Positions 1 to 42,991 of a stretch of 42,991 nt of DNA are shown piece by piece. Position 1 is the first letter of the stretch; each line of letters begins with the position of its first letter. This DNA is from Bacillota bacterium (lineage in GTDB: Bacteria > Bacillota > Clostridia > Oscillospirales > Oscillospiraceae). The stretch spans positions 1-42,991 of the forward strand of contig JAETOJ010000023.1 in the NCBI GenBank assembly GCA_021768085.1, in the 5' to 3' direction. Both the position numbers and the translations under genes were made by a program. The notes under the pieces were generated by a model, which was not told where the DNA came from, did no database searches, and saw only the letters and a program-made list of their open reading frames with translations.

Positions 1-28
1 CTCGTGCAGAAAGGAACCGAAAGACACG

Positions 29-83
29 CTTAAGGGGGAGACCGCCGGATCGCGCTTCGCGCTCAGGCGGTCTCCCCCTTAAG
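29..83. repeat. Large perfect inverted repeat
   Basis: Two 18-base arms (29-46 and 66-83) are exact reverse complements, starting CTTAAGGGGGAGACC, around a 19-base loop that holds a smaller GCG-CTTC-GCG hairpin. No T-run follows the stem, so a simple terminator is not obvious. The arm resembles that of the palindrome at 456-530, which suggests one family of dispersed intergenic repeats. Confidence 0.75.
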
Positions 84-455
84 AATCCCCCATTTACGGG
101 GGCTGTCAGATCGGGGCGTTGGTGGTTGTCCTTCCGGCGCGGAGCGAGTACGGACGCAGATCCCCCTACCGCCGCTGCCGCTGAATGGTGTGGGTACTGA
201 GAAGTGGGTGGGATCCATGGACAGTGCGCCTGGAGGTCGTGTGGTGCCTGCCGCGGCGGCTATCGGTGCGCTCCTGGAACATAGCGGTTAGCCTGAGAAA
301 TTCAGGCGTTCAAAAGAGAACCCGCGTTCTCAGTGCCTGAGAAACGCAGGCCTGGTGTGGGCCGGAAATCGAAGGGAGATCCGTTCGTCACCCTATCAAG
401 CCGGTCACTCTCCCTCAGCATAAGAATCGGCGTGCCCTTGACCTTAATGGGGGTT
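84..455. other. Intergenic stretch, no gene recognised
   Basis: No reading frame here has a convincing ribosome site or family resemblance. Short repeats of the motif GCCTGAGAAA/TCAGGC occur around 291-350. An open frame on the minus strand (604-302) runs through the palindromes and is judged a repeat artefact. I see no tRNA or recognisable RNA. Confidence 0.4.
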
Positions 456-530
456 CTTAGGGGGTAAGCCGCCTGTGAGCGAGGGAGCGCCCTTCGCTCC
501 CGAAGTCGAACCGGCGGCTTACCCCCTAAG
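456..530. repeat. Large perfect inverted repeat with nested hairpin
   Basis: Arms 456-473 and 513-530 (CTTAGGGGGTAAGCCGCC and its complement) pair perfectly over 18 bases. The 39-base loop contains a further GGAGCG...CGCTCC hairpin. The arm is close in sequence to the 29-83 palindrome, with the same CTTA-GGGGG start and a GCC end. Confidence 0.75.
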
Positions 531-541
531 CGTTCTCTTTG

Positions 542-602
542 GTTACTTTCTCTCACGTGAGAGAAAGTAACGCCCCCCGCAGGGGCGTACCCTGCAGGGG
601 GC
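542..602. repeat. 30-bp perfect palindrome plus GC hairpin
   Basis: Bases 542-571 form an uninterrupted perfect palindrome centred on CACGTG (half-site GTTACTTTCTCTCAC). It reads as the same peptide, VTFSHVRESN, on both strands, which creates spurious open frames. It abuts a second hairpin (572-584 with 590-602). The pair lies 9 bases past the stop of the metallo-beta-lactamase gene, so it may end that transcript, although no clear T-run is present. Confidence 0.75.
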
Positions 603-610
603 AAGGGGGA

Positions 611-2206
611 CTACCTGTCCCACTTGGCAATAAGCGCCCGGATCTGATCCTCGAACTTGCCCAGATCCTTGTTGGAGCCGCCCCGGTTGTGGGCGATGAC
701 CTCCAGCAACTTCTGGCCCATATCCTCCAGCCGGCGGTAGGCCGGGGAGCCCATGGGGGCCGCCGGAACCTTGGGCTCCAGCACGATGCCCGGAGCGATC
801 ATGCGGTTATCCAGCAGGTCGTAGACCTCCTCATAGTCGGGGGCGTGGGCGGCAAAGCCCATCTCCTTCAGGGTCTGGGTGTAATTCTCCGCGGCCCGAG
901 CCTCGCCGTGCACCACAAATACCTGCTTGGGCCTGGGGCTGAAGGCATTGATCCAGCGCACCAGCCCATCCCGATCGGCGTGGGAGCTGAGGCCGTGGAA
1001 GCGGACGATCCGCGCCCGGACGGCTACCTCCTCCCCGAACAGCCGCACCCGCTGAGCCCCATCCAGAATCCGGCGACCCAGGGTGCCATCCGCCTGGTAG
1101 CCCACAAAGAGGATGGTGCACTCCGGCCGCCACAGATTGTGCTTCAGATGGTGCCGGATACGGCCCGCATCGCACATACCGGAGGCGGAGATGATCACCT
1201 TGGGGGTGGGGTCAGCGTTCAGCCCTCGGGATTCCTCGGTGCCCTCGGTGATATTCAACCCCGGGAAGCGGAATAAGGCCCCGCCCCGCAAATGCTCGAT
1301 GGCGTCCTCGTCCAGGTAACCAGTGAGGTCGCCGGAGAAGATCTCGGTGGCCGCCCCGGCCAGGGGGGAGTCCACATACACCTGAAAGTCCGGGTTGTGG
1401 TGCACCAGCCCCTCCTCCTTGATGTGGCGGATAAAGTACAGCAGCTCCTGGGTTCGGCCTACGGCGAAGGAGGGGATGATCAGGTTGCCCCCCTCGGCCA
1501 TGGTCTCGTCAATGACCCGGGCCAGATCGTCGGCGTAGTTGGGCTTTTCCTTCACGTTGTGGAGCCGGTCGCCGTAGGTGCTCTCCGTCACCACGTAGTC
1601 GGCGTCTGTGATGTACTGGGGGGCACGGATGATGGGGGTTTTCCGGTTGCCAATGTCGCCGGAGAACACGATCTTCCTGGTCTGTTCCTCCTCCGTGAGC
1701 CACAGCTCCACGCAGGCGGAGCCCAACAGGTGGCCCGCGTCAATGAATCGGGCCCGGATACCATCGGAGATCTGGATCTCCTGGCCGTACTCCACGGCCA
1801 CAATGTGCCGCAGGGCCCGCTCTACGTCCACAATGGTATACAGCGGCTCCACCGGGGGTCTACCCGCCCGCTGGCCCTTCTGATTCTCCCAGGCGGCGTC
1901 GCTCTCCTGGATGTGGGCGGAGTCCCGGAGCATGATGTCCAGCAGCTGAGCCGTCAGCCGGGTACAGTAAATATTGCCCCGGAAGCCCTCCTTCACCAAC
2001 AGGGGGATGCGCCCCGAGTGATCGATGTGAGCATGGGTCACCACCATGTCGTCGATAAGGGAGGGGGCAAAATCCAGCTCGGCGTTGTCCCGCTCATCCC
2101 GGCCCTGCTGAAGGCCGCAGTCCACCAGCACCTTGTGGCCGTTGGCCTCGACACAGTGGCAGCTGCCGGTGACCGCCTTGGCCGCGCCGAAAAAGGTCAA
2201 TTTCAT
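611..2206 (-). CDS. Beta-CASP metallo-beta-lactamase RNase (YSH1/CPSF-like)
   Basis: A predicted cytoplasmic zinc-dependent RNA-processing nuclease of 531 residues. The metallo-beta-lactamase fold starts at residue 1, and the HAHIDH metal motif is at residues 58-63. Further metal-ligand regions follow (DAGHLLGSA, FSGDIG), then a beta-CASP insertion and a C-terminal RNA-metabolising domain with a GLSSHADRDGL motif, as in archaeal CPSF-like and bacterial homologues. The frame stays open upstream to 2848, but the start at 2206 is preferred because GAGGTG precedes it at normal spacing and homology begins there. It is monocistronic with its own promoter. The family is well known; the RNA targets here are not. 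Confidence 0.9.
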   Translation of the reverse strand: MKLTFFGAAKAVTGSCHCVEANGHKVLVDCGLQQGRDERDNAELDFAPSLIDDMVVTHAHIDHSGRIPLLVKEGFRGNIYCTRLTAQLLDIMLRDSAHIQESDAAWENQKGQRAGRPPVEPLYTIVDVERALRHIVAVEYGQEIQISDGIRARFIDAGHLLGSACVELWLTEEEQTRKIVFSGDIGNRKTPIIRAPQYITDADYVVTESTYGDRLHNVKEKPNYADDLARVIDETMAEGGNLIIPSFAVGRTQELLYFIRHIKEEGLVHHNPDFQVYVDSPLAGAATEIFSGDLTGYLDEDAIEHLRGGALFRFPGLNITEGTEESRGLNADPTPKVIISASGMCDAGRIRHHLKHNLWRPECTILFVGYQADGTLGRRILDGAQRVRLFGEEVAVRARIVRFHGLSSHADRDGLVRWINAFSPRPKQVFVVHGEARAAENYTQTLKEMGFAAHAPDYEEVYDLLDNRMIAPGIVLEPKVPAAPMGSPAYRRLEDMGQKLLEVIAHNRGGSNKDLGKFEDQIRALIAKWDR

Positions 2207-2256
2207 CAAAAGGCACCTCAATTCTCTTTTATATCTTGTGCAGGTTCTATAATGGC

Positions 2257-2285
2257 ATTGTATAACAGGACGGGGAAAAAGTAAA
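2257..2285 (-). promoter_or_regulatory. Probable sigma-A promoter for the metallo-beta-lactamase gene
   Basis: On the minus strand TTTACT (2285-2280) and TACAAT (2262-2257) are separated by 17 bases, about 50 bases upstream of the start codon at 2206. Confidence 0.6.
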
Positions 2286-2307
2286 GGGCTTCCCGACAAC
2301 TTTCCGG

Positions 2308-2355
2308 AAAAATAGAGGAAGGCCGGGCTGCCCCCCGACCTTCCTCTATTTTTTT
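2308..2355. terminator. Terminator after the ABC transporter operon
   Basis: The stem AATAGAGGAAGGCCGGG pairs with its near-perfect complement around a short loop, with A-run and T-run on the two sides. It lies 24 bases past the stop of the ABC ATPase on the minus strand and would work in both directions. Confidence 0.85.
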
Positions 2356-2379
2356 GCGCCGCTCCGGACAGGCCGGAGC

Positions 2380-3486
2380 TCAGAAGCCAGATTCGTCCAG
2401 CTTCCCTTGGTTCCGGGCCAGCTCCCGCAGCCGCTGGTTGCCCTCGTTCATCTCCCCGAAGTCCTCCACCGGGCAGAGCACCCGGGCGCACCCCTCCATC
2501 AGGGCGGCGGCCCGCCGGAATGCCTCCTCCCCGATGGGGCGGAAGGGCTTCTCTGAGACGGTCTCCACCGCCAGCGCCCGGGCCACGGGGTAGTCCAGGT
2601 CGTTCTCCCCCAGCACCCCGGCGGCAAAGGGGGTTCCCTGCCGCTGTAAGCGGCGGTACACCGGGATGCCCGCCCCGCCGCCACCGATGACAAACACCTC
2701 CGGCGGGCCGGAGGCCGCCTCCAGCTCCAGGGAGCCGTACAGGGCGTTGTAGCTGCCCCGGGCAGCGCCGTACAGATCCCTGATGTATTCCGCGGTGAAG
2801 ATCTCCTCCGGCGGCCCCTGCCGTGCGATGGAGTCCCCCCGGACGCACACCACCCAGTCGCTGATCTTCTGGGCCAGATCCAGCTCGTGGAGGGACATCA
2901 CCACCGCCAGGTTCCGGGATCGCACCATGTCCTTCAAGATGGCCAGCAGCTCCAGCTTGTGGCGGATATCCAGGAAGGAGGTGGGCTCGTCCAGCACCAG
3001 CACCTCCGGCTCCTGGTTCAGCGCCCGGGCCAGCAGCACCCGCTGGCGCTGCCCGTCGCTGATCCGGGAGAAGTCCCGATCCGCCAGATCGGCGGCGTGC
3101 ACCAGCTCCAGGCTCCTGGCCGTCTTGTCCCGATCCTCCTGAGTCAGGATGCCCAGCCGCCCGGTGTAGGGATACCGCCCGGTGGCCGCCACGTCGAAGC
3201 AGGTCATCAGCTCCGGGCGGATGTGGGCGGTCATGAGCACGCTGAGCTTCCGGGCCACGTCCCGCTCGCTGAGGGCCGCCATGTCCTCCCCGCCCAGGTA
3301 CACCGCCCCCCCGATGAGGGGGAGCTGCCGGATGAGGCTTTTCAGGATGGTGGACTTGCCCGCCCCGTTGGGGCCGATGAGGGTCATGATCCGCCCCCGG
3401 CGCAGCTCCAGCTCAATGCCGCTGATGAGGGCCTTTTTGTGGTAGCCTACGCTGAGGCGCTCCGTGCGCAAACGCGGTTCGCTCAT
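2380..3486 (-). CDS. ABC transporter ATPase (FecE/BtuD type) with extra C-terminal domain
   Basis: The energising subunit of an iron-siderophore/cobalamin-family importer, 368 residues. Residues 1-255 are a standard ABC ATPase: Walker A GPNGAGKST (38-46), signature ISDGQ (142-146), Walker B VLVLDE (162-167) and the H-loop histidine 200. Residues ~262-368 are an added domain opening with VFVIGGGGAGIPVYRR, which looks like a nucleotide-binding Rossmann turn and is absent from ordinary 250-residue homologues. The ATG overlaps the permease stop by four bases, so the two are translationally coupled. An in-frame extension upstream into the permease gene was rejected. It is the last gene of the riboswitch-led operon. 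Substrate is inferred from context only (tetrapyrrole, corrinoid or metal complex). Confidence 0.85.
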   Translation of the reverse strand: MSEPRLRTERLSVGYHKKALISGIELELRRGRIMTLIGPNGAGKSTILKSLIRQLPLIGGAVYLGGEDMAALSERDVARKLSVLMTAHIRPELMTCFDVAATGRYPYTGRLGILTQEDRDKTARSLELVHAADLADRDFSRISDGQRQRVLLARALNQEPEVLVLDEPTSFLDIRHKLELLAILKDMVRSRNLAVVMSLHELDLAQKISDWVVCVRGDSIARQGPPEEIFTAEYIRDLYGAARGSYNALYGSLELEAASGPPEVFVIGGGGAGIPVYRRLQRQGTPFAAGVLGENDLDYPVARALAVETVSEKPFRPIGEEAFRRAAALMEGCARVLCPVEDFGEMNEGNQRLRELARNQGKLDESGF

Positions 3487-4496
3487 GCCCGGGCCCCCTT
3501 CCCGCCCCGCCGGGAGGCCATGAGGTAGAGCACCACCGGCGCGCCGAACACAGCGGTGACGGAGCTGATGGACATATCCCGGGGGGCAAAAGCGGTGCGG
3601 GCGATGAGGTCGCAGAACAGGCAGAAGGCCGCGCCCCCCAAAAAGCAGCCCGGTATGATCACGATGGGCTTGGCGGTGCGGAACAGCCCCTTCACCAGGT
3701 GGGGCACGGCGATGCCCACGAAGGAGATGGGCCCGGCGAAGGCGGTGACGCAGGCGGACAGCAGGCTGGACAGCAGGATCAGCTCCGCCCGGAACCGCTT
3801 GATGTTCACCCCCATGCTCTGGGCGTACACCTCCCCCATCTGGTAGGCCCCGATGGGCTTGGACAGCAGGAAGGTGAGCACCAGGGCCACCCCCACCACC
3901 CAGGCCATGAGCCGCACGTTTTCCCAGGAGGTGCCGGAGAAGCTGCCCAGCGACCAGTTGTGGAGGTTGACGATGTTGGAGTCGTCGCTGAAGGTGATGA
4001 CAAAGTCGGTGATGGCGGAGCAGATGTTGCCGATCATGATACCGCACACCACCAGCATGGACATATTCCGCACCCGCCGGGACATGAGCAGCACAAAGCC
4101 CATGGAGATCATGGAGCCGGCGAAGGCCCCCGCCACCATGGCCATGGAGCTGATGACGATGCCCCGGCTGAGGAAGGTCACCATCACCAGGGCCACCGTC
4201 AGCTTAGCTCCGGAGGAGATGCCCAGCACGAAGGGCCCGGCGATGGGGTTGGCGAAAAAGGTCTGGAGCAGGAAGCCGGACACCGACAGCGCCCCGCCCA
4301 GGATGGCGGCGGCCAGCAGCCGGGGCAGGCGCATCCCCCAGATGATGCCGCTCTCAGACGGCTTTAGCAGGGCGGAAAATACCTCCTCCAGCGGTATGCT
4401 CACGCTGCCGGCGCTGATGTTCCACACCAGCAGCGCCAGCACCAGCGCCGTCAACAGCGCCAGCCCCGCGGCGCAGCGCGGTCGGTTGTCTTTCAT
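3483..4496 (-). CDS. ABC transporter permease, FecCD/BtuC family
   Basis: An integral membrane permease of 337 residues with about ten hydrophobic segments and the family features WGMRLPRLLAAAILGGALS near residues 53-71 and a GPISFVGIAVPH motif in the C-terminal third. Such proteins form homodimers that pass siderophores, haem or cobalamin to the cytoplasm with an ATPase and a binding protein. It starts 13 bases after the binding-protein gene and overlaps the ATPase gene, so it is a middle gene of the operon. Being the only permease here, it presumably acts as a homodimer. Fold and role are clear from sequence; the ligand is not. Confidence 0.9.
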   Translation of the reverse strand: MKDNRPRCAAGLALLTALVLALLVWNISAGSVSIPLEEVFSALLKPSESGIIWGMRLPRLLAAAILGGALSVSGFLLQTFFANPIAGPFVLGISSGAKLTVALVMVTFLSRGIVISSMAMVAGAFAGSMISMGFVLLMSRRVRNMSMLVVCGIMIGNICSAITDFVITFSDDSNIVNLHNWSLGSFSGTSWENVRLMAWVVGVALVLTFLLSKPIGAYQMGEVYAQSMGVNIKRFRAELILLSSLLSACVTAFAGPISFVGIAVPHLVKGLFRTAKPIVIIPGCFLGGAAFCLFCDLIARTAFAPRDMSISSVTAVFGAPVVLYLMASRRGGKGARA

Positions 4497-4509
4497 AGTC
4501 TCCCCTCCG

Positions 4510-5691
4510 TCACGTCAGCCGGTAGAGGTAGGTCAGCGACCCGTCCGCCCCATGGCCCTGCGTCAGAATGTTATGGATATCCAGCATCATCTCGCCCACG
4601 GACTGGGACTCCTGGAACATACTTTTCCCGGTGCACCACACATTGCCCTCCCGCACCGCCTTGAAGTCGGCCAAAGGGGCGCTTTTGGCGATGAGCTGCT
4701 CCAGTGTCTCCAGATTGCCCTCGATGGTGCTGTTGTAGATGAGCACGTCCGCATCCTTTGCCTCGTGGTAGAAGCTCTCCATCTGGATGTTCATGGTGGA
4801 CAGGGCGTTCTCCCCCTCCCCCAGGTTCCGGGGCAGATAGACCCCACCCGCCAGGTCGATGGCCTTGGCGATGTAGTCCCCCGACTTGCGCACCGTCACC
4901 ATGCCGTTGGCGGTGACGGCGAAGAAGGCCACCGTCTTGCCGGTGCTCTCCTGCTCCAAGACGGGCTCCAGCCTTTCAAGCTGCCCGTCGTAGTACGCCT
5001 TGGCCTCCTCCTCCCGGTTGAGCAAAGCGCCGTACAGCTTCACCCACTCCATCCGGCCCAGGGGGTGGCTCTCATAGCTGGAGCGCTCCACCAGCACGGG
5101 GATACCCAGCCGTTCCAGTTGCTCCTTCACCTCGGGGTTGTGGTAGATCATGGTGGACTCCAGGGCCATGCCGCAGCCGCTGGCCTGGAGCAGCTCGTAG
5201 TCCGGGGCGGAGTATTTCCCGGCGTACACCATCCGGCCCGCCTCCATGGCCTCCTTCACCTCGGGGAGATACCAGCCCGGCGCGTCGGTGCCCACCAAGG
5301 TGACGGCGTCCATGGCGTCCAGCTTCCGGAAGCAGTCCATGGCGGCGGTGGCCTGTAAGTAGATGTTCTGGATGGGCTGGCGCAGGACGGTGACGTCCTC
5401 CGGCATATCCAGGAAGGGCGCGCCGTCCACCCCCTCGGGCACCACCAGGTAGGTCTCGGTGTCGATGGTGACCCGCTTGAAATCCCCATAATAGTCCACG
5501 GAAAAGCTCTGGGCGTACTCCAATTCCATATGCTCGTCCCAGGACACGTCGTTCCAGCTCCTGACGGCGGGATCCGCCCCCTGGGAGGGCTCCGGGGTGG
5601 GCGGCGGGTCGGTCTGGGCCCCACCAGGGGCGCAGGCGCACAGGGCCAGCGCCAGGGCCAGCAGGGGTACAACAATTTTCCACAATTTCAT
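4510..5691 (-). CDS. Substrate-binding lipoprotein of the ABC importer
   Basis: A 393-residue extracellular binding protein anchored by a lipid: hydrophobic signal followed by the lipobox LCAC near residues 17-20, then a Thr/Pro-rich linker. The mature part has the two-lobe layout of class III (siderophore/B12/haem) binding proteins, with GTDAPGWYLPEV in the first lobe and a helical connection before GKTVAFFAV. It lies 10 bases after the small lipoprotein gene and 13 bases before the permease. The operon is under a cobalamin riboswitch, so a corrinoid, cobalt or tetrapyrrole ligand is inferred; iron-siderophore cannot be excluded. Confidence 0.85.
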   Translation of the reverse strand: MKLWKIVVPLLALALALCACAPGGAQTDPPPTPEPSQGADPAVRSWNDVSWDEHMELEYAQSFSVDYYGDFKRVTIDTETYLVVPEGVDGAPFLDMPEDVTVLRQPIQNIYLQATAAMDCFRKLDAMDAVTLVGTDAPGWYLPEVKEAMEAGRMVYAGKYSAPDYELLQASGCGMALESTMIYHNPEVKEQLERLGIPVLVERSSYESHPLGRMEWVKLYGALLNREEEAKAYYDGQLERLEPVLEQESTGKTVAFFAVTANGMVTVRKSGDYIAKAIDLAGGVYLPRNLGEGENALSTMNIQMESFYHEAKDADVLIYNSTIEGNLETLEQLIAKSAPLADFKAVREGNVWCTGKSMFQESQSVGEMMLDIHNILTQGHGADGSLTYLYRLT

Positions 5692-5701
5692 AGGCGTCCC
5701 C

Positions 5702-6328
5702 TTACTGCTTCGTCAGGCTGGCGGAGTCAAATGTCACGGTGTACTCCACCTCATGGGGCTCGCTCATGGCCACCGTGTCGGCGATGACGGCCAGGGGCGT
5801 GTCAAAGGCGGCCACCGGGATCTCAAAGGTGGAGTTGCTGCCCGGGGCGCTGATCAGATCGTAGCGCACGCCGTTTACCTTCATATAGTCAAAGTTGGGG
5901 CTGCTCCAGACGATGGTGGCGTAAAACTGCCCGCCTGAGCAGCGCAGCCTGGCCGGAGACTGGATGGCGGCCCGTCCAGTGCCCCCCGACAGGGTGACCT
6001 TGGCGGTGTAGCTCCCGTCCTCCGGGCCGGAGGGGGTGGGCTCCGGGGTGGGGGCCGTTGTGGGCTCCGGCGTGGGCTTGGCGGTGGGCTTTGCCGTGGG
6101 TTCCGGGGTGGCGGTGGGCTCCGGCGCGGGTGTAGCGGTGGGCTCGGTTGTGGCGGTGACCTCCGGGGCGGGTGTGGCGGTGGGCTCGGTTGTGGCAGCG
6201 GGCTGGGACTGCTCCGGAGCGAGACTGGGGGTCTGGGTGGGCTCCGGCGGCCGTTCCGCAGCGCAGCCGGCCAGCACCGTCAGGGTCAGCGCCAGCGCCG
6301 CCAGACAGGCCATCGTGTTCTGTTTCAT
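5702..6328 (-). CDS. Lipoprotein with Thr-Pro-Glu linker and a beta domain shared with the chelatase
   Basis: A 208-residue surface lipoprotein of unknown function. The signal peptide ends in the lipobox LAGC (Cys22). Residues ~25-97 are a low-complexity linker of repeated TPEPTATPAPE units, typical of stalks that cross the cell wall. Residues ~98-205 form a beta-rich domain (DGSYTAKVTLSGG..., IVWSSPNFDYMKVNG, TFEIPVAAFDTPLAV). By eye this matches the C-terminus of the neighbouring chelatase in order and spacing: DGxY, FDxM, TFxxxVAxxDxPL. The layout is reminiscent of NEAT-type haem-binding domains, but I cannot confirm that. Position between chelatase and binding protein suggests it hands over or presents the ligand. 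AGGAGGA precedes the ATG at 6328. Confidence 0.75.
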   Translation of the reverse strand: MKQNTMACLAALALTLTVLAGCAAERPPEPTQTPSLAPEQSQPAATTEPTATPAPEVTATTEPTATPAPEPTATPEPTAKPTAKPTPEPTTAPTPEPTPSGPEDGSYTAKVTLSGGTGRAAIQSPARLRCSGGQFYATIVWSSPNFDYMKVNGVRYDLISAPGSNSTFEIPVAAFDTPLAVIADTVAMSEPHEVEYTVTFDSASLTKQ

Positions 6329-6352
6329 CTAATTCTCCTCCTCATCAAAAGA

Positions 6353-6383
6353 AGCGCCGCGGAGCGCTTGGCTCCGCGGCGCT
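6353..6383 (-). terminator. Intercistronic hairpin, terminator-like
   Basis: A perfect 13-base stem (AGCGCCGCGGAGC and complement) with a 5-base loop lies between the chelatase stop and the lipoprotein ribosome site. On the minus strand it is followed by TCTTTT. It may partially terminate or stabilise mRNA ends, lowering transporter expression relative to the chelatase. Confidence 0.6.
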
Positions 6384-6392
6384 CAGGGAACG

Positions 6393-8261
6393 TTATTTCG
6401 CCTTGGCGGTGTCCGCCTGGAAGGTCAGGGTGCGGTCATACCACTTGTCGGTGTTTACGCTATGGGCGGCATAGTCCAGGGGCTTGTCCAGCTCGGCCAC
6501 GGCCAGGGTGAAGGTGGTCTTGCCCGTGCCGTCCTTCACACCGTCCACCACGCCCTCCTGGGCCAGGTTGGCGGCGGAGGCGGTGCCCACGAACATCTTG
6601 TCGAAGCTCTCGCTGCCCAGCATTAGCTCGGCGGTCATCTTGCCGTCCTTCACGGTGAGGGTGCAGCTGTCAATCTTGAACATGGACTGCTCGCACTCCA
6701 CGTTGATAGCGTACACGCCGTCGGCCAGCGCCTCTTTGCCGTCGGGGTTCTCGGGGTTGGGCTCCACGTCGATGCCGGTGTCGGCCAGGGGCTTGGCGTC
6801 CTTGGCGTGGGCGGCCAGCAGATCCCGGATGGCCTGGAGCTCGCCCAGGCCCTTCACCTCGCACTGAACCTCCAGCCCGGCGGCGGAGAACACGGAGTAC
6901 CAGGACTGGGGATCCTTCTCATCGGCCATGTCGTTGTTGGCGTGATCCCCCGCCACGATCATCATGGGGCGCAGCACCACTTTGGTGTACCCGGCCTTCT
7001 TCACCAGCTCCACCAGCTCCTGGGCGGTGGGGGATGCCTCCACGGTGCCGATGAAGTGGTTCTTGTGGCCCTTGTCGGTGAGCACCGTCTGCATCTTGGC
7101 ATAAATGCCGTTGGAGGCGGCCTCGGTGCCGTGGCCCATCCAGCACACGGCGGTCTTGCCGTCCTTAGCCAGATCCTGGGTGGCGGCCACCATGGCGTCG
7201 GCCACCTTGGCGAAGTCGTCGTCGGAGGTGAGCAGCGGCGCTCCGATCTTGATGGACTGGAAGCTGCCCTCATACTTCTCCAGGGCCTTCACCAGATCGC
7301 CGTACTCCCAACCGTTCATCAGGTGGGTGGGCTGCACCAGCAGCTCCTCCACGCCGTTCTTCTTGGCCCGTTCCAGGGCCTCCTTCACGTTGTCGATGAG
7401 CTCGCCGTCCCGGCGGTACACGTGCTCGATGATGATGTCGGCGGTGAAGCCCCGGCGGACGTCATAGTCCGGGAACGCCTTGTCCAGGTCGTCCTCGATG
7501 GCCTTGATGGTCAGCACCCGGTTGTCGTTGAAGCTGGTGCCGAAGCTCACCACCAGCAGCTCCTTTTTGCCGATGCCGTCCTGGTTACGGGGGTTATCCT
7601 TGGAGGCGTCGCCGGTGGCGGCGTCGGCCATGTAGCGGCACAGGATGGTGGACACCTCTGCCCGAGTGGCGGTGCCGTTGGGGTTGAGCTTCCGGTTCTG
7701 ATCCCCGGTGATGAACTCGCTGGCCACGGCCCAGTTCATGTAGCCCTTGGCCCAATCGCTCACTTCCGCGGCATCGGGATAGGCGGATGTCTCGTCCTTG
7801 CGGCTTTTCAGGGCATCCTTGCCCACCTGGCGGGCGGCAAACTCGCAGATGATCTTGGCGATCTCCTGGCGCTTGGCGGTGCCGTTGGGGTCAAAGGTGT
7901 CGTTGTTGGCGGTCTTGCCGTTGACGATCTTCTGGGAGAAAGCCCAGACTACCGCGTCCCGGTAAGCGTCCTCCTCCTTCACGTCCTGGAAGGGGTTGTC
8001 CACGCCCTTCACGTCGGGGGAGCCGGCCAGACGGTACAGGGCTGTCACCAGCTCCGCCCGGGTCATGGGCTCGTTGGAGCCAAAGGTGGTGTCGGTTCTG
8101 CCGTCCACCAGGCCCTTCTCCGTCACCTCGGCCACATACTCTTTGGCCCAGTCGGGCACGTCGGTGTACTTGGCCGCGTCGGCGGCGAAGGCGGCGCCGG
8201 TCAGTCCTGCCGCCAGCGCCAGGGCCAGCAGCAGCGCGGTGAGCTTACTCAGTTTTCTCAT
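6393..8261 (-). CDS. Secreted SLH-anchored CbiK-type cobaltochelatase
   Basis: A 622-residue modular protein. Residues 1-27 are a signal peptide ending AAFA. Three S-layer homology repeats follow at ~30-75, 87-142 and 160-212, which normally bind pyruvylated cell-wall polymer. Residues ~233-490 are a complete CbiK domain, the class II chelatase that inserts cobalt into sirohydrochlorin. The expected metal-site residues are visible: His377 (MGHGTE), Glu408 (GTVEASP) and His440 (GDHANND). Residues ~514-617 are a beta domain like that of the next gene's lipoprotein. CbiK is usually a cytoplasmic protein of about 260 residues; periplasmic CbiK is known in Desulfovibrio. AAGGAGG precedes the ATG at 8261. 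It heads a cobalamin-riboswitch operon. Whether it inserts cobalt, removes metal or only binds tetrapyrrole outside the cell is unknown. Confidence 0.88.
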   Translation of the reverse strand: MRKLSKLTALLLALALAAGLTGAAFAADAAKYTDVPDWAKEYVAEVTEKGLVDGRTDTTFGSNEPMTRAELVTALYRLAGSPDVKGVDNPFQDVKEEDAYRDAVVWAFSQKIVNGKTANNDTFDPNGTAKRQEIAKIICEFAARQVGKDALKSRKDETSAYPDAAEVSDWAKGYMNWAVASEFITGDQNRKLNPNGTATRAEVSTILCRYMADAATGDASKDNPRNQDGIGKKELLVVSFGTSFNDNRVLTIKAIEDDLDKAFPDYDVRRGFTADIIIEHVYRRDGELIDNVKEALERAKKNGVEELLVQPTHLMNGWEYGDLVKALEKYEGSFQSIKIGAPLLTSDDDFAKVADAMVAATQDLAKDGKTAVCWMGHGTEAASNGIYAKMQTVLTDKGHKNHFIGTVEASPTAQELVELVKKAGYTKVVLRPMMIVAGDHANNDMADEKDPQSWYSVFSAAGLEVQCEVKGLGELQAIRDLLAAHAKDAKPLADTGIDVEPNPENPDGKEALADGVYAINVECEQSMFKIDSCTLTVKDGKMTAELMLGSESFDKMFVGTASAANLAQEGVVDGVKDGTGKTTFTLAVAELDKPLDYAAHSVNTDKWYDRTLTFQADTAKAK

Positions 8262-8294
8262 GTCTCGTTTTCCTCCTTACGGTCTCATTTGTTC

Positions 8295-8460
8295 TAAGAA
8301 CCTGTATTCACAGCCGAAGATACGGGCTGGGCGAGGGATTTTTTCGCCAGACAAGGCGCATTTTCGCAGGAATACGTTGTGTATTTCAAGAAAATGCAAC
8401 GCAGTATGGCGGAAAAAGGCCCGTCCAGACGGCGTTTGAGGTTGTGAATACAGGTTCTAA
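8295..8460. mobile_element. MITE-like palindromic element
   Basis: A perfect 15-base terminal inverted repeat (AGAACCTGTATTCAC at 8297-8311, complement at 8444-8458) encloses about 132 bases. The inner parts also pair imperfectly (TTTTTTCGCCAGACAAGGCGC against GGCGGAAAAA), so the whole element can fold into one long hairpin. It encodes no protein of its own. It sits in the 5' leader between the riboswitch terminator and the chelatase ribosome site. Confidence 0.65.
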
Positions 8461-8513
8461 ATTTCCCGACGGGCTGAACCCGCCGCAGGAAACCGGATCG
8501 GACGGGGCGCCGT

Positions 8514-8549
8514 AAAAAGGAAACGCCCCGGGCCGAAGGCCTCGGGGCG
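8514..8549 (-). terminator. Expression-platform terminator of the minus-strand cobalamin riboswitch
   Basis: On the minus strand a GC-rich stem (CGCCCCGAGGCC / GGCCCGGGGCG, loop TTC) is followed by TTTCCTTTTT. It lies just after the aptamer and before the chelatase leader, so ligand binding would be expected to favour premature termination. Confidence 0.75.
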
Positions 8550-8589
8550 CGGCAATGCCTCACGGACGGAAAACCGCCGTGAGGCCGAA

Positions 8590-8748
8590 TCAAAAGCGCA
8601 CTCTTGGTTTCGGCAGAATGCAGCCAAACCGCCACATATCTGACTTATCCCCTCACAAAGGGGGCATCACAGTGACCGACTCGCAGGGACTCTCACCCTA
8701 TTCTGTGCGCCGCCACAGGCGGCCGCGGTTGGCTTTTAGCTATTCAAT
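8590..8748 (-). promoter_or_regulatory. Cobalamin riboswitch controlling the chelatase/transporter operon
   Basis: Read on the minus strand the region has the conserved cobalamin-aptamer blocks in order: GGGTGAGAGTCCCT, GGTCACTGTGATGCC and the B12-box-like AAGTCAGATATGTGGC (8646-8631). It matches, block for block, the second copy on the plus strand at 9968-10135. It is followed by a rho-independent terminator, so high cobalamin should switch off the surface chelatase and ABC importer. Confidence 0.85.
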
Positions 8749-8756
8749 TTATCTAC

Positions 8757-8785
8757 AGGCTAACACGGCGGGACGGATTTGTCAA
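8757..8785 (-). promoter_or_regulatory. Probable promoter of the riboswitch-chelatase transcript
   Basis: Minus-strand TTGACA (8785-8780) is followed after 17 bases by TAGCCT (8762-8757), immediately before the aptamer. The -35 box is perfect and the -10 box is weak. It lies 28 bases beyond the cbiG stop. Confidence 0.5.
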
Positions 8786-8812
8786 GCGGTTCCTTCCGCT
8801 TTTTGGCACGGG

Positions 8813-9841
8813 CTATCCTGGAAACCGGGCGATCCAGTCCTCCTCCGCCACCGCCACGGTGACGCCGTTCCGGATGGTTTTGCCCACTACCAGCCGCCGG
8901 GCGCCCATTCTGGCGGCCCGCTCGCACACGTTGTCCACCCCCGTGACCCGCAGCACCCGCTGGGAATGGGCAAAGTCCCCCGCCAGCGCCGCCAGCTCCT
9001 GGGCGCTGTAAAAGGCCGCGGGCCAGCCCTGGGCGGCGCAGTAGTCCAGCAGGCCCTTCTCGTCCCGCTTTAGATCGATGGAGGCCACGCAGTTCACCGC
9101 CCTGGGGTGGATGTCATGCTCCTCCAGCACCTGCTCCACCGCCGCCCGGATGGCCGCCTCGCTTGTCCCCCGCCGGCAGCCCAGGCCCAGGTGGAGCACC
9201 GGGGGAACCAGCAGCAGCGTCTCCCGGAAGGGGACCTTTTTCCGCCAGGAGATGCAGATGCCCACCGCTCCGCTGTCTCCCCGCTCCGTGCCGGGGGGCA
9301 GCTCCCCCTCCACGGGAAAGTCGCAGCACAGGGGCACCGGACCCTCCAAAATGGCGGCGGACACCGCCTTGGCCGCCTTCATGTCGTCGAGAAACAGTCC
9401 CTGGCGGGCCGCCCAGGCGTCCACGGAAAATTTCCCGTTGACGTCGGTGGCGGTGGTGACCACCGGCTCCGCCTCCAGCCCCCGGGCCAGCCGCAGGGCC
9501 AGGGCGTTGGCCCCGCCAATGTGGCCGGACAACAGGGGGATGACAAACTGCCCCAGCTCGTCCACGCACAGCACCGCCGGGTCGGTGCGCTTGTCCCGCA
9601 CCCAGGGGGCGATGGAGCGCACGGCGATGCCCGCCGCCCCCACGAACACCAGGGCGTCCCCCCAGGCGAACAGCGGGCCAGTGGCCTGGGCACAGGGGGA
9701 GCCCAGCGCCTCAAACGCCCCGCTCGCGTACCGCTCCGGGGCCAGGCACCGGCACTCGTCCCCCGGGCCCCGCAGGCAGTCCCGGATCCGCAGGGCCGTC
9801 TCCCGTCCCCGGCGGCTGTAGGCAAATATGGCCAGCTTCAT
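8813..9841 (-). CDS. cbiG: Cobalt-precorrin-5A hydrolase
   Basis: A 342-residue enzyme that opens the delta-lactone of cobalt-precorrin-5A and releases acetaldehyde, giving cobalt-precorrin-5B in the anaerobic pathway. The N-terminal CbiG domain starts MKLAIFAYSRRG and includes FVGAAGIAVRSIAP and LLSGHIGGAN. The C-terminal domain is marked by LGLGCRRGTS and TGVDNVCERAA. It is separated from the main operon and transcribed away from it, with its own promoter and no riboswitch between that promoter and the gene. Its transcript would run into the minus-strand riboswitch. The ATG at 9841 has an AAAGGGGG ribosome site. Confidence 0.92.
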   Translation of the reverse strand: MKLAIFAYSRRGRETALRIRDCLRGPGDECRCLAPERYASGAFEALGSPCAQATGPLFAWGDALVFVGAAGIAVRSIAPWVRDKRTDPAVLCVDELGQFVIPLLSGHIGGANALALRLARGLEAEPVVTTATDVNGKFSVDAWAARQGLFLDDMKAAKAVSAAILEGPVPLCCDFPVEGELPPGTERGDSGAVGICISWRKKVPFRETLLLVPPVLHLGLGCRRGTSEAAIRAAVEQVLEEHDIHPRAVNCVASIDLKRDEKGLLDYCAAQGWPAAFYSAQELAALAGDFAHSQRVLRVTGVDNVCERAARMGARRLVVGKTIRNGVTVAVAEEDWIARFPG

Positions 9842-9867
9842 TACGCCCGCCCCCTTTCTTCCCCCTG

Positions 9868-9896
9868 ATTATTGCAGGGCGGCGGCGGATTGTCAA
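9868..9896 (-). promoter_or_regulatory. Probable sigma-A promoter of cbiG
   Basis: Minus-strand TTGACA (9896-9891), a 17-base spacer and AATAAT (9873-9868) lie about 27 bases from the cbiG start. It is back-to-back with the cbiD promoter. No cobalamin aptamer lies between it and cbiG. Confidence 0.65.
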
Positions 9897-9936
9897 GGGG
9901 AGCGGCCCGCCGGGACGGGAAGTTCTACAAACGATC

Positions 9937-9965
9937 TTTACAGCGGCCTGCGGTTATGATACAAT
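9937..9965 (+). promoter_or_regulatory. Sigma-A promoter of the main cobalamin operon
   Basis: TTTACA (9937-9942), a 17-base spacer and TACAAT (9960-9965) lie directly before the plus-strand riboswitch. Confidence 0.7.
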
Positions 9966-9967
9966 AT

Positions 9968-10135
9968 GGCCAACTCAATAGGATACCAGCCGCGGCCGCG
10001 TCAGCGGCGCATGGAATGGGGTGAGAGTCCCCGCGAGTCGGTCACTGTGATGCCCTCCCCGAAGGGATAAGTCAGATACATGGCGGTCTGGAGCTTTTCT
10101 GCCGAAACCGGAAGCACAGCAAGCGGTTCGTCCCG
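9968..10135 (+). promoter_or_regulatory. Cobalamin riboswitch controlling the cbi/cob operon
   Basis: Conserved blocks of the cobalamin aptamer appear in order: GGGGTGAGAGTCCCC, GGTCACTGTGATGCC (10040-10054) and the B12-box-like AAGTCAGATACATGGC (10069-10084). A terminator follows at 10158. The copy at 8590-8748 on the other strand shares nearly all these blocks. It should repress the 17-gene biosynthetic operon when cobalamin is plentiful. Confidence 0.87.
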
Positions 10136-10157
10136 CCCTCCTGGGCGGGGTTGGTAC

Positions 10158-10187
10158 GCGCCCCTGGTGAAGCAGGGGCGCTTTTTT
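10158..10187 (+). terminator. Riboswitch expression-platform terminator
   Basis: A perfect 9-base stem GCGCCCCTG / CAGGGGCGC with a 6-base loop is followed by six T residues. It ends 20 bases before the cbiD start and is the natural off-switch of the upstream aptamer. Confidence 0.85.
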
Positions 10188-10207
10188 CATGGAAGGAGGC
10201 GGCGGCC

Positions 10208-11353
10208 GTGGAGGGCGGCGGGTTCGCGCATTATGTGCGCAGCGGGCAGTCCCTGCTGCGCTGCGGCTATACCACGGGCACCTGCGCGGCGCTGGCGGCG
10301 GCGGGGGCGGTGCGGCTGCTGCTGACGGGGAAGGCTCCGGAGGCTCTCTCCCTCACCACACCCAAGGGGCTGGAGGTGGCCGTTCCCCCGGCGGGATCGG
10401 AGCTGCCGGAGCCTGGGCGGCGGGCCCGGTGCGCCGTGCGCAAGGACGCGGGGGACGATTACGACGTGACGGACGGGATGCTGATCTGGGCGGAGGTAAC
10501 CCGCAGTCCCCGGCCCGGAGTGCGGATCGACGGCGGCGAGGGGGTGGGCCGGGTGACCAAGCCCGGCCTGGATCAGAGCGTGGGGGCCGCCGCCATCAAC
10601 CGGGTGCCCCGGCGGATGATCGAGGAACAGGTACAGGCCGCGTGCGCCCAGCTGGGCTGCGCCGACGGCATGGACGTCGACATCTCCATCCCCGGCGGGG
10701 CGGAGCGGGCGGCCAAGACCTTCAACCCGGTGATGGGAGTGGTGGGCGGCCTGTCCATCCTGGGCACCTCCGGCATTGTGGAGCCCATGAGCGAGCAGGC
10801 CATTGTGGACACCATCGCCCTCCAGATGGGGCAGGCGGCGGTGAGCTCTACGGATCTGATCCTCACCCCCGGCAACTACGGGGAGGATTTTCTCAAAAGC
10901 ACCGGCCTGGACAACCTGGGCGTGCCGGTGGTGAAATACTCCAACTTTTTAGGGGACGCGCTGGACATCGCCGCGGGGTCGGGGTTCCAGCGGGTGCTGG
11001 TGGCGGGCCACATCGGCAAGCTGGTGAAGGCGGCGGGTGGGATCATGAACACCCACTCCAAATACGCCGACTGCCGGACGGAGCTGTTCTGCGCCCACGC
11101 GGCGCTATGCGGGGCCAATGTCGAATTGTGCCGGAAGCTGATGGGCGCCGCCACCACCGACGCCTGCCTGGAGCTGCTGGACGGGGCGGGACTGCGGGAG
11201 CCGGTGCTGGACAGCCTGCTGGCCGCCATCCAGCTCCACCTGGAGCGGCGGGCGGCGGGGGCCTATGCCGTGGGCGCGGTGATCTTTTCCAACGTATACG
11301 GCCCCCTGGGCCAGACTGATAAAGCAACCGAGATTTTGGAGGGATGGAAGTGA
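10208..11353 (+). CDS. cbiD: Cobalt-precorrin-5B C1-methyltransferase
   Basis: A 381-residue SAM-dependent enzyme that methylates C1 of cobalt-precorrin-5B. The N-terminus carries the family's RCGYTTGTCAALAA motif, followed by TPGNYGEDF and a GHIGKLVKAAGG segment. The open frame runs upstream through the terminator hairpin, so the start is placed at GTG 10208, which has GGAAGGAGG eight bases before it. It is first gene of the main operon and overlaps cbiL by ten bases. Confidence 0.92.
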   Translation: MEGGGFAHYVRSGQSLLRCGYTTGTCAALAAAGAVRLLLTGKAPEALSLTTPKGLEVAVPPAGSELPEPGRRARCAVRKDAGDDYDVTDGMLIWAEVTRSPRPGVRIDGGEGVGRVTKPGLDQSVGAAAINRVPRRMIEEQVQAACAQLGCADGMDVDISIPGGAERAAKTFNPVMGVVGGLSILGTSGIVEPMSEQAIVDTIALQMGQAAVSSTDLILTPGNYGEDFLKSTGLDNLGVPVVKYSNFLGDALDIAAGSGFQRVLVAGHIGKLVKAAGGIMNTHSKYADCRTELFCAHAALCGANVELCRKLMGAATTDACLELLDGAGLREPVLDSLLAAIQLHLERRAAGAYAVGAVIFSNVYGPLGQTDKATEILEGWK

Positions 11354-12045
11354 AGCGTGGCGTATGCTATGGCGTGGGGGTGGGCCCCGGCGACCCGGAG
11401 CTGATCACCCTGAAGGCAGTACATACTCTGGAGCGGTGCCCCGTCATCGCCGCCCCCCAGACCAGGAGCGGCGAGATGCTGGCCCTGGACATCGCCCGGG
11501 GGGCAGTGGATCTGACGGGTAAAACCATCCTGCCTCTGACCTTCACCATGTCCCAGGATCCGGCGGTGCTCCAGGCCTCCCACGAGGCGGCGGCGGACGC
11601 CATCCAGGCCCATCTGGATCGGGGGGAGGACGTGGCCATGCCCAACCTGGGCGACGTATCCATTTACGCCACCTGGGGGTATCTGATGGAGCTGCTGAAC
11701 CGCCGGGGCTATGAGACGGTGATGATCCCCGGCGTACCCAGCTTCTGCGCGGCGGCGGCCCGGCTGAACGCCACCCTGGTGCGCTGGGGCTCTCCCCTGC
11801 ACGTCATCCCGGTGGGCAAGGGGCCGGTGGCCCCACTCATGGAGCAGCCCGGGGGCAAGGTGCTGATGAAGGCGGGCCGGAGCCTGCCCGAGATCGTGGA
11901 GACGCTGAAAACCACCGGCCAGCTCTCCCGGGCGGCGCTGGTGGAGGACTGCGGCCTGCCCACCGAGCGGGTGTGGACGGATTTGGAACAGATTCCCGAG
12001 GATGTGGGCTATTTCGCCACCGTCCTCGTAAAGGAGGAGCAATAG
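11344..12045 (+). CDS. cbiL: Cobalt-precorrin-2 C20-methyltransferase
   Basis: A 233-residue tetrapyrrole methylase that adds the first methyl group after cobalt insertion. Residues near the N-terminus show the SAM-site loop GVGVGPGDPELITLKA. The middle has LGDVSIYATWGYL and a GVPSFCAAAARLN motif, both typical of the CbiL/CobI branch. The ATG is inside the end of cbiD; a GTG six bases later is a possible alternative start. AAGGAGGAGC near its end serves as the ribosome site of cbiF. Confidence 0.92.
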   Translation: MEVKRGVCYGVGVGPGDPELITLKAVHTLERCPVIAAPQTRSGEMLALDIARGAVDLTGKTILPLTFTMSQDPAVLQASHEAAADAIQAHLDRGEDVAMPNLGDVSIYATWGYLMELLNRRGYETVMIPGVPSFCAAAARLNATLVRWGSPLHVIPVGKGPVAPLMEQPGGKVLMKAGRSLPEIVETLKTTGQLSRAALVEDCGLPTERVWTDLEQIPEDVGYFATVLVKEEQ

Positions 12046-12046
12046 C

Positions 12047-12823
12047 ATGGTACATTTTGTGGGCGCCGGCCCCGGCGGGGCCGACCTCATCACCCTGCGG
12101 GGGGCGGAGCTGCTGAAGGGGACGGACGTGATCATCTACGCCGGGAGCCTGGTAAACCCCGCCCTGCTGGGGCTGGCAAAGGAGGGCTGTAGAATCTACA
12201 ACAGCGCTGAAATGACGCTGGAGCAGGTGCTGGACGTGATGAAGGAGGCCCACGCCCGCGGCCTGGATCTGGTGCGGCTGCACACCGGCGACCCCTGTCT
12301 GTACGGGGCCATCCGGGAGCAGATGGACGAGCTGGACAAGCGGAACATCCCCTGGGACGACACGCCGGGGGTGTCCAGCTTCTGCGGGGCGGCGGCGGCC
12401 CTGGGGGCGGAGTACACCCTCCCCGGGGTGAGCCAGACGGTGATCATCACCCGCATGGCGGGCCGCACCCCGGTGCCCGAGGGAGAAACCCTGGAGAAGC
12501 TGGCCTCCCACGGGGCGTCCATGGCCATCTTCCTGTCCGCCGGGATGCAGGAGCAGGTGCAAGCGGCGCTGCTGGCGGGCGGGGCGTACACCGCCGATAC
12601 CCCCGCCGCCATCGTCTACAAGGCCACCTGGCCGGAGGAGAAGATCGTCCGGTGCACCGTGGGCAATCTGGCCCAGGCTGGGAACGCGGCGGGCATCTGG
12701 AAAACCGCCATCATCCTGGTGGGAGGCTTCCTGGGGCAGAGCTACGAGCGCAGCAAGCTCTACGACCCCGCCTTCACCACCGAGTTCCGGCAGGGGACGG
12801 ATTCCCCCGCCCAGGGAGGGTAA
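12047..12823 (+). CDS. cbiF: Cobalt-precorrin-4 C11-methyltransferase
   Basis: A 258-residue tetrapyrrole methylase acting at C11. It opens with VHFVGAGPGGADLITLRG, the SAM-binding loop of the family, followed by LHTGDPCLYGAI and a TPGVSSFCGAAA motif that identify the CbiF/CobM branch. IAYKATWP-like sequence (IVYKATWPEEK) lies near residue 190. It follows cbiL by one base and precedes cbiH by four, within the operon. The C-terminal ~20 residues are a short tail beyond the core fold. Confidence 0.92.
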   Translation: MVHFVGAGPGGADLITLRGAELLKGTDVIIYAGSLVNPALLGLAKEGCRIYNSAEMTLEQVLDVMKEAHARGLDLVRLHTGDPCLYGAIREQMDELDKRNIPWDDTPGVSSFCGAAAALGAEYTLPGVSQTVIITRMAGRTPVPEGETLEKLASHGASMAIFLSAGMQEQVQAALLAGGAYTADTPAAIVYKATWPEEKIVRCTVGNLAQAGNAAGIWKTAIILVGGFLGQSYERSKLYDPAFTTEFRQGTDSPAQGG

Positions 12824-12827
12824 GGCC

Positions 12828-13574
12828 ATGGCAAAGCGGCTGTACGTGGTGGGGCTGGGCCCCGGCGATCAGAAGTATTTCACCGCCCAGGCCCGGGCGG
12901 CGCTGGAGGACGCCCAGGTGCTGTGCGGCTACACGGTGTACGTGGAGCTGGTGAAGGGGCTGTACCCGGACAAGGACAGCTACACCACCCCCATGACGAA
13001 GGAGATCGACCGCTGCCGCTGGGCGCTGGAGACGGCGGACAGCGGCAGAACCGTGGCCCTGGTGTGCAGCGGGGACGCGGGGGTGTACGGCATGGCGGGG
13101 CCCGTCCTCCAGCTGGCCCCCCGGTGGCCGGACGTGGAGGTGGAGGTGGTGCCGGGGGTGACCTCCGCCCTGTCCGGAGCGGCCCTGCTGGGGGCCCCCA
13201 TCGGCCACGATTTCTGCGTCATCTCCCTGTCCGACCTGCTCACGCCCTGGGAGGTCATTGAGAACCGCCTGCGCTGCGCGGCGGCGGGGGACTTCTCTAT
13301 GGTGATCTACAACCCCGCCTCCCACAAGCGCCCGGACTATCTGCAACGGGCGTGTGACATCCTGCTGGACGCCGGGGTGAGCCCCAATACGGTGTGCGGC
13401 TACGTCCGCAACACAGGCCGGGCGGGCGAGGAGGCCCGGGTGCTCACCCTGGGCGAGCTGCGAGATACCCAATTGGATATGTTCTCCACCGCCTTCATTG
13501 GCTCGTCCACCACCCTGGCGGAGGGCGGTAGGATGATCACCCCCCGGGGCTACGAGAAGAAGCAGGGCCTATGA
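12828..13574 (+). CDS. cbiH: Cobalt-precorrin-3 C17-methyltransferase (ring contraction)
   Basis: A 248-residue tetrapyrrole methylase that methylates C17 and drives ring contraction, giving cobalt-precorrin-4. Motifs are VVGLGPGDQKYFT at the N-terminus, VCSGDAGVYGMAG, the EVVPGVTSALSGAALLGAP loop and IYNPASHKRPDY. All are diagnostic of CbiH/CobJ. There is no ferredoxin-like extension. The ATG has GGAGGG just upstream, and its stop overlaps the cbiJ start (ATGA). Confidence 0.92.
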   Translation: MAKRLYVVGLGPGDQKYFTAQARAALEDAQVLCGYTVYVELVKGLYPDKDSYTTPMTKEIDRCRWALETADSGRTVALVCSGDAGVYGMAGPVLQLAPRWPDVEVEVVPGVTSALSGAALLGAPIGHDFCVISLSDLLTPWEVIENRLRCAAAGDFSMVIYNPASHKRPDYLQRACDILLDAGVSPNTVCGYVRNTGRAGEEARVLTLGELRDTQLDMFSTAFIGSSTTLAEGGRMITPRGYEKKQGL

Positions 13575-14314
13575 ACGTCGTACTATTCAGCGGCACCACC
13601 GAGGGGCGGCGGCTGTCCCGGGCCCTGGCGGAGCTGGGGGCCGGGGTGACGGTGTGCGTGGCCACGCAGTACGGCCGGGAGGAGCAGGGGGAAGCCCCCG
13701 GCGTCACGGTGCTGTCCGGCCGGATGGACGAGGGGGCGATGGCCCGGACGGTGGCGGGGGCGGATCTGTGCGTGGACGCCACCCACCCCTACGCCGTCCA
13801 GGCCAGCGAAACCATCCGGGCCGCCTGCGAGGAGACGGACACGCCCCTTTTGCGGCTTCTTCGGGCGGCGTGCCCCGTCCCGGCGGGGGCGGAGGTGTTC
13901 GCCTCCGCGCGGTCGGCGGCGGACTGGCTGAAGGGGACGCAGGGAAACATCCTGCTCACCACCGGGGCCAAGGAGCTGGCCCTGTTCGCCCCCCTGGGCG
14001 GGGAGCGGCTCTACCCCCGGGTGCTGCCACTGGCCTCCAGCCTGGAAGCCTGTGCCGCCGCCGGGGTGCCCAGCAGCCACATCCTGGCCCTCCAGGGCCC
14101 CTTTTCCCGGGAACTGAACGAGGCCCTGATCCGGCAGTACCACATCGCCTGGCTGGTAACCAAGGACGGGGGAAAGGCCGGGGGCTTTGAGGAGAAGGCG
14201 CTGGCGGCCCGGGCCGCCGGGGCGAAGCTGATCCTGATCCGCCGCCCCCAGGAGGACGGGCTGAGCTATGGGGACGTGCTACAACGATGCAGGGAGATGA
14301 TGGGATGCGGGTGA
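13571..14314 (+). CDS. cbiJ: Cobalt-precorrin-6A reductase
   Basis: A 247-residue NAD(P)H-dependent reductase of the macrocycle. The start VVLFSGTTEGRRLSRAL holds the GTxEGR signature, followed by VDATHPYAVQASETIRAAC, also conserved in CbiJ/CobK. A late motif, TKDGGKAGGFEEKALAA, completes the match. It is coupled to cbiH by a four-base overlap and overlaps the start of the cbiE-cbiT fusion by ten bases. Confidence 0.9.
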   Translation: MNVVLFSGTTEGRRLSRALAELGAGVTVCVATQYGREEQGEAPGVTVLSGRMDEGAMARTVAGADLCVDATHPYAVQASETIRAACEETDTPLLRLLRAACPVPAGAEVFASARSAADWLKGTQGNILLTTGAKELALFAPLGGERLYPRVLPLASSLEACAAAGVPSSHILALQGPFSRELNEALIRQYHIAWLVTKDGGKAGGFEEKALAARAAGAKLILIRRPQEDGLSYGDVLQRCREMMGCG

Positions 14315-15504
14315 CGTTGGCCTCGTTGGGCGGGGGCTGGGAGAACACCATGACGGCGGAGTGCGCCGCCGCCCTGAAAAGCGCCGGGTGCATTCTTGGG
14401 GCCCAGCGGCTGCTGGAGCACCTGCCCCAGGGGTGCACGGACAACCGGATCGCCGCCGTAAAGCCCCGGGAGCTGCTGGACGGCATCCTGCGCCAGAGCT
14501 GCGACTGCGCGGTGGTATACAGCGGGGACGCCGGGTTCTATTCCGGGGCCCGGGGGCTGCTGCCCCTGCTGGAGGAGCGGCAGATCCCCGCCCGGGTGCT
14601 GCCGGGTGTGTCCAGCGTGCAGCTGCTGTCCGCCCGGCTGGCCCGGCCCTGGCAGGACTGGAATTTGGTGTCCGCCCACGGCACGGACTGCGACCCGATG
14701 GCGGCGGTGTCCGCCGGACGGCCCGCCTTTTTCCTCACCGGCGGGGCGCTGGGGCCGGGGGAGATCTGCCGTCGGCTGACCCAGGCGGGGCTGGGGGCGC
14801 TGGCCGTCACTGTGGGGGAGAACCTGTCCGCGCCCGAGGAGCGCGTCACCTCCGGCACTGCGGCGGAGCTGGCGGGGCGGGGGTTCCCCTCTCTGTCCGT
14901 GCTGCTGGCGGAGGCCGCCCCTCGGTACGGGCCCCGCTGTCCCGGCATCCCGGACGGGGAATTCATCCGGGGGGACGTGCCCATGACCAAGCAGGAGGTG
15001 CGCTCCGCCGCCCTGGCCAAGCTGGCCGTCCGGCCCGCCGACACCCTGTGGGACGTGGGGGCGGGCACGGGCAGCGTCAGCGTGGAGCTGGCCCTGGCCG
15101 CGCCCCAGGGGCGGGTGTTCGCCGTGGAGTGTGAACAGGACGCTTGCGCCCTCATTTCCGAAAACAAACAGAAATTTTCCACCTGGAATTTACAATTAGT
15201 AGAGGGTCGAGCCCCCCAAGCCCTCCGGGATCTGCCCGCCCCGGACGGGGTGTTCCTCGGCGGCACCAAGGGGGAGCTGGACGCCATTGTGGGGGCGGCG
15301 CTGGACAAAAACCCCAACGCCCGGATCTGCGTGTCCGCCATCGCACTGGAGACGCTGTCCGCCGCCACCGCGGCCCTGACCGGCCGGGGGCTGGAGGCTC
15401 AGGTCACCCAGATCGCCGTCAGCCGCACCAAACCGGCGGGCAGGCTCCATCTGCTCATGGCCAACAACCCCACCTTCCTGATCGCGGGGAACTGCCATGG
15501 TTGA
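14305..15504 (+). CDS. cbiET: CbiE-CbiT fusion: C5,C15-methyltransferase (decarboxylating)
   Basis: A 399-residue fusion of the two enzymes that methylate cobalt-precorrin-7 at C5 (CbiE) and C15 with decarboxylation of the C12 acetate (CbiT), equivalent to aerobic CobL. CbiE occupies about residues 1-210, with VYSGDAGFYSGARGLL and LPGVSSVQLLSARL. CbiT begins at Met227 (MTKQEVRSAALAKL), followed by the SAM-site motif DVGAGTGSVSVELA. An upstream in-frame ATG at 14287 is possible, but AGGGA nine bases before 14305 supports the shorter form. Confidence 0.9.
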   Translation: MRVTLASLGGGWENTMTAECAAALKSAGCILGAQRLLEHLPQGCTDNRIAAVKPRELLDGILRQSCDCAVVYSGDAGFYSGARGLLPLLEERQIPARVLPGVSSVQLLSARLARPWQDWNLVSAHGTDCDPMAAVSAGRPAFFLTGGALGPGEICRRLTQAGLGALAVTVGENLSAPEERVTSGTAAELAGRGFPSLSVLLAEAAPRYGPRCPGIPDGEFIRGDVPMTKQEVRSAALAKLAVRPADTLWDVGAGTGSVSVELALAAPQGRVFAVECEQDACALISENKQKFSTWNLQLVEGRAPQALRDLPAPDGVFLGGTKGELDAIVGAALDKNPNARICVSAIALETLSAATAALTGRGLEAQVTQIAVSRTKPAGRLHLLMANNPTFLIAGNCHG

Positions 15505-16864
15505 GCTGATGATCTCCGCCCCCGCCTCGGGGAGCGGCAAGACGGTGCTGACCTGCGCCCTGCTGGCGGCGCTGAAGGAACGGGGGCTGAACCCCTGCGC
15601 CTTCAAGTGCGGCCCGGACTACATCGACCCCATGTTCCACCGGGCGGCTCTGGGGGTGGACAGCCACAACCTGGATCTGTTCCTGGCGGAGGAGGACGCG
15701 GTGCGCCGACTGTACCGCCGCTGCGCCGCCGCCCACGGCTCGGTGGTGGCGGAGGGGGCCATGGGCTTCTACGACGGCCTGGGCGGCTCCACCCACCGGG
15801 CCAGCGCGTGGCACGCGGCGGACGCGCTAAATCTCCCTGTTCTGCTGGCGGTGCGGCCAAAGGGGGCCAGCCTGACCCTGGCGGCCCAGATCAAGGGGCT
15901 GCTGGACTTCCGCCGCCCCAGCCACATCGCGGGCATTTTCCTCAACGACTGCTCCCCCATGCTGGCCAGCAGCCTGACCCCCATGCTGGAGCGGGAGACG
16001 GGCCTGCCCGTGCTGGGCTGCCTGCCCCATGTGGAGGACGCGGTCTTGGAAAGCCGCCACCTGGGCCTGCGCACCGCCGGGGAGATCGGGGATCTCACCG
16101 CCCGCCTCCACCGGGTGGCGGAGGCGCTGGACAAGGGCATGGACTGGGATAGGCTCTTTGCCCTGTTTGACCGGCGGGAGGGCTGGACGGCCCCTCCCCC
16201 GCCCGACAGCCGGGGCGGCGTCCCCATCGCCGTGGCCCAGGACGAGGCGTTCTGCTTCACCTACGCCGAAACGTTGGACGCTCTGCGGGACGCGGGAGCG
16301 GAGCTGTTGTTTTTCAGCCCCCTCCACGATAAGGCGCTGCCAGAGCGGGCCTGCGGGCTGTACCTGCCCGGGGGCTACCCGGAGCTGTACGCCGGGGCGC
16401 TGGCGGACAACGGCTCCATGCGGCGGTCCGTCCGGACAGCGGTGGAGGCAGGTATGCCCACCGTGGCGGAGTGCGGCGGTTTTTTGTACCTGGGCCAAAC
16501 GCTGGAAGGGATGGACGGGGCAAATTACCCCATGGCCGGGGCCCTGCCCGGGGACGGGGTGCGGAAGGAGCGGCTGGTGCGGTTCGGCTATTCTCAACTG
16601 AGGGCAGAGTCGGACAGCCTGCTGCTGCGCGCCGGGGAGTCCCTCCCCGTCCATGAGTTCCATTACTGGGACTCCACGGACAACGGGGACGGCCTCACCG
16701 CGGTCAAGCCCCTGACAGGCCGGAGCTGGCGGTGCGGCTTTGTGAGCGGACGGCTATATGCCGCCTTCCCCCACCTGTACTTCGCGGGCCGTCCAGAGCT
16801 GGCGGAGCGGTTCGTCCGGGGGGCGGAGCAATACCGAGAGGAGCGGATCACCCATGAGATTTGA
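15497..16864 (+). CDS. cbiA: Cobyrinate a,c-diamide synthase
   Basis: A 455-residue ATP- and glutamine-dependent amidase of the a and c side chains. Residues 7-16 form the P-loop SAPASGSGKT, followed by KCGPDYIDPMFH and EGAMGFYDG. The C-terminal class I-like glutaminase domain carries LYLPGGYPELYA and the catalytic Cys326 (AECGGFLYLG). It overlaps cbiET by eight bases and cobT by eleven, so all three are probably translationally coupled. Confidence 0.93.
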   Translation: MVELMISAPASGSGKTVLTCALLAALKERGLNPCAFKCGPDYIDPMFHRAALGVDSHNLDLFLAEEDAVRRLYRRCAAAHGSVVAEGAMGFYDGLGGSTHRASAWHAADALNLPVLLAVRPKGASLTLAAQIKGLLDFRRPSHIAGIFLNDCSPMLASSLTPMLERETGLPVLGCLPHVEDAVLESRHLGLRTAGEIGDLTARLHRVAEALDKGMDWDRLFALFDRREGWTAPPPPDSRGGVPIAVAQDEAFCFTYAETLDALRDAGAELLFFSPLHDKALPERACGLYLPGGYPELYAGALADNGSMRRSVRTAVEAGMPTVAECGGFLYLGQTLEGMDGANYPMAGALPGDGVRKERLVRFGYSQLRAESDSLLLRAGESLPVHEFHYWDSTDNGDGLTAVKPLTGRSWRCGFVSGRLYAAFPHLYFAGRPELAERFVRGAEQYREERITHEI

Positions 16865-17930
16865 GACGATACGGCAGCTTTTGGACGCCATCCGGCCCGA
16901 CCCCCGGGAGGAGGCGGCCCGGCAGGCGGCCCACCGCCAGTGGGCGTCCATCGCCAAGCCCCTGGACAGCCTGGGCCTGCTGGAGACGGCGGTGGAGGAT
17001 ATCGCCGCCCTCACCCTGAATCACAACATCGACCTGTCCAACCGGGCCCTGCTGCTGCTGTGCGCCGACAACGGCGTGCTGGCCCAGGGGGTGGCCCAGA
17101 GCGACCACACCGTCACGGCGGCCATCGCCCGGAACGCGGGGGCCAAGCGCTCCTCCGTGTGCAAGATGGCGGCGGTGGCCAACTGCCGGGTGGTACCCGT
17201 GGACATGGGGATGAAGGATCCCGGCCGGATCCCCGGCGTGCTGGATCGCCGGATGGGGAACGGCACCGGGGACATCACCCAGGGCCCCGCCATGAGCCGG
17301 GAGCAGGTGGAGCGGGCCGTCCTCACCGGGGCGGAGCTGGCCCTGGAGCTGCACAGCCAGGGCGTGGGCCTGCTGGCCACCGGCGAGATGGGCATTGGCA
17401 ACACCACCACCAGCTCCGCCGTGGCCTGCGCCCTGCTGGGCCGGCCCGCCGGGGAGCTGACGGGCCGGGGGGCGGGCCTGTCCGACGCGGGCCTGCGCCG
17501 GAAGGTGTGGGCGGTGGAGACGGCGCTGGCGGTCAACCGCCCCGATCCGGCGGATCCCCTGGACGTGCTGGCGAAAGTGGGGGGCTTCGACATCGCCGGG
17601 ATGTGCGGCGTATTCCTGGGGGGTGCGGCGGGCCGCGTGCCGGTGTTGATGGACGGGTTCATCAGCACCGTGGCGGCGCTGTGCGCCCTGGGGCTGTGCC
17701 CCGGATCAGGCAAGGCCATGGTGGCCAGCCATGTGTCCGCCGAGCCAGCGGGCCGTCTGATCCTGGACGCCCTGGGCAAAAAGCCCCTGATCACCGCCGG
17801 GATGCGGCTGGGCGAGGGCACCGGGGCAGTGGCGGCCATCCCCCTGCTGGACATGGCGCTGGCCCTGTACTCGGACGGCACCACCTTCGACGGCACTGGC
17901 ATCGAGGCGTACACGCCCCAGGGGGGCTGA
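16854..17930 (+). CDS. cobT: Nicotinate-nucleotide--dimethylbenzimidazole phosphoribosyltransferase
   Basis: A 358-residue enzyme that activates the lower-ligand base to alpha-ribazole phosphate. It shows CADNGVLAQGVAQSD, GEMGIGNTTTSSAV, GRGAGLSD and the GEGTGA motif with catalytic Glu321. The frame is open further upstream inside cbiA, but homology and a GAGAGGAG ribosome site favour the ATG at 16854. Activation of a base suggests the cell finishes a complete corrinoid with a purine or benzimidazole ligand; the base itself cannot be read from sequence. Confidence 0.92.
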   Translation: MRFETIRQLLDAIRPDPREEAARQAAHRQWASIAKPLDSLGLLETAVEDIAALTLNHNIDLSNRALLLLCADNGVLAQGVAQSDHTVTAAIARNAGAKRSSVCKMAAVANCRVVPVDMGMKDPGRIPGVLDRRMGNGTGDITQGPAMSREQVERAVLTGAELALELHSQGVGLLATGEMGIGNTTTSSAVACALLGRPAGELTGRGAGLSDAGLRRKVWAVETALAVNRPDPADPLDVLAKVGGFDIAGMCGVFLGGAAGRVPVLMDGFISTVAALCALGLCPGSGKAMVASHVSAEPAGRLILDALGKKPLITAGMRLGEGTGAVAAIPLLDMALALYSDGTTFDGTGIEAYTPQGG

Positions 17931-17932
17931 GC

Positions 17933-18463
17933 GTGTTTACCTTTGTGATCGGCGGGGCGGCCAGCGGTAAGAGCGAATACGCCGAGGGGCTGATTCTGGC
18001 CTCCCCCCACCGGCCCCGGATCTACATCGCCACCATGGAGCCCTTTGGCCCGGAGGGGCAGGCCCGGATCGCCCGCCACCGGACGCTGCGCCGGGGAAAG
18101 GGGTTTGAGACGGTGGAGCAGTACACCGATCTCGCCGCCCTGAGGCTGCCCCAGCGGGGGGCAGTGCTGCTGGAATGCCTGGGCAACCTCACTGCCAACG
18201 AGCTGTATAGCCCTGCCGGAGCGGGGACGCTGGAGGGGACCGTGTCCGCCGTAGCGGGCGGCGTGAAGGCCCTGCTCCCCCAGTGTGCCGACTTGGTGGT
18301 GGTGGGCAACGAGGTCTGTTCCGGCGGCAGGAAGTACGCTGGAGACACGGACCGCTACCTGCGGGCGCTGGGGGAGGTCAACCGGCTGCTGGTCGGTTGG
18401 GCTGACCGGGTGTGCGAGGTGGTCTGCGGCATCCCATATTGGCACAAGGGGGCAGAGGTATGA
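17933..18463 (+). CDS. cobU: Adenosylcobinamide kinase / GTP guanylyltransferase
   Basis: A 176-residue bifunctional enzyme that phosphorylates adenosylcobinamide and then makes the GDP derivative. The P-loop GGAASGKS is at residues 7-14. His49 in RHRTLR aligns with the guanylylated histidine of known CobU. A VVGNEVCSGG motif lies in the second half. It begins with GTG two bases after the cobT stop and overlaps cobS by four. A second, much shorter CobU-like gene lies after cobS. Confidence 0.9.
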   Translation: MFTFVIGGAASGKSEYAEGLILASPHRPRIYIATMEPFGPEGQARIARHRTLRRGKGFETVEQYTDLAALRLPQRGAVLLECLGNLTANELYSPAGAGTLEGTVSAVAGGVKALLPQCADLVVVGNEVCSGGRKYAGDTDRYLRALGEVNRLLVGWADRVCEVVCGIPYWHKGAEV

Positions 18464-19239
18464 TTGTCATAGAGACGGTGCTGGTGGCTTTCGCTATGTT
18501 TTCTGCCATCCCCCTGCCCCAGGTGGAGTGGAACGGGCGCACGATGCGCTATGCGCTGTGCGCTTTCCCGCTGGTGGGGGCCGTGTGCGCGGCCCTGTGG
18601 TGGGGCTGGGCCTGGCTGTGCGCCTTTTTTGCCGCGCCGGAGCTGCTGCGGGGGGCGGGCTTCTGTCTGACCCCGGTGCTGGTCACCGGGGGCATTCATC
18701 TGGACGGTTACGCCGACACCTGCGACGCCCTGGCAAGCTGCGCCCCGCCGGAAAAGAAGCAGGAGATTTTGAAGGATCCCCGGTGCGGAGCCTTTGCCGT
18801 CATCCGGCTGTGCGCCTATTTTACCGCCCATTTGGCCCTATGCTCTGCCCTGCGGCCGGACAACCGGGCGCTGTGGGCCATGGGGCTGGGCTTTGTGCTG
18901 GAGCGGGGGCTGTCCGGGCTGGCCATTGCCCGGTTCCCTTTGGCAAAGAACACTGGGCTGGCCCACACCTTTGCCACCGCCGCGGATCGAACCGCCGTGG
19001 GGCGGATCTTGATGGCCATATGTGCCCTGACGGCGACGGCGATGATCGCCCTGGGGGGCGTTGCCGGCGGGATGATGGCGTTGGCGGCGCTGCTGGTGTT
19101 CTGGCGCTACCGGGTGACGGCGGACAGCCAGTTCGGCGGGCTGTCCGGCGATCTGGCGGGCTGGTTCCTTCAGCGCTCGGAGCTGTGGATGCTGGGGGTG
19201 CTGGCGGCTTGCCAGCTGTTGGAGGCGAGATTCAGATGA
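18460..19239 (+). CDS. cobS: Adenosylcobinamide-GDP ribazoletransferase
   Basis: A 259-residue membrane enzyme that joins the activated corrinoid with alpha-ribazole (phosphate). It has several hydrophobic helices. The metal-binding motif GGIHLDGYADTCDAL, rich in aspartate, lies near residue 80. It is followed by KDPRCGAFAVIRLC, another family signature. The start ATG at 18460 overlaps the cobU stop, and its stop overlaps the start of the short CobU-like gene. Confidence 0.92.
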   Translation: MIVIETVLVAFAMFSAIPLPQVEWNGRTMRYALCAFPLVGAVCAALWWGWAWLCAFFAAPELLRGAGFCLTPVLVTGGIHLDGYADTCDALASCAPPEKKQEILKDPRCGAFAVIRLCAYFTAHLALCSALRPDNRALWAMGLGFVLERGLSGLAIARFPLAKNTGLAHTFATAADRTAVGRILMAICALTATAMIALGGVAGGMMALAALLVFWRYRVTADSQFGGLSGDLAGWFLQRSELWMLGVLAACQLLEARFR

Positions 19240-19559
19240 TTTTCATTACGGGGCCGCTGTATAGCGGCAAAACGGAGTACGCCTGCTCCCTGCTGGGCTG
19301 TACGCCGGAGGAGCTGGAGGGCCGCGCCATCCGGGACACCCAGGAGCTGGCCCGGAACTGCGCCGATCTGGAGGCGCTGGCGGACGAGCTGGCCCAGTCC
19401 GAGGTGGTGATCGCCGCCGAGGTGGGGGGCGGCGTGGTGCCGGTGGATCCCCAGGAGCGGGCCCACCGGGAGGCGGCGGGACGGCTGGCCTGCCTGCTGG
19501 CCCAGCGGGCGGAGCGGGTGATCCGGGTGTTCTGCGGCCTGCCCCAGGTACTGAAATGA
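19236..19559 (+). CDS. Short CobU-like P-loop protein
   Basis: A 107-residue protein that resembles the two ends of CobU with the middle missing. The P-loop GPLYSGKT is at residues 6-13 and a CobU-type EVGGGVVPVDP motif is at 62-72, followed by a helical C-terminus (ERVIRVFCGLPQ). It has no RHRxxR segment, which carries the guanylylated histidine in full CobU. It may keep kinase-type nucleotide binding, bind a partner or be degenerate. Coupling on both sides by ATGA overlaps (cobS before, cobC after) argues that it is translated and retained. Confidence 0.8.
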   Translation: MIFITGPLYSGKTEYACSLLGCTPEELEGRAIRDTQELARNCADLEALADELAQSEVVIAAEVGGGVVPVDPQERAHREAAGRLACLLAQRAERVIRVFCGLPQVLK

Positions 19560-20155
19560 GGGTCTGGCTGCTGCGCCACGGGGAGACGGACTACAACGCC
19601 CAACAAAAGTACCTGGGCCGCACCGACCTGTCCCTGTCGGAGCGAGGCTGGAGGGCGCTGACCCGGGCGGAGTTCTCCCCGGAGGTGGTGTACGTCTCCC
19701 CCCTGCGCCGGACGGCGGAGACGGCGGAGCTCCTGTTCCCGGGGGCGCGGCAGATCCCGGTGCCCGGCCTCCAGGAGATGGACTTCGGCCTGTTCGAGGG
19801 CAAGAGCTGGCGGGAGATGGAGCATCTCCCGGCCTACCGGGCCTGGGTGGACGGGGGCTGTGTGGACGCGCCTCCCGGCGGGGAGTCCCGGGCCCGGTTC
19901 TGCCATCGGATCTGCGCCGCCGTTCGGGATCTGCTGGACGGGGCGGCCGCCGCAGGAGCGGAGCGGCTGGTCATTGTGGCCCACGGCGGCACCCAGATGG
20001 CGGCGCTGGAGCGGTTCGCCCTGCCCCGGCGGGACTATTATTCCTGGAACGGCCCCCTGGGGGGCGGCTTTGTGCTGGACGGCTCCCGGTGGGGGGCGGA
20101 GGGGACGCTGGCCCTGGTGGACACCGTGTCCTATGCCCGGGTGGAGCCCTGCTGA
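19556..20155 (+). CDS. cobC: Histidine phosphatase, probable alpha-ribazole phosphatase
   Basis: A 199-residue phosphoglycerate-mutase-like phosphatase. The RHGETDYN catalytic motif is at residues 7-14, and the second histidine is in VIVAHGGTQMAAL. GLQEMDFGLFEGKSW is the usual mid-motif of CobC-type members. In this setting it should remove the phosphate from alpha-ribazole phosphate or adenosylcobalamin phosphate. The family also contains generic phosphatases, so the specific role rests on operon position. Confidence 0.85.
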   Translation: MRVWLLRHGETDYNAQQKYLGRTDLSLSERGWRALTRAEFSPEVVYVSPLRRTAETAELLFPGARQIPVPGLQEMDFGLFEGKSWREMEHLPAYRAWVDGGCVDAPPGGESRARFCHRICAAVRDLLDGAAAAGAERLVIVAHGGTQMAALERFALPRRDYYSWNGPLGGGFVLDGSRWGAEGTLALVDTVSYARVEPC

Positions 20156-20283
20156 CCCGGAGCGCGGCGGGCCGGGTCGCTGTGTGCCGGTGGCACACGC
20201 TCAGCCACGACCGAGTCGAAGACGAGACCGTCCCGCCCTACCAGGGCTGCGCTTGTTTGGAAGATGCTTATTTAGGAGAGGCG

Positions 20284-21264
20284 ATGGAAATGAGATCAAT
20301 GACGGCCATCCCCTGCGGGTTCGCCCTGGATCTGCTGCTGGCCGATCCGGAGCGGATGCCCCATCCGGTGGTGTATATGGGAAAGGCTATCTCCGCCCTG
20401 GAGGGCTTCCTGCGCCCCCGCCTGCCCAAAACACCCCGGGGAGAGCTGCTGGGCGGGGCCATCCTGGCGGCGGCCCTTCCGGTGGGGACGTATGTGGTAA
20501 CCAGCGGGGCGTGCCGGGCGGCGAGGCGGATCCACCCGGCGCTGGGCTTCGGGCTGGAGACGCTGTGGTGCTGGCAGGCGCTGGCCCTGAAGGGGCTGGC
20601 GGTGGAGAGCAGCCGCGTCCAGGCAGAGCTGGAGCGGGGCGATCTGCCCGCCGCTCAAAAGGCCGTGAGTCGGATCGTGGGCCGGGATACCCAGGTGCTG
20701 ACGGCGGAGGGGGTGGCCAAGGCCGCGGTGGAGACGGTGGCGGAGAACTTCTCCGACGGGGTGGCCGCGCCTTTGTTCTATATGCTCATCGGCGGCGCGC
20801 CCCTGGCCCTCACCTACAAGGCGGTGAACACCATGGACAGCATGGTGGGCTACAAAAGTGACCGCTACCTCTACTTTGGCAGGGCGGCGGCTAAGCTGGA
20901 CGATGTGGCCAACCTGATCCCCTCCCGGTTGGCGGCGCTGTGCTGGATCGGCGGTGCCTTCCTCACCGGGCAGGACGGCAGGGGGGCGTGGCGGATCTGG
21001 CGGCGGGATCGCCGGAACCATGCCAGCCCCAACTCCGCCCAGACGGAGTCCGCCTGCGCCGGGGCGTTGGGTGTTCAGCTGGCGGGACCCGCGTCCTACT
21101 TCGGCAAGACGGTGGACAAGCCCACCATCGGCGACCCGGGCAGGCCGGTGGAGCCAAAGGACATCGCCCGGGCCAACCGGATGCTGTACGCCGCCGGCGG
21201 GCTGGCCCTGGGGGCGGGCCTGCTGGCCAAAGCCCTGGCAGGCAGCCGGAGGCGGAAGCCATGA
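20284..21264 (+). CDS. cbiB: Adenosylcobinamide-phosphate synthase
   Basis: A 326-residue membrane protein that attaches aminopropanol (phosphate) to adenosylcobyric acid. Family motifs are FALDLLLADPERMPHPVVYMG at the N-terminus, VETVAENFSDGVAAPLFY and YKAVNTMDSMVGY, with several membrane segments. A gap of 128 bases with a small hairpin (20182-20198) separates it from cobC, the only real spacing in the operon. The ATG at 20284 follows TAGGAGAG by five bases; ATG 20290 is an alternative. In-frame sequence further upstream looks non-coding. Confidence 0.9.
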   Translation: MEMRSMTAIPCGFALDLLLADPERMPHPVVYMGKAISALEGFLRPRLPKTPRGELLGGAILAAALPVGTYVVTSGACRAARRIHPALGFGLETLWCWQALALKGLAVESSRVQAELERGDLPAAQKAVSRIVGRDTQVLTAEGVAKAAVETVAENFSDGVAAPLFYMLIGGAPLALTYKAVNTMDSMVGYKSDRYLYFGRAAAKLDDVANLIPSRLAALCWIGGAFLTGQDGRGAWRIWRRDRRNHASPNSAQTESACAGALGVQLAGPASYFGKTVDKPTIGDPGRPVEPKDIARANRMLYAAGGLALGAGLLAKALAGSRRRKP

Positions 21265-22337
21265 CGGAGGGGCGTCGTTTGACCCACGGCGGGGACTGGG
21301 CGGGCTATCAGGCCCGGTACGGGGGGCAGCCCCTGGACTTCTCCGCCAACATCAGCCCTCTGGGGATGCCGGAGGGGGTGCGCTGGGCGGCGGCGGACGC
21401 GCTGGCCGATGCCCACCGCTACCCCGATCCCCTGTGCCGCGGCCTGGTGGAGGCCATCGCCCAGGCGGAGCGGGTGGAGCCGGACTGGTGCCTGTGCGGA
21501 AACGGGGCGGCGGATCTGATCTACCGGGCGGTGCTGGCCAGACGGCCGAAAAAGGCCCTCATCACCGCCCCCGCCTTCGCGGAGTATGAGGCGGCGCTGG
21601 AGCTGATCGGATGCGAAACGGATCGCTTCCCCCTCCGGGCAGAGGACGAGTTCGCCCTGGGGGAGGACTTCCCGGACGCGATTTCCCCGGAGACAGACCT
21701 GGTGTTCCTGTGCCAGCCCAACAACCCCACCGGGCGAACCATCCCCCGGCCCCTGCTGGAGCGGGCGCTGGAGCGCTGCCGGGAGGCGGACGCCCTGCTG
21801 GTGGTGGACGAGTGCTTCCTGGACTTTCTGGACGAGCCGGAGGCGTTCACCATGAAGGGCCTCCTGGGCCGGTATCCCAATCTGCTGATCCTGAAGGCGT
21901 TCACCAAGCTGTACGCCATGGCGGGGCTGCGGCTGGGGTACTGTCTGTGCGCCGACGCCGCCCTGCTGGGGCGGATGCGGGAGGCGGGCCAGCCCTGGGC
22001 GGTGTCCGGCCCCGCCATGGCGGCGGGAGTGGCCGCACTGAGGGAGACGGAGTACGTCCAGGCCGTCCGGGCGCTGATCCAGGCCGAACGGCCCCGGCTG
22101 GCGGAGGCGCTGTCTCGGCTGGGCCTGCGGGTGATCCCGGGGGAGGCCAACTATCTGCTGTTCCACTCCCCCGTGCCCCTGGAGGAGCCCCTGCGGGAGC
22201 GGGGGATCCTGATCCGGGACTGCTCCAACTACCACGGGCTGGGCCGGGGCTGGTATCGGACGGCGGTGCGGGATGGGGCGGACAACGGGCGGCTTATCGC
22301 CGCGCTGAAGGACGTTTTGAAGGAGGGGACTTTATGA
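21261..22337 (+). CDS. cobD: L-threonine-O-3-phosphate decarboxylase (PLP)
   Basis: A 358-residue fold-type I aminotransferase relative that decarboxylates threonine phosphate to aminopropanol phosphate for CbiB. It starts HGGDWAGYQARYG and shows LDFSANISPLGMP, CQPNNPTGRT and the PLP lysine, Lys216, in FTKLYAMAGLRLGY. The position matches Lys216 of the Salmonella enzyme as I recall it. HisC-type aminotransferases look similar, but the N-terminal motif and the neighbours favour CobD. It overlaps cbiB and cbiP by four bases each. Confidence 0.9.
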   Translation: MTEGRRLTHGGDWAGYQARYGGQPLDFSANISPLGMPEGVRWAAADALADAHRYPDPLCRGLVEAIAQAERVEPDWCLCGNGAADLIYRAVLARRPKKALITAPAFAEYEAALELIGCETDRFPLRAEDEFALGEDFPDAISPETDLVFLCQPNNPTGRTIPRPLLERALERCREADALLVVDECFLDFLDEPEAFTMKGLLGRYPNLLILKAFTKLYAMAGLRLGYCLCADAALLGRMREAGQPWAVSGPAMAAGVAALRETEYVQAVRALIQAERPRLAEALSRLGLRVIPGEANYLLFHSPVPLEEPLRERGILIRDCSNYHGLGRGWYRTAVRDGADNGRLIAALKDVLKEGTL

Positions 22338-23815
22338 GCCCAGCAAAGTGCATCATGATCCAGGGCACCATGTCCGGGGCGGGCAAAAGCCTGCTGTGCG
22401 CCGCCCTGTGCCGGATCTTCGCCCAGGACGGATACCGGGTGGCCCCCTTCAAGAGCCAGAATATGGCGCTGAACAGCCACGTCACCCGGGACGGGCTGGA
22501 GATGGGCCGGGCCCAGGCGGTGCAGGCCCAGGCGGCGGGGGTGGAGCCGGATGTGCGGATGAATCCGGTGCTGCTCAAGCCCAGCAGCGACACGGGCAGC
22601 CAGGTCATCGTCCTGGGCGAGGTGCGGGGGCAGATGTCGGCGGCGGAGTATTTCCGCTATAAAAAGCAGCTGTTCCCCGAAGTGCTGGCGGCCTACGACA
22701 GCCTTGCCGCCGAGAACGACATCATCGTCATTGAGGGGGCGGGCAGCCCCGCGGAGATCAACCTCCGGGCGGACGATATCGTCAACATGGGGCTGGCCCT
22801 GCGGCTAAACGCGCCGGTGCTGCTGGCGGGGGACATCGACCGGGGGGGCGTGTTCGCCCAGCTCTACGGCACCGTGGCCCTGCTCCAGCCCCAGGAGCAG
22901 GCGCGGATCAAAGGGCTGATCATCAACAAGTTCCGGGGGGATCCGGAGATCCTGCGCCCCGGCCTGTCCATGCTGGAGGAAAAGACGGGCAAACGGGTCT
23001 TAGGCGTGGTGCCCTACCTCAAGGTGGACGTGGACGACGAGGACTCCCTGGCCCCCTGTCTGGAGCGGGAGACAGCCCACAAGCCCCTGGACGCGGCGGT
23101 GGTGCGCCTGCCCCGGATCTCCAACTTCACCGACTTCACCCCCCTGGAGGAGCACCCCCAGATCGGGGTGCGCTACGTGGACGACCCCCGGAAGCTGGGC
23201 CTGCCCGATCTGGTGATCCTGCCGGGGACAAAGAGCACGGTGGGCGACCTGCTCTGGCTGCGGCAGAGCGGGCTGGAGGCCGCCATTTTAAAATTGGCCG
23301 CGGCGGGCACGCCGATACTGGGGGTGTGCGGCGGCTACCAGATGCTGGGCAAGACCGTCCACGACCCGGAAGGAGTAGAGCACGGCGCGGGAGGCAGCGT
23401 CCGGGGGATGGGCCTGCTGCCGGTGGAGACCACCTTCCTGCCCGAGAAGTCCCGCACCCGGGTGGGGGCTCAGGTGGTGTCCGGTCCGCTGGCGGGGGCC
23501 AATCTGGAGGGATACGAGATCCACATGGGGCGCACTCAGGTGCGGGGGGAGCCCTTCTGCCGCCTGGAGGACGGCCGGGAGGACGGCTGCGCCCGGGACA
23601 ACGTGTGGGGCACCTACCTCCACGGGCTGTTCGACAGCGGGGAGCTGACCCAGAAGCTGGCGGCGCTGCTGTGTGAGCGCCGGGGGCTGCCGGTGGAGCG
23701 CGCCCGGGCGGTGTCCCACGCCGCCTATCAGCAGGCCCAGCTCGACCTGCTGGCGGACGGGGTGCGGCAGGCCCTCGAGCTGAGGGAACTCTATGGAATG
23801 ATGGGGATGAATTAA
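22334..23815 (+). CDS. cbiP: Adenosylcobyric acid synthase
   Basis: A 493-residue enzyme that amidates the b, d, e and g side chains using glutamine and ATP. The N-terminal synthetase domain starts IMIQGTMSGAGKS with its P-loop, followed by FKSQNMALNS and EGAGSPAEINL. The glutaminase domain has LPGTKSTVGDL, the catalytic Cys332 (GVCGGYQMLG) and the late GTYLHGLFD motif. Length and domain order are standard for CbiP/CobQ. It overlaps cobD by four bases and directly abuts cbiC. Confidence 0.93.
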   Translation: MSPAKCIMIQGTMSGAGKSLLCAALCRIFAQDGYRVAPFKSQNMALNSHVTRDGLEMGRAQAVQAQAAGVEPDVRMNPVLLKPSSDTGSQVIVLGEVRGQMSAAEYFRYKKQLFPEVLAAYDSLAAENDIIVIEGAGSPAEINLRADDIVNMGLALRLNAPVLLAGDIDRGGVFAQLYGTVALLQPQEQARIKGLIINKFRGDPEILRPGLSMLEEKTGKRVLGVVPYLKVDVDDEDSLAPCLERETAHKPLDAAVVRLPRISNFTDFTPLEEHPQIGVRYVDDPRKLGLPDLVILPGTKSTVGDLLWLRQSGLEAAILKLAAAGTPILGVCGGYQMLGKTVHDPEGVEHGAGGSVRGMGLLPVETTFLPEKSRTRVGAQVVSGPLAGANLEGYEIHMGRTQVRGEPFCRLEDGREDGCARDNVWGTYLHGLFDSGELTQKLAALLCERRGLPVERARAVSHAAYQQAQLDLLADGVRQALELRELYGMMGMN

Positions 23816-24499
23816 ATGGAACAGGAATTGACCTATCAGAGGCCCTCGGACATCGAGGGGGAAAGTATGCGCATCATCGCCGCGGAGCTGGCCCAGATGG
23901 GGATCGTCCTGCCGGCTGACCGGGAGCCGGTGGTAAAGCGGGTGATCCACACCACGGCGGACTTTGACTACGCCCACAGCCTGCGCTTCACCCACGGCGC
24001 GGTGGAGGCGGCGGTGAAGGCCCTCCGGGCGGGGGCGTCCATTGTGACGGACACCAACATGGCCAAAGCGGGGGTGAGCAAGACCGCGCTGGCCAAGCTG
24101 GGGGGCGAGGCGTACTGCTTCATGGCGGATCCGGAGGTGGCCCGGGAGGCTAAAAGCCGGGGCGTCACCCGGGCGGCGGTGTGCATGGAGAAGGCGGCGG
24201 CGGAGTACCCCGGCGCGGCTCTGGCGGTGGGCAACGCCCCCACGGCCCTGCTGAAGCTGTGCCAGCTGATGGAGGGCGGGCTGCGCCCCGCCTTTGTGGT
24301 GGCGGTGCCGGTGGGGTTTGTCAACGTGGTGGAGAGCAAGGAGCGGATGGTGGCGGCCTGCGAGCGGTACGGCGTGCCCTGCATCGCGGCCATGGGCCGC
24401 AAGGGGGGCAGCAACGTGGCCGCCGCCATCTGCAACGCCCTGCTGTACGCCGCCCTGGACGCCACCGATCCCGCGGGGCGGCAGGAAAAGCTGTCATGA
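23816..24499 (+). CDS. cbiC: Cobalt-precorrin-8 methylmutase
   Basis: A 227-residue enzyme that moves a methyl group from C11 to C12, forming cobyrinic acid. His45 in VIHTTADFDYA corresponds to the catalytic histidine of the family. TDTNMAKAGVSK, AVGNAPTAL and GFVNVVESKE follow in the expected order. It starts one base after the cbiP stop and overlaps cobA by four bases. Confidence 0.93.
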   Translation: MEQELTYQRPSDIEGESMRIIAAELAQMGIVLPADREPVVKRVIHTTADFDYAHSLRFTHGAVEAAVKALRAGASIVTDTNMAKAGVSKTALAKLGGEAYCFMADPEVAREAKSRGVTRAAVCMEKAAAEYPGAALAVGNAPTALLKLCQLMEGGLRPAFVVAVPVGFVNVVESKERMVAACERYGVPCIAAMGRKGGSNVAAAICNALLYAALDATDPAGRQEKLS

Positions 24500-25014
24500 G
24501 CGGGGAGCGGGGCCTGATCCACCTCTACTGGGGGGAGGGCAAGGGCAAAACCACCGCCGCCATGGGGCTGGCCCTGCGCTCCCTGGGGGCGGGGCGGCGG
24601 GTGGTGATCGTCCAGTTCCTCAAGGGCGGACACAGCGGGGAGATCCCCCTGCTCCAGGCCCTGGGGGCCCAGGTGCTTCGGGGCAAGGCGGGGACGAAGT
24701 TCTCCACCCGGATGGATGAGGGGGAGCGGGCGGAAACCCGGGCCCTCCACACCCAGCACCTGCGGCAGGCGCTGGAGCTGGACGCGGAGCTGCTGGTGCT
24801 GGACGAGGCGTGCGCCGCCCTGGAGAAGGGACTGGTGGACGAGGCGTTGCTCCGCCGGGCGGTGCTGGAAAAGCCGTCTGGGCAGGAGCTGGTGCTCACA
24901 GGGCGGCGCCCGGCGGACTGGATGCTGGACGCGGCGGACTACAGCACCGAGATGCGTTGCCACCGGCACCCCTTTGCCCAGGGGATCCCCGCCCGGGAGG
25001 GCGTGGAGTTCTGA
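24496..25014 (+). CDS. cobA: Cob(I)yrinic acid a,c-diamide adenosyltransferase
   Basis: A 172-residue CobA/CobO/BtuR-type enzyme that adds the adenosyl group to cob(I)alamin or its precursors. The P-loop WGEGKGKTT is at residues 12-20, followed by VVIVQFLKGG and LLVLDEACAAL. The C-terminal LTGRRPADWMLDAADYSTEM is standard for the family. It is the last gene of the operon, followed by a strong terminator. Confidence 0.92.
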   Translation: MSGERGLIHLYWGEGKGKTTAAMGLALRSLGAGRRVVIVQFLKGGHSGEIPLLQALGAQVLRGKAGTKFSTRMDEGERAETRALHTQHLRQALELDAELLVLDEACAALEKGLVDEALLRRAVLEKPSGQELVLTGRRPADWMLDAADYSTEMRCHRHPFAQGIPAREGVEF

Positions 25015-25031
25015 TCAGCAAACAAAACGTC

Positions 25032-25071
25032 AAAAGCCGGCGGCGGGACGTCCATCCCGCCGCCGGCTTTT
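25032..25071. terminator. Bidirectional terminator between convergent operons
   Basis: A perfect 17-base stem (AAAAGCCGGCGGCGGGA and complement) with a 6-base loop lies between cobA and the convergent CmpB gene and offers A/T runs for both strands. Confidence 0.92.
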
Positions 25072-25083
25072 CGCTGGCAGGCC

Positions 25084-25821
25084 CTATTCCCCCTGCTTAA
25101 ACACCATAGCGGGGATCTTTTCGTCAATGTACTCGTCCGGATACACCCGGTCAAAGAACTCGCCGATGAAGGTCTGGGGGGGCATTCCCTGATCCCGCAT
25201 GGCCCGGCGGCCCATGGCCCCGTAGGACAGCACCAGATCCACGATCATCAGCGCCAGGGCAATGCAGAACACCGGCTGGCCAATCTTGTAGGGGATCTTC
25301 TCGATCCACTTGGAGATGAAGGGATACACCAGCTTCATCAGCACCATGCCCCCCAGCCCCCAGAAGATCATGAACAGGAGGGTGGTTCGGCCGTTGATAT
25401 TGGTGGGGACGTTGGAGTAGTCCCAGATGGTGGAGCCGAAGATCTTCTCCGCGATCAGACTGGTGGCGTACTCGGTGCACCCGCCGATGAGGGCCGACCA
25501 GGCCCAGGTTTTCAGCCAGGATCGCTTTTCCGCGTTCCGGCCCAGGAAGATCACGAAGATGCTGATACCCAGGCCATAGATAGGGCTGAAGGGGCCGTAG
25601 AAAATCCCCTGCCGGTTCACCCGCTCGTGGAAGCGGATAAACCATAGGATCTCCTCGTAATAGGTGCCGATGATACAGCCCAGGACGAAAAACACGAAGA
25701 TTTTCACAAAGCACCAACCCTGGGCAAAGACCTTCTCCTGCGGGGCGGGGGACGGCGCGGGGGCGGCCTTGGCCGCCTGCTCCTGCTTCTGCTCCTGTTC
25801 TTGCGCTTGCTTGTCACTCAT
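25084..25821 (-). CDS. CmpB-type (ABC_trans_CmpB/DUF1113) membrane protein
   Basis: A 245-residue multi-pass membrane protein of the family annotated as 'putative ABC transporter permease' (PF06541). An Ala/Gln/Glu-rich cytoplasmic head (~residues 1-30) is followed by about six hydrophobic segments. Family motifs are FGPFSPIYGLG-like FYGPFSPIYGLG and IWDYSNVPTNINGR. The start at 25821 is chosen for GGAGGA eight bases upstream rather than the longer frame. It overlaps the hydrolase gene by eight bases. Biochemical function of the family is unclear; a second member is encoded at 28234-28779. Confidence 0.8.
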   Translation of the reverse strand: MSDKQAQEQEQKQEQAAKAAPAPSPAPQEKVFAQGWCFVKIFVFFVLGCIIGTYYEEILWFIRFHERVNRQGIFYGPFSPIYGLGISIFVIFLGRNAEKRSWLKTWAWSALIGGCTEYATSLIAEKIFGSTIWDYSNVPTNINGRTTLLFMIFWGLGGMVLMKLVYPFISKWIEKIPYKIGQPVFCIALALMIVDLVLSYGAMGRRAMRDQGMPPQTFIGEFFDRVYPDEYIDEKIPAMVFKQGE

Positions 25822-27706
25822 GGGAACTTCCTCCGTTCTCACTTTTTTGTGCCGGGACGTTTTGCTTTCTCCGCCTCCACACCAGCCGCAGGATCACCAC
25901 CAGCAGGATCACAACGGCCAGCAGCAGCACGATGACAGCGCCCAGCGCGATATTCAGCGCGTAAGAGGCGACGAAGCCGCTGTCCTCGATCTCAAAGACG
26001 GCGCTGGGGTGCACCTGGGATCGCTCCAGGGCCTGGACGGACGGGGTCACCTGCTCCCGAGCCGGCACGCGGATCAGCCCACCGTCGTCCCAGTCCGCCC
26101 AAAATTCCATGGGCAGGGTGAGCTCATAGGTTCCGCCGCTGTCCAGCTCGTAGAGCTGGTAGGCGTAGTGGAGGGAGCCCGCGGCGTACTCCACCACCTT
26201 GACCCGCTCCCCACCCTTTCCGGCAGACAGGGCCAGAGTGTAGGTGCGGCTGGAGGGAACGGTGATCATCAATGTCCTGCCCAGGCTGGCCGCGCAGACG
26301 GTGTCCACCGGCTGGCGATCCTCGTCCAGCAGGGCGTAGTCCACCCGGCTGTCCAGGAAGATCCGGCGGTAGGCGGTATCCGTCACGAACAGGTCGGCGG
26401 GGTCGCTCTGGGACATCATCCAGGAGATGTAGACCTCCGGGCAGTGCTCATAGAACAGCTGCATCATCAGGTTCAGGTCGTTCCAGCTGCTGGGCCGCAG
26501 GCCCAGCTCCTCCATGGCCAGATCGTAGAGGAACACCGACAGCAGGGTATCCGCCTTGGGGGCCTCCCCCAGCAGCATGGCATCCGCCTCCCCGTTCCGG
26601 CTCAGCGCCCCGCACAGGGAGCGCAGCAGCTGGAAGGCGCTGGAACGGTTCACCCACGCCTCCTGGATCACGCCCTCCAGCGCCTCCTGATAGCTCCCGG
26701 CGGTGCTGGCCATGTCGTAGATGAGCTGATAGAGCTTCTGGATGAACCAGTTGGCCTCCGGGTTGTTGCTGTAGGGCGTGCCGGTGATGGCCCGGTAGAT
26801 CTCCGCCACCGGCTCCCGCCGGAGGCTGTAGTCCGGGGTGGTCTCCTGGGCGGGGAGGTGGAAGGTGGTGCCCAGCTTGCCGTAGCCCCACTCCTGGAAG
26901 GGGATGGAGGGCACCGGGTCGAACATCCCAACCACATTATAAATGCTGCCGTAGTCCCCGTCCAGATCAAAATCGCCGCGCTCCAGCCGGATGTTGTTGG
27001 GGGTGGCGAAGGTGTAGACGTACAGATCCTCGCTATCCACCTGCTCCGCCGTCAGGGCCAGGGCCGCCGCCATGTTGCTCACCGCCGCCGCCCGGCTGTA
27101 GCCCCCCATCCAGATCTTGAACCGTCCGCCGCCGGCGTGCTGGTCCACATAGTCAAACACCCGCTCAAACACGGTGAAGGCGGCGCTGAAAAAGCCCTGG
27201 TGCACCACGTCGTCCCCAAAGGAGAAATTGCTCAGCCACTCGTCCTCATAGCCCCCGCCGCTCACCGCCACCGCCACCAGCAGGAACTCCCCCTCCTGGT
27301 CCCGGAGGGACTTGGAGGCCATGAGGGTGGCGATGGTGTCGGCGCGGGGCTCCTGGTCGAACTGGTGGCTCACCATGTCGCCGAAACCCGCCTGGCCCAG
27401 ATAGTCCCGGATGTACGCGTCCTTCCGATCCAGCTCCAGATCGGCGGCCCGGAAGGCGGACACCGCCAGCCCCAGGGTGCACTGGGCCAGGGGGTGCTGG
27501 TAGTCGGTGGCAGGTATGGCAAAGTAGTCGTCCCGGTAGGGGAACTGGTAGGACAGCTCCCGCCCTGGATAGGCGGGGGAATCAAATTTCCCGGTGAGCC
27601 AGGCCACGTCCGGATCGGCGGCCCGGGCGGGGGAAACCGCCCCCCACAGCAGAACCGCCGCCAGCAGGGCGCAGCCCAGACGGAGGGGCAGGATGTGCCA
27701 CTTCAA
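25814..27706 (-). CDS. Membrane-anchored extracellular alpha/beta-hydrolase (lipase class 3-like)
   Basis: A 630-residue protein with an N-terminal signal peptide (residues ~1-29, ending ARA) and a C-terminal membrane helix near 590-612 with a basic tail, so the catalytic part lies outside the cell. GGYSRAAAVS at 201-210 has the nucleophile-elbow pattern with Ser204, as in Mbeg1/lipase-3-like proteins. PNNIR and a GMFDPVPSIPF segment follow, where the acid and histidine should lie. No ATG fits; TTG 27706 with AGGGGGTGAGG upstream is chosen, five bases from the previous gene. Substrate unknown; lipid or glycan ester is inferred. Confidence 0.75.
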   Translation of the reverse strand: MKWHILPLRLGCALLAAVLLWGAVSPARAADPDVAWLTGKFDSPAYPGRELSYQFPYRDDYFAIPATDYQHPLAQCTLGLAVSAFRAADLELDRKDAYIRDYLGQAGFGDMVSHQFDQEPRADTIATLMASKSLRDQEGEFLLVAVAVSGGGYEDEWLSNFSFGDDVVHQGFFSAAFTVFERVFDYVDQHAGGGRFKIWMGGYSRAAAVSNMAAALALTAEQVDSEDLYVYTFATPNNIRLERGDFDLDGDYGSIYNVVGMFDPVPSIPFQEWGYGKLGTTFHLPAQETTPDYSLRREPVAEIYRAITGTPYSNNPEANWFIQKLYQLIYDMASTAGSYQEALEGVIQEAWVNRSSAFQLLRSLCGALSRNGEADAMLLGEAPKADTLLSVFLYDLAMEELGLRPSSWNDLNLMMQLFYEHCPEVYISWMMSQSDPADLFVTDTAYRRIFLDSRVDYALLDEDRQPVDTVCAASLGRTLMITVPSSRTYTLALSAGKGGERVKVVEYAAGSLHYAYQLYELDSGGTYELTLPMEFWADWDDGGLIRVPAREQVTPSVQALERSQVHPSAVFEIEDSGFVASYALNIALGAVIVLLLAVVILLVVILRLVWRRRKQNVPAQKSENGGSSHE

Positions 27707-27711
27707 GCGCC

Positions 27712-28215
27712 TCACCCCCTCTGCGCCACCCGGGAGCCCTGGTACTCCGAGCCGCCCAGCCCCAGGATCAGGGTAAACAGCGGGGGAAACAGGATCATGC
27801 CCAGGGAGAACAGCGGCCCCCGGCCAAAGGCCCGGGCCAGGTTCCAGCGGCCCGCCATGTGAACCAGAAATCCCGCCATGCCCACCACGACGGAGGCGCC
27901 GTCCACCACCATGTTCTGGCCCGAGAAATGGCCCAGGGCGGTGGAGGCGATGAGGAGCATGGCACTCACCCAGAACCACAGGGGCCGCCAAGAGATCTGG
28001 TAACGGACATAATTGCTGTATACCGGGATCAGGCTTTTCCAGCCCCCCTGCCCGGCCTTCTTAAAGACACGCCAGCAGGCCACTACCTCCAGGATGTAGC
28101 ACATCACAAAGAACATGGCCAGCGCGCCCAAGATCGCGCTCACCACCACCACCGCCAGCTCGGCGGTGATCAGCACATCGCCGGCCTGCCGCAGCAGATC
28201 CAACACAAACGCCAT
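27712..28215 (-). CDS. DUF5684-like membrane protein
   Basis: A 167-residue membrane protein with about four hydrophobic segments. The conserved block VFKKAGQGGWKSLIPVYSNYV between the first and second segments is typical of DUF5684/signal-peptidase-associated small membrane proteins; function is unknown. AGGAGG precedes the ATG at 28215 by eight bases. It is a middle gene of the six-gene minus-strand operon. Confidence 0.75.
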   Translation of the reverse strand: MAFVLDLLRQAGDVLITAELAVVVVSAILGALAMFFVMCYILEVVACWRVFKKAGQGGWKSLIPVYSNYVRYQISWRPLWFWVSAMLLIASTALGHFSGQNMVVDGASVVVGMAGFLVHMAGRWNLARAFGRGPLFSLGMILFPPLFTLILGLGGSEYQGSRVAQRG

Positions 28216-28233
28216 GAGCAATCCCTCCTGTTT

Positions 28234-28779
28234 TTATGTTCGGAAAAAGGTGTCGTAAAGGGTGCTGACGATCATATCCAGTATGCACACCGCCGCCGGG
28301 ATCACGGCGGTGAGGGCCAGGGTCTTGGGCTTGACCCGGTCGGCGTACCACTCCAGCAGGGGGCGGAGCACATACTGGAGAAACAGCCCGGACAGGGCGA
28401 AGAACAGCACCGAACGGGCGCAGACGTAGCCGTCGATGTTGCCCCAGTTCCAGATCTCCACGTTGTAATCCCAGGAGCGGATATGGAAGCAGCGGTCGAA
28501 CACCAGTCCCGTGACATACTCCAGCACGCCGCACACCAGCCCCGACGCCAGAAACACCAGCCAGGGCCTGTTCCGCAGCCGCTTGGTGGTCACCGCGATA
28601 AACACCGCCCCGAAGCCGTAGATCTGGATCCAGGGGCCGAAGGTGCTCCCCCGCTTGATCAGGTGCCCCAGGTCGATGAGGTAAAACAGCTCCTCATAGA
28701 GGAAGCCGATCACGCCCCCTACCACAAACAGCAGCAGAAGAAGGTACAGCTCCCGTTTTTTGTCCGAAGTACGCTCCAT
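28234..28779 (-). CDS. Second CmpB-type membrane protein
   Basis: A 181-residue relative of the protein at 25084-25821, without the Ala/Gln-rich head. FGPWIQIYGFG matches the FGPFSPIYGLG motif of that protein, and SWDYNVEIWNWGNIDG matches its WDYSNVPTNINGR. About five hydrophobic segments. It lies 18 bases before the DUF5684 gene; AGGAGGG precedes its ATG. The presence of two diverged paralogues in one operon suggests a heteromeric or specialised pair. Confidence 0.78.
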   Translation of the reverse strand: MERTSDKKRELYLLLLLFVVGGVIGFLYEELFYLIDLGHLIKRGSTFGPWIQIYGFGAVFIAVTTKRLRNRPWLVFLASGLVCGVLEYVTGLVFDRCFHIRSWDYNVEIWNWGNIDGYVCARSVLFFALSGLFLQYVLRPLLEWYADRVKPKTLALTAVIPAAVCILDMIVSTLYDTFFRT

Positions 28780-28821
28780 TCGCGTCCCTCCTCAGTCACT
28801 TGAACAGTTTCTTGGCGGGCC

Positions 28822-29739
28822 TCAGCCCTCGGTGTGGGCCAGCAGATAATCCCGCCACAGAGCGTAGCCCTCCGGCCGAAAATGGGCGCCGTCGGTGGTG
28901 ATATCCTCCCGCAGCTGCCCGGTCTCATCCAGCAGCTCCGGCGGGGCGGCCAGCAGGGTCACGTCCTTGTCCGCGCACAGCTTTGCCAGCGCCGCGTTGT
29001 AGTCGGACACGGCCTGGTTGGTGATGTAGTAGGGGGCGCCACTGGCCCGGCACCGGGCATCGTTCACCGGGATGATGAGCTGGACGTAGATCCGGGCGTC
29101 GGGCTGGCGCTTGGCCACGGCGTCGATGACCCGGCCGTAGGTCTCCGCGTATCCGGCGGGGTTAAAATAGCCCAGCTCGTTCAGCCCAAGAGAAAGGTAG
29201 ACCTTGGTATAGCTCCCTCTGCCCAGGGCCTCCAGGACGGACACCCGGTTCTCCCCCTGGCGGATCACGGTCTGGTTCTGATCCACCTTGTAGACGGACA
29301 GGCCCGTCTGGCACAGAAAGGTGGCGACGTCGGCGATCCCGCCGTACAGCCGCAGGCCGTCGGTGCGGGAGTCGCCGATGAACACGGCGTCGGCGAGCCA
29401 CACGTCCGGATCCACCGACGGCCCCGGCGGGGATTCCTCCGGGGGCTGGGACAGGGGCGGGCCGGTCACCAGGGCGGGCCGGAGGGTGGGGGCAAAGGAT
29501 GGGATCGGGGACGGCGTGGGGGACGCCGTCTCCGCCGCCGGCAGTTGGCCGGAGGTCCCCCGGGAATTCTGGACGGTAAAGCGCCAGAGGATGGCGCCCA
29601 CGGCGATGAGGACGAGCATCAGGCTGACGCACAGCAGCGCCACAATAATCCGGATCAGCGGATCAGGCCGCCGCCTGCGGAGCCGGCGTCCGGGCCGGGA
29701 GGCCGGCTGGACGCCGGAACGGGAAGGTGACACGGTCAT
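28822..29739 (-). CDS. Membrane-anchored SGNH/GDSL hydrolase
   Basis: A 305-residue protein with a basic cytoplasmic head, one membrane helix (~29-51), a Pro/Ser/Thr-rich linker (~60-110) and an extracellular SGNH esterase domain. Catalytic landmarks are visible: Ser124 in IGDSRTDG, Asn187 in GLNELG and Asp283/His286 in TDGAHF. Such enzymes often remove acetyl or acyl groups from cell-wall polymers or lipids. It lies between the LURP-one-like gene and the CmpB gene in the same operon. Confidence 0.85.
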   Translation of the reverse strand: MTVSPSRSGVQPASRPGRRLRRRRPDPLIRIIVALLCVSLMLVLIAVGAILWRFTVQNSRGTSGQLPAAETASPTPSPIPSFAPTLRPALVTGPPLSQPPEESPPGPSVDPDVWLADAVFIGDSRTDGLRLYGGIADVATFLCQTGLSVYKVDQNQTVIRQGENRVSVLEALGRGSYTKVYLSLGLNELGYFNPAGYAETYGRVIDAVAKRQPDARIYVQLIIPVNDARCRASGAPYYITNQAVSDYNAALAKLCADKDVTLLAAPPELLDETGQLREDITTDGAHFRPEGYALWRDYLLAHTEG

Positions 29740-29768
29740 TCAACTCCTGTTCTGGAATGGGGCGGCGG

Positions 29769-30293
29769 TCAATCCTGCCTGTGGATTCGGGCGGCGTCGT
29801 CCGAGGCCTCCGCCACCAGCTGCCGATCCGCCATGATCTTGTCCAGCGCCACCAGCACCGCCACAATCAGATCCATCCGCTCCTCATCCACAACGTCCAC
29901 CTCGTAGGTGTCGTGGAGGGACAGCCATTTTCGGTGGGTCTGGGCCAGCAGCTCCCCCTGGTCGTCCGTCAGCTGATAGTCATGCTGTAACAGGTTGCCT
30001 GTCAGCTGCCAGCCCAGGGCCTCGATGTCCAGCACATCCTTAGTCAGATGAAGCAGCTCGGTGCGTAGCTCGATCTCGGTGCCGTCCACCAGCTGGATGG
30101 TGTGGACGTCGTGCATGGAGACCGGCTTGCGGGTGATGACGGCGATCTCCTCCCCCTCCCCGTCGGTGAGATAGGTGACGTTGTGGAGGGAGAACACCTT
30201 GCTGTGTACCTGATACACAAGGCCGCCCTCCTCGTCAGTGATGGAGATCTTGTTGTGAATGCTGGCGATTTTCGCTTTCATCTTCAATTTCAT
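29769..30293 (-). CDS. LURP-one-related (LOR/DUF567) protein
   Basis: A 174-residue protein of repeated beta hairpins (MKAKIASIHNKISITDEEG, VYQVHSKVFSLHNVTYLTD, HDTYEVDVVDEE), the Tubby-like/LOR pattern found in phospholipid-scramblase relatives. The C-terminus is a helix. It has no signal peptide. The start at 30293 follows AGGAGGAA at good spacing; the longer upstream frame is not supported. First gene of the envelope operon. Function in bacteria is not established. Confidence 0.8.
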   Translation of the reverse strand: MKLKMKAKIASIHNKISITDEEGGLVYQVHSKVFSLHNVTYLTDGEGEEIAVITRKPVSMHDVHTIQLVDGTEIELRTELLHLTKDVLDIEALGWQLTGNLLQHDYQLTDDQGELLAQTHRKWLSLHDTYEVDVVDEERMDLIVAVLVALDKIMADRQLVAEASDDAARIHRQD

Positions 30294-30375
30294 AGGGATT
30301 CCTCCTGTTTTTTCTTCTATCGTCAGGCGAGCGTGGGCAGGCCATGAACGCTGCGGAGGCGGGGCACGGCGGCTT

Positions 30376-30474
30376 AAATAAACATTCATTTCTGGCTTCG
30401 GTAAAAACAAACGCCTCATGAGCGCGGCGTTTTGAATAAATGTTTATTTCAGGCGTCGTTAAAAACGAACCGCC
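30376..30474. repeat. Imperfect direct repeat with nested inverted repeats
   Basis: Two copies of about 39 bases (30377-30415 and 30435-30474) share AATAAA...ATTTC.GGC.TCG.TAAAAAC.AA.CGCC. The first 15 bases of one copy (30376-30390) are also complementary to those of the other (30435-30449) with one mismatch, and a 7-base stem (30409-30415 with 30426-30432) nests inside. It lies upstream of the LURP-one gene, just outside the probable left end of the mobile element. Confidence 0.6.
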
Positions 30475-30479
30475 CCGGA

Positions 30480-30511
30480 GGGAGAGGTAACGTAAGGAAG
30501 TTACCTCTCCC
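30480..30511. terminator. Hairpin near the left end of the mobile element
   Basis: A perfect 12-base stem GGGAGAGGTAAC / GTTACCTCTCCC with loop GTAAGGAA. The base composition changes from GC-rich to AT-rich directly after it. It could be a terminator, a protein site or part of the insertion boundary. The loop sequence recurs in inverted orientation in the hairpin at the opposite end (40615-40657). Confidence 0.5.
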
Positions 30512-30578
30512 TTACTATTTGTAGACAGCCGAAAGTGATTGAATTGCGGGGAAATTTAACATATCGGGGGACTATATC

Positions 30579-30947
30579 GTGGAAAAGTCATTTTTTGAGC
30601 GCACGGGAGGAACTTACCGCCAAGAGGGCGATTACCGCATACCAAACCTGTCTGCTCCGGAACTCCCCGCCATTGGTGTATGGGGCCAGCGGCGGAGACG
30701 GTATCTGAAAGAACACCGTCAGGCCCTTTATACGGCGCTGCTGCTATCTGGCAAGCTGGCCGGCCACCTGTCCGAAATCGACACCCAGGCGGAAGCTATG
30801 TTTTTTCAGCTTGTGGATCGGATGGCAGAGCAGGAGGGTATCACCGAACAGCTTAAAGTCGAAAATCAGATGGAGTGGGTAGGCCGTATGAACAGTATTC
30901 GTTTTGCAGCAGAAGAAATCGTGAACACAGAAATCATATTTGCCTAA
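30579..30947 (+). CDS. tnpV: TnpV-like transposon-encoded protein
   Basis: A 122-residue protein of the TnpV family carried by Tn4451-like elements. It shows the family's GGTYRQEGDYRIPNL start, RRRRYLKEHRQALYTALLLSGKL and the C-terminal VENQMEWVGRMNSIRFAAEEIVNTE. GTG start at 30579. Function in the element is not established; Tn4451 transposes without it as far as I recall. It marks the left part of the element and is followed by a hairpin terminator. Confidence 0.88.
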   Translation: MEKSFFERTGGTYRQEGDYRIPNLSAPELPAIGVWGQRRRRYLKEHRQALYTALLLSGKLAGHLSEIDTQAEAMFFQLVDRMAEQEGITEQLKVENQMEWVGRMNSIRFAAEEIVNTEIIFA

Positions 30948-30953
30948 ATAAAC

Positions 30954-30994
30954 AGCGCTCATGCTTACGAACGAATTTCGTGAGCATGGGCGCT
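30954..30994 (+). terminator. Hairpin after tnpV
   Basis: Arms 30954-30971 (AGCGCTCATGCTTACGAA) and 30977-30994 pair at 16 of 18 positions around a 5-base loop. Only a weak T stretch follows. It separates tnpV from the promoter of the restriction-modification genes. Confidence 0.6.
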
Positions 30995-31007
30995 TTACTG
31001 AAACAGC

Positions 31008-31036
31008 TTGACTAATTTCGCTTAAACGAATATAAT
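31008..31036 (+). promoter_or_regulatory. Strong sigma-A promoter with palindromic operator in the spacer
   Basis: TTGACT (31008-31013), exactly 17 bases, then a perfect TATAAT (31031-31036). The spacer contains the near-palindrome TTCGCTTAAACGAA (31017-31030), symmetric at 12 of 14 positions. It is the only evident promoter before the HTH gene and methyltransferase, so the palindrome is a plausible operator for the HTH protein. Confidence 0.75.
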
Positions 31037-31081
31037 GATGGTGGAATTTAGTAGATTTTGAAACAACTTGAGGTGTCAAAC

Positions 31082-31288
31082 GTGAATGGATTTATTACCG
31101 TTCAAGAAGCCGCTAAAAAATGGGGCGTAACGCCGCGGCAAGTTCAGATACTTTGCAAAGACGGTCGAATTGCCGGAGTAATGCGTATGAGCCGAATCTG
31201 GATCATACCAGAAGACGCAACAAAACCAACGGGGGACAAAAGGCATAGTTTAGGAGGAAAAGATGATGCTACAAAGCACCATATTTGA
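31082..31288 (+). CDS. Small helix-turn-helix protein, possible R-M regulator
   Basis: A 68-residue protein whose first 55 residues form a MerR/excisionase-like winged helix (NGFITVQEAAKKWGVTPRQV, then a strand pair GRIAGVMRMSRIWIIP). A polar tail follows. The frame extends upstream to TTG 31058, but GAGGTG seven bases before GTG 31082 supports the shorter form. The gene overlaps the methyltransferase gene by 26 bases, so the two are coupled. Control of its own promoter and the downstream genes is inferred; an excisionase role is an alternative. Confidence 0.7.
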   Translation: MNGFITVQEAAKKWGVTPRQVQILCKDGRIAGVMRMSRIWIIPEDATKPTGDKRHSLGGKDDATKHHI

Positions 31289-32369
31289 AAATCAAAAAAT
31301 TGATTTGTCCTCTGCGCCTTGGACGATGCACGAATTTTTTGCTGGGAGCGGACTTGTGGCCTATGGATTGAAAGGAATGTTTGCGCCTGTTTGGGCTAAC
31401 GATATTAGTGAGCAAAAAGCGGCAGTCTATGAAGCTAACTTTGGGTATAACCATTTTGAACTCGATGATATTAAAAATATCCGAGGATATGATTTACCAT
31501 ATGCTCATTTGTCGTGGGCCAGCTTTCCATGTCAGGATTTGTCTTTAGCCGGTTCTTTAGGCGGCATCCACGCTTCAAGGAGCGGGCTTGTGTGGGAGTG
31601 GCTACGTGTTTTAGATGAAATGGAAAATCAACCTAAAATCCTGTTGTTAGAAAACGTGGTTGGCCTGCTTTCTACAAACAAAGGCAATAATTATCGTATC
31701 CTACATACTGCTCTTGTTGAGCGTGGTTATGATTGTGGGGCAATCGTGTTAAATGCTTCGTATTTTGTACCACAGTCCAGACCGAGAGTGTTCATTATTG
31801 CCGTGAAACATGGCTGTCAAATCCCAGGTGAGTTAGTTGGCGATAGCCCATGCTGGCTCCATACAAAAGCCGCGATTGAACTCGGTTGCTCTTTGCCGCA
31901 ATGGATATGGTGGAAAACAGAGAAACCCCCACGCCGTAATAAAGCGCTAAGAGACATTGTAGAGGATACCGCTCCTTTCGATAAAGATGATGCACTCCGA
32001 TTGGTGCCAGAACGGCATCAAATTAAGCTGAATGAACATAGTACCGTTTATGCCACAGGTTATCGGCGCACCCGGCATGGAGAACAGCAGCTTGAATTAC
32101 GCTTTGACGGAATTGCAGGATGTTTGCGGACGCCAGAAGGCGGGAGCAGCAAACAGTATTTGGTTGTTAAGAAAAATGGGACAACCCATGCAAGGCTGTT
32201 GACTGTCCGCGAAACCGCCCGGCTTATGGGAGCGCCAGACAGTTTTATCCTACCTGGCAGCTATAACGATGGATATAAGGCGATGGGCGACGCGGTAGCG
32301 ATGCCCGTAGCGCAGTTTATTGGCGAACATTTTTTAACAAAAATTGCGGAGGCAGTATACGATGATTAA
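31263..32369 (+). CDS. DNA (cytosine-5) methyltransferase
   Basis: A 368-residue C5 methyltransferase. Motif I FAGSGL is at 26-31, motif IV with the catalytic Cys90 at SFPCQDLSLAG, motif VI LLLENVVG at 127-134, motif VIII QSRPRVFII and a C-terminal motif near YKAMGDAVAMPVA. The stretch between VIII and X, holding the target-recognition domain, is about 140 residues, so a single target sequence is expected. AGGAGG is directly upstream. Its stop overlaps the next gene's start. It presumably protects the element's host DNA from the partner nuclease. Confidence 0.93.
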   Translation: MMLQSTIFENQKIDLSSAPWTMHEFFAGSGLVAYGLKGMFAPVWANDISEQKAAVYEANFGYNHFELDDIKNIRGYDLPYAHLSWASFPCQDLSLAGSLGGIHASRSGLVWEWLRVLDEMENQPKILLLENVVGLLSTNKGNNYRILHTALVERGYDCGAIVLNASYFVPQSRPRVFIIAVKHGCQIPGELVGDSPCWLHTKAAIELGCSLPQWIWWKTEKPPRRNKALRDIVEDTAPFDKDDALRLVPERHQIKLNEHSTVYATGYRRTRHGEQQLELRFDGIAGCLRTPEGGSSKQYLVVKKNGTTHARLLTVRETARLMGAPDSFILPGSYNDGYKAMGDAVAMPVAQFIGEHFLTKIAEAVYDD

Positions 32370-33297
32370 TCCAGAAGAACGCTTGAAGGCATTTCAAGCT
32401 GAAAACAATATTTTTACTAAAGGCCCTCTATCGCTGGTCGTGCAGTTTACTCGCTTAGTACAAGACAAGCAATTTCCGTTGAATTCTGATGATTTTCAGA
32501 CCAGCAGCAAGGGACAAGTAGCTGGATTAGGTGGAGGAAATCTAAAGAAGATTTTGAAGGAACATGGTATTACCCAGCAGTTATCAGCCGAGGGCGGACG
32601 TACCAGCCGGGGAAGCATGGGCCTGATGATAAAGTATGTGGATTTCCTCAATGCATGGAACGAAGAACAAACTGTTGATTTTTCTGTTGTAGAAGATTTT
32701 TGGGCAGAACAAGTCAGGGAGTATTTTAGAAATCAGCCCTTTATTTTAACCGCCGACACATCCAAAACAATCGGTGCTAATTTGGATGAACTGTTTGAAC
32801 AGGCAAAAAAGCGGCAAAAGCAGAATCCGGGTACGCAGTATCTTGGAACGGTGTTGCAGCATTTGGTGGCGGCTAAACTCTGCCTTATTATGCCGGAGGG
32901 AGCTTTTGAAATTCATGGCGCTTCAGTAGCGGACGGCCCAACGGATCGTAACGGTGATTTTGTTATCAACAGCACGATTATCCACTGTACTACTATGCCA
33001 GGGGCGCTTCTGATTGAAAAATGTAAAACCAATTTGCGGAGCGGGTGTCATCCTGTTATCATCACAATTTTTGAGCGCGTGCATACGGCGCTGAACCTGG
33101 CGGAAGATGCCGGTCTTGCTGGGCGCGTAGAGGTGTGGGATATTCAGCAATTCCTATCCGCAAATGTATATGAACACAGCTTATTTGATGAAGCAAAGCG
33201 CAACTCTACCTTGTCGGATATTATCAGCCGCTACAACAATATTGTACTGGAAGCTGAAACCGATCCAAGTCTCCGCATTGAATTTGAGGCAAGGTGA
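32362..33297 (+). CDS. DUF4928-family protein, putative type II restriction endonuclease
   Basis: A 311-residue protein that I assign to DUF4928, a family encoded beside C5 methyltransferases. An N-terminal helical part (residues ~1-110) is followed by an alpha/beta part with GTVLQHLVAAKL and DRNGDFVINSTIIHCTTMPGALLIEKC. The D...(V/I)xC-x..EKC arrangement there (ASVADGPTDRNGDFVINS then LIEKCK) is a plausible but unproven PD-(D/E)XK site. The ATG at 32362 overlaps the methyltransferase stop by eight bases. Restriction activity is inferred from genomic setting. Confidence 0.7.
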   Translation: MINPEERLKAFQAENNIFTKGPLSLVVQFTRLVQDKQFPLNSDDFQTSSKGQVAGLGGGNLKKILKEHGITQQLSAEGGRTSRGSMGLMIKYVDFLNAWNEEQTVDFSVVEDFWAEQVREYFRNQPFILTADTSKTIGANLDELFEQAKKRQKQNPGTQYLGTVLQHLVAAKLCLIMPEGAFEIHGASVADGPTDRNGDFVINSTIIHCTTMPGALLIEKCKTNLRSGCHPVIITIFERVHTALNLAEDAGLAGRVEVWDIQQFLSANVYEHSLFDEAKRNSTLSDIISRYNNIVLEAETDPSLRIEFEAR

Positions 33298-33303
33298 TTT
33301 GCT

Positions 33304-33723
33304 GTGGCGGATGTGTTTGATAAAGAAAAACGCTCTGATATCATGCGGCAGGTCAAACCAAAGAAGAACAAGTCTACAGAACTTCGCTTGATTGAAATAT
33401 TCAAACAGAATGGTATCACTGGCTGGCGGCGAAATTATCCTGTCAAAGGCCATCCCGATTTTGTGTTTCCGAAACAGAAAATAGCGGTATTTGTAGACGG
33501 CTGTTTCTGGCATGGGCATGATTGCCGGAACACCCGTCCTGCAGATCACCAAGAGTATTGGCAAAAGAAACGGGAACGGAATATAAAACATGACCAAGAA
33601 ATAACAGCTATGTTTGAAGCACGCGGGTGGACAGTATTACGGATTTGGGAATGCGAACTAAAAAAGAAGAACATTAGCATTCTAATGCTTAAAATGGCCA
33701 CTCTATTAAAAATTTGCTCTTAA
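33304..33723 (+). CDS. vsr: Very short patch repair (Vsr) endonuclease
   Basis: A 139-residue mismatch endonuclease that nicks at T:G mispairs made by deamination of 5-methylcytosine. Key features: RSDIMRQVKPKKNKSTELRL at the N-terminus, Asp52 in GHPDFVFPKQ and the VDGCFWHGHDC zinc/active-site block with His70 and His72. GTG start. It lies six bases after the DUF4928 gene and fits the methyltransferase, whose product it repairs. Confidence 0.93.
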   Translation: MADVFDKEKRSDIMRQVKPKKNKSTELRLIEIFKQNGITGWRRNYPVKGHPDFVFPKQKIAVFVDGCFWHGHDCRNTRPADHQEYWQKKRERNIKHDQEITAMFEARGWTVLRIWECELKKKNISILMLKMATLLKICS

Positions 33724-33751
33724 GAGATTATATTAATAAAATGCTGGGAGA

Positions 33752-34498
33752 ATGAATGTGGACATAAATAGAATAAATACTGTGTGCTGTTGGATGCGGA
33801 ATTTATCAAATCAACCAAATATTTTGAATATGCCGGTTTCTACTGCGGATGTAACAAATATCCGTGAAGGACTTCTCATTATTGCTAAAGACATTGAACG
33901 TGAGCAACCTTTACTTAGCAATCAGTTGATGACGATCAAAAATAAACTGTTTAGAGAAGTTCCCGCAAGTTGGAATACCATTCATATTCACATAAATCCA
34001 TTTGCCTTTGGACAAGGAATTGAAGTATTAGATATCTTGTTGGCACAGAATTTCAATAGCCAAGACGATTGGTGCCATTTGATTCATCCTCGGATAGCCC
34101 AAGTATCAAAGAAACTCTATTTTGATGGTAGTTATGCCAATGCGGCTTGTGATGCGTTTATTGAAGTAAATGATAGAGTAAAAAGACTTTTTCAGGTGAT
34201 AAGGCCTGGGGAAAGTTTACCTGATGGAGATGCTGCAATGAAACGGGTATTTTCTACAAATAACCCTATGATAGAATTTTGTGATCGTTCCTCTGATTCT
34301 GGTGCTAATACGCAAAAAGGATTTATGGAGATGCTTGCAGGATCGATGTCAGCCTTGCGTAATCCTAAAGCCCACTCAAATATTCAGATTGGACAAGAAG
34401 ATGCTATGCGCCGTCTGATATTTGCAAGTATGTTGATGTATAAAATTGATGAAGCTGTACTTTATTCAAAAATTATGGAGCCGATAAAGTCGCAGTAA
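33752..34498 (+). CDS. TIGR02391 (Ymh) family protein
   Basis: A 248-residue protein. The C-terminal ~130 residues carry the Ymh pattern: LIHPRIAQVSKKLYFDGSYANAACDAFIEV, then a GFMEMLAGSMSALRNPKAHS motif with the conserved R-N-P-x-A-H. The N-terminal half is less conserved and holds an HIHINPFAFG stretch. The RNPxAH type of helix is shared with HEPN-like folds, so an RNase role is possible but untested. AT-rich like its neighbours. It follows vsr by 28 bases and may be co-transcribed. A defence role is inferred from position. Confidence 0.7.
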   Translation: MNVDINRINTVCCWMRNLSNQPNILNMPVSTADVTNIREGLLIIAKDIEREQPLLSNQLMTIKNKLFREVPASWNTIHIHINPFAFGQGIEVLDILLAQNFNSQDDWCHLIHPRIAQVSKKLYFDGSYANAACDAFIEVNDRVKRLFQVIRPGESLPDGDAAMKRVFSTNNPMIEFCDRSSDSGANTQKGFMEMLAGSMSALRNPKAHSNIQIGQEDAMRRLIFASMLMYKIDEAVLYSKIMEPIKSQ

Positions 34499-34582
34499 TC
34501 GCCAAATCTGATAGTGGATTAGGCCACTTCCGTAGATGTAGATATAGGGTAGTTAGAAAATCGGTTAAGGGAGGGGAACCTT

Positions 34583-36058
34583 GTGGAAGAACTAAAAATT
34601 TATTTTTCAGATTTTTTCGATGTGGATGAGGATATTATTGAATCTTATGGTGCTGTGAATATTTCTCTGATAAATGATATGCCCCTCTTTGTAGACCCAT
34701 TTCTATTATTTAATAGTGAGAAACCAGAATATCAACAAATTCATGCTGAGATTATTCGCTATTTATTGTTTTTGCAACAGCAGGCCGGAAACTATGACAC
34801 ACCACCTAAAGGTATGCTATCGTCGTGGTATTTATTTTCAGAGGTGAAGCAGACGTGGTTGGGCTTTAGCTTGGATGGAAATGAAGGACGTGGATTAGGA
34901 AAGGATTTCGCCGAAAATTTGTTTTTAGGACTCAAAACAATCTTTAGAGAATTTGGAAAAGAGCAAATAACTAAGAGTTCGCATTTAGAGAAGCTGTGCT
35001 TGATCAGCCCATTAGTTGGCCGAGATAAAATCAGTGACTTTACAACAAATTTTGCGAAAAAGTACCTATTAGACTATACGATGGCATTTGCCAAAGAAAA
35101 CTTGTCTCCATCGCAACGTAAAGCAGTTTGCGTTCCAAGAGTTGAATTTAACTATGAAACCAAAACTTGGAAAGCAAAAGAATACATTTTACCTTATTGT
35201 AATAACGACTATGTTTTACTCACTCCATGTGACTTGTTGACCCGGGATGAAACATTTATAAACAGAGCAGATATGTTAGGCAATCTTCAGAACATTGCCC
35301 CTTCGGTCGAAGACGCAACACTTCGATTTGAATTAAATCAATATTTTACCGAAGTTCTTTCAAAAAAGCAAAAAGAACTGTCCAAAACGGAGAAGAATTG
35401 GATTGCTACAGAATTGATTCGTTCACATCCAGAATTAATTGACTATTATATTAAATATAAGGAAGATAATGAAGAAAAAGCAACTTCTATTAGTATTCAG
35501 GCTGTCCAAGAAGTCAGGATGTTATTTAATACTCAACTCCAAGAACTTGCGCAATGTTTGAACGCTCGAACAGCGTTTTATAAAATTAATGCTAATTCCC
35601 ATGATGAAGCGTATCAGCGAGTTCAGTTTTTAAAAGATGTCATTGAGAATATGGACGGGTATCGTTTGTTTTATCTAAACGGTAATCCTCTGAAGCGTGA
35701 AAACGACCTCCAAATTATGTATCGTTTAGTTTGGTATGCAACAGATTTTGATGTAAACCGTGAAGTTAATAATGGTCGTGGCCCGGTTGATTTTAAAATT
35801 TCAAAAGGAAGCAAGGACGCGACATTGGTTGAGTTTAAATTGGCATCCAATTCAAAGTTAAAAAAGAATTTAGAAAATCAAGTCGAGGTATACAAAAAAG
35901 CTAACGGGACAGATCGTGCAATAAAAGTTATTCTATTTTTTAGTGACACAGAATTGGAAAAGGTTACACGAATTCTCAATGAACTTGGTATTGCTGGATG
36001 TCCCGATATTGTGCTGATTGATGCCAGGGACAAAAAATTATCGGCTTCAAATGTTTGA
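34583..36058 (+). CDS. Unrecognised 491-residue protein with PD-(D/E)XK-like C-terminus
   Basis: I do not recognise a named family for the full length. The N-terminal half begins with an acidic FSDFFDVDEDIIES segment, then VNISLINDMPLFVDPFLL, and is mixed helix/strand. The C-terminal ~130 residues look like a restriction-endonuclease fold: Glu373, Asp403 (RGPVDF), Glu417 and Lys419 (LVEFKLA), followed by Gln433 on the next helix. That spacing fits E...D-(13)-ExK. GTG start preceded by GGGAGGGG. It is separated from the Ymh gene by 84 bases. A nuclease in a defence island is the best guess. No signal peptide or membrane helix. Confidence 0.7.
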   Translation: MEELKIYFSDFFDVDEDIIESYGAVNISLINDMPLFVDPFLLFNSEKPEYQQIHAEIIRYLLFLQQQAGNYDTPPKGMLSSWYLFSEVKQTWLGFSLDGNEGRGLGKDFAENLFLGLKTIFREFGKEQITKSSHLEKLCLISPLVGRDKISDFTTNFAKKYLLDYTMAFAKENLSPSQRKAVCVPRVEFNYETKTWKAKEYILPYCNNDYVLLTPCDLLTRDETFINRADMLGNLQNIAPSVEDATLRFELNQYFTEVLSKKQKELSKTEKNWIATELIRSHPELIDYYIKYKEDNEEKATSISIQAVQEVRMLFNTQLQELAQCLNARTAFYKINANSHDEAYQRVQFLKDVIENMDGYRLFYLNGNPLKRENDLQIMYRLVWYATDFDVNREVNNGRGPVDFKISKGSKDATLVEFKLASNSKLKKNLENQVEVYKKANGTDRAIKVILFFSDTELEKVTRILNELGIAGCPDIVLIDARDKKLSASNV

Positions 36059-36124
36059 TGTTTTGCAGAAATGTTTATGATAACGAACAATGTTGCATGA
36101 TTGTAAAAATCTTTTCAATCCGTA

Positions 36125-36154
36125 TTGACAAACACTTGTTCCCTGTGTTAAACT
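36125..36154 (+). promoter_or_regulatory. Promoter before the structured RNA region
   Basis: Perfect TTGACA (36125-36130) followed after 18 bases by TAAACT (36149-36154). The first following feature is the hairpin with T-run at 36194-36280, not a gene, which suggests a short non-coding transcript or an attenuated leader. Confidence 0.55.
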
Positions 36155-36193
36155 GAAACTCCCATTTGATGGGCGAACTGAATATGGCTTTTT

Positions 36194-36280
36194 AGCCGAT
36201 ACATAGACAACCACACAAGAACCCCAGCGAGAGGAAAGCTCCCGCTGGGGTTGGTGCGTCTATGTACCGGCTTCTTTTTT
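36194..36280 (+). ncRNA. Structured hairpin RNA with terminal T-run (candidate small RNA or attenuator)
   Basis: Outer arms AGCCGATACATAGAC (36194-36208) and GTCTATGTACCGGCT (36258-36272) pair at 14 of 15 positions. Inner arms AACCCCAGCG (36220-36229) and CGCTGGGGTT (36243-36252) pair perfectly. TTCTTTTTT follows. With a promoter 40 bases upstream it forms a complete short transcription unit of about 120 bases. I see no open frame of note inside. It could be an sRNA, antisense regulator or leader attenuator for the mob genes. Confidence 0.6.
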
Positions 36281-36401
36281 GCCCCAAACAACTGAATGAC
36301 CATCTGAATGGGATACTACGCCAAAACCTCCACTGTGGAGCGAGCGAGACAACGCCGCTGAAAAGGGGCAGGAACATCATCCGGGAAAACGGCAAAACTG
36401 G

Positions 36402-36630
36402 GTGACGGCAAATCGCCGTCACATGAACTGCACCAAACTGCCATAACGGCATTTTGCCGTCTGTCTGTCCACCTCAGCATCGACAGTGACGGCAAAAATG
36501 GCCCTATTTGCCGTCACTGTTTGGACGGGGCCAGCGGCGTGACGGCAGAATTGCCGTCACCTTTGCGTGGCATCATATGTGATGCCATTTCTGCCCGTTC
36601 GAGTAAGCGTGGCATCACTTATGATACCAC
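36402..36630. repeat. Cluster of six inverted repeats in two families
   Basis: Family A, core TGACGGCA-n-TGCCGTCA: 36402-36422 (GTGACGGC, 5-base gap), 36446-36460 (ACGGCA, 3-base gap), 36483-36520 (14-base arms ACAGTGACGGCAAA, 10-base gap) and 36539-36560 (9-base arms, 4-base gap). An extra half-site AACGGCAAAAC lies near 36388-36398. Family B, core TGGCATCA-n-TGATGCCA: 36568-36587 and 36609-36630 (one mismatch). They occupy a non-coding stretch before the mobC gene. Likely protein-binding sites, for example a relaxosome or replication/transfer control region. Confidence 0.75.
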
Positions 36631-36689
36631 CACTGTGAATACGCTGAAAAATTGTACGTAGCAAAATCTGAAAGATATGGGGGCATTAC

Positions 36690-36850
36690 CCCAAACGCTC
36701 CGCAAAAAAGAAGCCACCGAACGACAGCCCGCAGCCCTGTCTTGTGGGGTAGCGAGCATAGCTTTTGTGTTGCCAGGGGCACCCCCAAAGCGGGCGGCGC
36801 TCTGCGCCGAAAGGGGCTCCGCCCCTGTAACCCCGGCCAGAAAGGAGCGG
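36690..36850 (+). other. Candidate oriT / mobC leader region
   Basis: Non-coding bases between the inverted-repeat cluster and mobC. They contain a GC hairpin AGGGGCTCCGCCCCT (36812-36826) and a GGCGCTCTGCGCC inverted repeat just before it. The spacing directly ahead of mobC and relaxase genes is typical of a transfer origin, but the nick site was not identified. Confidence 0.4.
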
Positions 36851-36856
36851 ATCAAA

Positions 36857-37162
36857 ATGACCGACAGAAAGAGAACGACAGCCATCCAGGTGCGGGTAAC
36901 TGAGCAGGAGAAGCGGAAGCTGGAGCATCAGGCCAAGCGGTGCGGCCTGTCCCTGTCCGGGTATCTCCGGCGGGTGGGTACCGGGAAACCTGTGGCGGTG
37001 TTCCCCAGCCAGCGGTTCCATACCCTCTATCAGCGGGTCAATGTCCTGCGGGATAACCTCACCACCCAGCCTATGGAGCAGACAGCGGCCCAACTGGACG
37101 AGTTGGCGGGGGAAATTCTAACCGCTTATACCAGCGAGGGAGTGGACAATGGCAACCACTAA
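36857..37162 (+). CDS. MobC-like relaxosome protein (ribbon-helix-helix)
   Basis: A 101-residue DNA-binding accessory of mobilization. The N-terminal AIQVRVTEQEKRKLEHQAKRCGLSLSGYLRRVG is the Arc/MobC ribbon-helix-helix pattern, followed by a helical C-terminus. AAGGAGCGG lies eight bases before the ATG at 36857; upstream in-frame sequence is not coding-like. It overlaps the relaxase gene by 14 bases. It probably binds the transfer origin region directly upstream and helps the relaxase nick. Confidence 0.85.
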   Translation: MTDRKRTTAIQVRVTEQEKRKLEHQAKRCGLSLSGYLRRVGTGKPVAVFPSQRFHTLYQRVNVLRDNLTTQPMEQTAAQLDELAGEILTAYTSEGVDNGNH

Positions 37163-38531
37163 AATATGGCCCGTCAAGGACAGTCTGGCCCGTGTGGTGG
37201 ACTACGCCCAAAACCCGGATAAAACCATTTACTCGGATTTGCAGTCTGTTCTCCATTACGCCGCAAACGAGGAAAAGACCGTTGAGGGCGAGGAACGGGC
37301 CATGTTTGTTACTGGTGTAAACTGTAACCGGGACACCGCCTTTCAGGAAATGCAGGCAGTCAAGGAGCGGTTTGGCAAGACAGGCGGCAACGTGGCGTAC
37401 CACGCCTATCAGAGCTTCAAGCCCGGTGAAGTTACCCCGGAGCTGTGTCACCGGCTCGGCGTAGAATTAGCAAAGCGAATGTGGGGAGACGAGTACCAAG
37501 TATTGGTCGCTACTCACTTCAACACCGGAACCTATCATAACCACTTTGTCGCTAATTCCGTGGGCTTGTGGGGCGGCAGGAAATTCAACTGCGGCAAGCG
37601 GGCCTACTATCAGTTTCGCCAGTTATCGGACGATTTATGCAAGGAATACCAGCTTTCCACCATCAAAAACCCAAATGGAAAAACACCCCGAAGCATTTAC
37701 TTTGCTGAAAAGAACGGCGAACCTACCCGCTACAACCTTATGCGGGAGGCCCTGGACGCCGCCCTCAAGGTCAGCGTAGACGGGAATGACCTGCGGAAAG
37801 CCCTCCGGGATCAGGGGTATGAGTTGGATGCCAATCCCGCCCACAAATATGCAACCTTGCGGCGAATCGGGAGTAAAAAGGCTGTGCGGCTGTACCGGCT
37901 GGGGGAGGGCTACGATCTCCCCACCCTCCGAGAGCACATTGAGGAAAACCGGCAGCGGTACGCCTACGACCTGGGCTATCAGCGGTACAAGCCCATGCCC
38001 GTCCAGTGGTCACATCCCAGGCGTTTGCGGTTAAAAGGCTCTTTCAGCACAGTGAAGAAAATCGGCGGTTTCCGGGGGCTGTATCTGCACTACTGCTACT
38101 GCCTGGGCATCCTGCCCAAAGGGAGCAACCGCCGCCCCCTATCCCCGGAACTGCGGGAGGAGTGCCGCCGTTTGGACAGTATCAGCCGCCAGACGCAGCT
38201 AATTTGCCGGGAAAAGCTGGACACGGCGGAAGATGTCGCGGGCTTTATCAGCGGGAAACAGGCTGAAATAAAGGTGCTGGGGGCCGCCCGACAGAAGTGC
38301 TACAACCGCCTGCGTCGCTGTGATAACAGAGAAGAAATCACCCAAATCAAGGCCCAGCGTGACCGGCTGACAGCGGCGATGGCCGTTTGCCGAAAAGACA
38401 TCAAAACCGCCGAAAGCGTACTTTCCCAGAGTAACCGGCTGAAAGAAAACCTGAAGCTGGAACAGGAAATGCAGACCCAACACATGGGCCAAGCACAGGA
38501 TAAACGCAGAGAAAGGATTGCTGCCAGATGA
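37149..38531 (+). CDS. Relaxase (MobA/VirD2-type mobilization nuclease)
   Basis: A 460-residue relaxase that nicks and carries the transferred strand. The N-terminal domain has IWPVKDSLARVVDYAQNPDKT, AYHAYQSFKPGEVTP and the three-histidine metal motif in THFNTGTYHNHF near residues 120-135. The C-terminal ~150 residues are a basic helical region with coiled-coil character. Equivalent to TnpZ in Tn4451 in role. It is coupled by overlap to mobC upstream and tnpW downstream. Confidence 0.9.
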   Translation: MATTKIWPVKDSLARVVDYAQNPDKTIYSDLQSVLHYAANEEKTVEGEERAMFVTGVNCNRDTAFQEMQAVKERFGKTGGNVAYHAYQSFKPGEVTPELCHRLGVELAKRMWGDEYQVLVATHFNTGTYHNHFVANSVGLWGGRKFNCGKRAYYQFRQLSDDLCKEYQLSTIKNPNGKTPRSIYFAEKNGEPTRYNLMREALDAALKVSVDGNDLRKALRDQGYELDANPAHKYATLRRIGSKKAVRLYRLGEGYDLPTLREHIEENRQRYAYDLGYQRYKPMPVQWSHPRRLRLKGSFSTVKKIGGFRGLYLHYCYCLGILPKGSNRRPLSPELREECRRLDSISRQTQLICREKLDTAEDVAGFISGKQAEIKVLGAARQKCYNRLRRCDNREEITQIKAQRDRLTAAMAVCRKDIKTAESVLSQSNRLKENLKLEQEMQTQHMGQAQDKRRERIAAR

Positions 38532-38800
38532 ACATTATCAGGTTGGAATTGACCGAGCAGGAAGCGAAAATTTACGATGAAGTGATGGAACGGATAGATG
38601 AAACGGCGGTTTTCCTCGCCGGACTGCCCCATGAGGAGCGGCTGGACTGGCTGAAAGAACATCAGTACAGCCGCCCCATCGGCTTTGAGCGGGAGATTGG
38701 CGGCACCGTCTACACCGTCAACGCCCATTTTAGCGGCGACACCGCCGAACCCATGGAGAAGAAAGTAATCCGTATCCTCAACCGAAATATCACACATTAA
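38528..38800 (+). CDS. tnpW: TnpW-like transposon-encoded protein
   Basis: A 90-residue protein with a GGTVYTVNAHFSGDTAEPMEKKVIRIL C-terminal block like that of the TnpW family of Tn4451-type elements (written here as two motifs: GGTVYTVNAHF and EPMEKKVIRIL). The N-terminal half is helical and acidic. It overlaps the relaxase stop by four bases. Function is unknown. Confidence 0.72.
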   Translation: MNIIRLELTEQEAKIYDEVMERIDETAVFLAGLPHEERLDWLKEHQYSRPIGFEREIGGTVYTVNAHFSGDTAEPMEKKVIRILNRNITH

Positions 38801-38883
38801 AGTGTTGAAGTTTTGCGCCGGATGTGGTATGATAAGTTTACCTTGCAATTCATATCACATCCGGCTGCGGAAAGGAGCATATT

Positions 38884-40569
38884 TTGAAGAAAAAGCAGCC
38901 AAATGAGCAGAGAATTACTGCTCTCTATGCCAGATTGTCCCGTGACGATGAGAAAGAGGGCATCTCAGGTTCGATCCAGAATCAAAGAGCCATCTTGGAG
39001 AAATTCGCCGCAGACAACCACCTGCCCAATCCACGGTTTATGTTCGACGACGGATACTCGGGAGTTACGTTCACCCGTCCGGCCTTTATGGAGATCATGG
39101 AGCTGGCTGAACAGGGCCTTGTGGCAAATTTGGTGGTCAAAGATCACTCTCGGCTGGGCCGTAACCGCCTCGTGGTGGGTCAGCTCTTGGAAGAAGATTT
39201 TGTGCGGCTGAATGTGCGGTACATCGCCATCATGGACAATATCGACACCGCCAACGGGGTCAGCGACATCGTTCCCATGCAAGACCTCTTTAATGAATGG
39301 CACGCGAAAAATACGAGTGATAAGGTACGTCGTGTCATGCAGAGCCGGGGTAACGCCGGGATTCCGCTGACCACCAATCCGCCTTTTGGCTATAAGAAGG
39401 ACCCGGAGAACAAGAACAGGTGGATCGTGGACAAGCCAGCGGCGGAGATAGTACAGCGGATATTTCAGATGTGCGTCAGCGGCCTGGGGCCTATGCAAAT
39501 CGCCAAGCGGCTGAAAGCTGAGGGCGTGATGACCCCCAGCGAGTATCTGCACAACACTGGCATCAACTGTGCCAACAAGCCCCCGGCGTACCCCTGTAAC
39601 TGGAGTTCCGGCACAGTGGCGGGTATTCTGGACAGGCAGGAGTATGTGGGCGATACGGTGAACTTCCGTACCTATCGTCAGTCTTTTAAGCAGAAAAAGC
39701 AGTTGGACAGGCCGCAGGAGGACTGGAAAGTGTTTTCCGATACCCACCCCGCCATTATTGACAGGGAAACCTTCGCCCTTGTTCAAAGCCTCCGCCAGCA
39801 CCGCCGCAGGCCCACAAGGACGGGCGCTGTGAGTATGTTCTCAGGTTTATTGTACTGTGCTGATTGCGGCGAGAAACTGTATTACAGTGCCATGGGGAAC
39901 TATAAGCGGGAGCAGGCCAACTTCTTTTGTTCCAGCTACCGTAAGGCCCCCGGCGTATGTTCCGCTCACTATATCCGGGAACGCATTGTGGAGCAGTTGG
40001 TGTTGGAGGGTTTGCAGAGGTTGTTGTGGTACGTCCAGGTCTATGAAAAGCGGTTTGCCCAGGAGCAGATGGAGCGGTTCGGACTACAAGAGAAGAAAGA
40101 ACTGACCGCCAAGCGCCGGGAGTTGGACAAAGCCAAGCAGCGAGTGGTGGAGATCGACCAGCTTATCCAGAAAAGCTACGAGGATATGACGAAGGGCCTG
40201 CTGTCCGAGGAACGCTTTGCCACATTGACGGTATCGCTGGAAACCGAGCAGAAGCAGTTGAAAGCGGCTATCCCGGAGATGGAAGCCCGTCTGGACGCTA
40301 CTACGGATAAAGCCGCTGACTTGCAGCGGTTTATTGAGCGGGCCAGACAGGTGACCAGGCTGACGGAGCTGACGCCTGAGATCGTTCACGAGTTCATTGA
40401 CAAGATCGTGGTGTCCAAGCCGGAGAAGCTGGACGGCAAACGGCATCAGCGGGTGGATATTCACTACAACACTATTGGCTTGTGGGTAGCGCCGGAGCCG
40501 GAAACACTGGAACAGGAATATATGGCCTACTATCAGGCCATGCGGAAACGCAAGAAAAAGACAGCGTGA
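38884..40569 (+). CDS. Large serine recombinase (TnpX-like)
   Basis: A 561-residue site-specific recombinase that excises and inserts the element. The N-terminal resolvase domain has the catalytic Ser19 in LYARLSRDD and the DGYSGVTFTRPAF and KDHSRLGRNRL motifs. A recombinase domain follows (~170-290), then a zinc ribbon CADCGEKLYY...CSSY and a long coiled coil (~380-480). TTG start at 38884 with AAGGAG six bases upstream. It is the last gene of the element; the right end should lie within about 50 bases after the stop. Confidence 0.93.
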   Translation: MKKKQPNEQRITALYARLSRDDEKEGISGSIQNQRAILEKFAADNHLPNPRFMFDDGYSGVTFTRPAFMEIMELAEQGLVANLVVKDHSRLGRNRLVVGQLLEEDFVRLNVRYIAIMDNIDTANGVSDIVPMQDLFNEWHAKNTSDKVRRVMQSRGNAGIPLTTNPPFGYKKDPENKNRWIVDKPAAEIVQRIFQMCVSGLGPMQIAKRLKAEGVMTPSEYLHNTGINCANKPPAYPCNWSSGTVAGILDRQEYVGDTVNFRTYRQSFKQKKQLDRPQEDWKVFSDTHPAIIDRETFALVQSLRQHRRRPTRTGAVSMFSGLLYCADCGEKLYYSAMGNYKREQANFFCSSYRKAPGVCSAHYIRERIVEQLVLEGLQRLLWYVQVYEKRFAQEQMERFGLQEKKELTAKRRELDKAKQRVVEIDQLIQKSYEDMTKGLLSEERFATLTVSLETEQKQLKAAIPEMEARLDATTDKAADLQRFIERARQVTRLTELTPEIVHEFIDKIVVSKPEKLDGKRHQRVDIHYNTIGLWVAPEPETLEQEYMAYYQAMRKRKKKTA

Positions 40570-40614
40570 CAATCGCCACGCCGTCCTAAACAAAATGATT
40601 TTCACTTACAGACA

Positions 40615-40666
40615 CCGCCTCGGGGCACACTTCCTTACGGAGTGTGCCCTGAGGCGGCGCGTTTTT
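40615..40666 (+). terminator. Terminator at the right junction
   Basis: A 17-base stem (CCGCCTCGGGGCACACT with its complement, one wobble) has loop TCCTTACGG and is followed by CGCG and five T residues. It lies between the recombinase and the convergent TetR gene and probably stops transcription leaving the element. Confidence 0.75.
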
Positions 40667-41273
40667 AAGAATGGGGTTTTGCCTTCTCGGGCCGCAGGTA
40701 ACCGCTCAGGCCCACGCTAATAAACTGGAACACCGTATCCTCTGTCTCCTGGGTGTTGGGCAGCACACCCTCCACCACGTATTTGGCGTACATCACAGTG
40801 GAGGTGAGCACGTGGAGCCACAGCAGATCCTGATTGACCCTGCGCAGGCTGGGGAAGGTGTTCATAAAGGCCCGCACCATGCTGCCGAAGGTGTTGAAAT
40901 GGCTTCCGTCGTAGTGCTTGTAGAATTCAGGGAAGGCGGCGCTGTCCCGGAAGCGGTGGTAGAACACTGTTTCGTCCGGATGGGCCACCCAGAAGCGGAA
41001 GTAGGGCACCCACAAGCTCCTGACCGCCCCCATGGGGTCGGTCAGCATGATCAGAGGGTTGAACTTCAGATGCTCGAAAATCTCGGCCGCCTGCTGATCC
41101 ACGCTGGCAAAACAGGCCACCATCAGCTCGTCCTTGCTTTTGAAGTAGCGGTACATGGCCCCGGGGGAGATACCGGCCAGCTCGCTGATGTTCTGCACAC
41201 GGACGCCCTCCAGCCCATATTGCCGGACGGCCTTCATCGCCGCGGAGAGGATTCTGGTTTTGGTGTCGTCCAA
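40665..41273 (-). CDS. TetR-family transcriptional regulator
   Basis: A 202-residue regulator. The N-terminal DNA-binding helices are clear: TKTRILSAAMKAVRQYGLEG, VQNISELAGISPGAMYRYFKSKDEL. The C-terminal ligand domain is helical and not assignable to a subgroup. It is transcribed towards the mobile element and ends at the terminator. No target gene is obvious beside it; the next gene in the same direction upstream is a small membrane protein. Confidence 0.9.
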   Translation of the reverse strand: MDDTKTRILSAAMKAVRQYGLEGVRVQNISELAGISPGAMYRYFKSKDELMVACFASVDQQAAEIFEHLKFNPLIMLTDPMGAVRSLWVPYFRFWVAHPDETVFYHRFRDSAAFPEFYKHYDGSHFNTFGSMVRAFMNTFPSLRRVNQDLLWLHVLTSTVMYAKYVVEGVLPNTQETEDTVFQFISVGLSGYLRPEKAKPHS

Positions 41274-41406
41274 GTACGGCGCCTCCTCTCAAGATGCGGG
41301 CGAAGGTTTCTTAACAAGGGTATTATATACCATTACGCCTACAATAGCAATAGCTTTTTGTGCCCGGTAACGCTGGCCCAGGGGCGAGGACGGCACAGGA
41401 TCGCGG

Positions 41407-41868
41407 TCAGGGCCCCTGGATGGGGCGTTCCCCGGGCACCGGGCCGCTCCAGCGCCTCCCCCAGGCCGTGGCCCAGCGCTCACAGTACAGCGCGTCATAG
41501 GGGATCCCGCGCCTGCCCCGCCAGCCGGCAAAACAATGGCACCAAATGAGGCTTGGCACCGCCACCACAAGCCAGTACAGCGGGCCCAGCAGTAGGCACT
41601 GGATGGTGTGCCCGTATTCGTGGACCCAGAGACCAGGGTACTCGTCCGCGTTGGGGACGCTGAGAAACAGGAAGATGCCCAGGGACAGGCCCCCCCGGTT
41701 CCCCGGCAAGCAGGTCACAATGCCGTTGTGGAACCGGCGGACGGGGCAGCGTCCGCGGCAGCACAGAAACACCGCCAGACCCACCAGGTTTACTGGCAGC
41801 CCCCAGGTGAACTGGATCAGGTAAAAAAGAACCCTGGACCAGCCGGCGGCGCATCCGGTTTTGCGCAT
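41407..41868 (-). CDS. Small membrane protein with HExxH motif
   Basis: A 153-residue protein with about three hydrophobic segments. The motif LWVHEYGHTIQCLLLGPLY puts an HExxH zinc-type signature at the border of a membrane helix. Such 'HEYGH' proteins are common as small hypothetical proteins in gut bacteria; protease activity is not shown. A Cys-rich loop (CCRGRCPVRRF) lies before it. Start at 41868 with AAGGAGG 11 bases upstream; the longer frame is less likely. Confidence 0.65.
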   Translation of the reverse strand: MRKTGCAAGWSRVLFYLIQFTWGLPVNLVGLAVFLCCRGRCPVRRFHNGIVTCLPGNRGGLSLGIFLFLSVPNADEYPGLWVHEYGHTIQCLLLGPLYWLVVAVPSLIWCHCFAGWRGRRGIPYDALYCERWATAWGRRWSGPVPGERPIQGP

Positions 41869-42009
41869 GGGAAAGCCCCCTCCTTTCGGCGTCCCGTCGT
41901 CCACTCCCGGCGCCGCCATAAAAACCTGTCTATTTTAGTTGATTATACCATTTGCGCCCGGTTCTGTCCACCGGACCTTTTATTTGAAAGAAAGAAAACG
42001 CATATTCTC

Positions 42010-42038
42010 TTGCTTTTTTGGTTATTACCATATATAAT
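42010..42038 (+). promoter_or_regulatory. Sigma-A promoter of the DUF6465 gene
   Basis: TTGCTT (42010-42015), a 17-base spacer and a perfect TATAAT (42033-42038), about 48 bases before the start codon. Confidence 0.75.
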
Positions 42039-42086
42039 AGAACGTAGAAACTTGACCCGGCAAATTATAAAACAGGGGTGAATATC

Positions 42087-42434
42087 ATGGACAAGGAAAA
42101 AGTCATCGACACAGCCGCTGAGTCCGAGGCCAAACAGGAGCCCGACAAAAAGCCCGCGGCAGCGGAGAAAAAGCCCGCCGCGGAAAAGAAGTCCACTACA
42201 AGGGCCCGCAAGGAGAGCAAGCCCAAGGCGGACGACAGTCTGAAGCCCGTGGTTGTCTTGCAGTTCCAGGGCACTGAGGTGGATCTGGACGCGCTGGTGG
42301 CGGCAGCCAAGGCCGACTTCCGGCAGGCCAAGAAGCGCACGCCCATCACTGAGCTGAAGCTGTACGTCAAGCCGGAGGAGCGCATGGCCTACTATGTGGT
42401 GAACGAAAAGCATAACGGGAGCATTGCTTACTGA
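42087..42434 (+). CDS. DUF6465-family protein
   Basis: A 115-residue protein. The N-terminal ~50 residues are a Lys/Ala/Glu/Pro-rich charged tail. The C-terminal ~60 residues match DUF6465: VVVLQFQGTEVDLDALVAAAKADF, then ITELKLYVKPEERMAYYVVNE. The charged tail suggests nucleic-acid or polymer binding, but no function is known. AGGGGTG precedes the ATG at 42087. It has its own promoter and terminator, so it is monocistronic. Confidence 0.8.
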   Translation: MDKEKVIDTAAESEAKQEPDKKPAAAEKKPAAEKKSTTRARKESKPKADDSLKPVVVLQFQGTEVDLDALVAAAKADFRQAKKRTPITELKLYVKPEERMAYYVVNEKHNGSIAY

Positions 42435-42452
42435 CACCCACCCACGCCTTTC

Positions 42453-42492
42453 AAAAAAGCGGAGACGCTGTTGACAGCGTCTCCGCTTTTTT
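42453..42492. terminator. Bidirectional terminator
   Basis: Six A, a 12-base perfect stem GCGGAGACGCTG / CAGCGTCTCCGC with loop TTGA, then six T. It serves the DUF6465 gene and the convergent kinase gene. Confidence 0.92.
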
Positions 42493-42520
42493 GCCAGTGG
42501 CGTTTTCTATCGCGAGCCCG

Positions 42521-42991
42521 TTACCGCTGGATCCGGCCGGAGCCGTCGCCGCCGGCCAGCTTCTCCACTTCGGCCACGGTGACCATGTTGTAGTCCCCCT
42601 CGATGGAGTGCTTCAGGGCAGAGGCCGCCACGGCGAACTCCACCGCCGCCTGGGTGGACTTGCCGGTGAGCAGGGAGTAAATCAGCCCGCCGCCGAAGCT
42701 GTCGCCGCCGCCCACCCGGTCGATGATGTGCAGCTCGTACTTCTTGGAGAAGCAGTATTCGCCGGACGTCACGTCGTACAGCATGGCGCTCCAGCCGTTG
42801 TCGAAGGCGGAGTGGCTCTCCCGCAGGGTGATGGCCACCTTCTCGAAGCCGAACTTGTCCGCCAGCTGCTTGGCCACGGACTTGTAGCCCTCGTGGTTGA
42901 GCTCGCCGCCGTAGATGTCGGTGTTCTCCGCCTCAATGCCGAACACGTCCTTGGCGTCCTCCTCGTTGGAGATGCACACGTCCACGTACTG
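42521..42991 (-). CDS. kdgK: PfkB-family sugar kinase, probable 2-keto-3-deoxygluconate kinase (partial)
   Basis: Only the C-terminal 156 residues are in the window; the gene continues beyond 42991. VCISNEEDAKDVFGIEAE near the edge and DRVGGGDSFGGGLIYSLL, with the catalytic aspartate in GGGDSF, are typical of PfkB kinases. The overall match (LRESHSAFDNGWSAMLYD, SALKHSIEGDYNMV) is closest to KdgK, which phosphorylates 2-keto-3-deoxygluconate in uronate breakdown. The stop at 42521 lies 28 bases from the shared terminator. Confidence 0.82.
   Translation of the reverse strand, partial: QYVDVCISNEEDAKDVFGIEAENTDIYGGELNHEGYKSVAKQLADKFGFEKVAITLRESHSAFDNGWSAMLYDVTSGEYCFSKKYELHIIDRVGGGDSFGGGLIYSLLTGKSTQAAVEFAVAASALKHSIEGDYNMVTVAEVEKLAGGDGSGRIQR

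What the first reader, a model, noticed from the sequence alone, without database searches (positions are those of the whole stretch)
2380..8785. Cobalamin-riboswitch operon pairing a cell-surface cobaltochelatase with an ABC importer
Seen: a B12-type riboswitch leads an operon encoding a protein with signal peptide, three SLH repeats, a full CbiK domain with its metal-site residues (His377, Glu408, His440) and an extra beta domain, plus a lipoprotein and a complete ABC importer. Known: CbiK normally inserts cobalt into sirohydrochlorin in the cytoplasm, although periplasmic CbiK exists in Desulfovibrio. Inferred: a B12-responsive surface system that metallates, demetallates or captures tetrapyrroles outside the wall and imports them. 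The window's biosynthetic operon lacks another cobaltochelatase and the early tetrapyrrole genes, which fits import of a precursor.
Basis: partly seen in the sequence, partly recalled or inferred. Interest (0 to 1): 0.78.

Follow-up and report, generated by a model that had tools for sequence, protein, structure and literature searches.

The report
Surface cobalt chelatase feeding B12 synthesis
A bacterium in whose genome key early enzymes for making the vitamin B12 ring could not be found seems to carry the cobalt-inserting enzyme on its outer surface, next to an importer, which suggests that it finishes B12 from a ring taken up from outside rather than made by itself.

Summary
The operon is real: window 2380-8261(-) encodes a secreted SLH-CbiK protein, a lipoprotein, a binding lipoprotein and a FecCD-type ABC importer, behind a cobalamin-riboswitch-like element (8596-8733, -). 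I add four results.

(1) The extra beta domain and the lipoprotein are NEAT-like, and the binding protein is nearest to heme binders, so the layout resembles an Isd heme relay built around a chelatase.

(2) In the genome I found no other CbiK or CbiX, no HemC, no uroporphyrinogen-III methyltransferase (SUMT) and no precorrin-2 dehydrogenase. The window holds a corrin pathway from CbiL to adenosylcobamide.

(3) Similar cassettes occur across the class, often inside cbi operons; a cobalamin riboswitch scores over threshold in 19 of 20 such loci scanned.

(4) Of 99 CbiD-bearing genomes, only-secreted CbiK occurs in 15 of 25 without HemC and 2 of 74 with it. Phylogeny-aware tests are too weak to confirm this.

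Best reading: cobalt is inserted outside the membrane into scavenged sirohydrochlorin, and the product is imported for CbiL. Secretion signals, gene absence, regulation and linkage rest on sequence; substrate, direction and import are inferred. It would supply an uptake route for predicted 'precursor salvagers'.

The parts
8596..8733 (-). cobalamin (AdoCbl-type) riboswitch-like aptamer in front of the operon
   Evidence: RF01482 12.7 bits, below gathering 50; conserved core in 8 aligned elements, 11 of 39 predicted pairs with a change on both sides; RF00174 over threshold at such modules in other genomes
8525..8540 (-). terminator-like hairpin with T-rich tail after the aptamer
   Evidence: 2 overlapping found, mean 0.7 in shuffles, so weak; a transcription-termination switch is inferred
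6393..8261 (-). P0001: secreted SLH-CbiK-NEAT-like protein, 622 aa
7587..8177 (-). SLH repeats (surface anchor)
   Evidence: PF00395 89.1 bits; S-layer chain 6cwc over residues 24-204
6795..7565 (-). CbiK class II chelatase domain with His377, Glu408, His440
   Evidence: PF06180 248.8 bits; 1qgo, 9b86, 2xvx; residues conserved
6396..6740 (-). NEAT-like domain A of P0001
   Evidence: profile hits 4h8q/4h8p (Iron Transport-associated domain protein) at E 1.2e-7 and 1.5e-7; Pfam NEAT 22.5 bits, below cut-off 32.8
5702..6328 (-). P0002: lipoprotein with NEAT-like domain B (about 5705-6034)
   Evidence: Pfam NEAT 22.0 bits, below cut-off
4510..5691 (-). P0003: substrate-binding lipoprotein, nearest to Lmo2184 and IsdE
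   Evidence: PF01497 86 bits; profile A6 hits 5joq E 3.5e-11 and 2q8p (IsdE) E 3.8e-5
3483..4496 (-). P0004: FecCD permease
   Evidence: PF01032 256.9 bits; HmuU 4g1u 162.9 bits, BtuC 150.4 bits
2380..3486 (-). P0005: ATP-binding subunit with a C-terminal extension
   Evidence: PF00005 94.1 bits; best NCBIfam match corrinoid ATPase PRK09536 below its cut-off
8813..9841 (-). CbiG, cobalt-precorrin-5A hydrolase
9985..10125 (+). second riboswitch-like element, in front of cbiD
   Evidence: RF01482 20.8 bits, sub-threshold; aligned
10151..25011 (+). corrin and nucleotide-loop genes: cbiD, L, F, H, J, ET, A, cobT, U, S, a second cobU-like gene, cobC, cbiB, cobD, cbiP, cbiC (23816-24496), corrinoid adenosyltransferase (about 24494-25011)
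   Evidence: CbiD, CobT, CobC-type and CobD-type by Pfam; the four TP-methylases by PF00590; the other names by reading the translations

Best explanation
This is an entry port for B12 synthesis that starts from a scavenged macrocycle. When B12 is low, the riboswitch lets the operon be expressed. A wall-anchored protein binds an external sirohydrochlorin-type tetrapyrrole (NEAT-like domain) and its CbiK domain inserts cobalt outside the membrane. The cobalt-sirohydrochlorin passes to the lipoprotein NEAT-like domain, then to the heme-binder-like lipoprotein, and enters through the FecCD-type ABC importer. Inside, CbiL accepts it and the window's cbi/cob genes finish the cobamide. Shown by sequence: secretion signals, chelatase site residues, domain make-up, riboswitch context, linkage to cbi operons, and that three early enzymes (HemC, SUMT, precorrin-2 dehydrogenase) and any other class II chelatase were not found. 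Inferred: the ligand, the direction of the reaction, the order of hand-over, and the import.
For: Own genome: one CbiK, no HemC, five TP-methylases, read as CbiL/F/H/E and an RsmI on another contig, no SUMT over cut-off, no precorrin-2 dehydrogenase at E 1e-10, no CbiX beyond the CbiK cross-hit; pathway from CbiL on in the window. The same absences hold in four relatives with the cassette, G031, G040, G041 and G045. Class sample of 343 genomes: 99 CbiD+; only-secreted CbiK in 15 of 25 HemC- and 2 of 74 HemC+. In none of the 15 was SUMT, precorrin-2 dehydrogenase or a separate CbiX found. The 23 genomes counted with a secreted CbiK are all CbiD+. FecCD permease within 5 kb of a CbiK in 17 of 22 HemC- and 6 of 53 HemC+ CbiD+ genomes with a classed CbiK. 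Ten listed cassettes lie beside or inside cbi genes. RF00174 over gathering in 19 of 20 secreted-CbiK loci scanned. NEAT-like domains and IsdE-like binder.
Against: No biochemistry and no structure. HemA, HemB and HemD were not searched genome-wide, and the genome is 90.6% complete. On the CbiK tree, secretion changes only 4 times, and independent pairs cannot test the link with HemC loss (2 pairs on supported branches). Within secreted CbiKs, HemC and a second cytoplasmic CbiK go the same way in 3 or 4 of 5 pairs and never the other way, median p 0.125. G264 and G314 have HemC, SUMT and precorrin-2 dehydrogenase but only a secreted CbiK. Seven HemC- genomes have only a cytoplasmic CbiK. G121 and G129 have a secreted CbiK with no FecCD permease found within 5 kb. 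G042, with the cassette, has SUMT and precorrin-2 dehydrogenase without HemC. L008, one of seven named relatives of the CbiK part, has a secreted CbiK without the cassette beside it. NEAT-A lacks the first Tyr of the heme motif, so what it binds is open. External sirohydrochlorin was not documented here.
Confidence: 0.6

Rival explanations
1. It is a corrinoid importer of BtuFCD kind. The CbiK and NEAT-like proteins are corrinoid or cobalt binders that help capture finished corrinoids; chelation is not used.
For: Cobalamin riboswitch context; permease and ATPase have BtuC-type and corrinoid-ATPase models as best NCBIfam matches; Rodionov 2004 named the B12-regulated ABC genes with cbiK in Desulfovibrio btuCDF (PMC545781, passages).
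Against: BtuC and corrinoid-ATPase cut-offs are not met (209 of 334 and 208 of 537 bits). Binder nearest to Lmo2184 and IsdE, permease slightly nearer HmuU than BtuC. Metal-site residues kept in 25 of 25 secreted rows. A plain corrinoid importer does not explain why early enzymes and every other class II chelatase were not found while CbiL onward is kept.
Confidence: 0.17
2. It is a heme or metalloporphyrin scavenger: the surface CbiK removes iron or cobalt from a porphyrin (reverse chelation), and the importer takes up metal or porphyrin.
For: Isd-like layout with NEAT-like domains and IsdE-like binder; a CbiK homologue, FetB, is deposited as heme-binding (9b86); IhtB of Porphyromonas is called a putative ferrochelatase/reverse ferrochelatase (PMC13227078, passages).
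Against: Cobalamin riboswitches and placement among cbi genes. The 23 genomes counted with a secreted CbiK all have CbiD. NEAT-A has no Tyr at the usual heme-ligand position in 30 of 30 readable segments.
Confidence: 0.13
3. The port imports metal-free sirohydrochlorin or siroheme and CbiK serves outside mainly as a binding or demetallating protein; cobalt is inserted inside by an unknown enzyme or without one.
For: Five of seven HemC- genomes with cytoplasmic CbiK have a FecCD permease within 6.5 kb of it, so import before metallation is plausible in some layouts.
Against: In the 15 secreted-only HemC- genomes no other CbiK/CbiX was found, and the secreted enzyme keeps its metal site.
Confidence: 0.07

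Closest known systems
Periplasmic CbiK of Desulfovibrio vulgaris (2xvx-2xvz) and the B12-regulated cbiK-cbiL/btuCDF locus of Desulfovibrio
   Same: 2xvx ('chelatase, putative') matches P0001 at E 6.1e-28; that it is the periplasmic Desulfovibrio CbiK is recalled. One B12-element over cbiK-cbiL and an ABC importer (PMC545781, passages)
   Different: Those delta-proteobacteria have nearly complete sets for de novo synthesis according to that paper. No SLH anchor or NEAT-like domain that I know of (recalled). Here early enzymes and a second CbiK were not found
FetB / IhtB of Porphyromonas gingivalis
   Same: FetB structure 9b86 matches P0001 at E 1.9e-38. That FetB and IhtB are one protein, that 9b86 is from P. 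gingivalis, and that it lies beside ABC importer genes are recalled, not checked. P. gingivalis is noted to lack the steps to precorrin-2 (PMC6461909, passage)
   Different: Outer-membrane setting, discussed in PMC13227078 for heme (passages); no SLH or NEAT-like domain and no cobalamin riboswitch known to me (recalled, not tested)
Isd-type heme relay of Gram-positive bacteria (NEAT surface proteins, IsdE, FecCD importer; layout recalled)
   Same: NEAT-like surface and lipoprotein domains, IsdE-like binder, FecCD permease
   Different: Chelatase fused in, SLH instead of sortase anchor, cobalamin riboswitch, cbi context, first heme-motif Tyr absent (A) or mostly His (B)
Tetrapyrrole precursor salvagers (Shelton et al., PMC6461909)
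   Same: Corrin pathway kept, early steps missing, mostly Firmicutes (passages)
   Different: That work verified ALA dependence in three species. In the passages I read it names no importer for late precursors and no secreted chelatase

Membership tests
CbiK cobaltochelatase (class II) | PF06180 over curated cut-off | tested here: met
   248.8 bits, cut-off 26.2
CbiK cobaltochelatase (class II) | metal-site His/Glu/His | tested here: met
   His377 and His440 align with His145 and His207 of 1qgo (those two named in PMC7689651, passages), Glu408 with a Glu; conserved
CbiK cobaltochelatase (class II) | NCBIfam equivalog cut-off NF047852 | tested here: not met
   215.9 of 400 bits; so it is filed as a CbiK-family protein, not as the characterised equivalog
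CbiK cobaltochelatase (class II) | Co2+ insertion into sirohydrochlorin | not testable with these tools
   needs an assay
NEAT domain | PF05031 over curated cut-off | tested here: not met
   22.5 and 22.0 of 32.8 bits; Pfam NEAT at E up to 1 in 7 of 10 (A) and 6 of 10 (B) members
NEAT domain | profile similarity to solved NEAT domains | tested here: met
   A: 4h8q/4h8p E 1e-7. B: only 3sz6/3sik at E 0.011-0.014, weak alone
NEAT domain | YxxxY heme motif | tested here: not met
   A: second Tyr kept, first absent in 30 of 30 readable segments (31 in all); B: second Tyr in 23 of 23, first position His 19, Arg 2, Tyr 1, Val 1 (a few segments are duplicates; motif recalled)
BtuFCD cobalamin importer | BtuC and corrinoid-ATPase model cut-offs | tested here: not met
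   209.1 of 334 and 207.7 of 537 bits
Cobalamin riboswitch (RF00174/RF01482) | score over gathering | tested here: not met
   window elements sub-threshold, L002-L007 none; 19 of 20 more distant secreted-CbiK loci over it
Isd-type heme uptake | surface NEAT protein, NEAT lipoprotein, IsdE-like binder, FecCD importer | tested here: inconclusive
   layout matches in kind; heme binding and iron control not tested

The most novel reading that the evidence does not exclude
In many members of this class, one committed step of B12 synthesis, cobalt insertion, has been moved outside the cell and coupled to import. The pathway is thus split between organisms: neighbours make sirohydrochlorin, and the bearer metallates it on its surface and completes the vitamin. 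NEAT-like domains would here serve a non-heme tetrapyrrole, with His in place of the heme Tyr in the lipoprotein. The same logic could explain how Porphyromonas gingivalis uses its orphan corrin pathway.
Probability: 0.5. Interest if true: 0.88.

Novelty: new variant of a known kind. Interest (0 to 1): 0.76.

Why it matters
Predicted 'tetrapyrrole precursor salvagers' keep a corrin pathway without the enzymes that make its starting ring, and how they obtain a late macrocycle has lacked a gene-level candidate in what I read. This cassette is such a candidate, with a named first intracellular enzyme (CbiL) and a simple test: feed labelled sirohydrochlorin. It also gives a reason for extracytoplasmic CbiK proteins, and it would make sirohydrochlorin a traded metabolite in anaerobic communities.

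Tried and rejected
Structure prediction of the two NEAT-like domains: tool off, so the fold rests on profiles. Rfam at gathering on the window and on L002-L007 gave nothing; the element was then judged by alignment and by more distant loci. Local CbiM test: 0 of 25 secreted-CbiK loci against 7 of 67 cytoplasmic ones, p 0.18, local stretches only: inconclusive. Phylogeny-aware pairs: inconclusive. Paper searches for NEAT with cobalamin, SLH and chelatase (no paper with three of the four terms) and for cobaltochelatase with lipoprotein and cobalamin riboswitch (none) found no description; nor did the listings by title and abstract start. These cover only the open library.

Considered and rejected: an ordinary cytoplasmic CbiK (it has a signal peptide and SLH); a chance riboswitch motif (two in the window, conserved in relatives); loss of early genes by assembly gaps alone (own genome is 90.6% complete, but the same absences recur in many genomes).

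Rows dropped or set by hand: five genomes with only a CbiD paralog under 160 bits (G069, G201, G374, G284, G360) left out, 104 to 99; one sub-threshold HemC match (G210) left out, 86 to 85; CbiK matches under 40 bits not counted as CbiK, among them G047; G230 (partial CbiK, not CbiD+) not counted as secreted although the script flagged it; the second CbiK of G298 (L145) flagged secreted by the script, read as cytoplasmic by hand (if secreted, HemC+ secreted-only becomes 3 of 74). For the importer count the 30 short-flank loci L078-L107 were dropped; 29 of those 30 genomes have a wider locus in the count and G287, not CbiD+, has none. Some loci are short on one side (G332 159 bases, G156 491, G344 911, G135 938), so permease counts are lower bounds.


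Full report
What is there. On the minus strand, 2380-8261, five genes follow one another: P0001 (signal peptide, SLH repeats, CbiK domain, C-terminal beta domain), P0002 (lipoprotein), P0003 (binding lipoprotein), P0004 (FecCD permease) and P0005 (ATPase). A cobalamin-riboswitch-like element lies in front (8596-8733), followed by a terminator-like hairpin at 8525-8540. A second element stands before cbiD at 9985-10125 on the other strand. Rfam calls neither at its gathering score. Eight such elements from the window and relatives align with a nearly invariant core, and 11 of 39 predicted pairs show a change on both sides in at least one sequence. A search with the CbiK-NEAT part found seven named relatives. 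The gene order is seen whole in L004-L007, with the permease not resolved in my listing of L002 and a contig end in L003; L008 has a secreted CbiK without the cassette.

Domain make-up. The CbiK domain scores 248.8 bits and matches 1qgo (the anaerobic cobalt chelatase), 9b86 (heme-binding protein FetB) and 2xvx (a putative chelatase, the Desulfovibrio one by recall). The three metal-site residues are kept in 25 of 25 secreted rows and in 62, 61 and 62 of 62 cytoplasmic rows. The C-terminal domain of P0001 and the domain of P0002 are NEAT-like. A ten-row profile of the first finds NEAT structures 4h8q and 4h8p at E about 1e-7. Pfam NEAT matches 7 of 10 and 6 of 10 members; the window's own two lie below its cut-off. 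The second Tyr of the heme motif is kept in both. The first is absent in domain A (30 of 30 readable segments of 31) and is His in 19 of 23 segments of domain B; a few segments are duplicates. The binder profile is nearest to 5joq (Lmo2184; HupD-type by recall) and IsdE. The permease scores highest with HmuU, then BtuC.

What was not found in the genome. The window holds cbiD, L, F, H, J, ET, A, cobT, U, S, C, cbiB, cobD, cbiP, cbiC, an adenosyltransferase and cbiG, i.e. the route from cobalt-sirohydrochlorin to adenosylcobamide (several names by reading). In the whole genome (90.6% complete) this is the only CbiK. No HemC was found, no SUMT over the NCBIfam cut-off, no precorrin-2 dehydrogenase at E 1e-10 and no CbiX apart from the cross-hit of the CbiK itself. 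HemA, HemB, HemD and CbiM were not searched genome-wide. Four more cassette bearers, G031, G040, G041 and G045, show the same. Others differ. G043 and G044 have HemC, SUMT, precorrin-2 dehydrogenase and a second CbiK in a frame too short for a long leader. G042 has SUMT and precorrin-2 dehydrogenase on a small contig (4,761 bases; G+C like that of its cassette contig) but no HemC. G046 has three CbiKs and HemC. Five relatives placed in the same genus by the tool (G001, G006, G010, G011, G019) have a CbiK, read as cytoplasmic, beside a HemA-like ORF (by eye) and a precorrin-2 dehydrogenase, and only two TP-methylases.

How general it is. In a class sample of 343 genomes (own genome included; the class reads as Clostridia from record titles of relatives), CbiK, HemC and CbiD were searched in the same draw. 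Each CbiK was classed by its N-terminus (with two hand decisions told under Tried and rejected). Of 99 CbiD+ genomes, 25 lack HemC. Only-secreted CbiK: 15 of 25 without HemC, 2 of 74 with it (Fisher p 1.6e-9). Any secreted CbiK: 15 of 25 and 8 of 74. Cytoplasmic CbiK: 7 of 25 and 51 of 74. No CbiK counted: 3 of 25 and 21 of 74. The 23 genomes with a secreted CbiK are all CbiD+. None of the 25 has a precorrin-2 dehydrogenase at E 1e-10; one, G376, has SUMT; one, G116, has a CbiX of its own. A FecCD permease lies within 5 kb of a CbiK in 17 of 22 HemC- and 6 of 53 HemC+ CbiD+ genomes with a classed CbiK. In ten loci the cassette stands beside or inside cbi genes (L112, L114, L116, L119, L120, L124, L135, L137, L139, L144). 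RF00174 is over its gathering score in 19 of 20 secreted-CbiK loci scanned: 17 stand directly before the module, in L141 and L143 the switch stands before the larger cbi cluster, and L117 has none; L133 (G129) was not scanned.

Limits of that statistic. Species are related, and most secreted CbiKs fall in one part of the tree spread over many families. On the tree secretion changes 4 times and HemC state 14 times, and the independent-pairs test has 2 usable pairs. Among secreted CbiKs, HemC and a second cytoplasmic CbiK go together in 3 or 4 of 5 pairs and never apart, median p 0.125. The Fisher values therefore describe the sample and are not a corrected test. G264 and G314 are plain exceptions: HemC, SUMT and precorrin-2 dehydrogenase present, only a secreted CbiK.

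Mechanism. CbiL acts on cobalt-sirohydrochlorin (PMC8123684, passage), which is the product of CbiK. A genome that keeps CbiL onward, in which no route to sirohydrochlorin was found, and whose only class II chelatase lies outside the membrane beside an importer under B12 control, is most simply read as importing cobalt-sirohydrochlorin made on its own surface. That the ligand is sirohydrochlorin, that cobalt goes in rather than out, and the order surface protein, lipoprotein, binder, permease are inferences. Four (within 5 kb) or five (within 6.5 kb) of the seven HemC- genomes with a cytoplasmic CbiK also have a FecCD permease near it, so the importer may be the commoner element and the side of metallation may vary.

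Comparison with what is known. Rodionov et al. 2004 (passages) saw one B12-element over cbiK-cbiL and btuCDF in Desulfovibrio, so a regulated CbiK-importer unit is not new. A periplasmic CbiK there is known (recalled). IhtB of P. gingivalis is called a putative ferrochelatase/reverse ferrochelatase (passages); its kinship with CbiK and FetB is recalled. P. gingivalis is noted to lack the steps to precorrin-2 (passage). Shelton et al. defined tetrapyrrole precursor salvagers and verified ALA dependence in three species (passages); a review gives precorrin-2 salvagers as 0.6% of their set (passage). New here, as far as the open library searched shows: the SLH-CbiK-NEAT-like protein, the NEAT-like/IsdE-like relay with cobalamin riboswitches, and the link between an only-secreted CbiK and the absence of HemC, SUMT and precorrin-2 dehydrogenase.

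Verdict. It is a new variant built from known parts, with a strong genomic case and no biochemical proof.

Noticed in passing
window 8297-8458: A 162-base element with perfect 16-base inverted ends (AGAACCTGTATTCACA) sits between the terminator-like hairpin and the SLH-CbiK start; the end sequence has no other match in the window (up to 2 mismatches) and no exact match in the other fetched loci (L001 is the same place). It looks like a small mobile element in the leader.
   Followed up: partly
L108, L109, L110, L111, L121, L122: CbiK and a CbiL-like part in one protein without signal peptide, in HemC+ genomes, i.e. metallation joined to the next step, the opposite arrangement to the surface CbiK.
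   Followed up: partly
L128 and L129 (G188, G286): Two genomes of the same order with a cytoplasmic CbiK and cob genes in which HemC, SUMT, precorrin-2 dehydrogenase and a FecCD permease within 5 kb were not found; how they get the macrocycle is unexplained.
   Followed up: no
L126 and L125 (G046): Two secreted CbiKs with no importer seen nearby (L125 ends at a contig end) in a genome in which only three TP-methylases were found; a possible other use of secreted CbiK.
   Followed up: no
window 2380-2766 (C-terminal part of P0005): The ATPase carries an extension of about 125 residues, most of which aligns with the tail of the corrinoid ATPase model PRK09536; several relatives' ATPases are short and lack it.
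   Followed up: no
window 30579-40569: Region with a DNA-methyltransferase-like ORF, a very-short-patch-repair-like ORF, a relaxase-like and a recombinase-like ORF, read by eye from the ORF list: probably a mobile island with a restriction or methylation system.
   Followed up: no
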